In this document: positions 1 through 64,000 of the stretch, piece by piece | How the letters are laid out: the number at the start of each line of letters is the position of its first letter | Numbering within the stretch: the stretch's first letter is position 1 | Origin: Strongyloides papillosus | Taxonomy: Eukaryota; Nematoda; Chromadorea; Rhabditida; Strongyloididae | Assembly (NCBI GenBank): GCA_005656395.1 | Contig: SRSI01000029.1 | Coordinates: 1 to 64,000, forward strand | DNA length: 64,000 nt | Direction: 5' to 3' | The notes under the pieces: model-generated | What the model was told of the DNA's origin: nothing | The model's database searches: none | Seen by the model: the letters and a program-made list of their open reading frames with translations, nothing else | Program-made: the position numbers and the translations under genes

Positions 1-48
1 TTAATTTTTTTACATTAGTAACTTAAAATTTATATTTTTTGAATATCT

Positions 49-1031
49 ATGAATCCTTTGATATTTTTAAATTAGTTTATGAAGTTCCATCAAATATCTG
101 TTATTTAATATTTACAATTCAACTTTGATATAGATTTATTATAAAACAGAAAACATTTTCAAATTCATTTTGTATATTAATATTTTACAAAGGAGTAACT
201 GATATAACATTACAAACTACAATTTTTCTTTTAATAAAAGTAACAATATTTACAGCTTCTCATAATTTTTTTACACAAATTTATATTTATGTTCTATCTT
301 CAATCTAATTACGACTCCTTGCTAAACAAAAACATTTGAAGTAATGCTACTTATGTCATTGAATCGTTATATTGCAGTTGGACAGCTAATAATGTATGAA
401 AAAGTTTTTCAAAATTACCTTGTATATATCTTTATTTTTATTACATTAGTTATTGGAGGGGTACTTGGAGTTGTTTCTTCAAAATTTGATTGTACTTATG
501 TATACAGTAGTACATTGAGAAGATGATACATTTCATTTACCACAAGTGATATCATATCATTTGTTTTAGTATATATATTCGCTTTATATATTCCATTATT
601 AGCTATATCATTTATCTTTTTAATATTATAACAATAAGAAAACTAAAAGTAAAAAATTTTATATCAAATTTGGGTTCATCTCCTGATATAAGATTACTAA
701 TTTATTCATTATTTGATTTTGCAATTGGGATTGTTTTTTATCAGTATATATTCTTAGAATTGTTAGTATTTTTACTAGTAATAATATTTTTAATACTATT
801 AGAACAGCCAGTTTACCTTATATAGTTGATGTTGAAACTTACGGTTCATTTTATTTTTCTCTTTTTACAAAGTAAGTTTTCGTTCTTAAATTAAATAGTA
901 AAATGATATCTTTAAGCCCACAATTATTAAAAATGTTTTGTTTTCGAAATATGGAAGGAGTTACACAGAGAAAGTTTGGAAAATCAACTAAAGCAGTTTA
1001 TTTGGATAGTGCAAAGAAATTATCTGTATAA
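49..1031 (+). pseudogene. Srv/Srg-like 7TM chemoreceptor pseudogene (array copy 1)
   Basis: First of eight tandem copies of one chemoreceptor gene. The ATG at 49 is kept, but a T missing from the following CCTTTT run shifts the frame within four codons. Further damage is visible: an in-frame TGA near 524 where intact copies have TTA, an altered stretch near 610, and a one-base loss near 737. The second exon (from about 917) is still open and reads NPQLLKMFCF to a TAA at 1029-1031. It resembles the intact copies throughout, so this is a decayed tandem duplicate and not an unrelated ORF. The 60-codon open stretch at 344-526 is only a fragment of it. Confidence 0.85.
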
Positions 1032-1319
1032 TATTAAAAAGTTTTTAAGAAATTTTTAATGTTTTTTGTTAGAACATTAGAAATTTTGCATGTGTATTTG
1101 TTTTTTTTTTGTAGAAATATGTCAAGGTATTTAATACTATTAACTTTACCATAAATAAAAAAATATTATTTTAAAATATAAACTATTAATAATTAATAAT
1201 CATAATTTCTATGTTTTTTACCATTATTAAATTAATATTTCCTAAGAATAAATATTGTATAAACTTTATTTTTAGTTGTTTTACATTAGCAACTTAAAAT
1301 TTATATTTTTTTAATAACT

Positions 1320-2296
1320 ATAAATCCTTTTGATATTTTTTAACTAGTATATGAAATTCCATCATATATCTGTTACATAATATTTACAGTTCAACTTGGA
1401 TATAAACTTGTTAGAAAAGAGAAAACGTTTTCAAATTCATTTTATATATTAGTATTTTACAAAGGAGTAAATGATATAACTTAACAAACTTCAGTTTTTC
1501 TTTTATCAAAAATAGCAAGAATTTCTGTTTTTCGTGGTTTTTTCAAACGAATTCATATTTATGCTCTATCTTTTATTTAATCACAACTCTTTGTTATACA
1601 ATAACATTTGAAGTAATGCTAACTATGTCATTGAACCGTCTTATTGCACTTGGAAAGATAATATTGTATGCAAAACTTTTTAAAAAATGCCTTGTATATA
1701 TCTTTATTTTTATTACATTAGTTATTGGAGGGGTACTTGGAGTTATTTCCTTAAATTTTGATTGTACTTATGTATGCAGTAGTACATTGAGAAGATTATA
1801 TATTTCATTTACTACAGGTGATATCATATCATTTGTTTTAGCATATACATTTGCTTTATATATTCCATTAATAGCTATATCATTTATCCTAAATATTATA
1901 ACAATGAGAAAACTAAAAGTTAAAAGTTTTATATCAATTATGTGTTCATCGCCTGATATAAGATTATTAATTTATTCATTATTTGATTTTGCAATTAGGA
2001 TTGTTTTTTATCAGTATATATTCTTAGAATTGTTAGTATTTTTACTGGTAATATAATTTTTAATGTTATTGGGACAACTAGTTTACCTTATATAATTAAC
2101 ATTGAAAGTTATGGTTCACTTTATTTTTCACTTTTTACAAAGTAAGTTTTGATTTTTAATTAAATGATAATATGATGAATTTAAACCCACAATTATTAAG
2201 AATGTTTTGTTTTCTAAAGTTGAAAGGAGTTAACCAAAGAAAGCTTGCGATATCAACTAAAGAATTTTTTTAGATGGTGCCAACAAATCAATTTAA
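1320..2296 (+). pseudogene. Srv/Srg-like 7TM chemoreceptor pseudogene (array copy 2)
   Basis: Second tandem copy. The start codon position reads ATA instead of ATG (1320-1322). A C is missing shortly after, an in-frame TAA appears near 1480, and the 3' splice acceptor that reads TTTAAG in the other copies is TTTAAA near 2190. The open stretch 1616-2056 covers TM3 to TM6 only, and frameshifts follow it. Exon 2 also has stops. With start, frame and splice acceptor all lost, this copy cannot make a receptor. Confidence 0.85.
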
Positions 2297-2571
2297 TAAT
2301 GTAAAATTTTAGTGAAATTATTAATGTTTTTTGTTAAGACACTAAAAAAATTGCTTGTTTATTTAATTGTTTTTGAAAAATGTCAAGATATATAATACTA
2401 TTAACTTTAACAGAAATGAGTAAATATTATTTAAATTGTTGAACTGTTGGTAATGATAATTTCTTTGTTTTCTATCATTATTACATTAATATTTTCCAAT
2501 AAAAAATAGTATTTAAACTTTTTTTATTCTCATTGCATTAATATTTTAGAATTTATATTTCTTAAATAACT

Positions 2572-3546
2572 ATGGATCCTTTTAATATTTTTCAATTAAT
2601 ATATGAAATTCCATCATATATATGTTATTTTATATTTACCATTCAACTTGGTTATAAACTTATTAGAAAAGAGGAAACATTTTCAAATCCATTTTACATA
2701 TTAGTATTTTACAAAGGAGTAAATGATATAGCTTTACAAACTACAATTTTTCTTTTAGCAAAGATAGCAAGAATTTCTGTTTTTTGTGATTTTTTTCAAA
2801 CGAATTCATATTTATGCTCTATCTTTTATTTAATTACGACTCTTTGTTATACAATAATATTTGAAGTTATGTTAATTATGTCATTGAATCGTTATATTGC
2901 AATTGGAAAACCATTATTGTATAAAAAACTTTTTCAAAATTACCTTGTATGTATCTATATTTTTATAACAATTGTTATTGGAGGATTAATTGGAGTTATT
3001 TCTTCAAAATTTGATTGTACTTATATACATAGTAGTTTGTTAGAAAGATTGTATGTATCATATAATACAGATGATATTACGTCATTCGTGTTAGCATATA
3101 CATTCGGTTTATATATCCCATTAATGGCTATCTCTTTTATCTTGAATATTATAACAATAAGAAAACTAAAAGTTAAAAATTTTCTATTTAGCATGGGTTC
3201 ATCTCCTGATATAAGATTGTTAATATATTCATTATTTGATTTTGCAATTGGAACTGTTTTTTTATCAGTATATATTCTTAGAGTAGTAAGTATTCTTACT
3301 GGTGATCAATTTTATAATATTATCGGAACAACTAGTTTACCTTATATAATTGATATTGAAACTTATGGTTCATTCTATTTTTCACTTTTTACAAAGTAAG
3401 TTTTTAATATTTAATTAAATAATTATATGACATGTTTAAGCCCACAAATGTTAAAAATATTTTGTTTTCAAAAAATGGAAGAAGTTACACAACGAAATTT
3501 TGCAAAATTAACTAAAACAATTTATTTGGATGGTGCAAAAAAGTAG
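2572..3546 (+). CDS. Serpentine chemoreceptor, Srv/Srg superfamily-like (array copy 3, intact)
   Basis: Seven-helix G-protein-coupled receptor of the nematode chemoreceptor type, expected in sensory neuron cilia; ligand unknown. Exons 2572-3395 and 3441-3546 (45-nt intron with GTAAGT donor and TTTAAG acceptor) give 309 residues. Reading on without splicing stops at once after SLFTK; splicing gives SLFTNPQ and a further cytoplasmic tail of about 33 residues. Seven hydrophobic segments are visible. A Cys at the start of TM3 (LCSIF) and one in the second outer loop (FDCTY) could form the usual GPCR disulphide. After TM3 comes MSLNRYIAIG, a DRY-like motif. The tail ends earlier than its sisters at an AAG TAG. 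Family placement within the Srg superfamily is from general resemblance and is less certain than the 7TM call. Confidence 0.85.
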
Positions 3547-3837
3547 TCTATATAATATAAAAAAGTTGTAATGAAATTATTAATGTTTTTGTTAAGAGAT
3601 TAGAAATCTTAATTCTATATTTGAATTATTTTTGTAGAAAAGTGTTTAAGCATTTAACATTATTAACCATACCATAAATAAAAATATATTATTTAAAATG
3701 AATTCCTTTAATAATCATAATTTCTTTGTTTTCTACCATGATTAAATTAATATTTTCTAAAAAAAATTGTTATATAAACTTTATTTTTAACTTTTTTTAC
3801 ATTAGCAACTTTAAATTTATATTTTTTTTAAATAACT

Positions 3838-4820
3838 ATGAATTTTTTTGATATTTTTCAACTAGTGTATGGGATTCCATCGTACATTTGTTACATAATA
3901 TTTACAATGCAACTCGGATATAGACTTATTACAAGAGAGAAGACATTTTCAAATCCGTTTTATATATTAATATTTTACAAAGCCCTGAATGATATAACAT
4001 TACAAACTACAATTTTCCTTTTAATAAAAATATCAATAATTCCAGCTTCTCATGATTTTTATTATGCAAATTCATATTTATGTTCTATCTTCAATTTTAT
4101 TACGATGCCTTGTTATTCAATAACATTTCAAGTTATGCTAATTATGTCATTGAATCGTTATATTGCAGTTGGAAAACCATTATTGTATGAAAAAGTTTTT
4201 CAAAATTACCTTGTATGTATCTATATTTTTACTACATTAGTTATTGGAGGATTAATTGGAGTTATTTCCTTTAATTATGATTGTACTTATGCATACAGTA
4301 GTATATTAGAAAGATTGTATATATCATTTATCAAAAGTGATATTATATCGTTTGTTTTAGCATATACATTCGGTTTATATATACCATTAATAGCTATCTC
4401 ATTTATCTTAAATATTATAACAATAAGAAGACTAAAGGTTAAAAATCTTATATCAAGTATGGGCTCATCACCTGATATGAGATTATTAATTTATACATTA
4501 TTTAGTTTTGGAATGGCAATTGTTTTTTTATCAGTATATATTCTTAGAATTGCTAATTTTTCCACTAGTAAAATATTTTTCAATACTATTGGGACAGCTA
4601 TTTTACCTTACATAGTTGATATTGAAACTTATGGTTCATTCTATTTTTCGCTTTTTACAAAGTAAGTTTTTTTATTTAATTAAATAATAATATGATACCT
4701 TTAAGTCCACAATTTTTAAATATGTTTTTTTTTCGAAAGATGGAAGGAACTAACCAAAGAAAGCTTGCGACATCAGTTAAAACAGTCTATTTGGATGGTG
4801 TAAAAAAATCATCAGTATAA
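3838..4820 (+). CDS. Serpentine chemoreceptor, Srv/Srg superfamily-like (array copy 4, intact)
   Basis: Intact paralogue of the copy at 2572, with exons 3838-4661 and 4706-4820 (44-nt intron), 312 residues. It keeps the 7TM pattern, the TM3/loop-2 cysteine pair, and MSLNRYIAVG after TM3. The tail exon reads NPQFLNMFFF and ends KKSSV. The start is the first ATG after the conserved leader AAATAACT found before every copy. Differences from its sisters are scattered, with several in the second outer loop (residues about 155-175), a part of such receptors that can face ligand; this last point is inference. Confidence 0.85.
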
Positions 4821-5098
4821 TAATATAAAGTATTTATAAAAATATTAATGTTTTTTGTTAAGACATTAGAAATTTTGATTCTTTATTGAATTATTTTTGT
4901 AGAAAAATGTCTAGGTATTTAATATTATTAACTGTTGCAGAAACGAAAAAATATTATTTTAAATGTCAAACTACTAGAAATCATAATTTCTTTGTTTTTG
5001 AATATTATTAAATTTATATTTTCCAAGAAAAATGTTATATAAACCTTTTTTAATTTTTTTTGCATTAGTAATTCTCAATTTATATTTTTTAAACAACT

Positions 5099-6082
5099 AT
5101 GACTCTTCTTGATATTTTTCAAATATCGTATGAAATTCCATTATATATCTGTTACACAATATTTCAATTCAACTTGGATACAAACTTATTAGAAAAGAGA
5201 AAGCATTTTCAAATCCATTTTATATATTAATATTTTACAAAGGAGTGACTGATATAAATCTACAAACTACAGTTTTTGTTTTAGCAAAGATAACAGTTAT
5301 TTCATCTTTTCATGATTTTTTTCAAAAGAATTCACATTTATGTTCCTTTTTTTATCTACTTACAACTCCTTGTTATTCAATAACATTTGAAGTTATGTTA
5401 ATTATGTCATTAAATCGTTATGTTGCCGTTAGGGAACCATTAATGTATAATAAACTCTTTAAAAATTACCTTGTATATATCTATATTTTTATTACAATTG
5501 TTATTGGAGGATTAATTGGAGTTATTTCATCACATTTTGATTGTACTTATATGTTCAGTAGTGATATAGAAAGATTGTATATAACATATACTACAGAAGA
5601 TATTATATCATTTGTTTTAGCATATATATTCGGTTTATATATCCCATTAATAGTTATATCACTTATCCTAAATATTATAACTATAAGAAAACTAAAAGTT
5701 AAAAATCTTATATCAAGTATGGGCTCATCACCTGATATGAGATTATTAATTTATACATTATTTAGTTTTGGAATGGCAATTGTTTTCCTATCATCATATA
5801 TTCTTAGAGTTGTAAGTATTTTTACTAGTAATAAAATTTATAATATTATTGGGACTATTAGTTTATCATATATAGTTGATATTGAAACTTATGGTTCATT
5901 TCTGTGTTTACTTATTACAAAGTGAGTTGTTGTTTTTTTAATTATAAAAAAATATAATATATTTAAGCCCTCAATTATTGAGAATGTTTTGTTTTCGAAA
6001 AATAAAAATAGTTACAAAAGGAAAATTGGGGGCAGCAGGCAAAAAAATTTATTTGGATGGTCAAAAAAAAACATCAATGTAA
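5099..6082 (+). pseudogene. Srv/Srg-like 7TM chemoreceptor, single frameshift in TM1 (array copy 5)
   Basis: Almost intact copy. From the ATG at 5099 the frame is open through TM1, then one A is missing near 5164 (ATTTCAATTC where sisters have ATTTACAATTC), which shifts the frame. Downstream the frame stays open from 5245 to the splice donor at 5922 (GTGAGT instead of GTAAGT). Exon 2 (from 5968) reads NPQLLRMFCF and ends at the TAA 6080-6082. It is either a very recent pseudogene or one assembly error. Only one lesion is visible, unlike copies 1, 2 and 6. Confidence 0.75.
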
Positions 6083-6360
6083 TAATATCAAATTTTAGTG
6101 AAATTATTAATGTTTTTGTTAAAACATTAGAAATTTTGATTGTATGTTTGAATTATTTTTAAGAAAAATGTCATGGTATTTAATTCAATTAACTTTAGCA
6201 GAAACGAAAAATATTATTTAAAATGTGAAACTATTAGTCATCATAATTTCTTTGTTTTTTATCATTATTAAATTAATATTTTCTAATAAAAATTGTTATT
6301 TAAGCTTTTTGTTAATTTTTTTAACACTAACAACTTAACATTTATATTTTTTAGTAACTA

Positions 6361-7552
6361 CACACACAGCTCTGACACTGAAAAACAATTCGATTTTCGG
6401 GCAGTACCTTTAGACAAGGAGAAAGAAATTTATTTTTGTCTTCAGTTGTCATCGAAAACTATTGGTGTTTCACGAATATTTTTTTGATATGTTTAAAGTC
6501 ATATGCGTCTTTCCTGTTAAAAAATTTAAATTATTAATAGTAAAATTATAAAATAGGCAGTAACGTAATGTGCCATAAATTAGAATTTTTTCACTATATA
6601 GCCATGATAAACTAATAAATATTTATATTTTAGTAATTTTTGAGATAGTTAATGAAAATATTTTTGTTGTTTTAATAGATTAAGAAGATCTCCATTAAAA
6701 ACGTGTAACATTACTAAATAATTTCAAATAGTGTTATCATTATTTGAATACTTCAATTTTATTAATTTAAAAAAAATTAACTGTACATGCTATTTTTTTA
6801 GAAATTTTATGCACAGATTAAAATTGTAGACAATAATAAGATTGGTCAATTTACAGAATTTACTCATTTAATCGGATTTGTTTAAGAAATCTTATATTAT
6901 TTTTGTAAATAAAATTTTTTTAAAGGTACGGTACTTTTATATTACCTGTTATTACTTCACAAATTTTTTTAGCATAACTATTATCACATAAAAACTTTAC
7001 TACGAATTTTTTAAATTTTTTATATATATAATCTTATTTTCATACCTTTAACTTTTGGAAATACGACAGTTAAGAATTCAATAAAATGCAATTTTATTAC
7101 AGCTTTTTATTAAAAAGTATATATATTTTTAAAAAAAATGACGCTTCCGTTTTTTTCAACAAGTAATTTAACATTTCTAATTGCCTTTATAGTTTACAAC
7201 TTTGCCTAAAATCAAGATTCAACAAAACTACTTAAAACTGAAAGTATTCATTTTATTAGTTACAAAAGGACTATAATATATCGTATTTGTATGTCAATAA
7301 GACAAAGTTGTTAATGCCTAGAATTTCGAAAATAATTCTAATTTTTATAAACACACATGATACTATATAAGGTTGATGGAAAGACAACTTTCCTACAACA
7401 AAAATATGTGCAAAAATTATTCTTATCAATCGAACTTTCGTGGGACACCATTAGTTTTTTATGACAACTGTAGACAAAAATAAATTTATTTCTCTTTGTC
7501 TAAAGATACTGCCCGAAAAACGAATTGTTTTTCAGTGTCAGAGCTGTGTATG
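6361..7552. mobile_element. Non-autonomous Tc1/mariner-type element with ~115-bp inverted repeats
   Basis: About 1.19 kb bounded by long inverted repeats: the left end (6361-6475, CACACAGCTCTGACACTG...) matches the reverse complement of the right end (7438-7552) with scattered mismatches. A TA lies on each side (6359-6360 and 7553-7554), and removing the element with one TA rejoins the conserved receptor leader AACTATG. The TA duplication is the mark of the IS630/Tc1/mariner superfamily. No transposase ORF is seen; the 64-codon ORF at 6293 simply reads across the left end. The interior is AT-rich and unrecognised. Confidence 0.85.
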
Positions 7553-7553
7553 T

Positions 7554-8531
7554 ATGATTTTTCTTGATAATTTTGAATATATGAAATTCCATCATATCTC
7601 TGTTACATAATATTTACAATTCAACTCGGATATAAACTTATTAGAAAAGAGAAAACATTTTCAAATCCATTTTATATAATAGTATTTTACAAAGGACTGA
7701 ATGATATAACTTTACAAACTACACTCTCTCTTTTAACAAAAATACCAGGAATTTCTGCTTTTCGTAATTTTTACTAAACGAATTCATATTTCTGTTCTAT
7801 TTTCTATCTAATTACGACTTTTTGTTATACAATAACATTTGAAGTAATGCTAATTATGTCATTGAATCGTTATATTGCAGTTGGAAAACCATTATTGTAT
7901 GAAAAAGTTTTTAAAAATTACCTTTTATGTATTTATATTTTTACCACATTAGTAATTGGAGGATTAATTGGAGTTATTTCTTCAAAATTTGATTGTACTT
8001 ATGTATACAGTAATACATTAGAATGATTATATATATCATATACTACAGATGATATTACATCATTTGTTTTAGCATATACATTCGGTTTATATATTCCATT
8101 AAAAGGAATTTCATTTATCTTGAATATTATAACAATAAGAAAACTAAAAGTTAAAAATTTTCTATCTAGCATGGGTTCATCTCCTGATGTAAGATTGTTA
8201 ATTTATTCATTATTTAGTTTTGCAATTGGGATTGTTTTTTACCAGTTTATTTTCCTAGAGTTATAAGTATTTTTACTGGCAATAAAATTTTTAATGTTGT
8301 TGGGACAGCTAGTTTACCATATATAATTGATATTGAAATATATGGTTCATTTTATTTTTCACTTTTTACAAAGTAAGTTTTGATTTTTAATTAAATAACA
8401 ATATGATATCTTTAAGCCCACAATTATTAAATATGTTTTGTTTTCGAAATATGGAAGGAGTTACACAGAGAAAGTTTGCAAAATTAACTAAAGCAATTTA
8501 TTTGGATGGTGCAAAGAAATCATCTGTATAA
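7554..8531 (+). pseudogene. Srv/Srg-like 7TM chemoreceptor pseudogene (array copy 6), cut from its leader by a transposon
   Basis: Receptor copy whose ATG (7554-7556) directly follows the right end of the 1.19-kb element, so its leader and promoter lie 1.2 kb away at about 6310-6358. The body is also broken: bases are missing soon after the start (GATAATTTTGAA where sisters have GATATTTTTCAA...), there are stops in the TM2-TM3 region, a TGA near 8023 and a one-base loss near 8240. Exon 2 is open and ends at TAA 8529-8531. Whether the insertion or the point lesions came first cannot be told. Confidence 0.85.
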
Positions 8532-8823
8532 TATTAGAAAGTTTTTATGAAATTTTTAATGTTTTTTGTTAGAACATTAGAAATTTTGCATGTGTATTTG
8601 GTTTTTTTTGTAGAAATATGTCAAGGTATTTAATACTATTAACTTTATTCATAAATAAAAAGATATTATTTTAAAATAAAAATTATTAATATCTACTAAT
8701 CACAACTTCCTTGTTTTTTACCATTATTAAATTAATATTTTCTAGGAAAAAATAAAACATAAACTTCATTTTTAATTTTTTTTTTACATTAGCAACTTTA
8801 AATTTATATTTTTTTAAATAACT

Positions 8824-9729
8824 ATGCATTTTTTTGATATTTTTCAATTTGTGTATGAAGTTCCTTCATATATCTGTTACATAATATTTACAATTCAACT
8901 TGCATATAAACTTATTAGAAAAGACAAAACATTTTCAAATCCATTTTATATATTAATGTTTTACAAAGGAGTAATTGATATAACATTGCAAACTACAGTT
9001 TTTCTTTTAGCAAAAACAACATTATTTTTATCTTTTTATGATTTCTTCCAAACGAATTCACATTTATTTTCTGTTTTTTATCTGTTCACGACTTTTTGTT
9101 ATTCAATAACATTTCAAGTTATGTTAATTATGTCACTGAATCGTTATATTGCAGTTGGACAACCATTATTGTATGCCCAACTTTTTCAAAATTATCTTGT
9201 ATGCATCTATATTTTTATTACAATTGTTATTGGAGGATCAATTGGAGTTATTTCTTCAAAATTTGATTGTTCTTATGCATACAATAGTACATTTAAAAAA
9301 TTGTATATGTCATATACTACAAACGGTGTTATACCATTTGTTTTAGCGTATACATTCGGTTTATATACTCCATTAATAGCAATTTCGTTTATTTTAAATA
9401 TTATAGCAATAAGAAGACTAAAAGTTAGAAATTTTAAATCAACAATGAGTTTATCAACTGATATGAGATTACTAGTTTATACATTATTTGGTTTTGGAAT
9501 GGCAATTGTTTTTTTATCAGCATATATTCTTAGAGTTGTGAGTATTTTTACTGGTAATAAAATTTTTAATGTTATTGAAACAACTAGTTTACCTTATATA
9601 GTTGATATTGAAACTTATGGTTCATTTTATTTTTCACTTTTTACAAAGTAAGCTTTTGTTTTTTAATTAAGTAGTAATATGATATCTTTAAGTCCACAAT
9701 TATTAGAAATGTTTTTTTTCAAAGAATGA
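8824..9729 (+). CDS. Serpentine chemoreceptor, Srv/Srg superfamily-like (array copy 7), short tail
   Basis: All seven helices are intact in exon 1 (8824-9647), with the Cys pair and MSLNRYIAVG. Intron 9648-9692. Exon 2 starts normally (NPQLLEMF) but one base is missing in the following T run compared with sisters, giving a TGA at 9727-9729. The predicted protein has 286 residues and lacks about 30 residues of the cytoplasmic tail. The receptor core would be complete, so it may still work, or it may be an early pseudogene or a homopolymer error. Confidence 0.75.
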
Positions 9730-10088
9730 AAATAGTTACACAAAGAAAGCCTGCGGTATCAACTACAGTGGTTTATTTGGATGGTGCAAACAAATCATGA
9801 ATGTAATATTATCAAGTTTTATTGAAATTACTAATGTTTTTTGTTAAAACATTAAAAAGTTTGATTGTATATTTGAAGTGTTTTTTTAGAAAAATGTCTA
9901 GGCATTTAATATTATTAACTCTATCAGAGATGGAAAAATATTATTTAAAATGTGAAACTACTAGAAATCATAATTTCATTGTTTTCTACCCTAATTAAAT
10001 TAGTATTTCTTAAGAAAAAATATTATATAAACTTTTTTTTTATTTTTTTTACATTAACAACTTAAAATATATATTTTTTTAAATAACT

Positions 10089-11075
10089 ATGAATCCTTTT
10101 GATATTTTTCAATTAGCATATCAAATTCCATCATATATCTGTTACTTAATATTTACTATTCAACTTGGGTGTAAAATTATAAGAAAAGAGAAAACATTTT
10201 CAAATTCATTTTATATATTAATATTTTACAAAGGAGTGATTGATTTAACTGTACAAACTACAATTTTTCTTTTAATAAAAATAGCAATAATTCCAGCTTC
10301 TCATGATTTTTACTATGCGAATTCATATTTATGCTTTATCTTCAATTTTATTACGATGCCTTGTTATTCAATAACATTTCAAATAATGCTTCTTATGTCT
10401 TTGAATCGTTATATTGCAGTTGGACAACCATTATTGTATGCAAAACTTTTTAAAAATTACCTTGTATGTATTTATATTTTTACTACTTTAGTTATTGGAG
10501 GAATTATTGGAGTTGTTTCCTTAAATTATGACTGTACTTATATATACAGTAGTACATTAAAAAGATTGTATATATCATTTACTAAAAGTAATATTATATC
10601 GTTTATTTTAGCATATACATTCGGTTTATATATCCCATTAATAGCTATTTCATTTATCCTAAATATTATAACAATAAAAAGACTAAAAGTTAAAAATTTT
10701 ATATCACGTATGGGTTCATCACCTGATATTAGACTATCAATTTATACATTGTTTGGTTTTGCAATGGCAATTATATTTTTATCAGTATATATTCTTAGAA
10801 TTGTTAGTGTTTTTACTGGTAACAAATCTTTTAATACTATTGGGACAGCTATTCTATCTTATATAATTGATATTGAAACTTTTGGTTCTTTTTATTTTTC
10901 ACTTTTCACAAAGTAAGTTTTTGTTTTTTTATTAAATAATAATATGATATCTTTAAGCCCACAATTATTAAAAATGTTTTGTTTTCGAAAAACGGAAGAA
11001 GTTAACAAAAGAACGCTTACGAAATCAACTAAAGTAGTAAATTTGGAAGCTATAAAAAAATTGTCAGCATATTAA
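10089..11075 (+). CDS. Serpentine chemoreceptor, Srv/Srg superfamily-like (array copy 8, intact)
   Basis: Last copy of the array, intact: exons 10089-10912 and 10958-11075 (45-nt intron), 313 residues. 7TM pattern, TM3/loop-2 cysteines, MSLNRYIAVG after TM3; the tail reads NPQLLKMFCF and ends KKLSAY. The 3' flank is like its sisters for about 60 bp past the stop and then becomes unrelated AT-rich sequence, which marks the right edge of the tandem repeat. Confidence 0.85.
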
Positions 11076-11130
11076 TATAAAATTTTAGTAAAATTAGTAA
11101 TGTTTTTTGTTAAAACATTAGAAAAGATTT

Positions 11131-11755
11131 GATATTTATAACAATAATATAATTAATTAATATCTAACAAAACAATTAAGGAATGTTATTACGAAAAAAC
11201 GAAAACATTTTTATATTCTAATATTTCTAAATAGAATTTAATTTTGTAGGAAACAGTAATTTACCTTTTTATTATTATAAATCAAAAAGTTAACTAAATT
11301 TGGTGAGAAAGTTAATTAATTATTATTTTAAAAATCATTAATCAAAGTAATATTAATTAAAATTTTACTAAAGTTTTTATGTGAATGAATTTTTTTTAGA
11401 TTACTTGTACTTTTATCAATGTATTAATAAAATTATGTATGAATATAATCATTGTCTGTTATTCAAAAAAAGTTAGCAATAATTTTGTAATGTGCATCTC
11501 AAACACAAATAAATAATGTTTTTTATGAATGCGGTTGAAGTTTAAACATAAAAAATTATTATCACTTTTTTAGGTATATAAACGTGCATTTCTTTAAAAA
11601 TAATTTGTTTGAATAATAGTATAAAGGATACAGAAATTATATCAAATTAATGTAAAGGTAAAACATTAATTTTTTAAGTATATTTTTTCATTAGACTATC
11701 AATAAAAATTATTATTGCAAAATTTATATTAATACTACATTAATATTTATTAACT
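11131..11755. other. Intergenic, no feature seen
   Basis: AT-rich spacer between the receptor array and the dehydrogenase gene. Nothing coding or structured was recognised on either strand. Confidence 0.6.
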
Positions 11756-12654
11756 ATGTATCTTAATAAAACTTTAAAAAAGTACTTCTCTACTACAATA
11801 AAAAATATGAAAAATATAGAAAAAATCAGTGTTATAGGATCTGGTGTTATGGGATCTGGCATTGGTCAGGTTTCAGCACAAGAAAAGTATAATGTAATCA
11901 TTACTGACAAAAACGAAGCGTCATTACATAATTCAAAAATTGTCATTTCAAAGTCTATAGATAAAGTGGCAAAAAAAAGTTTGGTGATAATTTACATGAT
12001 AGAGAAGTATTTAAGAATGAAGTTTTGGATAGAATAAAATTTACAACAAATCTTAAGTATGCTCTTTGCGGAACAGACTTAGTTATCGAAGCAATCACTG
12101 AAGATATCAATGATAAACAAAAATTATTTAAAATTATTGAAGAAAATACAAAAGACGATACAATATTAACAACAAATACATCATCTTTATCAATTGCAAG
12201 AATTAGTGGAAATTTAATGAATAAACAAAATTTTGTTGGACTTCATTTTTTCAATCCTGTTCCAGTTATGAAATTAATAGAAGTTATAATTACAGATAAA
12301 ACTTCTAATGAAGTTCTTGAGACTCTTATGAATTATGGAAATAGAATAGGTAAAGTACCTGTAAAATGTAAGGATATCCCAGGATTTATAGTTAATAGAT
12401 TATTGTATCCATATTTATTTGATGCTATTAGATTATATGAAAATAATGTAGCAAGAAAAGAAGATATTGATAAAGCAATGAAATTAGGAGCTTCATATTC
12501 CATGGGTCCTTTTGAGTTGTCAGATTTCATTGGTCTTGATATTATTGATAAAATCATGCAACAATACCCTGAGAAACACTCTAAAGTTTTGAAGGAACTT
12601 GTTAAGAATAATCAATATGGAATTAAAAGTGGAGAGGGATTCTATAAATATTAA
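11756..12654 (+). CDS. L-3-hydroxyacyl-CoA dehydrogenase, mitochondrial type (one frameshift)
   Basis: Oxidises L-3-hydroxyacyl-CoA to 3-ketoacyl-CoA with NAD in fatty-acid beta-oxidation. A basic, Ser/Thr-containing N-terminus fits a mitochondrial presequence. The Rossmann NAD motif GSGVMGSGIG follows from about residue 28. Further on come DLVIEAI, the catalytic-His motif GLHFFNPVP, PGFIVNRLL and the C-terminal GPFELSDFIGLD, in family order. The reading frame changes at an 8-A run (11971-11978): the first part runs to 12037 in one frame, and the rest, from KKFGDNLHD onward, is in the next. One extra A would give 299 residues, the usual length. No intron is needed. It is either an assembly or homopolymer error or a young pseudogene; the absence of other lesions favours the former. 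Confidence 0.85.
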
Positions 12655-13559
12655 TGTGTTCATTTATTCTACCTTATATACATTAAATCATTAACTTTTT
12701 TTTTCTGTTAAATGAAAAAAAATATATTATATAACTGAGATTAAATATTTTAGATATTTAAAATTGAACAACTTTGCTTTAATTAAAATTTAGTGATAAT
12801 TTATTATTTTCTTATTATCATACTATAATCACTACAGATGCTACTTTAAAATAGATTCAAATAATTTAGTAACTCAATACAGCATAAAATTTAATATTTT
12901 TAAAGTGCAAATTTTGAATTTTGTGTAAAATCTTTAAATAATTACATCTCATTTGCAACAACTAAAATAATTAATTATTCTTTATATTATGTTTTAAAAA
13001 TGATACTTAGTTTGCTTAACAATTTCGAAAGGTTGATTATATTGTGATAATATTAACAGTATTTTTTATTGTTGATAACATGTATTATATTTCAATTATC
13101 AATAAGTATATCTGAATGTTCTTTAGACATAAAACATGATATCGTAAAAAATATTTACAGGAAGTGACACAAAAAAATAAATGTCTACTCATGATTTGTA
13201 AAAACTTTAATATCAGAAATCATTATCTGTTTACAGTTAAGATTTTTTTGTTATGATTTACTAAAGTCTAAACAAACATTAAAACATTCAGGAATTGAAA
13301 ATGCATTCATACAAAAATATTAAGGAAAAAAATAAGGAACTTATAATAAATGATAAGGTAAACAACTGTAAAGAAAAGATAAAAGTGCACTTAATATTAA
13401 AAAATTGTTATGTATTAACTTCTATTATTGGGACAAAATTAAACTAGGATAAAGAAAAATCATAAAAAGTTTTTTAATAAAAGTTAAAAGGCATATATTT
13501 ACACATCATACAATATAAATATTAAAGCATTTTTAATTATTTCACACTCATTCTTAAAA
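12655..13559. other. Intergenic, no feature seen
   Basis: About 0.9 kb of AT-rich DNA between the dehydrogenase and the secreted-protein gene. Nothing recognised. Confidence 0.6.
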
Positions 13560-14559
13560 ATGTTATCAAAACTATGTATTATTATTCTTATGCTTATTGT
13601 AAAAATAAAATGTGATTGTAATGAATTTGGGATATATTCATATCTTGGAGTTGTTAATACATTCTATAATCGTACAGTCTCTTGCCAAGATGATAATGAA
13701 TCATGTGTTTATATATTTTTTGACATCCCTGATTTATCTACTGGTTATATTCAATCATGTTACTCAAAGATAAGAACTATTTTTAATGGTATTGTAAATA
13801 CACGTTTTGATGTTCAAGATTCTTTTTATAATTCTTACTGTGAAGAAACTGATACATATGAAATCGATTATTATTGTGAGGTAATTTATTATTAATAAAT
13901 AATTTTTTATAAATATTTTTAAGAATTACAATGATAAAATATATGTCAATAGTTCTTTATCGGGATTAAGTAAACTTTATACATATTGTTTTAATGATAG
14001 TATGGATATGAAAACTTGGGATTGGTCAAATTACCACAGAGAAGTACAAAATCATGTTGGTGTGATATGTGGTAATGATACGATGTGCTCAGAAGGATAT
14101 TGTGGACTGTATAAAAGAAGTGTTAATATTCTGATTGAGGGAGAATATGTAAGATCAATCAAAGAAGAACTATCATGTATTAATAATATTTATAATGAAA
14201 TTTATAAAGATTTCACAAATACAAATTTCAATCCAGTGTTTAGATTAGATTTACTAAAAGCTGCTTATATTTGTAACTCAAAAAGTGAGGGTGATTCAAG
14301 CATTACTAATAATTACAGTAGATATGCTTGGTACATAAAATGTTTCAACCCAAATAACGAAATTGATGTTGATAATGGAGTTGAAGCAGAAGTTGAGACT
14401 AGTCCTGAATCCGAAACAACAACGTCAACAATTGAAATTCTTGAAGAATCAGTCACTGAAGCTTTAGAATTAACCTATAATAACTTATCAAGTACCTCTA
14501 GAAATAATTTCTTTTTTATTTTCACTCTACCATTTATTATTACATTTTTTACTCACTGA
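13560..14559 (+). CDS. Secreted, probably GPI-anchored Cys-rich protein, function unknown
   Basis: Two open stretches (13560-13895 and 14002-14559) are one gene. Exon 1 is 13560-13880 and exon 2 13924-14559, split by a 43-nt intron (GTAATT...TTTAAG) in phase 0, giving 318 residues. An N-terminal signal peptide (LCIIILMLIVKIKC) is followed by a domain with more than ten cysteines, several potential N-glycosylation sites and many aromatic residues. Then comes an acidic Thr/Ser/Glu-rich stalk (about 265-295) and a hydrophobic C-terminus (FFFIFTLPFIITFF) ending just before the stop, typical of a GPI attachment signal. I do not recognise the family. The layout suggests a cell-surface or shed protein of a worm tissue; that is inference. 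Confidence 0.75.
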
Positions 14560-15755
14560 AAGATTACTAGATTTGTTTACTAATGTTTTGATTAAATAAA
14601 AAAGTAAAAGATATTAATCATGCTAAAAGAACAGATAAACCTAACAAATGTTTAGTATAATTTTTTTTATTTATATCATTACTTAAATATTAAAGATTTA
14701 TATTCACAACATTTGCAATTTAATAAGAAAACATTTGTTTCAATGGTACACAATATTATAATAACATAAATAAAAAGTTAATAATCACAAAAATGTTATT
14801 GTTATCCAATTATCATTGAATATTTTAATACTATCAATCACTTAAAATTAAAATAGTAGTATTCATTACCGGAAATTAGGAAAGCAATGTGATGTAAGAC
14901 AAAATTTTAATTTTTAGATAATCACTGATTAAGTTGATATTTTGCTTTCCAAGGTGATATATATACAATTTGTTTAATAATATATTATTATTTTTAATTA
15001 ATTTTTCTTAAAGTTATTATCAAGTGTAAATTATTTTTGTTTAAAAGAATAATCACTATTAAAAAGAACTTTTAAGCAATGGTCAATATGTATATGAGAG
15101 ATAATAAATCATTTGTTTCACGAATTTTGAGGTCTTTTTATTCTAATATACTTTATTTAAAAGTAAGATACCTATAAACACAATGGCAATTTATTATTAT
15201 TAAAATGAATTATATCATAGTTTTTATGATATCATTAAGTAATATTTTAAAATATTACATAACGAAATTATATTAAAATGTATTTTGATATAAGGAATAA
15301 AATAACCTATCAATTGCCTGTCAAGATCCTGAAATTTAAAACTTTGAAGTTGGCACATTAAGATTATTATGATTCATTTTAATGTTTAATTTTTACATAA
15401 GAAGGTAGTAAGATATTAAAGTTTATTAATGAATGAAGCATTACACACGCTTATTTTCGTTTTATTAAGGTGGAGATAAGATGGATCAAATTTTAAAATA
15501 GCTGTCATAATTTTTTTGATAAATTGTGAGAAACCTTTATGTTTCACTTACTTTGGATTACTTAAAAATTTGAGGTATCATTCATTTTTGATTATTCTAA
15601 CAATCATCTTTTCACGGTACATTTTTACATAAAACATCATCCTATAGTATAGTATACTTTTTGACTAACGACAACTTTTTCAATTTGGTTAAAAATATAA
15701 AAACAGGAAATTTTTATAATAAATTAATCGTTTAAATCTTATTTTAGTAATCACT
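14560..15755. other. Intergenic; likely promoter region of the TSP gene
   Basis: About 1.2 kb AT-rich. The only notable signal is TTATTTTAG at 15739-15747, eight bases before the next gene's ATG, which looks like a spliced-leader trans-splice acceptor. Confidence 0.4.
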
Positions 15756-18143
15756 ATGAGGTGGATTTTATTTTATAGTTTACTTATACTTGCAATTATA
15801 TGTATAACTTTCTCCGAATCAGGTAACGAAAATTTTAAATTTTTTTTACAAAGAAAATAAATATTTTTTTAGCAAGAATTCATGTTTCTAAACCAAAGAA
15901 GAACAAGGATGTTGAGACAACATCAAAACCAGAAGAAGAAGTCTCAAATGATAATAAGGTAGATGAAATTGAAGAACTTATTGATAATATCGAGAGTCAC
16001 TCAACAAATGACACCATCTTAGATAACATTGAATTTCTCCACGAGGAGGCTTCAGAAAATCAAGCCGTTCAAGATTTATGTACTCGTGTTCACAATAATA
16101 CTGCATTTGCAGGAGTAATCCCATACTCAACTAAAATTGTCAAAAACGCATTTGAATGTCAAAAGACATGCGTTCAAGATTTCCCACTTTGTGTTGCTGG
16201 TATGTTGATTAAATTAAAACCCCATTCAATAACTACATTTTCTATTTATAGTTGTCTTTTACTATGTACATAATAAAAAGCATGAACATTTATGTTACTA
16301 TTTTGATAAAAATAGTGTTGATGAACAAGTAACATTGATGGCTGAGGCACCAAAACATGAAAAAGACGTTATCCGTGCTTTAGAAATTGTTGTAAACTGC
16401 CATCAATTTGATCCAGTACCACCACCAAGTGATGAAATTATCTCATCATCTGATAAGGTACCAAGAAGTAAACGTCAACAAGGATTTGATGCTCCGATTA
16501 GAAGTGATGAAAATTGGTCAGATTGGTCATCATGCAGAAATTCAGATACCCAAGTTCGTTCTCAAGTCTGTGAGTATGGTAGAAACATTCAAAGGCGTGG
16601 TTGTCCAGCTCGTGAATACCAAGCTGCTCAACAAGAGTATGTTGCTGCTGCTGCTCAACGTGCTGCACCAACGGCTGCTTACCGTTACCCAGAACCAGTT
16701 CAAGCTCAATATCCACCAACTCCATACAATCATCAAGATTATTACCGTGCCCATCCAACACAAGCACCACCACAACCCTCAGAGGAGGAGCGTCAAAAAG
16801 CTTTGGAGTACGAAAGAAGAAGACAACAATATGAAGAACAATTAAAGGCATACAATTTACAACAACTTGAATTCCAACGCGCTGCCCAACAACGTCAACA
16901 ACAGCAACAACAATATCAACAACAGCAACAACAACATCAACAACATCATCAACAACAGTATTCTCAACAATCACAAGCACAACAATATCAACAACAATCA
17001 CAAGCACAACAATACCCACAACAAGTATATTCTGATGTTGAAAGACACCCAGCTATTCCATCGGCTGATCCATGTCCAGGAGATGCCTGTGAACAACCAA
17101 CATATGTAACTCCAGTACCAACACGCCCAGCACCACCTCCACCACCACAACCACCATGTCTTTCACAAGCCTGTCTTCCAGAAATGTCAGCACATATCGG
17201 AAGCTGGAGTTCCTGGTCTGATTATGGAATTTGCTCATGTACCTGTGGATTTGGTATCCAACAACGTAGAAGAGTATGCTCCTCAACTTATTGTATTGGT
17301 GGAAGTGAAATGGAAACTGTTGAATGTAACCTTGGTGAATGTCCAGGTGAATGGACATCATGGAGTGACTGGTCACAACCATCAGCTACATGTGGTCATG
17401 CTATTTCAACAAGAACAAGAACATGCTTAGGTGGAAGCAATTGTCCAGGAAGAGATTCTGAGGAGAAGTATGTTGATTTGGGTGTATGTCAATATTACAG
17501 TCCATGGTCTTCATTCGGTGAATGCAGTGTCACATGTGGTGATAATGGTATTAAGAGAAGATTCAGAAGTTGTATTGGTGGTACTGATTGTGATGGTCCA
17601 GCTGAAGAGGCTATTGCTTGTGCTGGAGATCCATGTGCAAGTTGGCAACAATGGAGTGAATGGAGTGCATGTTATCCAGATTGTGGAAGCTGTAGAAAGA
17701 CACGTACACGTGAATGTACACTTTTCAATGGGCAACCATCAGAAGATTGTCTTGGACCAAATGAAGAAGTAACAGTTGACTTTATTCGTAGTTGTTGTGA
17801 ATGGGAACCATGGTGTCCATTTAGCACATGTTCTAATGGACAAAGAACTCGTTCTAGAGTTTGTGTACGTCCTGGTGTTGGTTTTGATGATACTTGTTCA
17901 TGTCCAGGAAATGACACAGAAGTTGAGGCATGTGAAGAAGAGAGAAGACTTTATTGCTCATGGACACAATGGTGTGCTTTTGTTAATCTTGATATCCCAA
18001 GACCGTGTGAGCCAACAATAAGACAAAGAACAAGACAATGTGTTGGTGATATTGGATGTAGTTGTGAAGGAAGAGCTATTGAACGTGAATCAATTGAAGG
18101 ATTAGTTCCATGTACTACTCCAAGACCGGTTGTTCCATGTTAA
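15756..18143 (+). CDS. Secreted PAN-domain, polyQ and thrombospondin type-1 repeat protein
   Basis: Three exons, 15756-15822, 15873-16199 and 16252-18143, give 761 residues. Order: signal peptide (1-22); acidic spacer; a PAN/apple-like Cys domain split by intron 2 (about 90-200, with DLCTRV and CQKTC...CYYF); a possible furin site RSKR; a first WSDWSSC thrombospondin repeat (about 218); a Pro/Gln spacer with dense polyglutamine (about 320-395); then six more WxxW/Cys thrombospondin-type repeats to the C-terminus. The last two are diverged (WEPWCPF, WTQWCAF). No transmembrane segment follows, so it is probably extracellular matrix or cuticle-associated; that is inference. Codon use is richer in GC than its neighbours, suggesting good expression. 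The long open stretches in other frames are shadows of the repeats. Confidence 0.85.
16885..17030 (+). repeat. CAA/CAG trinucleotide-rich tract (polyglutamine)
   Basis: A run of CAA with interspersed CAG, CAT and TAT codons inside the TSP gene encodes a Gln-rich stretch with His and Tyr. A shorter imperfect repeat SQQSQAQQYQQ is duplicated in tandem within it. Such tracts often vary in length between strains. Confidence 0.8.
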
Positions 18144-19376
18144 TTAATTTCTTTACATAATTGCTTTCTTTAAATTTATCCATTTATTAATAGTTTTATG
18201 AGTTTAGCTTAAATTCCGAAAAATAAAAAAGTATAAATATTTAGAAGTTGAATATTATTTTATAGAGTGTGCCCTAACATCTTAATAGAGACAAATTTAT
18301 TGTTTTAGTTATTCATAAATTTACCACGTTTTTAAATGAACTATCAAGGTAAAATTTCTAGCATACTTTTGTACGAATTTCTAGTTTTAACAATAATCAA
18401 TCAAATTTTATTAATATAATGTTTCTATATGTATAGAGATAATTAAAATTATACACGTTAAGGGCATTACGTACACTATTAAAGTAAATAGGAAATTAAA
18501 TAATTTTTGATTTTACATGTTTTAAATTAAATATCGTTGTTTAACTATAAAATTTTAATGCTTTATAAAGCAATGCATATTCATTAATGATAATGCAAAA
18601 AACTGTTAGAAAATAATTGTATATCACTTAATAAGCTCTGATTTCTTAAAATAAACCTTTTTAAATAACATTATTTAAAAATAATAGTACTTAAAACGAT
18701 AGAATATTATTTTTAAATTTTTGTAAATGTGTCAAAAGATTAATCCCAACTACAAACTTCACATAAATTGAAGGAAAAGAACGAAGAAATATGTATGTGT
18801 AAGAATTTAATACAGATCGATTTAGTTCATGTTTTGTTACATTTATGTACAAACTTTTGATTATAAAACTTAAATTGTACTTCAAAAACTAAATCAATGT
18901 TAAATGAAAAGTTGCAATAGATTTAGAGATAAAATTAGAACTAAAATGTTAAATATTTCCTATCATTTTAATTCTGTCATTAATTTCCGTGGTTATTGAA
19001 TTATTTTGTATTGATAAGTTAAGTTATTTTTTGTTTAACATTATATTTAATTTTTATTTTCAATAAATAAAGGTTAATATGTCGATTATTCTCAATATAC
19101 GCCTTTAGTTTAAAAAAATTTTGAATTGATAGAAAGAATAAAAAGCTATAATTTGTTTACCAAACTATTTTAATTGTTAACGTTCTGTTATACGATTTAT
19201 TAAAATTAAAAAATTCTAAATATTTTTCAAATGTTATGGAAATGTTTTCATTCATACAATTTGGAAGGTTATTATTTTGAACACTATTCAATATTTAAAA
19301 TATATAATTTTTCATAGCTTATTTTTTCATGTTTAATAAATTTTCCTCAAAATTACATTACTGTTGTAATAAGTTT
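18144..19376. other. Intergenic, no feature seen
   Basis: 3' flank of the TSP gene and spacer, AT-rich. An AATAAA-like signal lies near 18221. A 64-codon minus-strand ORF (18691-18885) has no recognisable protein character. Confidence 0.5.
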
Positions 19377-19595
19377 TTAACAACATCCACATCTCATATT
19401 ATCACAGCATTTAACAGGCTAAAATAATAGTAAAATAAAAGCTTTTTTTGTGATACTTACTCTTAATTTTATAAAACCAAGTATTTTACAATGTCCATAA
19501 CAGCCCCATATGCATAGTTGACCTCCTCTAGTTTCTGATAATTGAATTAAAGACAATAATAAATAAAAAAATAATAGATATATTTTAACATACAT
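19377..19595 (-). CDS. Small secreted eight-cysteine peptide, two exons (too short for ORF cut-offs)
   Basis: On the minus strand, exon 1 (19595-19461, 45 codons) has a strong signal peptide (MYVKIYLLFFYLLLSLIQLS) followed by TRGGQLCIWGCYGHC. A 42-nt intron (19460-19419) has a GTAAGT donor and a TATTTTAG acceptor. Exon 2 (19418-19377) continues in frame as PVKCCDNMRCGCC and stop. The mature peptide of about 35 residues has cysteines spaced C-x3-C-x3-C-x12-CC-x4-C-x-CC. Intron size and splice sites match every verified gene in the window. I do not recognise the family; the shape resembles disulphide-knotted secreted peptides (antimicrobial, signalling or venom-like scaffolds), but function cannot be inferred. 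No paralogue is seen here. Confidence 0.65.
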
Positions 19596-20800
19596 TATTA
19601 AAACTTTATTTACCTTCTAGAAAATATATAATATGAAATAGTTATCCGTTTTAAATTTATATAATGGTTTAATTAATAAGGACGTGACGAGTAATTTTTA
19701 TTCTACTTTTAATAATTGAAATATTTGATAATATAAAATCTTTTTCATTGGAGAATTTAAATAAGAAGTTAAAAAAAGGGCGTGAGATTCTCAAAGTCTT
19801 GTAAAGTAGATTTTGTACTATTTATAAAAACAAAAACCCGAGTTCGAAACACAGTACAAACTTTGTTAGTGGTTTGTGTTGCTAAAGAATATCGGATATC
19901 AAAGTTGTGGGAGATTCATTGGTGATAGTAAAATTCTATCATCAATTGCTAGTCCTTCCAACATTTTTATTTATCATTTAAAAAAAAATTTAATTAGAAG
20001 TGATTGACAAGAAATGTTATTACAATTATGGCCTTTTTAATTAACTATGTTGCTTTTTTTGTATAATAGATGGATGTTAACAACTCGATTATGTTTTAAA
20101 ATTGCGTAGGTGATCTTAAGAAATATTTAACCACATTTTATTAAAGTTATGAGAAGTGTAACCGATAATTATCGCCATCACGGACGATCAAAGATTATTT
20201 GTTTTTAATTTACTCCAAAATCTACAATTGATGATATATTAGGCTAAAAGAAATTTTTATCTTTTTATATAGATATTTTTTATATAAAAAATTTAATTAT
20301 TTAAATAATTTGCGTGGAAAGAGTATTCTTCCTGATCTTTTTACTTCAATTTTAATGATATGACATATATTACTCCGTAGTATCAACACTTTAGACATAC
20401 TTTATTGTTATCTAGGTAATTATACATTTATTACTAACTTAAAATCTACAATAAATCCTACATTTTTGTCTCATACTACACTGTCACTTTTAAAATTCTC
20501 AGTTGGAAAAAGTTTTAAAATTGGTAATATGTAGTAGCAGAGGTTTAAATAACTTCTTTTAGAAGAAAAAAAAGCATACTGCACCGAAGATTAGAAATTT
20601 TATTCTTTTTAAATTTATTATATTAATTATTGCCGGATTTATTTAAAAGAAGTTCAAAAATAATGTTTATTAAAATTTAAAAATCATATTTCAAAATATT
20701 ATTTTATTGATGTAAAATTTGATATCTCGTCAGTGATTACTACTGTATTTTTAGGTACATGTACCCACTTTTATTTTAGTTATATTACTCCTTTCTGGAC
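19596..20800. other. Intergenic, no confirmed feature
   Basis: AT-rich spacer, likely holding the promoter of the small peptide gene on the left and of letm-1 on the right. A short hairpin (ATTGGTGATAG/CTATCATCAAT near 19918-19946) and a tRNA-like word GAGTTCGAAAC near 19840 occur, but neither builds a full RNA gene. Confidence 0.4.
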
Positions 20801-22157
20801 ATGTTATCATTCACCAAGAGGGCTGTTTTTTTAGGTCGTGGGTTTTATGTAAATTCTAAATTTTTACTGACACCTTCTAATAACATTCACCCATATCATG
20901 GACTCCTTGTAAGATGTATTTCAAATGAAAAAAGAGCAAAACTTGAGGAAACATTGTTGATGTTAAAGAGTGACTTAGAAAAAAAACAGGAAGAAAAAAA
21001 AGAAAAAGTATGTTTTATTTAGTTTCAGCTCAATATTCATGTTTCTTTAGACTTTATCTCAGGTAGTAGAAAAGAAACCACTTGGTAAAAGAATTGTTGA
21101 TGAATTGAAACATTATTACCATGGCTTCAGACTGCTCGCTTTAGAAACACGAATCTCTATTTATTACCTATGGAGAATGGCAAAAGGAGAAAAACTACTA
21201 AGAAAAGAAAAACAACAGCTTTCGAGGACAGTTGCAGATCTTTTTAGATTAGTGCCTTTTTCAGTTTTCATAATTGTTCCTTTTATGGAATTAGCTTTAC
21301 CTATTTTTATAAAACTTTTTCCTAACATGTTACCAAGTACCTTTCAAGAGGCATCAATAGAAAAAGAAAAAATTAGAAAACAAGCTGAGATGCGTAATGA
21401 GATGGCTAAATTTTTACAAACAACTTTAGAGGAAGTTGGTTTGTCAAGAAAAAAGAAGACTGATGGAAAAGCTCCAGCTTCATTGGAGTTTGCTAATTTT
21501 ATCAAATCAGTACGAGAGGGAGATGGATATGTTAGCAACGAGGATATTTTTAAATATTTGAAATGTTTTGAAGATGAAATAACATTGGATAATTTAGCTA
21601 TGAGTCAATTACGTGCATTGTGCCGTTTGTTAGGTATTCAACCTATAGGATCCCCTGAAATTTTACGTTTTCAATTGAAAATGAAGTTACGTGAATTGCA
21701 GTCGGATGACAAACTAATTATTGCGGAAGGTGGTGTTGATGCTCTTAGTGATATTGATGTTCAACAAGCCTGCAGAGCTAGAGGAATGAGAGCTCTCGGA
21801 GTAAGTGAAAGAAGACTCAGAAGGCAACTTAAACAATGGTTAGATTTATCATTAAATAGTAAAATCCCACCAACGATGCTCCTACTCTCTAGAGCTTTGT
21901 ATTTCCCTGAACATATGAACTTTACGAAACGAATGAAAGTTTTGTTATCTGAATTACCAAAAGAGGTTGCTGATGAGATGAGTCAGAAACTTACAGAAAT
22001 AGAGGGAGGAAAGATTAAATACGAGGCTAGATTAGAACTAATTAAAAAATTAGAAGAAACAATCAAGGATGAGAGAATCTTTGAAGAGGCAGCTAAAAAG
22101 AAGCAAGAAATAGACAATTCTAAAAAAACTAAAAGTGACGAGGAAACAAAAGCCTAG
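20801..22157 (+). CDS. letm-1: LETM1 mitochondrial inner-membrane cation/proton exchanger
   Basis: LETM1/Mdm38 family, needed for mitochondrial K+/H+ or Ca2+/H+ exchange and cristae shape. Exon 1 is 20801-21007 and exon 2 21051-22157, with a 43-nt intron in phase 0, giving 437 residues. The N-terminus is basic and Arg/Ser-containing (presequence). A coiled coil at about 45-70 is followed by the hallmark block: YYHGFRLLALETRISIYYLW, then the single membrane helix with the family motif RTVADLFRLVPFSVFIIVPF and the loop LFPNMLPSTF. The matrix domain follows, with LRALCRLLGIQP and RARGMRALGVSERRLR, then a coiled coil and a charged tail. It is shorter than vertebrate LETM1 and no EF-hand is seen. 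It converges on the CHMP5 gene. Confidence 0.93.
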
Positions 22158-22562
22158 AAAACTGCTTCAAAATACGTGTTTTAGAAAATATTAAAAGACT
22201 ACCTTCTCCTGAATTAATGTTTATAAACAAATGTTATCAAATTTTCTTTAAAAATTTTGGTTTGACAAAGCAACATTTTACTTCTATTAATCCTTAAAAT
22301 TTTAATAAATTCTATGTAAAGATCTTTCTTTTTCTAAATATAATTTTAAGTTAACGCAGAATAACCAATTAGCAGCCTGATAATTTACTGATGATTAAAA
22401 ATAAACGGAACTTTAAGTAAATAAAATTGTTTGTAATTTTTATACGACAAATAATAAAGTTTCTTTTGTTGATAAACTTTATAATATATATTTTAATTTA
22501 ACATTTTTACATTGACTTCTTTTAAATAAGCGTCATTAATGAAAGGGTACATGGATAAAAAG
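22158..22562. other. Convergent 3' flanks of letm-1 and the CHMP5 gene
   Basis: Short AT-rich spacer with an AATAAA at 22452-22457 that could serve letm-1. Nothing else seen. Confidence 0.5.
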
Positions 22563-23301
22563 TTATGCTGATATCTTAGGTAAACCAAATTCATCAACAG
22601 CAATTCCATCTTCCGTCTTCTGAAACAAAATATCATAAAATAACTTCAATAAACTTACTCTCTCGGCTGATGGTACAGTTGATGGTACCTTTGGAGCATT
22701 TAATGCTTCATCCAAATAACTGGTATCCTCATCAAAAGCCAATTCATCACCCAATGCTTCCAACTCTGCCTCCAACTCATTTTCATCAATATCAGGTGTA
22801 TCATATTGTCTTGACATAGCATCTTGGATCTCATTATGCATATCAAGCATATCCTCCATCTCATCATGTAAATTGTCAATTTTATCTATATTAATTTTTT
22901 TAAATTCTTTTTTCATTGCTACTACACCATGTTTCATTGCAGCAACAGTATTTTGAGCATCTTTCATTCCCTCCAGAGCAAAGTTAGTTTGTTCCATGTT
23001 AAATGCTTGAGTATCTAACTGATCTTTCTGTGACTCATACATCTTTTTTTGTTTTAAAATTCTAAATTATGAAATGATAAAAAGATGTTACAGGGACGTA
23101 CCTTAAAGCTTTCTGCTTAACACTATTCTTTGCTGGACCTTCTCTCATTTTTTTCATTTGGTCTTTTAATTTAACTAACTCACCATCGAGTTTTGAAATC
23201 TTCTTTTCAATGCTTTCACCACGAGCATTGATATTTCCAACTGCATCATTTAAACTTGGTGGTGGTGCTTTTGGTTTTCCTGTACCAAAAATTCTATTCA
23301 T
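22563..23301 (-). CDS. vps-60: ESCRT-III subunit CHMP5/VPS60
   Basis: Snf7-family protein that helps ESCRT-III disassembly by binding LIP5/Vta1 and regulating Vps4 during multivesicular-body sorting. Exon 1 is 23301-23102 and exon 2 23061-22563, separated by a 40-nt intron, giving 232 residues. The join restores [13 protein letters not shown]. It matches animal CHMP5 end to end: [17 protein letters not shown] start, [20 protein letters not shown] helix 1, the acidic [13 protein letters not shown] region and the C-terminal DEFGLPKI. Without splicing the two halves look like separate ORFs. Confidence 0.95.
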
Positions 23302-24464
23302 ATTTTACGCAAATAGACTAAAAAAATTGAATTATAAAAAATAGTATTGAAAAAGTTAACAATGATTGAATGTATTTATGAGTAAATAACATTGACTGAC
23401 ATTTTAACCAAGACTATCGTTGTGGGATTTTAAGCAATACGTTTCTTAGCAATATGTAATTTTACTAAAAATTAGTATGAAAATACAAACAAACTTCTAA
23501 ATATTATTTTACTTTTTTTAAGGCTTGGCGTTACAATGATTATCAATATGTTGTTAGAAGGGTTTTACATACGTATTTGTATTGCAGTTTGAAATAATTT
23601 ATAATGATGGTATTTGGTTTATCAGTAACTGTTTATTTAATCTCTGCTTACTCATTCACATTAACAATTTAACATAGTTGTTATAGAAATTGCATTCAGA
23701 GGTATATGATTTCTTTAATATGTGCTTCATTAACATTAATAAATATTCTGAAAGATAGTATTTGAAATTTTAAAATTACAGATCATTAAAATTGGGGATT
23801 TTTTTACTCTTAATAATAAAAATTTTATATAAATATCTATTATTTTAAGAAAGACATTAAAACTTATCCAAATTTTTCCATCAAATTCAAATTATTAGTA
23901 ATCTTAAGATTATAAAATAATATAAAATTAACCATATCGTTTTCACCGTACATTTTTTATCAACTTTGATCAGAAATGACGTTTCAATGACTTAAAGATA
24001 ATGGCATTGAAAAATTTCTTTATTTATACTTTATTCCTTTTATCAAAATACGTTAAAAATAAATTAATACCATAGAATTATTCATAAAATTATTACTATA
24101 TTTAACAAATTATCAACAGTCCTTATTCATAAACGATCACATGATAAAACAACTATACTGGAAATAGCGAAAAGAAACTTTGTTGAAAATTAACAATCTA
24201 TAAACTATTAAATACAAAACTAAATGAAATAATAAAAATATTTTTACAACCATCTACATGATATTTTTAAATTTTAGATCATTTTATATATTATCACATT
24301 TGAAGAAATTAAGAGAAGTATCCAACATCGGATTGATAAGTCTCCAGATCTAATTTTTTCCTTAAAATAATTGTCTATCTCACCTACTAGTATCTTTATC
24401 TGTCTTTAAAACCACTAGCAAGTTGAAAATTACTGTTTTCTCTTATTGAATTACTACTAGCAAT
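23302..24464. other. Intergenic, no feature seen
   Basis: AT-rich, likely containing the promoter of the CHMP5 gene at its left side. Faint protein-like words upstream of the PINCH remnant (after about 24300) are too decayed to assign. Confidence 0.45.
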
Positions 24465-24784
24465 TTTATTGTGAGAAACATTTTACAAAATTTTATAATC
24501 CACATGTTTCCGTTGTGAAAAATCATGAATTGGTGAAACATTTATAGCTCTCAAAAAAACATGGTGTTTAAAATGCTTCGGTTGTCATTTAAATGATAAA
24601 AAAATTACCCATAAGAGTAGATTTTATGATTTTGACATGAAACTAAAATGTAAGAAATGTAATGGTAAATTTCCAACTGAATTATAGAAGAGAATATTTG
24701 ATAGATTAAAGGAGAGAAATCAAATAGCTGTGGAACAACAGAAGAGGTCTATGAGTCCCACTTTTGGGGAATATAATATATAAA
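24465..24784 (+). pseudogene. PINCH (unc-97-like) LIM-domain remnant
   Basis: The frame ending at the TAA 24782-24784 reads ETFIALKKTWCLKCFGC, then FYDFDMKLKCKKC and KFPTEL, an in-frame TAG (24686-24688), KRIFDRLKERNQ and RSMSPTFGEYNI. This is the order of the last LIM domain and C-terminus of PINCH/LIMS (UNC-97), the adaptor of integrin attachments. One base over, just upstream, YCEKHFTKFYNP matches the end of LIM4. A TGA lies near 24526. With at least two stops and a frame change this is a pseudogene fragment. The functional gene is presumably elsewhere. Confidence 0.75.
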
Positions 24785-25136
24785 TTTTAATCTTTTTATA
24801 TGTATGAATCATAATGTTCTTTATTAAAATTATTTCCTTTTAACTGCCTTTTAATAATATTCAACATTTTATCTTAAAAAGAAAAAAATAAATATCATGA
24901 ACTAAGGCATAAAAAAATTATTAGATTTATTATTGAAGCTAACCAGTTTAAAGTACCTTAAATATTAGCACAAGCTACAAGTGGCCCCTGTGAAAAATAA
25001 TACTATGAATCCTCTAATAACTTACAACAATATTATAACAAAAATACTTAATAAACGTTTTTATTTTATACTACACATGAAAAGATATTACAATTAATTA
25101 CATATATTATTCAAAATTAGGTTTATAATTATTAAG
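24785..25136. other. Intergenic, no feature seen
   Basis: 3' flank of the F-box gene, AT-rich, nothing recognised. Confidence 0.5.
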
Positions 25137-26972
25137 TTAATTCTCTAGCCAACACGGTGGACTAAATATCGCCATGAACCTTTGATAAAAGGTAACTGAC
25201 TTTTGGACAATAATTTCAACAACTTTATGTGGATGATAATATGCATCATCAAGGTTCTTGACGATGAACATTCCACATTTCCTTGGAGTTCCTTTTTCAA
25301 TGTTTCTCAATATTGTGAGATCCTTCTCCTTTGGTGACTCCAAAGCCAAATGTAAGAAGTCTATATTTGGCCACCTATTTATCCGTGGTGAATTCCTGAT
25401 ATCCGATCCAACAAAGTCGACAAATGAATTGATGTTCTTTGAATGGCTTAAGAAAAATATCGACAAGTACTGGAGGTTTTTGAAATTTGATATGATTCTT
25501 TGAATGGGTATATTTGGAGAGGATAGACTTTCAAGTGACAGACTTTTTATCCTGCTGCATCTTCTGGCTAACAGTCTAACATCTTCCTCCCTAAGCATTT
25601 TGCAATCGGTGAATTTGACATTTTCCAAACTAGCACTTAATGTGTTAATAAGATTCTTAACGTCAGCTGTTGTTGAGAAGATGTTCATTGAAAGCTCCAA
25701 TGTGACTAAGTTCATCATAAAATTTAACAGATGTGGAAATGGAGAGGCATAGGATTGTGGTGGCTTATTCCAACTGTTGTCGCATGTAACCTTGAAGGTC
25801 CTAAACCCCTTAAGCTCCAGTAGATTGTTGAAGATCCTAGGCACTCTTTCGTTTTCTTGGAAGTCGTATCTTGTAGGTCCGTTTTTTGATAGAACTATGT
25901 CAACAAAGTATTCGACATTTGTTTCCTGATGGAAGACAGTTAACCAATTGTACTGATCAATGAACTCTATTACATTGTACGACAGTATTTGGTTAACAGA
26001 TGCTCTAATATTTTTAAAACATCTGCTTAATACTAAAACCTTCATTCCTGAGTTTTCCAATTCCGGTAAATTTGTCATAAAATACGGTGAAAGGACTAAA
26101 GTTTCAAAGCGTTTCTCCGGTATAAAGTTTGCCGCTTCATAAATCCATTCTATTTCACTAGGACGGCAACATAATTCAATTTCCTTGACACTTGGTGGTA
26201 TGTATTCAGATATTTCTTCAATATGTACGTTAGGTGGTTCTATTGAAGTTCCAGGATGGCAAAGGAATTGTATAGTTGTTGGTTTTAGGCTTTTACAAAA
26301 GTCGAAGATTTTTAAATTAATATCCACTTGATTTAGAGGATTATACGTAACCCTTTTGACACTTTCGAAGCAATCCAAGCTTTTAAAAGAAGACAGATGC
26401 CTATCATTGAGGCCTTTCAATTCGATTGTCCTGATTCTACAGCTGTTGGACACAATATTTGTCGTGTGCATCTTCAAGTAGTTTGTCGTCTCAGAAATAG
26501 CCTTCGGAAGATTGATAATTAATGTTGATCCTTGAAATTTTATTATATTTCCACGGCTGGGTATTCCACCAACATGAAAAAAATGATGACGACTGGTGCT
26601 TCTGTCGATGCAGTCGTATGGCGGTTTGAAATTATCCCCATCCTTACACAAAGCGTCATATGATTTGGAGACGAGCCTTAATTTATTCCTCTCGCTAACC
26701 TTTGAAATATTGCCTATTATTCTGGCCATTAGCTGGGGGTCATGTCCAACGAGTTCTCTTGCTTCAGATTCATTCCTTAACGTTATCGATTTACTTTCTC
26801 TCCTTTTAAGACGGAAGTGGACTATAAGTAAGTAGATTATGTAATGATAATTTTGAAGTAGTTATAACTTACAATTTCTTCTTTTTAATTCTTCATCACT
26901 AACCCTTGGGTTAGGAATAGATGGTCCGTTGCTGTCACACTCCATATCGTTACTTGAATCCTTCGTAGACAT
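25137..26972 (-). CDS. F-box and leucine-rich-repeat-like protein
   Basis: Likely substrate adaptor of an SCF (Skp1-Cullin-F-box) ubiquitin ligase. Exon 1 is 26972-26873 and exon 2 26821-25137 (51-nt intron), 594 residues. The exon 1 start [12 protein letters not shown] is preferred because its frame joins the long exon and completes the F-box helix set at about 58-92 ([16 protein letters not shown]...[10 protein letters not shown]). Starting at the ATG 26729 would remove half of it. The rest is a diverged solenoid with LRR-like segments ([37 protein letters not shown]) at about 360-500. GC content is higher than in neighbouring spacers. The substrate is unknown. Strongyloides-type nematodes have many such diverged F-box genes, so a one-to-one orthologue is not claimed. 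Confidence 0.75.
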
Positions 26973-27025
26973 TGAAGAACCAAAAAAAGTGAATAAATAG
27001 TTGAGAATATATCTAAGGCTCATTA

Positions 27026-27075
27026 CAAGAGTTGTGATAATTTGTTGTTATGTAGTAAATTATCACAAACTCTTG
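27026..27075. other. Near-perfect hairpin upstream of the F-box gene
   Basis: Arms CAAGAGTTGTGATAATTT (27026-27043) and its complement (27057-27075) pair over 18 bases with one bulged base and a 13-nt loop. It lies 54-103 bp upstream of the F-box gene start, so it could be in its leader or promoter. It might also be a tiny MITE relic. Confidence 0.6.
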
Positions 27076-27253
27076 AGACGCCTGTGGTTTGGCTAATTGT
27101 GATTTTTTCTCCTAAAGTTATCATATATAAAATCAAAATTTTAGTGAAATTTGAATATTAACTTAATTCAAATTTCTCCCTAAAATTTAAATTCACGAAA
27201 TTTTGCATATTATTATAACAATATATTGTGACCTTTTTATATACTCGTTACAA

Positions 27254-27415
27254 TTATAATAAAATTTTTGCCGATTTTGTTAGTATTTGTCTCGCATTGA
27301 TTCTTAATAGCATAAAAATATAATTTTCGTCAACAGTCGTCTTCTTTTCATCAGCTGGCAATCGTTTGTTCAATATTGGTTTTAAGGGTACAAAGTAAAT
27401 CGTCAGAAGAAGGGT
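27254..27415 (-). pseudogene. Coding-like fragment, unrecognised
   Basis: An open minus-strand stretch of about 53 codons has no ATG start, is preceded by TGA and ends in TAA. It reads like real protein (LKPILNKRLPADEKKTTVDE, then NYIFMLLRINARQIL). I cannot name it. It may be the C-terminal scrap of a duplicated gene, or an exon of something unsolved. Confidence 0.3.
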
Positions 27416-27848
27416 TCATGAATTTTTGAGCAATGGGTATTCATGTTTTTATAATCGAATTCGTAACATTTAACAAAGAGAAGGATATTAATTTCTAATT
27501 ACTTCAATAAAACAATTTTATAATGAAAAAATGTTTAATCGTGAAAAGAATCCTGCAACCTGTTTTTGATGTTATATCGTTTGATGACAAAATAAAAAAA
27601 ATGAAACAATGCATTACACTTTATTAATTAATAAATATTAGTACAGTAAATATGAAGAGAATTATTGATAATCTTGGGATTGTGGTGCTTACTATATCTG
27701 TATACTAAAGGCTTACTATCAAAAATAAGATTAACGCCAATTCCTCATTATTATACACATATTTTTTTTTCAAGAATATATGTAGAGAAACTTTCTTTAT
27801 ATGGTCTTTTATTACTATATATCTTTAAGTTAATTTAATGTATGTAAC

Positions 27849-28170
27849 ATGGGTGCAATAGAAGTATACCTTTCTTCTGCTTCAAATTCCTTCCCAGAAT
27901 TACATTCACCAAGATACAAAGAAGATGAAAAATTTCTAAAATTCCAAAAGATGGTCACGAAGGTTGTCCATACAAAATGTTCGGTGAAGAATTTTTAGAT
28001 TAAATAAGCCTTTAAAAGGCATTTATGATCAAAAAATGACTAATTATCATGCTTTTAGAATAACAAAAGTATTTTACAAGTTTTCATCATATTAGAAAGT
28101 GATTCACAAACTTATTTCAACTAAAGGATTCTGAATGTCCATAGAAAACACTTGAAAAGGGGCTTCAAAA
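27849..28170 (+). pseudogene. Possible DNA primase large-subunit (PRIM2) C-terminal remnant
   Basis: Near 27953-27998 one frame reads GHEGCPYKMFGEEFLD, like the HGCPF segment around a Fe-S cysteine in the PRIM2 C-terminal domain. After a stop and frame change, LNKPLKGIYDQKMTNYHAFR and ITKVFYKF follow (28000-28085), resembling the next PRIM2 helices. An earlier 48-codon ORF from ATG 27849 (ELHSPRYKEDEKFLKF) may belong to the same relic. Several stops make it non-functional. The family match rests on a short motif and is tentative. Confidence 0.35.
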
Positions 28171-28353
28171 GTATTTGTTCAAAATATCCAAGAAACCTTA
28201 AGTATTGATAATTAACAATTACAATATTTTAAATATTCGATCTTTTTATTGTAATTAATAAATGTTCATTTATTTTTATAAAACTACAATTCGAAACATC
28301 TTTGCAAGATAAAAAATTTTAAAGTATTCATAATAATACAATTGATAAATGCA

Positions 28354-28960
28354 TTAAAAATTATATGCGTTTAAGATTAAAAAAATATATTTTTTGGCAT
28401 TAAACATATTAAGTTTATCTATCAATGGTCTTGCTGTTTCTTCAGCTCCTATTCTTTCATCGAGACTAGGCTCTTGATTTTCTTTAATTTTAATATAATC
28501 TAAATAAGTTTTTGTTCCAGGTAAAGTTTCTGTCTTCAACAATTTATTTCCCCCTTGATCTCTTTTTGTATAAAAAGAACCCAATTGCAACAAAAATACC
28601 TAAGACGATAAAAACAATAACGGCAATTATTGAATCTGTTGCTTCAAAACTATTTCTTGGAACAAAAATCCTATTCGAGCTATAACCACACAGAAAATCT
28701 AAACATACCGATTTGACGAATACATTTTATATAAAAAAGTGAGTATATTTGATATCATTTTGTAGACTACGTCTTACTCATTTTGTTTGATCGGTTATTT
28801 TAACATCACCTGCAGTTGGTAATTTTTGAAGATGGTCAGTCAAACTGACGTGTTTAGGTTTTTTGTGTATTACATAGAAATAATTAGCCACTGTAAATAT
28901 TTCACTAGAAAAATTCGAAAGACTATAGAATCTAATATATTTTATGGAACATTAGATGGT
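28354..28960 (-). pseudogene. Remnant of a single-pass membrane protein, multi-exon
   Basis: Minus-strand pieces join into a plausible type I membrane protein tail. An ectodomain piece (FYSLSNFSSEIFTVANYFYV, then KHVSLTDHLQKLPTAGDVKI; about 28930-28785) comes first. An intron-like GTATGTT...TATAG follows, then SFEATDSIIAVIVFIVLGIF, a membrane helix (about 28665-28590) with KKR after it. A cytoplasmic tail then lies in the next frame (KLLKTETLPGTKTYLDYIKI, then RIGAEETARPLIDKLNMF) to 28354. The frame changes at a GGGGG run near 28553, and a stop precedes the ectodomain piece. I do not recognise the family. The short ORF 28354-28593 is the tail alone. Confidence 0.5.
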
Positions 28961-29391
28961 AATTCATTAAATACAATGGCTTTTATTATAGATATAGGTT
29001 AGAATTTATAGGAATCACACACTTTCTTTAGAGAATTTACAGAAAACGACAAAAACGTTTAAATTTGGATAAAATTAGATTTAATAATACAACTTTTTCA
29101 TATTTTTAGAATATATAAATGAAATTTTACGTAGCAATTGGCAATAGTATGATGTGGTGTGGTTTTGTTTCCTTTAATTTATGTGATTTTCTACTGTAAA
29201 TTACAGATTATTTTCTGAAATAAGTTTGATAATATGTAGATTTCACATTTCCTTCTAGAATATAAGATAAATTTGATTAGAATGTTATATGCTTCTTATG
29301 TTTCTACGAAAAATAGCTAAAATGTTGTAAAAACGATATTTTTTCTACGGAAATATTATATTTCTCCAGAAAAGATTAATGTAAAATTTTA
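28961..29391. other. Intergenic, no feature seen
   Basis: AT-rich DNA between the membrane-protein remnant and the dispersed repeat. Nothing recognised. Confidence 0.5.
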
Positions 29392-30376
29392 AGTAAATTG
29401 CTTTTCAAACATTTAAGTAATTTTTTCAAAGCTAAAATCTAGACGTATTTAACAAATTAAATGTATATTTTTAAGAAGAATGTGTATAATAAGATTCTTT
29501 AGATTGTCAGTAATGATAAAAAGAAGAAGTCAGTAATTTTCAAGTTCTTCTGAGGTTTTAAAGGCAGAGTAAGATATAAGTATAATGAGGTAAACAATTA
29601 TGTAAACATAAAGTTAAACGTGGAGTTTTATTATATCCCAAGTTTAGTACTTTATTAATTCCTTCAAGCATGATAATAAATAAAATGATCTAAAATTTTT
29701 AAGGTCATAAAAACGATTAAGTTCTTTAAAAATGTTCATGAAGTTATATAATTCTATTAGAATTCCATAATTTTCGCAGAAATAACTAAAAAATATTATT
29801 ATTTTATATAAATTATTCCTATGAAAAGACATAATTTTATAGAGTAATTGTTCAATGACAATTTGTTTTGTAGTTGGTACGGAGGAAATAGTTTTTAAAA
29901 TTAGAATTCCTTCGTTTAGATTCATTTCACTGACTGAATTTACCTTAGTGAATCGTTTTTTGTATCAGAAACACCCTACTGAAGCTTGCTTTATATGTAA
30001 ATCCTTCATTAATATTTTAATAAATATTAAGCCTTGGTAGGATACCTATATTGAAAATTTATATAATTTTAGTTTTATAAAGATACCCATCGTGACGACC
30101 AAAATTTTTCTAAAACACCATGTTTTCCATGTCTAATCAGTAGTTTCTTTTCTACTGATTATCTTTTAGTTATATTATGCTTATTTTAAAGTTCAGATTC
30201 TACTCTATATTTTTGTCATAAGATCATTCTCAGAAGTTGATTTTAAACTAAGTTATAGATGATGAAACACAGACCATTTTTCAAACAACTTTCTTGAATT
30301 ATAAATCTAATAACTTTTAGTAGCGGTTCGTAGGATGATCAAAAGCAATTTATATCAAGAAATATTATCAATCAAG
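29392..30376 (+). repeat. Dispersed ~1-kb repeat, copy A
   Basis: Matches 34733-35716 in the same orientation along its whole length, by eye around 80% identical. Best-kept blocks include AAGATTCTTTAGATTGTCAG near 29490, the stretch near 29570 and TTAAAGTTCAGATTC near 30190. The minus strand keeps a 93-codon ORF (29925-29644, containing ELYNFMNIFKELNRFYDLKN), but copy B is broken at the same place, so this is more likely a decayed duplicated gene or an unclassified transposon than a live gene. No terminal inverted repeats or target duplication were seen. Confidence 0.7.
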
Positions 30377-31573
30377 ACCATGTTTCTAAAAAATTTAGTA
30401 AAAATATTAAGTAGTTTTGTCGGTTTTTCACTCAAGTTAAGATACTTAGTTTGTTTTACAATAAATTTACAATAACATAATTAAGATAAAATTACTACAA
30501 GTGGCCATCTAACAGTTATGATTATATTAATTAGTAAAGGAGGAACATACTTTAGTTTTTATCAGATACAATTAACAAGTACAATACAATTATATGTCTC
30601 TTTTTTTTTCTTATTCTACACCAAAATTAAATAAGTTACTATTTGCGGTTACATGGAAAAAAACACCGTTATAACAAAACTTCAAAATAACAATGTAACC
30701 AAAATTTTATGTTTATATACATATCTGTTAGAGGCAAACTTTCTTTACAGGGTTAAATAGAAAAAAACAAACGATGAAAAGGACTTTCTGTGCTAAACTT
30801 CCTTCACTTTTCATTAAAAAAAATTTAAATCCAATTGTACTCAAAATTTACACTTAATAAAATTTGTTTGTTTTTATTCATTTTTAGCCGAAAAACTTAT
30901 TTCTCATTCTGGCGGTGGTTAAAATTAATTTTTTTAATTAGGTAAAAATTTAAATATATTTTTCTTCATAGGATAGAAGATGATCGTCGAACGAGAAATG
31001 ATCCTTTAAGACGGAAAATGTGTATTTTTTGAGTGTTAATAAATTTTTGATACTAACCCATCTCTAGTTGTAGAATATTATATATGTATCATCTTAAAAG
31101 AAGTGACTAAAAAAATGTTGCAAAGGTGGTACGAAAAGGAAACCATGCCAAAAAAATTTATTTTTAGTCAAAAAAACACATCTTGCAGAACACTAATTAA
31201 ATAAATATTCTCTCATAGAATAATAATTTTACTGTGAGTTTACAACTATAGTAAAATTGTCATATTTTAAGTTAGTATTAATACAGTTGATAGTATTGTT
31301 GACAATGAAGGAATTTAGTTTACTATATAAGTTTTAAGAAATGTTATATTTGTCATTCAAAGTTAATTTTAATTTATAAATAGTCATTTTATATTGTAAT
31401 AATTTTATATCATTATTTTAGGAGTCGTCAAGCAAATAAATTTATTACTAAAGTTCTGTAGTTATACAAAAAATATAGTGCAGTGAAAATAGTTTCAATA
31501 TAATTTTTAAAAAAAAGATCTAATTACAAATAAAATGCAATAAATATGATATTTTTTTAAATAATTTACCACA
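30377..31573. other. Intergenic with one exon-like scrap
   Basis: AT-rich. Near 30880-31030 a TTTTTAG acceptor, a short less AT-rich stretch, a GTAAAA...TTCATAG possible intron and an open segment reading IEDDRRTRNDPLRRKMCIF before a stop look like the end of a gene on the + strand. The frames do not join cleanly. Confidence 0.3.
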
Positions 31574-32650
31574 TTATTCTTTCCAAATACGTCCATTTTC
31601 CTTACATTGAGTCCATGATAAAAAATCTTCTCTAGCATCATAATAAGTTCTTTGAAATTTTTGTAATTGACCAGATTTCTTCATTTCTACGAGTTTTTTA
31701 CAAAGAGAACAAAAATTATTCATTGCGCTATCAATGTCATATATTTTCCATCCTTCTTTTCTATAATTAAAATATTTTAAATATTCTTCTTTATTGTTAA
31801 TGAGAAAATAAAGATACTCGGCCAAATCTTTCGGACTTTTAAAATCATCCATTGCTATGAAACTATTTTTTGGTGCAATTTTTTCATATCTTTTTCGATA
31901 TCCTACTATTGGTACAGAATTAAAATGTACTCTTGAGAAATATTTCTCACTAATGTAATCCTCACAATCACTGTTTTCTAGGGCAACATAAAAATAATGT
32001 CTTTCGTATAAGTTTTGGAATTGTTTTGAAAAAATACCATACTTAAATACTCTATGATTGCATGCTCCAAATTGATTTACTGGTATAAACTTTTTTAGCA
32101 TTTCAATATCTTCTTCTCGTTTTGATGCAGTTTTGCAATCAGAAACAGTCCAAACTATATATTTTTTTTTCTTTTTTATATCATTTATTGACGGAACTAT
32201 TGATATGTTTTTATAATATTTTGTAAAGCACTTATCTATTGGTCCTTTTGTCCATTCACCATAATACGTTTTTTGTATATCTGACCTTGAAGAATATGTA
32301 TAGGTCATATTAAAAAAATTTTTATGGTTCCATGTGTATCCTTCTTTTATTCTAGAAAATTATTTAATAGCATTATAATTTATAATTTACTTTTTATCTA
32401 TAATTAATTTGGGTTCAAAGTTTACATAAACATATAACTGTTTTGGATCACGATATTTTGGAATGTGATTTTGATCAGATTTAAGGTCTTTGAATAATAA
32501 AACATCTGCTACTTTAACATCACGACGTGATAAAGAATGTTTGCATTCTTTATATAATGGACATTTTAAATAAAATCTTGATTTACCCCTTATATTAGAC
32601 CATAGTAATATGTATATCTGCAAAACATATATATTATTTAACACTTTCAT
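31574..32650 (-). CDS. Alpha-1,3-fucosyltransferase (GT10 family), 5' end unresolved
   Basis: Golgi enzyme that moves fucose from GDP-fucose onto N-glycan or Lewis-type acceptors. Exons 32650-32391 (or from 32617, see below) and 32351-31574, with a 39-nt intron, give up to 345 residues. Family marks in order: YILLWSNIRG; CPLYKECKHSLSRRDVKVAD; EGYTWNHKNFFNMTYTYSSRSDI, completed only by splicing; and the donor-binding block ALENSDCEDYISEKYFSRVH, then PIVGYRKRYEKIAPKNSFIA and DDFKSPKDLAEYL. The short stem and membrane anchor expected at the N-terminus are missing. TTTTGCAG just before 32617 looks like a 3' splice site, so the ATG at 32650 may be false and upstream exons may lie at 32.7-33.8 kb. 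An exon-like segment at 33270-33321 does not join in frame. Confidence 0.85.
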
Positions 32651-34732
32651 AGCTTTACATTTTTATTTTTGTCAATATTTTTTGGAAAACGGTGTTTTTG
32701 TGGAGATCTGCCATTGACAAAAGGAATTATGAAATAGAAAGTATAAATTATTAAATAATTTGAAAATATAACATTTATTTTCATATTTTTTTAAATAATT
32801 GTAGTAGGTTTTATATTTTTATAAGAATATAATCCTTCCATAATGCAAATTTCCCATCCCAAAAGATATTTATATAACCTATATTTTTTATGAGTTTAAT
32901 ATTTCTACAATCAATCAAAATTCTTTAAATTCACATTTAACTGTTAAATAAATTTATTCATTTAGAAATATCCTAAATATAAATTTGATATAATTTTTTG
33001 ATTTATTGTATAATTTATAAAAAAAAAAAGATTTATAAGACTTTAATTTAATTTTTTAAATTATAATCTTATATTATATAAATTTAATTTATGTAATTTA
33101 AATATTAACATTCTTAAAGAAACATTTTACATAAAAATTGCAAAAAACTAGTTACTGATCATAAAAAGTCATCTATCTTTCAACAATAAATAATGAGCTC
33201 AATTTTAGATTTGGTGCACATAAAAAAAAGAGCAACGATTTTGTTTAAAATGTAATAAATTTTCCTTACCTAAAGAATTTGTATTTTCTTGATTTGGGAC
33301 AAATTTTGTCGCATTTAATTCCTACATAAAAATTAAAAAAATAATTAAAAAATTATTAAAATAAGTTTATATTTTTCTGCAATATTATTTTTATTTTAAA
33401 ACTTCAGTTGTTTTTTACAATACATTTCAGATATCAGATTAAGGGTGAATTTTAAGTAAGATTGTAAATGCTTTTACAAATGACATTTATCAACATATCA
33501 TAGTATCTTTCTTAACACATAGATGACCAGACATCTTACTTAAGATTATAAAACTATGAAATATCTCGTCATTGGTCATCTATGTGTTAATATGCTTTAA
33601 TATTTTAAACAAAAATAAATTATATTTTCTTGTAAAATTATACTCATTGAAAACCCAAATTTTTATTATAACATCTTTAAAAATCAAACTTATGAAAAAT
33701 AATAAAATAAAATGAATTTTTATCAATTGTAAAAAATTACCTATACATATTTTAATCTCAAATAAGAACAAATACTAAAATAATATTTTTAAATACTAAT
33801 TCTTCGTGTAGTTAAATAATAATTTTTTTTTCGTTATGATTGTTATGATTCTTTTAAATTTTAAATCTTATTTTTGTTAGTGGATTGTTCATAAGAATGA
33901 TTTTTGTTAAAACATAACAACTTCACACGAAGTTGAATTTCAATAACGCACTTTACAATATATAAAAAAAATTAGTTAGACCCTAAGATTAGCATGACAT
34001 CAAAAGATATCAAGATTAAATAAATGTTAAATTATTTCAAAATACCATTTATATGTTGTTGTAAAAAAATAACAAAATTTCTTCGACAACCTAATATTTT
34101 TCGTTTTTTTGAAACATTTTTGTTGCCGTCTGACATTTTTAAATTTGAATAAAATTTTATTTTTTTAAATGGTGGGACTTTTTTTGCATTTTTCGAAAAA
34201 TTGTCCAAAATTTTGCCTTTTTTATTTGATGTGTTTGAGTGAAAACAAAGTCTAAACCTGTAGCAATCGTTATGTTGTTCCGCAAATGATGAAGTAGAGA
34301 CTGTCATAGAGTAGGATTAAATAAGTGATGCTGATTTCAGATTGTCGCATGAAGCTAACTGATTCTGGGCATCATTTTATGATTCTTCAAAGATCCTTTT
34401 ACAAAAGCAAAATTTGAAATGTTTAATAGCGAAGAATTTCTAAAGTGAATGTTGTTTCAAACGATATAAAAACTCTTTTGGAGTGAATTAAATTTCGATT
34501 GTCCTCTAGACATTTGCAAAAGGTTTTAAAAATATAAATTTTTTATTTGATCATTTCCACGAATTGTGATAATTTTTGTGATACAAATCATTTAAATTTG
34601 AAGATTATCAGCTCCAACAATTTGGATTCTTAAAGTGACAAAAAATTCGATAACTTTAACAATACTATAAACTGTTTCAAGTTTTTTAATCGCAGACGAT
34701 GATATAGAATTACAAACTGATATAAAATCTGA
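32651..34732. other. Intergenic, possible upstream exons of the fucosyltransferase
   Basis: Very AT-rich. It contains the hairpin at 33512-33590 and an exon-like segment with good splice signals at 33270-33321 (minus). A 91-codon minus ORF (34307-34032) has many Lys and Asn and no recognised domain; I do not call it a gene. Confidence 0.35.
33512..33590. other. 18-bp perfect inverted repeat (hairpin, 43-nt loop)
   Basis: TTAACACATAGATGACCA at 33512-33529 is exactly complementary to 33573-33590. The loop adds some weaker pairing. The overall size (79 nt) is in the range of a microRNA precursor but also of a small MITE relic. Confidence 0.65.
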
Positions 34733-35716
34733 AATAAATTGCTTTTGAAGCATTTATATTATTCTTTCAAAGTCAAAATATAGACGTATTAAACAAATCA
34801 AGTGTACATTTAAGGAAAACGTGTATAATAAGATTCTTTAGATTGTCAGTAATGATAAAAAGAAGAAGGCAGTGATTTCTAAGTTCTTTTGAGGTTTTAA
34901 AGGCAGAGAAAATATAAAAAGAATGAGATAGATAATTATGTAAACAAAAAGTTAAACATCGAGCTTTATTATATCCAAGTTGGATACTTATTTTTATTTC
35001 TTTAAACATGGTAATATATAAAATAAACTAAAATTTCTAAGATGATCAAAATTATTAAATTTTTAAAAATGTTTATGAATTTATATAATTTCATTAGAAC
35101 ACTAAGGTTTTTACATAAATAACTCGAAAATATTATTATTTGATATTAATAGTTCTCGTGGATAGACATAATTTTATAGATTATTAGTTCAATAACATTT
35201 TTTTTTACTTGATACAGAGAAAAAAATTTTTGAAATTTGAATTTCTTCTTATGGAGCCATTTCATGGATTGAAATTATTTATGTGAATGTTTTCTTGTAT
35301 CAGAAACACTCAACTGAAGTTTGCCTATATGTTAATCTTTTATTAATATTTTTATTAGTATGTGGCCTTGGTAGGATAACTTTTTTGAAAATTTATGTCA
35401 TTTTGGTTTTATATAGACACTCATTGTGACCACTCAAAAATTTTTTTTAAATCATCCTGTTTGCCAGGTCTAATTAGTAACTTTTTATACTTATTTTTTT
35501 TAGTGATATTATGCTCATTTTAAAGTTCAGATTCTTTCTTATATTTTTATCACAAAATCATTCTTAGAAGTCGATTTTAAACTAAGTTATTGATGGTAAT
35601 CACAGACCATTTTTCAAACGACTTTCTTGAATTATAAGTCTAATAACTATTAATAGCCATTTGTAGGATGATCAAAAGCAATTGATGTTAAGAAATATTA
35701 CTAATTAAGGGTATTC
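34733..35716 (+). repeat. Dispersed ~1-kb repeat, copy B
   Basis: Second copy of the repeat at 29392-30376, same orientation, 5.3 kb downstream. The minus strand here keeps a 78-codon ORF (35009-34773, containing NKARCLTFCLHNYLSHSFYI) at a place where copy A has stops, while copy A's 93-codon ORF is broken here. The two copies thus preserve different parts of what may have been one coding sequence. Confidence 0.7.
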
Positions 35717-36418
35717 TTTAAATCTCTTATTATTATTAAATGTTAAAATAATAAAAAATTGTAGAAATTAATCATTTTTGTTATAGTAAAAAAAATGTGC
35801 AATATGAACTCCCTGTATTTTTCTCAAGATTCGATTCAAACATGAGTATTGAAGTAAATTATTGAGTCGAAGCACCGTTATCTAATAATTGTTGTATGAT
35901 AGAAAATTTTTTTAATTTCACTTAAGATGTTCATATTCAATAGTATTTTAATGAATATAAATTCTTTTAATCAGAAGTAAATTTTAAATAAAAAAACTGC
36001 AATCCATAAACAAAAAAATAATATTTTTGGTCATTTAAAGAATTTAAGCTTCAATAAATAAATATTTTTATTATAAACATACATAATTTAAAATAATATT
36101 TTAAAAATATTTCCATAAAAATCTGAGTAATATTCAACAAGAATTAAAGAAAATATAAATTTATTGACTTTAATAAAAATATTTCACAATAAATCTATTT
36201 TTATTATATTTCAAATACAATTTTTTAAATCAACGCACTTGTTAAAACATAGTATTATTTAAAATATTTTTATTATTGTATGTTATTATTTGTCTATCTG
36301 AGCTGACAAAATTAAAAGCCATGAAATAAAAGTGCCTCATTTGGATTAGATAAATAACAAACATTTTTTTTCTTATAAATAAAGAAATTTTATTCTAAAA
36401 AGTATAGTATTTTTAATT
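35717..36418. other. Upstream region of the first astacin gene
   Basis: AT-rich. It contains the conserved upstream block near 36191-36265 (listed separately). Nothing else recognised. Confidence 0.5.
36191..36265 (+). promoter_or_regulatory. Conserved upstream block of astacin 1
   Basis: Diverged copy of a block found about 225-245 bp upstream of all five astacin ATGs: AAATCTATTTTTATTA, then CAAATACAA, CACTTGTTAAAACA and TTCAAAAT-like ends. Shared position and sequence may reflect common control or only common descent. Confidence 0.45.
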
Positions 36419-37892
36419 ATGATAATTCTATGTAAAGTGTTGTTCATTCTATTGTGCTTTCATGTCATTGCTGTATTTGGAGGTGTAAGTTGAAATTTCC
36501 TCATATTTTAAGTCTTAACTGTTATTTCAGTTAACTCGTTTAAGAATCCAACAACAAACCCGTGAAAAAATGAGTGAAAATGGTAGAAAAAAATTCGATC
36601 AACATCAAAAAGCTATGGAGCAATTAGCTAAATTAAGTAATCAAATTCATGATGTTAAACCGTCAAAAGATGACAGTAAATTTGATTTAGCTCCAATGGC
36701 AAATCCAAGTATGTATCAAGGTGATATGATTTTAAATAAACACCAAGCTGAATATTTACTTAATGAAGCTAAGATGAGATTAGAAGCAAAACACGCCAAT
36801 AAATCTGGAGCTGAAGCAGAAAAAGAAATTGTAAAAAAACTTAAAAAAAATAGAGCATATAAAAAAGATTCACCTTTCCAATGGACTTTCCCAATTCCCT
36901 ACTACATTGATGGTAATGTACCACATGGTGTTGTTGACAATGCTATAAAAGGTATTGAAAAAGAAACATGTATTAGATTTAAAAAAAGTAGACCATTTAA
37001 TGACAGACAAGGTTTAAGAATTTTTCCAGGTGAAGGTTGTTATTCATTAATTGGACCATCTTCTGATAATGAACCACAAGATATTAGTATTGGAGAAGGT
37101 TGTGAATGGAATGGTATTATTCAACATGAAGTTTCCCATGCATTAGGTCTTTTTCATGAACAATCAAGACCTGACAGAGATAATTATCTTACTCTTAATT
37201 TAAATAATGTCGATCCAAATATGAGATTTAATTATGATAAATCTTCTATTGATGAAACTGAAACATTTGGAATTAAATATGATTATGGTTCACATATGCA
37301 ATATGATAAAAAAGCCTTCAGTTCTAATGGACAACTGACTATGATTCCAAAGAATAAATTATATTTGAATTTACTTGGACAATTTGATAAAATGCAATTT
37401 AATGATGTTAAATTACTTAATACTATTTATTGTGCGAATGAATGTGATGGTGGTGTCAAATGTAATGCTGGAGGTTATTTAGACCCAAACAATTGTGACA
37501 CATGTAAGTGCCCTTTTATGTTAGGAGGACAAACTTGTTCAGAAGTTACTGAAAATCCACCAGAATGTGATCAAGAAAATTCTTTGGAAGCAACATCTGA
37601 AGAACAATCACTAAATTTGGAAGGAATTAAAAAATGTATCTATGAAATTAGAGCTAAAGATAACAAAAAAGTTAAGATTCGCATTATACAGGGATTTTTC
37701 AACGATTCAGAATATTGTTTTCCAGAAATTGCTCTTCAAATCAAATACCATAAAGACAAAACACTTGTCGGACCGACATTTTGTGGTGAAGTTACCAATC
37801 AAGCTCTTACTAGCCACGATAATCAAGTGCTTATTAGTTACGTTGGAACACAAGATGATCATATGTTACAGTTAAATTATAAAGCAGTATAA
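36419..37892 (+). CDS. Astacin metalloprotease 1 of the array (signal, prodomain, astacin, EGF, CUB)
   Basis: Secreted zinc endopeptidase of the astacin (M12A, nematode NAS) type. Exon 1 is 36419-36484 (22 codons, the signal peptide) and exon 2 36531-37892, with a 46-nt phase-0 intron, giving 475 residues. The prodomain has the Asp-switch motif YQGDM (about 84). The catalytic domain (about 125-315) has the zinc site HEVSHALGLFHEQSRPDRD (from 221) and a Met-turn reading SHMQY, where the family norm is SxMHY; the Tyr ligand is kept. An EGF-like module (CDGGVKCNAGG...CPFMLGG) and a CUB domain (about 355-475, C...FCGE) follow. In Strongyloides such genes are expanded and many are parasitic-stage expressed, with roles proposed in penetrating or digesting host tissue; a role for this gene is inference. 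Confidence 0.93.
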
Positions 37893-39130
37893 TGGTATAA
37901 TTATACAATTGATAAAACTTTTTTCCTTGAAATAAGTTAGGTCATTAAAAATCAAAAACAAATTATAAAAAAATTTCTTACTAACATTTATATTGATAAT
38001 TATAAGACTATTGTTATTGTTGGAAAAAATTCTGTTTAATCAATTTAATGACAATAATGTTAAATTTAGTGTTAATAATGAAAAAATTAAAAATTAGCAT
38101 AGAAAAACTGTAAAGATTAAAAATAAAACTGTTCTTGTTATGCAATCTTATTGTGATCGAAAAAAACTAATATATAACCGTTATATATTATTTAAATTTT
38201 GATTATTTAGTTTTGAGTTTACTTATACATTGTTTTTTTTTTAAAATTCATCTTGTTTTAGTTCTAAAAATGTGTGTAGGAAGTTCTAGAAACGTGTGTA
38301 AGAAGATATTAAAAATAATAATATTTATATAATAGTAAGTAAATAGCAATGGGATTTTTAAAAATAAATAAAATTTAAGTGACCACTATTTTTGTGAATG
38401 TTATATATTGTTAATAAAAGTCTTTTACTATTTTGTATATGCGCACCAATATAATTTCTATAAAATTTTGCTGCTATTAATTTATTTTTTTACAAAAACA
38501 ACTAGGTAATTTTAAATGTATTGAACAATTAAATATTGTGTTTATGTTGGATTAAACCGTTAGTCTTTTAAAGATATAGAATAAGATTAAAAATAAATAC
38601 TACTATCTACAATTATTTAAAAAATTATTCATATGTATTGCTATATTGGTGAAAACAGTAAAAGATTTTATATCTCCATCTTAGAGATATATTATAAATA
38701 AATCACATATCAATTAAGATATTATCACATAAAATAATAATCTTTAAATATTGAAACATGAAATATTTAGTCAATTTAAAATTAATAATTTATATCATAA
38801 ATAATTATATTTATAAAATTTTTTGCGATTATTAATTTATAACATTCAATAAATTCTAAAATTTCTAATTACAAGAAAAAGTTCTTTTACAATTATCATT
38901 CTTACATTAATTATGTAAATATAAAGATACAACTGACTTCTTTTTTTTCGTTTTATTAAGAAATTACGATGTCGACATTTTTATAGAATTCTCAAGATAT
39001 AAAACATTTTAGTGTTGTAGAAAAATATTAAATCCTCATTTGCATAATATTTGACAAAAAGTTTAAAAATAGAAAAATTTAGAAAATAACAAGATTGAAA
39101 TTTGTTAAATTTACAAAAAAAGTTTTACAA
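37893..39130. other. Intergenic between astacins 1 and 2
   Basis: AT-rich spacer of the tandem unit. Stretches near 38620-38950 resemble the spacers before astacins 3-5. No gene seen. Confidence 0.5.
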
Positions 39131-39206
39131 TGAATCTATTTTTACTACATTTCAAATACAAAATTGTAAATTATAACACTTGTTAAAACACTATAATATT
39201 CAAAAT
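39131..39206 (+). promoter_or_regulatory. Conserved upstream block of astacin 2
   Basis: Same block as upstream of the other astacins (AATCTATTTTTACTACATTT, then AACACTTGTTAAAACACTAT), 227 bp before the ATG at 39358. Confidence 0.45.
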
Positions 39207-39357
39207 ACCATTATTATTGTTCACTATTATATGGATATCTGAACTAGGAAATTTAAAAGCTATAAAGTTAAAGTGATTTATCTAAATCAGATACATAGTA
39301 AACATTTTTTTCTATAAATAAAAAAAACATATTCTAAAAAGTATAGTATTTTTAATT

Positions 39358-40830
39358 ATGACAATCTCATGTAAAATATTGTTCGCCCTACTGTGCCTTC
39401 ATATCGTTGCTGGATTTGGAGGTGTAAGTTGAAGTTATATCTTACTTTAAACTTTTATTTTTTTCCAGTTAACTCGCTTGAGAATTCAACAACAAACCCG
39501 CGCAGAAATGAGTGAAGATGGTAAAAAGACATTCGACAAACATCAAAAAGCAATGGAAAAATTAGTTAAGTTAAGTAGTCAAATTTATGGTGTTAAACTA
39601 TCAAAAGATGATGATAAATTTAATATGGGTCCAATGTCAAATCCAACTTTGTATCAAGGTGATATGATTCTAAATGAACACCAAGCTAGCTACTTACTTG
39701 AAGAAGCCAAAATTAGATTAGAAGCAAAACATGCTAATAAAACAGAATCTGAAGCTGAAAAAGAAATTGTAGATAAACTAAAAAAAAGTAGAGCGTACAA
39801 GAAAGATTTAAATTTCAAATGGAACTTTCCAATTCCTTATTATATTGAAGGTCCTATACCACATGGTGTTGTAGACAATGCTTTCAAAAATTTGGAAAGA
39901 GAAACGTGTATTAGATTTCAAAAGAGTAAACCATTTAGAAACAAAAAAGGTTTAAGAATTTACCCAGGTTTCAGCTGTTTCTCAAACTATGGACCAAAGT
40001 CTGAAAACGCACCACAAGACGTTAGTATTGGCCGTGGCTGTGAATGGAATGGTATTATTCAACATGAAGTTGGTCATGCACTAGGTCTTTTTCATGAACA
40101 ATCAAGACCAGATAGAGACAATTATCTTAAAATTCATTGGAATAATATCGCTCCAAACATGAGATTCAATTTTGATAAATCTTCTATAGCACAAACCGAG
40201 ACATTTGGAATTCGATACGATTATGGCTCAAATATGCAATATGATAAAAAAGCTTTCAGTTATAATGGAAAACTGAGTATGGTTCCAAAGAATCATTTAT
40301 ATCTGAATACAATTGGACAAATTGATAAAATGCAATTTAATGATATTAAGTTACTTAACAGTATTTACTGCCATGATAAGTGTAAAGGTGGTATTAAATG
40401 TGACAATGGAGCTTATTTAGATCCAAACAATTGTGGCACATGTAAGTGCCCATTTATGTTAGGAGGACCAACTTGTTCAGAAGTTGCTAAAAATCCACCT
40501 GGATGTGGTCTAGAAAATTCTTTTGAGGCAACACATGAGAAACAGTCGCTTAATGTAAATGGAATTAAAAAGTGTATTTATGAAATTAAAGCTAAAGATA
40601 ATAAAAAAGTTCAGATTCGCATTGTTCAAGGATATTTCAATACTACAGAACGTTGTTTCCCAGAAATTGCTCTTCAAATCAAGTATAATAGGGACAAAAC
40701 TATTGTCGGTCCAACATTTTGTGGTAGAATTGCCAACAGGGTTCTTATTAGTCAAGATAATCGAATGCTTATTAGTTATGTTGGAACATTGAGAATTCAC
40801 ATGTTAAAGTTAATTTATAGAGCGGTATAA
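39358..40830 (+). CDS. Astacin metalloprotease 2 of the array
   Basis: Exons 39358-39423 and 39469-40830 (45-nt intron), 475 residues, same domain order as the first copy. Zinc site HEVGHALGLFHEQSRPDRD, with Gly instead of Ser after HEV; Met-turn SNMQY. Prodomain switch YQGDM. The EGF and CUB modules are intact (CKGGIKCDNGAYLDPNNC; FCGRIANR). The CUB has a potential N-glycosylation site (YFNTTERC) shared with astacin 5. The signal peptide exon reads MTISCKILFALLCLHIVAGF. Confidence 0.93.
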
Positions 40831-41145
40831 TGTTACAATTATACCACTGATTAAAACCTACTGTTTTAAAAAAGTTAGGTTATAATAAATAAAAGAAAAT
40901 TTATCTATAAAACGTTTTTTACTAACATTTTATCGATATTTTTAACATTATTATTATTGTTAAAGTAAATTTTGTTTAATTAAATAAATAACACTAATGC
41001 TGGATTTGGTACAAATAATAAAAAATAAAAATTAGTTTCTTACTTTATTATCATTATTTGATAAACACAATTAAATAACTTTAAATGTATTAAACCAGTG
41101 GATATTGTTTCTACGTTAAATTAAACCGTAAGTCTTAAATATATA

Positions 41146-42045
41146 CAGGGTGGGCCAAAAGTCATGTCACAGTTGGATGGAACACATTATAAATGTTATA
41201 ACTTTTTTTGTAGTTGACATATTTAAATGATATTATACGCATTTTGTAGAGGATGATTTATAGAATAATATATCACAAGATCGTTCTCAAGAATGATCTT
41301 TACAAAAAGTTGTATTAAATTAAATAAAAATGTTTGTATTTTTGTTTATGAAGTACATCTTATAATATTTCAATTGATTAAAAAATAAATGCTAGATGCT
41401 TAAAATGTTAGTTAAAAACATTTTTCTTCATAAAATATTTTGTTTATACAACATTTATTTCCTTCATATATTTCAAATATTTTTTATCGTTGTTACCTCT
41501 TTAAGAAAGTATTCTACTGAAGAACGAACAAAAATAGTTCGTGATTGCTACACCAACAGATGTTCAATCGTTACAACCCGAAAATTATTCAAAACCTATT
41601 ACAATGTGACCCAAGCTTCGTCAAGACATGCATTATTAAGTGTTGTAAATCATTTCAAACAGTTAAATAAAACAATTTAATAAGAGTAATAATTAATGTT
41701 TTATAATAAACAAGCTTGTGCAAGAAATTAAATGGTGATCATTTAAAAGATATCATTTTTCATACATAATTGTGTGAAATATTGACTTATTACGAATTGT
41801 ATCTATGTGTTTTAAACTTAAAAATAAGTTTAAATTGAAAAAAATTAAGAAATACTTTTTTAAATGTAAAATATTAAGAAATTAAAAAACTTTTTTTTAA
41901 GTTCATTCTTGAGAACGATCTTGTAATATATTATTCTCTAACAAATTCTCTACAAAATGCGTATAATACCATAAAAATATGTCACCTACAAAAAAAGTTA
42001 TAAAGTGTTTTATTTCAACTGTGTCGTGACTTTTGGCCCACCCTG
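41146..42045 (+). mobile_element. Mariner-like element, degenerate, ~160-bp inverted repeats
   Basis: 900 bp between TA dinucleotides (41144-41145 and 42046-42047). Ends CAGGGTGGGCCAAAAGTCA and its complement; the inverted repeats extend about 160 bp with mismatches (for example AAGATCGTTCTCAAGAATGA on both arms). Inside, a 94-codon ORF (41396-41680) contains YSTEERTKIVRDCYTNRCSI and TTRKLFKTYYNV, like the N-terminal helix-turn-helix of mariner-type transposases (DUF4817-like). No DDE catalytic domain remains, so it is non-autonomous. Confidence 0.85.
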
Positions 42046-42684
42046 TAAAAGTAAAATTTTATTGGTCCTTACACTATCTAAAATTATACAATATAGTATA
42101 AGTATATTAACAATTTAAATTAACAAATTTATTATAATTTATGCTTTTATAAGGAATTTAATTTTTTTGATGATAAATTTCTTTTTAAGACTCTTACTTA
42201 AAATTAAAAATAATTTTAAATATCTATAATTATCTGATAAAATTATTCTTGTTGTATTGGTAGATTGATGAGAACAGTAAAAAAAATTCCGCTTTTACTT
42301 TGGTATAAAGAAACATAATTTTTAATATGTAAAAGATTTTAAATCTTCATTTAAGGTAAACATTATTAACACAATTAAATATTACTAAGATAATATCCCA
42401 CAAACATTCAATTTTAATTTTAAACCATGAAATATTGAGTTTTTAATAATTTGAATCACGGTTATTCATACTTATAATATGTTTTATGTTTATTAATTTT
42501 ACAATATTCATTAGATTTTGGAATTTCTAATAACCAGAAAAAGCTCTTTTACAAAAATCATTTTTACATTAATTATAGAAATATAAAAATATAACCGATT
42601 TCTTTTTGCACTTATCAAGAAATTACGATGTTGACATTTTTTTAAAAACTGTTAAAATAATAAACTTTCTTTTATGTGACATCT
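42046..42684. other. Astacin spacer between two transposons
   Basis: AT-rich sequence resembling the spacers before astacins 1, 2 and 5 (for example near 42420-42650). No gene. Confidence 0.45.
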
Positions 42685-42692
42685 AAAATATC

Positions 42693-43317
42693 GGTACTGT
42701 TCCTTTTCGGTAGGGCCATTTTTGAAACTACTTTTTTGTTAGTAAAAAGTGATATTATGATAAAATAAAGTAATTAATAATGATTATACAATACTTTTCT
42801 AGTGATATTGAAAAAAATTTAAAATTTTGAATATCTTTGAGGCATAAATAACTGATAACGCACACCGGTCATTTTGGTAGCGTATACCCCTATTAAGTCA
42901 CTTAAAATTTGGATAATTAAGATGAGAAAAGTGATAATATGATAAAAGAAATTGATCTAAAATGATAGCATGGTATTTTCTTAGTGATAATGAGAAAAAA
43001 AAAATAAAAAAATTGAATCAAATTTCGCTAACTTTATTATGCAAAATTAACTAAGTCTGTATACATTTAGTGAGGTGTGCTGTAGAAATAGTAAACCATT
43101 CATTAACACAATGCCCAAGTAGAGTATTTAAGACCCTAATGGCTATTATTGAGATATAAAAATTGAAAACGTCGATGGGTGAAAATTGTTAAAAACACTT
43201 TGTTCTATTTATATTCTATTTATATAGATAATAAAAATTTAAATAAAATTTTTTTTATATTCAAAAATAGTATTTCCAAAACGGACCTACCGAAAAGGAA
43301 CAGTACCAAAATATCAT
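42693..43317. mobile_element. hAT-like MITE with perfect 8-bp target duplication
   Basis: 625 bp flanked by AAAATATC on both sides (42685-42692 and 43318-43325). The ends are a perfect 22-bp inverted repeat beginning GGTACTGTTCCTTTTCGGTA, followed by weaker pairing. An 8-bp duplication is typical of hAT elements. No coding sequence is seen. It lies in the spacer before astacin 3. Confidence 0.85.
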
Positions 43318-43410
43318 ATCCTAATTTAGATAAACGTTTGATTTGTGGTCTTTAAAAATAGAAAAATAAATAATCAACATTAAATTTGTTACTTTCAATA
43401 GAAAAAACTC

Positions 43411-43491
43411 TACAATAAATCTATTTTTATTACACTTCAAATACAATATTCTAAATTATAGCACTTGTCAAAACACAATAATGTTCAAAAT
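43411..43491 (+). promoter_or_regulatory. Conserved upstream block of astacin 3
   Basis: Best-kept form of the block: ACAATAAATCTATTTTTATT, CACTTCAAATACAATATTCT, AGCACTTGTCAAAACACAAT and AATGTTCAAAAT. It lies about 240 bp before the ATG at 43657 and just inside the right edge of the hAT-like element. Confidence 0.5.
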
Positions 43492-43656
43492 ATTTATATT
43501 GTTTTTGTTATTATGTGACTATCTACGATTAATATTTGAAGTATCATAAAATTAAGGTTTAGAAAACATATTGAATAAATACATTGAAATCTATATTTAT
43601 TTTTTTTCTATTATAAGAAGAGTTAGAAATTTTTTAAAGATATTATATTTTTAATA

Positions 43657-45128
43657 ATGACAGTTTTTAAACAAGTGTTATTTGTTCTTCTATGTCTTCA
43701 CATCGTTGCTGGATTTGGAGGTGTAAGTCGAAGTTTTATCTTATTTAAAAATAAAATCCTTTATTTTAGTTAACTCGTTTAAGAATTCAACAACAAACAC
43801 GTGAAGAATTAAGCGAAGATGGTAAAAAGACATTCGATAAGCATCAAAAAGCTATGGAACAATTGGCTAAACTAAGTAGTCAAGTTCATGGTGTTAAACC
43901 ACCAAAAGATGACGATAAACTTGATATGGGTCCAATGTCAAATCCAAGTATGTATCAAGGTGATATGATTTTAACTGAGCATCAAGCTGGTTATTTACTT
44001 AATGAAGCTAAAATGAGATTAGAAGCAAAAAATGCTAATAAAACTGGACCCGAAGCTGAAAAAGAAATTGTAAGTAAACTTAAAAAACAAAGAGTATTCA
44101 AGAAAGATTCACCTTTCAAATGGAAGTTTCCAATCCCCTATTATTATGATGGCAAAGTACCACAAGAAAACGTTGATAAGGCTATAAAAGGTATAGAACA
44201 AGAAACATGTATTAGATTTCAAAAAAGTCAACCATTTAAAGACAAAGCAGGTTTAAGAATTTTCCCAGGAAATGGTTGTTATGCAGTAGTTGGAAACGTT
44301 GCTATTGATAAACCACAAGATGTTAGTATTGGAAGTGGTTGTGATGCGTTTGGTCTTGCTCAACATGAAATCTCCCATGCATTAGGTATTTTTCATGAAC
44401 AAGTAAGATATGACAGAGATAATTATATTACTGTTGATATGAATAGTATCGATCCAAAGATGAGATACAATTTTGATAAAACTTCTTTAGCAAATACTGA
44501 AACATTTGGAATTCCATACGATTATGGGTCAGTTATGCATTATCCTAGATATGCCTTTGGTACTGGTGATAAATTGACTATGATTCCAAAGAATCCTTTA
44601 TATTTAAATTCAATTGGACAAGGTGAAAAAATGCAATTTAATGATGCTAAAGCGCTTAATCTTATTTACTGCAAAGATAAGTGTAAAGGGGGTATTAAGT
44701 GTAGCAATGGCGGATATGAGGACCCAAACCGATGCGGGCAATGTAAGTGCCCTTTTATGTTAGGAGGACCAACTTGTTCAGAAGTTGCTAAAAATCCACC
44801 AGAATGTGGTCAAGGAAATTCTTTGGTAGCAACAGCTGAAGAAAAGACACTTGATGTAAAAGGAGCCAAAAAATGTATTTATGAAATTAAAGGTAATGGC
44901 AAAAAAGTTAAAATTCACATTGAAGAAGGAAGTTTCACGCTTAAAGATGTTTGTAACCCAGAAATTGCTCTTCAAATAAAATATCATAAAGACAAAACTC
45001 TTGTCGGTCCAACATTTTGTGGTAGATTTTCTAACAAAGATCTTACTAGTGAAGATGATCGAGTTCTTATAAGTTATGTTGCTCAATCTCCACAAGCCTT
45101 TTTAAAATTAAAATATAAAGCAGTATAA
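43657..45128 (+). CDS. Astacin metalloprotease 3 of the array (canonical Met-turn)
   Basis: Exons 43657-43722 and 43770-45128 (47-nt intron), 474 residues. Same signal, prodomain, astacin, EGF, CUB order. This copy differs most in the active site: zinc motif HEISHALGIFHEQVRYDRDN, and Met-turn SVMHYPRYAF with the usual His, unlike its four neighbours. The loop before the zinc site is also distinct (GSGCDAFGLAQHE where the others have CEWNGI[IV]QHE), and the CUB end (QSPQAFLKLKYKAV) differs. A different substrate preference is a reasonable inference. Translation must start in the short first exon; the first ATG in exon 2 falls in the prodomain. Confidence 0.93.
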
Positions 45129-45730
45129 TGTTATAATTATACAATTGATTAAAATTTTTCTTAAAATAAGATTATATTTTTTAAAATAAAAACAATTTAT
45201 CTATAAAACGATTTTCTGTTTACATTTCTACAAGTAATTCTAAAATCAGTGTTATTGTTTGAGTAATTTCCGTTAAATTAAAAGAATAACAATAATGTTA
45301 AATTTTTCATAAACAAATTTTAAAAGTAAGAGTTAGTACTCCAAAGAACCCAACTAAAAAGAAAATGATACTCAGAGCGCGCCAAACCTCGGATCGTGCT
45401 AAGAGAAAGGTCATGGAAAATCCCATAAATTAAAATTAATTCATTTTAAATAATTTTTATAATTCGTTTTATTCATTTTTTTATATCCCCATTTTTATAA
45501 TTAATTGATATAATTTTAGTTCTAGTTTTTTTACTCAATAAAGTCTACGTTAATATTGTGTAGTATCTTCGTCATGGATCTATGTTTTCTACGCCAATCA
45601 AAATAATTTAACTTTAAATTAGTTTTTACTTTTTTATCTTTATTTAACTACCACAATTAGATAATTTTAAATATATTGAGCCAATGGATATTGTATTTTT
45701 GTTAAATAAAAACTAGTAGACATTTGAAGA
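45129..45730. other. Intergenic 3' of astacin 3
   Basis: AT-rich, with one short less AT-rich island (45370-45425) of unknown origin. No gene. Confidence 0.45.
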
Positions 45731-45732
45731 TA

Positions 45733-46804
45733 CAGTGTAACCTCCAAATAAAAGCCTTACCGGTACCAAGGAATTTGGTGATTATTTAGAGGTTATTTAA
45801 TATATCACTAATAATGATGACTAAAATCTAATAATATGTATAAATACTTATTAGGCAATGTTAAATGATAAAAAAGTGCCATATAAAGTAAAAGACAAAA
45901 AGAAATAAATATTAAATATAGTCTAACTATAATTATTTATCTTTAGGTACATTATTTAAAGTAGTCCGTGGTCTTAGATTGAGAACTGCAATTATTGATA
46001 TGATTTACTATTTTATCTTATAAACGGGCTATAGGAGGAAGAGAATCATCTACTTTAGAATTTTTGATATAAGTTCTTAAATTGTATAGACCCCTAATAA
46101 CTTCATCCTTTGTTACTTCTTAAGTAATTTCTTCATCACTATCAGAATCACTGACTTCATTACTATAAAGATTAGAACATTCTTCTAATTTTTAATTACC
46201 ACATCTATTTTCATTACTCTCTAAAATATCAGTTTTACAAAAATTTTCAGTAAATTTATGCCTCTAGTGGACTAAGAAACTCTTTGAGTGTTAATAAAAA
46301 TTTGATAAGTTGTTGCTGGCGTCAATTCCTATTAGAACAAAAACTCAGATCTGTTTAAATTTTATTTATTAACTATAAGTAGAGTATTTATGTGGCCACC
46401 TTGAGAGAGACACAATACAATATTAAACAAAGACAACATTATACTTACACAATACAAGTAGTTAAATTTTTAACAATATAAACATAAGATCTCCAAATTC
46501 ACAACTTAGATAACTAATATTTTAAAATGAATAAAAAGAATGAATAAAAACCTTGGGATTGGTTCACTAAACCTTATTCCAAAATTACAAAAATCAGAAC
46601 TTCTACTTAAGATATGGCTATATCTTATTTGTTAAAGTAGATGCAAAAATGCATATGATTTTCTTTACTATCATAATTATTGAGAAGCTTTTTTCATTTA
46701 AATGTACTTTATTAAGAGGTTTTTTGTATGAAAATTTAACAAAAATTCGGGACCAGACTTTATGTTGACTAAGTAGAGGTTTCTCTTATTAAGAGCTTAC
46801 ACTG
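45733..46804 (-). mobile_element. Decayed pogo/Tigger-like transposon
   Basis: 1072 bp between TA dinucleotides (45731-45732 and 46805-46806). Ends CAGTGTAACCTCC and the complement CAGTGTAAGCTC; the terminal CAGTGTAA and Cys/Thr-like CCTC pattern is usual for pogo-type ends. On the minus strand (about 46260-45955) a broken frame reads KFTENFVKTDILESNENRCG, stop, SDSDSDEE, stop, then VIRGLYNLRTYIKNSKVDDS, resembling the acidic tail of Tigger/jerky-type transposases. Several stops; inactive. Confidence 0.7.
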
Positions 46805-46806
46805 TA

Positions 46807-47208
46807 TATATTAAAATTAAAGACAGATATTATTATCTACAATTATTTAATGAAATTATTCATATTCTATTGATAAATTGATAAAAATAGTGGAAAAATT
46901 TGATTATACTTTGATACAAAAAAAGGTAATTTCTAGCAAATAAGAAATTTAATGTCTTCATTTAAAAAAAATTTTACCAACACAATCGAACATTACTTAA
47001 GATAATATAACAAAAAAGGATTATCTTTTAATTTAAAAAAGCATATTGGATCAATCGACACTTTTAAACAATTATTAAAATATTAAACTTTTTTTTATGT
47101 AATACCAAAAACATCACATCAGAATTTGCTTAATATTTGATCAACAATTTTTAAAAATAGAAAAATTTTAAAAATCAACATTGATATTTGTTAACTTTAA
47201 TAAAAAAT
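46807..47208. other. Astacin spacer
   Basis: AT-rich spacer resembling that before astacin 5. No gene. Confidence 0.45.
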
Positions 47209-47291
47209 TCTACAATAAATCTATTTTTATTACACTTCAAATACAACATTCTAAATTTTAGCACTTGCCAAAACACAATAATGTTCAAAAA
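47209..47291 (+). promoter_or_regulatory. Conserved upstream block of astacin 4
   Basis: Near-identical to the block before astacin 3 (CAAATACAACATTCTAAATT, then GCACTTGCCAAAACACAATA), 243 bp before the ATG at 47458. Similarity to astacin 5 continues to the ATG. Confidence 0.5.
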
Positions 47292-47457
47292 TAATTTCTA
47301 TTATTTTTGTTTTTTTGTCACTATCTATGCTTAATATTTGAAGAATCATAAAAATAAGGTTTAGAAAACATATTGAATAAATACATTGAAATGTATATTT
47401 ATTTTTTTTCTACTATAAAAAAGGTAAAAATGTTTAAAAAGTATCATACTTTTAATA

Positions 47458-48929
47458 ATGACAGTTTTAAGTCAAGTATTGCTTGCTCTTCTATGCCTTC
47501 ACATCGTTGCTGGATTTGGAGGTGTAAGTCAAAGTTTCTTTTTAGTTTATACTTTATCTTTTTAATTCAGTTAACTCGCTTGAGAATCCAACAAGAGACC
47601 CGTGAAGAATTGAGTGAAGGTAGTAAAAAAAGTTTCGATGAACATCAAAAAGCTATGGAGCAGTTAGTTAAGTTAAGTAGTCAAATTCATGGTGTTAAAC
47701 CACCAAAAGATGACGATAAGTTTGAAATGGGTCCGATGGAAAATCCAAGTATGTACCAAGGTGATATGATTTTAAATAAGCATCAAGCTGAATATTTACT
47801 TGATGAAGCTAAAATGAGATTAGAAGCAAAACAAGCTAATAAAACTGGACCCGAAGCTGAAAAAGAAATTGTAGACAAACTTAAAAAAAACAGAGCATTC
47901 AGAAAAAATGCACCTACTAAATGGCAGTTCCCAATTCCTTATTATATTGACGGTCATGTACAACATGCTGTTGTCGACAATGCTATAAAAGGCATTGAAA
48001 AAGAAACATGTATTAGATTTCAAAAAAGTCAGTCATTTAAAGGCAGACATGGTTTAAGAATTTTCCCGGGTCGAGGTTGTTATTCAAACATAGGACCAAT
48101 TTCCGCAGATAACGTACAAGACGTTAGTATTGGCCAAGGTTGTGAATGGAATGGTATTGTTCAACATGAGGTCTCCCATGCATTAGGTCTTTTCCACGAA
48201 CAATCAAGACCAGATAGAGATGATTATATTAATATTAATCTTAATAATGTCGCTCCAAATCAAAGACATAATTATGATAAAACAACTTTAGCAGAAAGTG
48301 AATCATTTGGAATTCCATACGATTATGGTTCAACAATGCAATATGATAAAAAATCTTTTAGTGCTAATGGACAATTGACTATGATTCCAAAGAATCCATT
48401 ATATTTAAATACAATTGGACAATTTGATAAGTTGCAATTTAACGATGTTAAATTACTTAATACTGTTTACTGTCAAGATAAGTGCAAAGGTGGTATTAGG
48501 TGCAGCAATGGAGGCTATGAAGACCCCAACAGATGCGGGCAATGTAAGTGCCCTTTTATGTTAGGAGGACCAACTTGTTCAGAAGTTGCTAAAAATCCAC
48601 CAAATTGTGGTCAAGGAAATTCTTTGGAAGCAACACCTCAAGAAAAGTCACTTGATATAGTTGGAGGTAAAAGATGTGTTTATGAAATTAAAGGCAATGG
48701 CAAAAAAGTTCAAATTCGCATTGAAGTAGGTAATTTCTATCCCTCAGAACGTTGTCTACCAGAAATGGCCCTTCAAGTCAAATATTATAAAGACAAAACT
48801 CTTGTCGGTCCAACGTTTTGTGGTAGAATTAATAATCAGGTTCTTACTAGTGAAGATGATCGAATACTTCTTAATTATGTTGGAACAATGGGTTCTCACA
48901 TGTTAAAATTGAAATATAAAACAGTATAA
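47458..48929 (+). CDS. Astacin metalloprotease 4 of the array
   Basis: Exons 47458-47523 and 47571-48929 (47-nt intron), 474 residues. The signal peptide exon reads MTVLSQVLLALLCLHIVAGF. An apparent longer ORF from 47373 reads exon 1 in the wrong frame and through the intron, and should be ignored. Zinc site HEVSHALGLFHEQSRPDRDD, Met-turn STMQY, prodomain switch YQGDM, EGF CKGGIRCSNGG...CPFMLGG, CUB to KLKYKTV. The EGF block is almost identical to that of astacin 3, while the catalytic domain is closer to astacin 5, which suggests patchy gene conversion. Confidence 0.93.
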
Positions 48930-49690
48930 TGTTATAATTATATTATTGACTAAAAGCTTTATATTAAAATAAGACTAATTTTTCAAAAAATAAAAAGAAT
49001 TTAAATCAGTTTTTTATCTTTATTTTACTAACACATTTTGATAATTTTAAATTTATTAAGCTAGTGAATATTGTGTTTATTTAAAATTAAAAACTTTTAG
49101 TTTTTTTTAAGATATCTTTTACAGTATAAAAAAATATTAATATCTATATTTATTCATGCTTTATTGTTAGATTGATAAGAATAATAGAAAATTTTACTTA
49201 TCTTTTGGTAGAAAGAAACAAAATTTCTTGCAAGTAAAAGATTTTATATCTTCAGTAAAGTAAATGCCATAAACTCAGTCAAATAATACTTAAAATAATA
49301 TTACACAAAAAATTATATTTTAATTTTAAACCAAGAAATATTGAATCAATTGAAATTTTAAATAGTCCAACTCATGATTATTTATAGTTATAATGTGTTT
49401 TATGTTTATTTATTTACAATAAATTTAAAAATGTTTAGTTACCAGAAATATTTCTCCTATAAGAATCATTTTTAAATTAACAAAAAGTAAAGGCATTACC
49501 GATTTCTTTTCTGCATTCAATAGAAAATTATGTTATTGATACTTTTTAAAAGACTGTTAAAATATTAAACTTTTTTTATGTGATACCAAAAACAACACAT
49601 CAGAATTTACTTAATATTTGATCAACAATTTTAAAAATAGAAAAATTTTAAAAATCAATATTGAAATTTGTTAAATTCAATAAAAAAATT
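48930..49690. other. Intergenic between astacins 4 and 5
   Basis: AT-rich, with strong similarity to the spacer before astacin 4 in its right half (from about 49540). No gene or transposon ends found. Confidence 0.5.
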
Positions 49691-49774
49691 CTACAATAAA
49701 TCTATTTTTATTTCACTTCAAACACAATATTCTAAATTATAACACTTGTCAAAACATAATAATGTTCAAAATAT
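49691..49774 (+). promoter_or_regulatory. Conserved upstream block of astacin 5
   Basis: Close match to the blocks of astacins 3 and 4 (CACAATATTCTAAATTATAA, then CACTTGTCAAAACATAATAA), 243 bp before the ATG at 49939. Confidence 0.5.
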
Positions 49775-49938
49775 TATCATTTTTGTTGTTTTATGTGACT
49801 ATCTAAGCTTAATATTTGAAGAATTAGAAAATTAAGGATTTAAAAACATATTGAATAAATACATTGAAATGTATATTTGCTACTTTTGTCTACTATAAAA
49901 AGAGTGAAAAATGTTTAAAAAGTATCATACTTTTAATA

Positions 49939-51413
49939 ATGACAGTTTTAAGTCAAGTATTGCTTGCTCTACTATGCCTTCACATCGTTGCTGGATTTGG
50001 AGGTGTAAGTCGAAGTTTTTTTTTAATTTATACTTTATCTTTTTAATTCAGTTAACTCGCTTGAGAATCCAACAAGAAACCCGTAAGGATATGAGTAAAG
50101 ATGGTAAGAAGCATTTCGACAAACATCAAAAAGCTATGGAGCAGTTAGTTAAGTTAAGTAGTCAAATTCATGGTGTTAAACCACCAAAAGATGACGATAA
50201 ATTTGATATGGGTCCAATGTCAAATCCAAGTATGTACCAAGGTGATATGATTTTAAATAAACATCAAGCTGGCTATTTACTTTCTGAAGCTAAAATGAAA
50301 TTAGAAGCAAAACAAGCTAATAAAACTGGACCCGAGGCTGAAAAAGAAATTGTCGATAAGCTCAAAAAAAATAGAGCATATAAGAAAGATTCACCTTTCA
50401 AATGGAAGTTCCCAATTCCTTACTATATTGATGGTCCTATACCACAAGGTGTTGTTGATAATGCTTTTAAGAATATGGAAAGAGAAACATGTCTTACATT
50501 CCAGAAAAGTAGACCATTTAATGACAGACAAGGTTTAAGACTTTTCCCAGGCCAAGGTTGCTATTCATACATTGGACCAATTTCAACTAACAAACCACAA
50601 GACGTTAGTATTGGCCATGGTTGTGAATGGAATGGTATTATTCAACATGAAGTCTCCCATGCATTAGGTCTTTTCCATGAACAATCAAGACCAGACAGAG
50701 ACAATTATCTTGATATTGCTCTTCAGAATGTCGCTCCAAATCAAAGACATAATTATGATAAATCTTCTATTGCAGAAACTGAAACATTTGGAATTCCATA
50801 CGATTATGGCTCTCACATGCAATATGATAAAAAATCGTTTAGTGCTAATGGACAATTGACTATGATTCCAAAGAATAGATTATATTTGAACACAATTGGA
50901 CAATTTGATAAAATGCAATTTAATGATGTTAAATTACTTAATTCTATTTATTGTTCAAATATTTGTAAAGGTGGTATTAGGTGCAGCAATGGAGGCTATG
51001 AAGACCCAAAAAGATGCGGTACTTGTAGGTGCCCGAGCATGTTAGGAGGCCCAACTTGTGCCGATCTTGCTAAAAATCCACCAGAATGTGGTCAGGGAGA
51101 TACTATGATAGCAACATCCCAAGTGAAATCATTTAGCATAAAAGGAGTTAAAAACTGTGTCTTCCTAATTCAAGCTGAAAATAATAAAAAAGTTAGAATC
51201 AACATCGACCAAGGATATTTTAACACTACAGAACGTTGTTTCCCAGGAATTGCTCTTCAAATCAAATACAATATTGATAAGACTATTACTGGTCCAACAT
51301 TCTGTGGTACAGTTCAAAACCAAGGCCTTGTTAGTGAGGGAAGTCAAATGCTTGTTAATTATGTTGGAACTATTCCTCAACATATGTTGACATTCAGATA
51401 CATGTCAACATAA
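49939..51413 (+). CDS. Astacin metalloprotease 5 of the array
   Basis: Exons 49939-50004 and 50052-51413 (47-nt intron), 475 residues. The signal exon is identical in protein to astacin 4, pointing to a recent duplication or conversion. Zinc site HEVSHALGLFHEQSRPDRDN, Met-turn SHMQY, prodomain switch YQGDM. The EGF differs (CGTCRCPSMLGGPTC) and the CUB C-terminus is the most diverged (HMLTFRYMST). The 3' flank is unrelated to that of the other four genes, marking the right edge of the array. The ORFs seen in other frames are shadows. Confidence 0.93.
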
Positions 51414-52866
51414 ATTCATTTTACTTGTTTTAACGATTACAGTTATATATTTATATTAAATATATTTCTTTTTACAATTAAACGAATTCTATTTTTCATG
51501 CTGTTTTTTACCACAATTCTAACAAGTAATTTTGAAGTCACTATTATTGTAAGTAATAGTTTTTTTATTTGTTAATAAAACAAGATTTGGTATTCAAATA
51601 TTTAACTCAAGTAAATATCTTTATTTACGAGTTTGACAAAACAATAAATAAAAATATTGAAAATAATCTTTTGATTTATTTTTATACACTTAATCATAAC
51701 TTTTATATAATTGTTGTGTTAAAATAATGTATTATCAAGAATGAGTAATAATGATTTGTTTATATCTCTGTATAGTATAATATTATTATATTAATAAACT
51801 GTTATATCATATTTTTGAACTATAAAAAAACAATGAGCAATTTTACAACTAATATGTTTAAATAAAGTTATTAAAATGATTCAAAGTTGTAGTATTCGAT
51901 ATAAAAAATGCTAAATTACTTTTGTAAATGCGAATATACTCGAGTTGTATTTTTTTATTCAATTGAATTTTCATTTTTAAAAACGATATTTAATAGAATC
52001 ACAATACCTATATGTCAAAATTATTTTCGAAATTTTCAAAAGAATCAGAGATTTTATAACTATTTTTTACCCATTTTATTATGCTCATCTGGTATCATAT
52101 AATATTATATAAATTTAATTGTGTTAACTATCGTTAAATGACGTTATACTGTTAAAAAATGTTTATGTTAATAAAAAAATATGTATAATAATTAAATTCC
52201 ACAATCAAAAATTTTACTAAAACTGTTAAGTATTGTTATTTTAAATTTGTGTTCTCATTTAATTTTATAGATGAATTAGCATTAATGAATTTTAAACCTT
52301 TTTTATAAAAGATATATAAAATATACTAACAAATTGAAAACATAAAACATTAATATCATAAAGCTCTTCATATTTCAATTACTTTCGGCATTTGGCTTTT
52401 GTTTATATATCTGTAATTCTTTCATTATTACATGATACTCTTTTATCTTTAATCATAAAAAGTTAGCGAATGGACCAATCATGATTTGTTTTGTTTTATT
52501 CCTCATACAAGTGGCTAGAAAAGATAACTTCAAAAGTGTTTAATATTTCAAAATTAAGATACCAAAAAAATGTTATTTAAATTTATCTCTTTAACATTTA
52601 ACCGCTATCATACACATATTTAGTGATGTATAACTCTATTGTCATAAATTTTGATCAAAAGTATGCAGCTGCATTGGGACAAAAAGTAATGAAAAGGAAA
52701 TAATCAACTATATTCTCTTTCAATGAATGAATTATAAGTAATAAAAGAAAATGTCATAACTATGTAGATATTTCTAAGATATCTATCTTTGGTACATTTT
52801 TATTTTACTGATCTTTTAACACCTAAAATTATTTCCTAGTTTATATATGTACAATTTTTCATTTGG
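51414..52866. other. Intergenic between astacin array and SOX gene
   Basis: About 1.45 kb of AT-rich DNA. A 64-codon ORF at 51908-52102 lacks splice context and any recognised domain. Presumably holds the SOX promoter. Confidence 0.45.
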
Positions 52867-53562
52867 ATGATGGAACAAGAAGATAATGAAAATATTTGTT
52901 CATCACTTCAATTTCCATTAAATCACCCTCAAGGATGCCGTTGTGATGATTGCAAAAGAATTAGACGTGAAAGTAAATTTTCTTTTACTTTACTGTTACT
53001 AAATTTATTTTTAGTTAATAAAAGAAGAGTCCGAAGACCTATGAATGCTTTTATGTTATGGTCAAAAAAGCATCGAAGTACAACAGCAGCAATGAATCCG
53101 GGTGTATTAAATTCTGAATTATCAAGAATACTCGGTATCCAATGGAAACAATTACCAGAATTTGAAAAACAAAAATACATTATAGAGGCTGAAAGAATCC
53201 GTGAAGAACACTATAGAAAGTATCCAGATTTCAAGTATACTAAGGAACCTGTTAAGACTAAAAGAACACAATACAAGCAACAAGATTGGCAGCATCAAAC
53301 ACTAAATTATAGATATCAATCTTCAGTTGAAGATAACACTCCATTCTTCTATAGTATGTCTCAACAATTAATTGACATGTATATAACAAAAGATGAAGCA
53401 AAATACCTAAAGGATAATGCAGAACAAGAATTTTCTTATATGTTCCTACAGATAATTTGCGTCAAGAATTTGGTTGGTGATAAATCAAACAAAAATCTCC
53501 TGCATTTTTTAATTAGTTTAAGGCATTGTATTTTAATTTATTTAATAATATATACAATATAA
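52867..53562 (+). CDS. Divergent SOX-type HMG-box transcription factor
   Basis: Sequence-specific DNA-bending factor. The uninterrupted reading from 52867 hides a 42-nt intron (52973-53014, GTAAAT...TTTTTAG) that is a multiple of three without stops. Spliced exons 52867-52972 and 53015-53562 give 217 residues, and the join reads RREINKRRVRRPMNAFML, the normal SOX entry, instead of an inserted hydrophobic stretch. The HMG box (about 40-113) has RPMNAFMLWSKKHR, SELSRILGIQWKQLP and HYRKYPDFKYTKEP; the SOX-type RPMNAFM start and the YPDFKY end are clear. A Cys-rich N-terminus (GCRCDDCKRI) might bind metal. The last 35 residues are hydrophobic and odd; one base over, the frame reads YVPTDNLRQEFGW and stop, so the true C-terminus is uncertain. 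Which SOX subgroup cannot be decided. Confidence 0.8.
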   Translation: MMEQEDNENICSSLQFPLNHPQGCRCDDCKRIRRESKFSFTLLLLNLFLVNKRRVRRPMNAFMLWSKKHRSTTAAMNPGVLNSELSRILGIQWKQLPEFEKQKYIIEAERIREEHYRKYPDFKYTKEPVKTKRTQYKQQDWQHQTLNYRYQSSVEDNTPFFYSMSQQLIDMYITKDEAKYLKDNAEQEFSYMFLQIICVKNLVGDKSNKNLLHFLISLRHCILIYLIIYTI

Positions 53563-56004
53563 ACATTTAATACTATAGTTGATATATAGACATTTTTGAG
53601 TCAACAAATATTTCACTTCTTCTACATGTCACATACTTCTTTCAATTGTTCTAACATGCAATAACATAGAATTTAAACATACACTGATCACTATCTACAT
53701 TTTTACATACTCTCTCAATTTGTTATTTTCTACAGCAACACTGTTAGTGTATTTCGAGACACATAGTATTTTTCATTGCCATATTTTTTTATTTAAAACT
53801 CTTCCTTTTTTTGCAAATAAATTACTTACTTCCCCTTCTTAATATATATTTTTATATTCTTACACAATCTGTCTGAAAACACAAAATTTTAATGCCATAA
53901 AACAAAATTATAACTTTGTCTGTAGTTTTCAGAACTTCAATGTAAAACATTTACCATTTGAAGCAAAGTGTAGTACTACAAATATACTATTGCATCAAAA
54001 TTGTCCAAAATCTTTATTTACAAGGATTTCTATTTACAATTTTCAATGCGTCAATTTAATATTGAAATAAACTTACATTAATTTTGTAGGAGTCAAGAAA
54101 AAAAAATAAAAAATCCCCTTTAAATTCTCCATTATTTGATATAAAATGCGGTAATCCAATTTCACCTAAGTAACATAAAACATATATTTATTTGAATAAG
54201 CTTCATTCCAAGGCTTTTATTCTCTAGTATACACTTTATCTATCACCCATATTGTATTAACACATTATAACATTGTTTGATAAAGGCAGAGTAGTCATTA
54301 TATACACTATTTTTTCATAATTAATAAAACATTATTTCTTTTTTTCTTGCTTGTTAAATTTTTTATTTTTAATATGTATTTTTTTTGTTATTTTTTCATT
54401 TTTATTAAAAATTTGTCTGTCAACCCTATTCCCTCGATTAATGTTATAACTGCTAAACAACACCCCACTAATCGTTAAATATGCATCAGCTGACGTCATG
54501 GTACATTCAAATCTTTTAAAATATTATTATTTATATTTCATGTGTGCAACGTTCAATTAAATGAAACTTTATTTTAAGGGCCCATACTTTACGGTTTTAG
54601 CTTAAATTCCTTCGCTTTTTTTTAATTTTTTGAATCTCAACATATATTTAATACCATTATTGAGCAATGTACCAAATTTAAAAAAAATTAAAGTTAGAAA
54701 AGTAGGTTAACATTTGTTTTTAGTACAACCAACATTATTACTTTTGCTTTATTTGAAGATGATAAAAGCATTTTCTTTTTTTACGGTAAATATGTGGTTG
54801 TTACTGTGTAAGTTGATTATCAAAAATTGATTATTTAATCAATTTTTTCCTTATTTAATCATCACTGCTTAATTAAATATAACTTTGGCCATATTTAAGC
54901 AAAAAATGAACATTGCAAAAAATAATTATTTTAATACAACGAATTAAATCTAAATATGATGATTTATCCCTATTTACTGTACAATTAGTCTTTGTAGCTA
55001 TAATAAAAGCTTATTAAGTTCATTAACGAGGGGACCTTTAAGCTAAAATTATCCTTCAATTATTTTTTACTTTCTCTGTGTTTTACTTGTTTTAATTAGT
55101 TAAAGCGTCATATTAATATGGCTTATCATACCTCAGCTTAATGTTGGGCTTGTTTTTAACCAACAAAAGACTATTGTCATAAACAACATCAATAATTTAC
55201 TAGAACAATATTTTTTTTCACTCACATTTGCACGATAATGAAAATATTTTTGTTATGTGTTCATCGACATTTATTAAATTTATTCATTGCGCTTTAAATA
55301 CTGTTATTATTTGATGGTGTTTGATGCTCCATTTAAAAAGTCGTAATGAATTTTATATATGCATAGTTGAGAAAATATACTTCATATTGTTAGATATGAA
55401 ATGATATATAGTTACTTTGTTTATCTTTAAATATTGGCTTTTTTAATATCAAGTAATATTTAAGAGGAGAATCAATTTTTAGTTTGTTGTGTTTAATCTC
55501 ACTCGGCATCATTTTTAATTTTATTTTATTGTCTATATCATACCGTTTTTTTACTTTTGTTTTTTGCATTTAGGGTGTGGCCTTTTGTATCTTATATTCA
55601 ATTAGGAAAAATGATAACATTTATTTAAATTTACAGGGTACTTAAACACTTTCTATTTTTGTATATTTTATTTATTATCCAAGATTTGTTTTTATTAATA
55701 GATTGGTTCCATCATACATAACAGCACTTGTTGTTTATTTCTATTTTCTTGCATGTAGAAGCCTAATTGTTTTTTATTTAATACGTATCACATACCTCTG
55801 ATCTTATGATTAATTATGTAGTATGCTTCTCCACGACACACCGTAGTTTTCGTTGCAGGAGTATATAATTTTTATCGTTCCAATTTCCACGTCTTCTTTT
55901 TCTTTGCATTTTTAACGGAGGTTCTTTTCAGACTTCGTAACACGAACAGAGTTTCCTTCCTAAACATTTTTAGAAGGTCTTTGTTGGTTGTCGTTATACT
56001 ATAT
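53563..56004. other. Large intergenic/regulatory region upstream of pab-1
   Basis: About 2.4 kb without ORFs, T- and C-richer than other spacers. It contains a CRE-like palindrome (54491-54498) next to an E-box. Probably the promoter and upstream control region of pab-1 and the 3' region of the SOX gene. Confidence 0.45.
54487..54498. promoter_or_regulatory. CRE palindrome TGACGTCA overlapping an E-box
   Basis: CAGCTG (54487-54492) runs into TGACGTCA (54491-54498), the consensus for CREB/ATF bZIP factors. It is unusual in such AT-rich DNA, but it lies 1.7 kb before the pab-1 start, so relevance is unproven. Confidence 0.4.
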
Positions 56005-56052
56005 TAAAAAAATCTAAAAAAAACAAAAAAAATCTAAAAAATCAAAAAAAAA
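56005..56052 (+). promoter_or_regulatory. Oligo(A) tract in the pab-1 5' leader, likely autoregulatory site
   Basis: Five A runs separated by TCT, C and TC (TTAAAAAAATCTAAAAAAAA and onward), 130-180 bp before the pab-1 ATG. They lie just upstream of a leader intron (56081-56174). PABP mRNAs in other eukaryotes carry A-rich leader sequences that PABP binds to repress its own translation; position and content fit that model here. Confidence 0.6.
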
Positions 56053-56080
56053 TTTATTAGATTCAATTTGAATTGAAAGG

Positions 56081-56174
56081 GTAAGTTTATTTTATCGTGT
56101 AAAAAACTAACCTTCGTACTCTATATATTGTTTACACGTCACCATCCATATTTAAATTAACTTTTCCATTTTAG
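56081..56174 (+). other. Probable 5' UTR intron (or trans-splice acceptor) of pab-1
   Basis: GTAAGTTTATTTT at 56081 and TTCCATTTTAG ending at 56174, nine bases before the ATG at 56183. At 94 nt it is longer than most introns in the window. If the acceptor is used for spliced-leader trans-splicing instead, the oligo(A) tract would be removed from the mRNA. Confidence 0.55.
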
Positions 56175-56182
56175 TTAGAATC

Positions 56183-58229
56183 ATGTCTGTTGCTACACAA
56201 ATTCCTGAACAAAATACTCAAGCCAAAGTTGCTCAAACTGGTGCTTCTGGAAATGGAACAGCCAATGGAGCTGTTGCTGGCACTAACAACAATACTTCAA
56301 ATGGTAACGCTGGACAACGTTCTTACCAATCCGCTTCCCTTTATGTTGGAGATCTTCATCCTGATGTTTCTGAGTCTGTACTCTTCTCTCAATTCAGTAC
56401 AGCTGGAACTGTTATCTCCATTCGTGTTTGTCGTGACACCGTCACCCGTAATTCTCTTGGATATGCTTACGTCAACTTTGAAAAGATTGAGGATGCTGAA
56501 ATGGCTTTGGATACCATGAATTTCGAACCACTCATGGGAAGACCAATGAGAATTATGTGGTCACAACGTGATCCATCTCTCCGCCGCTCCGGAGCTGGAA
56601 ATGTTTTCATCAAAAACATGGATAAATCAATTGACACCAAATCTATCTATGATACATTCTCTATGTTTGGAAACATCCTTTCTTGCAAGGTAGCTACTGA
56701 TGAGAACGGTGTCTCATTGGGATACGGATTTATTCACTTTGAAACTGAAGAATCTGCCCAAAAGGCTATTGATCGTGTCAATGGTATGCTTTTGGACGGA
56801 AAGAAAGTCTACGTTGGAAAGTTTATCCAACGTGATCTTCGCAAAAAGGATAACTCTTCAGACCAGAAAAACTTCACCAATGTTTATGTCAAGAATTTCG
56901 ATGACAAGATTGATGATGATTCTTTAATGAAGATGTTCTCCAAGTTTGGCGAAATTACTTCTGCTGTCGTCATGAAGACCGACGATGGAAAATCCAAAGG
57001 ATTCGGTTTTGTTTGCTTCAAAGATGCTGAATCAGCTTCTAAAGCTGTTGCTGAGATGAATGATAGTGTTGTTCCTAATTCAGACAAAAAACTTTATGTT
57101 GGATGTGCTCAAAAGAAGAATGATAGATTACATGAGTTAAAACAAAAACATGAAATGCAAAAAAGAGAACGTCTTGCCAAGTTTGAGGGTGTCAATTTGT
57201 ATGTTAAGAACTTAGATGATACCGTCACTGATGAACAACTCCGTCAACAATTTGAAGGATTCGGTACCATTACCTCAGCCAAAATCATGAGAGATGAACA
57301 AGATCGTTCTAAAGGATTTGGTTTTGTTTGCTACGAGTCTCGCTCTGATGCCACAAAGGCAGTAACTGAAATGAACGGTAAAATGTTTGGATCAAAGCCA
57401 CTTTATGTTGCTCTTGCTCAAAGAAAAGAAGAGAGAAAGGCTCAATTGGCTACTCAATACTTAAGAACATTCCCTTACAATAGAATGAATGCTCAAATTC
57501 CACCAGTTTATGGTAACCACCATCCAGGAGGTTTTTATCTTAATGCTCCAATGCAAAATGGACGTGGACACTTTGGACCCTCAGGTGTCAATGCAGGACA
57601 AGTTAGAAATAATGCTCCAAGGTGGAATAATTACCAAAATGCTGGAGGATTCAATGGAAACCCACAAAATTATCCAATGCAAGGAAATTATCAAAATCAA
57701 AATGTAAGAGGAAATCGTCCACAAGGTGGAGGTCAAAATGCACCACGTCAATATAACCAACGCATGCAAAGATCTAACATGCCACAACAACCTATGGTTC
57801 GTGGACCTGCAGTTAACCCTCCAATGCAAGGAAAACAAAATATGCATCCAAATTATTATGGTATGCAACAACGTCCAGCCAACCAACCTATGGCACAGAT
57901 GCAACAAGAAATCTATCAAAGTGGTCCTCAAGAACCATTAACTGCTTACACCTTATCTAAGGCTTCTGTTCAAGTAAGTTTATTATTTATTTTATTTTTT
58001 ATATTAATTATTATTATTATAGGAACAAAAACAAATGATTGGAGAAAGAATTTATCCATTAGTTGCTAAGAACTGCAAGGATTCTGATGTTGGTAAGATC
58101 ACCGGTATGATGTTAGAAATGGATAACTCCGAATTATTAATGATGTTGGATAATGAGGAACTTCTCCAAGCCAAGGTAGCTGAGGCCGCTAATGTCCTCA
58201 ACAATGCTGCTAAAGCTGGAAATCACTAA
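56183..58229 (+). CDS. pab-1: Cytoplasmic polyadenylate-binding protein
   Basis: Binds mRNA poly(A) tails, contacts eIF4G and controls translation and deadenylation. Exons 56183-57973 and 58023-58229 (49-nt phase-0 intron) give 665 residues. Four RRMs: about 50-125 ([17 protein letters not shown]), 137-212 ([17 protein letters not shown]), 229-305 ([17 protein letters not shown]) and 332-407 ([17 protein letters not shown]). A Gln/Asn/Gly/Met/Pro-rich linker (about 430-575) follows. The C-terminal MLLE/PABC domain (about 585-655, [30 protein letters not shown]) is split by the intron. The unspliced reading ends in a false hydrophobic tail. Codon use is the most GC-rich in the window, as expected for high expression. 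It converges on the guanylate cyclase gene. Confidence 0.97.
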
Positions 58230-58509
58230 AAATACCTAATTTTGTTATATTGTGCACATATTTGTCATTACATTGCGAATTGTGTGGAGTGCATGTTCCT
58301 TGGAATTTTGTACTACCGTTGTTGTTGTTAAATGAATATTTTTTCATTTATAAGTTTTATATATTTATCTTTTTATTTAAAACAACACAAAAATTATTAA
58401 TTTCCAATGTAAATATTTATTCAAGTATGCTAAATTGAAAAAAGAATATTATGTCTTTTTCTATTTTATAATAATATTGTATTTGAAAGAACATTTAAGT
58501 ATACTTTTT

Positions 58510-60639
58510 TTACATCAAACTACACAGTGAACTTCTATTTTTTTCTTTTTTCATTGTTTTATCGACACAGTTTCCTACGTCATTTGTTTTAATGGTAGCG
58601 GTGAGAGATGTTTTATAATCTTCGTATGCTTGTTGAAGTTCACTGTACCCATCGATGGATGAATCTTTTCCTTTGGATTTTCCGATTAATTCCCAAACAC
58701 TTTTTCTTCCATTTTTAATTAAGAAGTGTGTAAGTATTTCTCCTTTACCTTTTAAATCCATAATACCTCTAGTTTCAAATTCGAATGAAGGATTTGTATT
58801 CAATGCGTGGTTTTTGGCTGGTTCTGAAACATGAATTCTAAGAGGGACACCATTACTTTCCATCTTTGATGCTGTGTTAACTGCATCACCAAATAAACAA
58901 TATTTGGGCATTTTAGTACCAACAACTCCAGCAACAACTGGTCCTGAGTGTATACCAACACGAATTTTAATCGAATTATCACCATTGCCTTTATTTGTAT
59001 TATTAAGACCATATAAAGGGCTCTTAACAGCTCTACTCTCCATTAACATCCCAATAGAACAATTTAAAATTCTTTCTGCATGATTATCACAAACTTTTGG
59101 AACCCCACCAACAATTACATATGCATCACCAATTGTTTCAACTTTGTAAACATCATGTAGTGTTACTAAACGATCAAAACGCAAATACATGTCATTAAGA
59201 AGATTAACAACATCATAAGGACTACACAGAGCACAAATATTTGTAAATGTAACAATATCTGTAAATAAACATGTTGCTTCCGAAAACTCTGCAGCCTCTA
59301 TACTTCTTCCCTGTCTTAAACTTTCAGCAACAGTTGCAGGCATCAATTGACACAATAATTCATCAGTCCTTTGTGTCTCTATCTCCAAATCCATAGCCAT
59401 TCTTTTTAAACTTTTCGTTGTCTCCTCTAATTTTCTATTTAATTCCACCTGTGACATCCTGGATTGATTTAACATAATCAAATCTCTGGTACCATCGTGT
59501 TTTTGCATGTCAGAGAGGTATAGATTATTTACAACCATCTCTCTGACAGTTGTTACACTAAGAGAACATAAATACAATATATAATTTTGATCTTCTAAAT
59601 GTACCATTGAACCTTTTAACTCAACTGTCGTGGTATCATCTTGATTACTTAATCCTTTATTCTTTATTTTAAAAACAAATAAACTATTTTTAAATGCAAC
59701 AAGGGATTCGAATGTTAATGGTAATTCTGGATGCATTAATTCTGTGATGTCTGTTAATTTTGTTAAACCTGGTCTAAATTCTTGTAAATTTTGAATTAAA
59801 TATGAACCAACATGTTGGAGGACAAGACTTCTATCAAAACATAAATGGTGTGGAAACGCATTAATAAAATCTTTTAATGTTAATTTGTAACTAGGAGTTG
59901 GAAACAACAAAGGTTCTTGTTTGCCAGTTTTACCTGTTAATGATAGATTACTACTTGTTGCAGCTTCATTTTCAATCATTGTAACACTAAAAATGACATG
60001 CTCTGTTATGTAGGTATCTAAATGTTCTTGTTTACGTTCTTGAACCTTCATTATTACTTCTTTATTGAAGATACGTCTCGCAACCTCCCTAACAACACCT
60101 TTAACAATTGGATAAAGACCAGAACGTTTTGAGTAGTAGTGAAGAATCAAACTTCCATTCTTGGCTGGTTCACATCTAAATGATGGACCCTTTAATTTTG
60201 TTCGATACACGACATGATCAATGAAATAATGCAACGAATCCAAACTATCAAGAAATCCTTCCAAATTGTGTGATAAAGCCTTTAGTAACTCATCCCAACC
60301 TGTTTCCATGGTGAATTGGATTAAAAAACCACCATATGCTTCCCAAATTTCTTCTATTGGTATACCAATAACATTAGCCATAGCATTAACAATTTTCATT
60401 GTATCCTCATCCTTATAATAATGACTAATATCACATTCAGTACCTTCATCAAATTTTGCAATCTCCAATATTTTAAGCCAAACTTCACGACCATACTTGC
60501 GATGAACAAGTTGTCTAAAAGATTCATGAATCCAACCAAACTATAATTATTAATTTATTAATTTTTTATCTCTGATTTTAAAGTACAAACACATAAAACA
60601 TATGTTTTTTATTAAAAAAAATTTATTTAAACATACCAT
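58510..60639 (-). CDS. Soluble guanylate cyclase, H-NOX type (gcy-32 to gcy-37 group)
   Basis: Haem sensor that makes cGMP; in nematodes this group senses oxygen in specific neurons. The start codon sits alone on a micro-exon (ATG 60639-60637), then a 96-nt intron, then exon 60540-58510, giving 677 residues beginning MFGWIHESFRQLVHRKYG, as in the family. H-NOX domain (1-180): proximal haem His at 105 (LDSLH) and YxSxR at 136-140 (YYSKR). The HNOBA/coiled-coil region runs to about 395. Cyclase domain (about 415-605): metal Asp 429 (FTDIVTF) and 473 (GDAYV), guanine-specifying Glu (KVET) and Cys 549 (KYCLFGD). The transition-state motif reads NTASK, with Lys 560 where Arg is usual. A start at 60468 would cut off the first haem helix. 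Confidence 0.93.
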
Positions 60640-62358
60640 TATTTGAAAATAATTTATATATATATATTTTCACAAGATATAGGAAAACTTCTTTACAATA
60701 TAAAATATAAATTGTCAAATTTTACAAAATATAAATATAGTGAAACTTTAAAAACCTTATTATTTTAAAATAAAATATTATCAAAATTTTGAGAGATATT
60801 ATAAGGTTGTTTAAGAAAAATTTCCACTTCTTCGGGGCCAGGAACACGCAACAATCCATTTATCTGTGAATGATTAATTATCATGATAAAATTTATCATT
60901 TTTCCTTATTTTATACCTTATACATTTTGATGTTATGAAAATAATGGTGTATTTATATTTTTCATAGACATATGCAACTTTCAGGTGATGGAAAAAATTA
61001 ATGTATAAAAGGTTTTGTGGATGAAATTGATGTTATCATACTCTCTAAATATTACCAGATGGCCATTAAAAAATACCAAGTATCTCTATTTTTAAAATCA
61101 TCTTCCCCCTTTTTGCACCAATTCCAAAAGAACATTTCAATGATAAAACTTTTTTTATCCCCTTCCTAACTGTTAAATAAATGATTGATTACATCCCTTT
61201 TTAATTCCTGTACATCTTTTTTTATTTTATCTTGCAACACAAAAGTGTATATTTGAAAATTTTTTAATAAACAATCAAACAAGCAATTTATTACATTATA
61301 TTTTTTGACACAATACACTTTAATACAATAAAAATATGTTTTGTTTATTAAGTAAAATAAAAATACACATCTATGAATGCCTGCCTTCTTGAAAAGAGTT
61401 AAAGGAAAAAAATAAATATTATAGTTTATAACAATATTGGAATTGTTAAAAAAAAGAAGAAAAAAATTTTTCCACCCTTTCTTTTTTAGTTTGTATTTAT
61501 GGTTGGAGAGAAAGAATGCCGGTTTTGGTGAGGGCACGTAAATCTTCAAATATGTGATAGATATACTAGAACAATTAACATGTATATACATATAAAAAAA
61601 CTACATATATATATACGGCAGGAAGAAGACAAGTGGTAATATTAGTTGAGAAGTTACAATCAACATCCCATTATATCTATCAGAAAATACACAAGAAGAT
61701 GGAGAGGGGGGAAGAAAAAAAGGAGAAATTATATATATATATATACTTTATATACATGTTGAATGGACGTGTTATGAAGGATGATGAAGAAAAAGAAGGA
61801 GCCATCAGACAAGAAGGCGTGTTTTCTTTTTTTTATTATTATATATTTTGTTTGGTAGGAGATAGCTTGAAGAGGCAGGTCTTTATGTCCCTGAGTTTTA
61901 AATACTCCTCTCCTGTGTCTTTGTCGTTTTTGTTATGTTGTGTCCTTTCACAACGAATAACTTTGTTATCCATGTTGGAAGGACATATACTTTAAATGTA
62001 AATCAGATTGTTTTTGCCTCCCCTACAATACCAACAAACTTTATTCCATTTATCTTTTAAATATTATACTATATTACTTATTTACATATATAGTACATAT
62101 TATATATTTTATTTTGCATGTTTATCTAGTAAATTTACATTATATAATTTTTGGGTAAGAAAAACCCTAACTTAACCAAATATTACATTTTTTTTTACCT
62201 ATCGTATTTTTAGTTAAAAAAAATTAAAAAACTATAACAGAAAATATTATCTTGTTATCACTTTTTGAAAGCCTTTTTCTTCTCTTATAGTTTTTGTATA
62301 TTTTACTACATATTTTTTATTATCAATTTCTTCTATTATATATATATATGTTGTATAG
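60640..62358. other. Divergent promoter region, purine tracts and (AT)n repeats
   Basis: 1.7 kb between two divergent genes. It contains (AT)n at about 61728-61745 and 62337-62350 and a purine-rich strand (61690-61810). Two long ORFs (61591-61166 minus, 61633-61995 plus) follow this low-complexity composition and are not supported as genes. Confidence 0.5.
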
Positions 62359-64000
62359 ATGGATCCTTTATGGAATGGAGAGCCGCCATATTATACAAAT
62401 CATACTTCAACATACTATCACCAACTAAATATTCCCTCAGTGTCATCACCCATCACCACAACCACGACAATGACACCATCAACAACAAATGAAGTTATTG
62501 TCAATGGCATTAGGATGGGAGAAAATGAATTAGTAAATATTTATCAGGAAAACAATAGCAATACTTTTAATTTTCCACGTTACGAAACAATTGAATGTCC
62601 TTATACCGAACCACCACCACCATCTATTGGTGGTGGATACCATTCATCAACAACACCCATCCAAAGAGGACCTTCCACAACATCCAATAGTATCGGTCAT
62701 GATAACAATGATTTGATAAATGATCCTTATTATTACACTGAACATCAAAACCCTCGAACAAGTCGAAATGTTTATTTCAATAATGAAGAAAATCAATCTT
62801 ATGTAAATAATCATTATAATATATATAATAATATTGAAGAGTTGTACGATGGTGGTAATAATAGTGAAGGAAATGTTAATGATGGTGGGATAAGAAATAT
62901 TCAGAGGAATTCTCCCCCCACAACAATATTGTCGGAACCTCCAATAAATTTTACCTCATTGGAGGATGATGAGCCATTGGTATCGGAGGATCAATTACAG
63001 GATGAAATGGATCATTTCGAGAACATGTTAAGTAAATTTTCATCAAAAGATCTGGATGAGAATTGTCCTGATCTCACCTGTGATGATATGTTAAATTGCT
63101 TTGAAACAAGTATAGATGACAATTTTCTAAAACTTTTCGATAGTATAGAATCAAGTCCTGAGGTGACGTCAAAGAATAGTCTTGTATCTCCAATAAATGA
63201 CATACTTGAGGATGAGTGTACAGATAACGCAGGTGACGAGGAGGAAGAGAATAAAAAAGATAAAACAAAAATTGATAATAATTCTAATGGTAAAAAGAAA
63301 TGTATAACATGTTGTAAAGAAATTATTAAAAATGTCTTTAAGTTATCTCAAGATAAATTTAAATCTATTATTTATTGTTCAAGTCAATGTATTAAAAAAA
63401 AACTACAGGAATGGGGTGAGAAATGTAAAAATCGTAAGACAATAGAAGTTAAATTATTTGATGACGATAACGTCAAAAAGAAGATGCCTTTTGATGATGC
63501 ATATAAATTTTTAAAAAAATCTCCTTTTTACGTGCCGGTATTTATTGAGGATAAGGGAATTGAGGATGGTGATTGTAGTAGTGATAGTGATAAAAAAGAG
63601 GAAATGTTAAGGAATGGGTTTAAAAAGTTAACTTTTAAAATTTTTTTACTTCTTCTTAAAAAAAATGAAATTGAAGCTGGTAAAGAAAGGATGGTGAAAG
63701 CTTTTATTAATGAACTTGAGAGGCAAATTTTTGAAAAATTTATGGGTAAAGATTATTGTGATTACAAGAAATTTGCTAGATATTTTATGCATAATCAGGA
63801 GAAACCTGAGAAAAAAGTATAGTTTATGTTATTTATAATTTATATAATAATTTTATAGATTTTATATTTAAACTTACTTAGAAGACGAATGTCTATTGGT
63901 GAATTATTAAAGATGCCTCTTAAAGAGGTTAAACATGGTATAAAGGCTAAGAAAGAAAATGGTCAAAGTAGTAGTAGCATTAGTAGTAGTATATTGTATG
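62359..64000 (+). CDS. TFIIS-central-domain protein with zinc-finger-like motif (partial at window end)
   Basis: Exon 1 62359-63816, 42-nt intron (63817-63858), exon 2 from 63859 past the window end. Reading without splicing stops right after the donor (GTATAG). Residues 1-290 are disordered: Thr-, Asn-, Pro- and Ser-rich, then acidic. A Cys motif follows (CITCC...YCSSQCIKKK, about 314-345), like a treble-clef zinc site. Then comes a helical domain, NGFKKLTFKIFLLLLKKNEI, AFINELERQIFEKFMG, KKFARYFM, joining across the intron to ILYLNLLRRRMSIGELLKMP. That layout matches the TFIIS central (TFIIS_M) domain as in DIDO/PHF3/Bye1-type nuclear proteins that bind RNA polymerase II. The exact family is uncertain without the C-terminus. 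The ATG directly follows TTGTATAG, perhaps a trans-splice acceptor. Confidence 0.65.

Follow-up and report, generated by a model that had tools for sequence, protein, structure and literature searches.

A candidate two-exon gene encoding a predicted secreted peptide with eight cysteines in Strongyloides papillosus

Positions 19377 to 19595 of a 64,000-nucleotide stretch of contig SRSI01000029.1 (the window) raise the question of whether a short spliced reading frame in AT-rich DNA of Strongyloides papillosus is a real gene for a secreted cysteine-rich peptide, and what such a peptide would resemble. A sequence-only reading had placed a two-exon gene here; when the sequence was read again, the coordinates and strand it gave, the length of 58 codons, the intron of 42 nt and the spacing of the cysteines all proved exact. 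The candidate gene lies on the minus strand (19595–19377) and its spliced product has 58 residues. Exon 1 (19461–19595, minus strand, 45 codons) would encode a leader of about residues 1–22 or 1–24 and contains the first three cysteines, C-x3-C-x3-C. The phase 0 intron of 42 nt, GTAAGT...TATTTTAG (19419–19460, minus strand), ends in an in-frame TAG that would be read if the intron were retained, and we infer that it is spliced out. Exon 2 (19377–19418, minus strand), of 13 codons plus TAA, carries cysteines 4–8. The complete pattern, which starts at residue 28, is C-x3-C-x3-C-x12-CC-x4-C-x-CC, with cysteines C28, C32, C36, C49, C50, C55, C57 and C58.

The N-terminus has a lysine near the start, followed by a core rich in leucine and phenylalanine. 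The sequence-only reading called this a textbook signal peptide. The check on this was limited to a crude hydrophobicity rule, by which a hydrophobic leader was found, and the −3/−1 rule, which allows cleavage after residue 15, 22 or 24. The predicted mature part is cationic, with a computed pI of about 8.7–8.9 and a charge at pH 7 of about +3.8 to +4.8. Two weak signals flank the coding part, both present in the second copy described below. A possible TATA element, TATATAAA, is located at 19656–19663 (minus strand), 61–68 nt upstream of the ATG; the two strands of the window have 56 occurrences of this 8-mer. A possible polyadenylation signal, ATTAAA, weak as such in AT-rich DNA, is located at 19332–19337 (minus strand), about 40 nt past the stop.

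The neighbours of the candidate gene are two plus-strand features, a thrombospondin-repeat gene that ends at 18143 and a LETM1-like ORF that starts at 21105 with its first ATG at 21177. The ORF list has no further ORF of at least 100 residues between these two. Two introns of the thrombospondin-repeat gene were placed by homology with an S. venezuelensis protein. They are 50 and 52 nt long, GTAACG...TTTTTTAG and GTATGT...ATTTATAG, and both end in TAG. Because both locally placed introns (n = 2) are short and end in TAG, a 42-nt intron ending TTTTAG, with borders GTAAGT and TATTTTAG, is plausible and in keeping with the introns nearby. Elsewhere in the window, two adjacent plus-strand ORFs at 13560–14559 resemble parts of one secreted protein; the first has a leader-like start and several cysteines, and neither has a Pfam match. 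Five long astacin-like ORFs of 424–512 residues lie in tandem at 36570–51413, and the one scanned contained astacin and CUB domains.

A second copy of the region was found on contig C37. Over window positions 10016–33515 and beyond, the contig of the window (C63) is for the most part collinear with the start of C37, at 96–97.5% identity. C37 carries the region reversed, as two pieces of 97.5% and 97.1% identity which together span window positions 10016 to 29406 and are flanked by less similar matches, in part inside repeated gene arrays. The match extends to C37 position 58, inside a gene which we take to be poly(A)-binding-protein-like, recognised without a family search, and within which C37 ends. 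This gene, the LETM1-like gene and a Snf7 family gene are present on both contigs. The simplest reading is that the C37 copy is probably the other, unpurged haplotype; a recent duplication is the alternative. Several further features of these contigs were recorded. Stop codons were counted within two of the C37 matches: one TGA for the Snf7 gene (window 22563–23042), and a TAG plus a TAA for the poly(A)-binding-protein-like gene (window 56183–58069). Another LETM1-like gene, 77% identical, is located at C2:1736646–1737596. Tandem single-exon 7TM chemoreceptor-like genes occupy 2572–10916 of the window, with a Pfam Srx match for the one scanned (10089–10916), and a related array is present on C37.

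The candidate gene and its C37 copy are 98% identical over 251 nt. Exon 1 has no indels and two substitutions, one synonymous and one Ile/Thr; exon 2 has a single substitution (Met/Ile) and no indels; the intron has no substitution and a 1-nt deletion in the copy. All eight cysteines and both splice borders are intact in the copy, and the spliced peptides differ at 2 of 58 residues. Left unspliced, the copy is shifted in frame and gives 78 residues with an unrelated tail that has no cysteines. Substitutions numbered 3 in 219 nt of the gene against 26 in 600 nt of the 300-nt flanks (p = 0.052). Against the nearest flanks, a choice made post hoc, the comparison was 3/219 with 15/181 nt (p = 0.001), and for the exons alone it was 3/177 with 26/600 nt (p = 0.12). 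The lower divergence of the gene than of its flanks hints at constraint and is no proof of it.

Relatives were sought in several ways. With the spliced peptide as query, no candidate with three common 5-residue words was found in a library of 5.8 billion proteins, the candidates being limited to 0.55–1.75 times the query length, so that an ortholog inside a longer model would escape. A control query, the thrombospondin-repeat protein, gave 26 matches including S. venezuelensis, S. stercoralis and Parastrongyloides trichosuri, with 94% identity to an S. venezuelensis-named cluster and 86% to an S. stercoralis-named cluster. The null result carries some weight since the control retrieved other Strongyloides proteins. 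We estimate that an ortholog annotated at a similar length and more than about 65% identical should share enough words; orthologs are therefore unannotated, fast-evolving or absent. The claim that the gene had been overlooked is partly borne out by the lack of a library match despite the presence of other Strongyloides proteins there, while the annotation of its own assembly lay outside the comparison. No Pfam family was matched at E up to 10, a search in which the HMMER filters discard most weak matches. Two PDB matches at E = 1.2, both to ExbB and over residues 17–37, were taken as chance. Searches of its own genome (58.2 Mb, 79 contigs) with DNA at E up to 0.001 and with protein at E up to 10 hit nothing besides the window and C37, the exon-by-exon search being weak for a 13-codon exon. 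Among the papers listed on Strongyloides secreted or cysteine-rich peptides, ASABF and hepcidin, none describes the peptide in its title or the opening of its abstract, and the available parts of PMC10676819 and PMC5979966 contain nothing on it.

Function had been left open by the sequence-only reading. The order of the cysteines points to an arrangement like that of defensins, but the peptide departs from the strict nematode consensus. Hepcidin also has eight cysteines, with CC, a single C and CC clustered at the C-terminus. The C-terminal cluster of the peptide is similar and the spacing differs; hepcidin was considered for this cluster and dropped, as Pfam, which includes a hepcidin model, gave no match at E up to 10. 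In the six-cysteine spacing of the inhibitor cystine knot, cysteines 3 and 4 are separated by a short gap, against which, by eye, 12 residues follow the third cysteine here.

According to the available part of PMC5116183, eight-cysteine peptides of molluscs and nematodes use C2 to C6, C8, C9 and C10 of a ten-cysteine CS-alpha-beta reference array. In our own mapping, C28, C32, C36, C49, C50, C55, C57 and C58 correspond to C2, C3, C4, C5, C6, C8, C9 and C10, respectively. The nematode CS-alpha-beta or ASABF type (MND) has disulfides C2-C6, C3-C8, C4-C9 and C5-C10, in a fold of a helix plus two strands. In the defensin-like reading, the leader would be cut near residue 22–24 and a cationic product of 34–36 residues with four disulfides would be secreted. 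In the proposed pairing, C32-x3-C36 would form the helix clasp with C55-x-C57, and the remaining disulfides would join C28 to C50 and C49 to C58. Such a compact cationic peptide would act extracellularly, its targets being soil or gut microbes or the interface with the host.

The likeness to nematode ABF/ASABF (mollusc/nematode defensins) consists of eight cysteines, a small cationic mature part, a leader by crude rules only, C-x3-C with a later C-x-C, and the order of the cysteines. Unlike these defensins, the peptide has a 12-residue loop before the fourth cysteine, adjacent CC twice and no [GS]-x-C; its n-loop of 3 is at the lower limit, and there is no sequence-family match. The nematode CS-alpha-beta consensus, as given in the part of PMC3210614 available, is C-X(3,18)-C-X(3)-C-X(7,9)-[GS]-X-C-X(4-13)-C-X-C. 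The peptide fails both the strict and the G/S-free versions, with 12 residues before the fourth cysteine and not 9–11. It matches when the middle gap is widened to 6–16 and the next gap to 3–13; this array, widened after the peptide had been seen, was passed by 2.8% of mature-part shuffles. The C of GXC is generally at reference position C6 (PMC5116183, in the part available). No GXC is present at C49 or C50, the residues two before them being V47 and K48. Compared with the sponge ASABF in the accessible part of PMC3210614, three of the seven gaps are equal (x3, x4, x1) and four are unlike (3, 12, 0 and 0 here; 6, 4, 4 and 2 in the sponge). Scorpion CS-alpha-beta peptides of the maurotoxin type, which also have eight cysteines, have a cysteine pattern in common with mollusc and nematode peptides (PMC5116183, same part). 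The comparison with them was made by pattern, and in contrast to them the peptide has no such PDB sequence match and no sign of venom.

The product is most likely secreted and cationic, an antimicrobial peptide or some other peptide that acts extracellularly. That it would work like an eight-cysteine nematode or mollusc defensin is a possibility that we put somewhat below even odds on this analogy; it may be called defensin-like at most and we do not class it as a defensin. About as likely, the eight-cysteine peptide is real and secreted but differs from defensins in fold and role: it may signal or act on the host, for instance by binding an ion channel or a receptor, or it may be like hepcidin in its C-terminal cysteine cluster. 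The departure from the strict CS-alpha-beta consensus, the lack of a paralogue besides the C37 copy, which would suit a specialised peptide, and the parasitic habit of the genus speak for this; it is without a family match and no target is directly indicated.

Whether there is a gene at all was addressed with chance controls. The scan required an ATG, a hydrophobic stretch nine residues long close to the N-terminus, a product of 40–75 residues, a donor GTAAG, GTGAG, GTAAA or GTATG, an acceptor TTTTAG, TTTCAG, TTATAG or TTAAAG and an intron of 35–80 nt, and cysteines after residue 20 were counted. These rules were written with the candidate already known and are biased in its favour. In the window, the candidate gene was the sole model with at least 5 cysteines. 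In 1668 simulated 64-kb windows (order-3 Markov), 6 models had 5 cysteines and none had 6 or more. For a second simulation, of 49.3 Mb at order 3 and 50.95 Mb at order 5, the training set was the window together with 20 further stretches of 10 kb; in the resulting 100.25 Mb the maximum was 6 cysteines, reached once. The scan of this training set itself, 264 kb of real sequence, gave three one-cysteine models and the candidate with eight, and in 303.6 kb (the window, four C37 stretches and 20 others) only the candidate and its C37 copy had at least 5. A single-exon scan of the same 303.6 kb for 6 or more cysteines found none. Eight cysteines against a simulated maximum of 6 in 100.25 Mb bears out the earlier judgement that the arrangement is unlikely by chance, subject to the post hoc rules.

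A chance arrangement or a decaying gene with no functional product would agree with the lack of a homologue, with only two near-identical copies for comparison, with two of the three exon substitutions being non-synonymous, with the exon-only p = 0.12 and with the post hoc scan rules. Simulations that reach 6 cysteines at most, and two copies that both have no stop, exon indel or cysteine loss, make this reading improbable. Still less probable is a retained intron, giving only a single-exon, hydrophobic, three-cysteine peptide of 58 residues or no product: the unspliced frame is likewise open for 58 codons, up to the TAG of the candidate acceptor, but in the C37 copy it shifts into the unrelated 78-residue form whereas splicing gives near-identical peptides, and five cysteines in 13 codons, in frame right after a good acceptor, would be a coincidence. 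We put the probability that the two-exon gene encoding a secreted eight-cysteine peptide is real at roughly 0.85, with the chance control and the second genomic copy backing this predicted product.

Judged from its sequence, the locus very probably carries a gene for an orphan secreted cysteine-rich peptide; it is a good candidate and not a new kind of biology. More tentatively, the peptide might be the first member of a family found only in Strongyloides or in part of the genus, a member that gene prediction missed, that has an eight-cysteine array unlike those of the nematode antimicrobial groups described so far, and that is secreted at the host or soil interface. Short spliced cysteine-rich genes lie under the thresholds of gene finders. 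According to the available part of a survey from 2023, which covered the antimicrobial peptides of 134 nematode genomes, its BLAST/HMM method may overlook fast-evolving peptides in distant species; null results were also checked by tBLASTn, and the search missed two CS-alpha-beta genes that had been known from ESTs of Parastrongyloides trichosuri (PMC10506718). The discovery is modest and testable, one probably real gene with no database relative. As a concrete missed candidate that can be tested with existing RNA-seq, it would show a way to find more.
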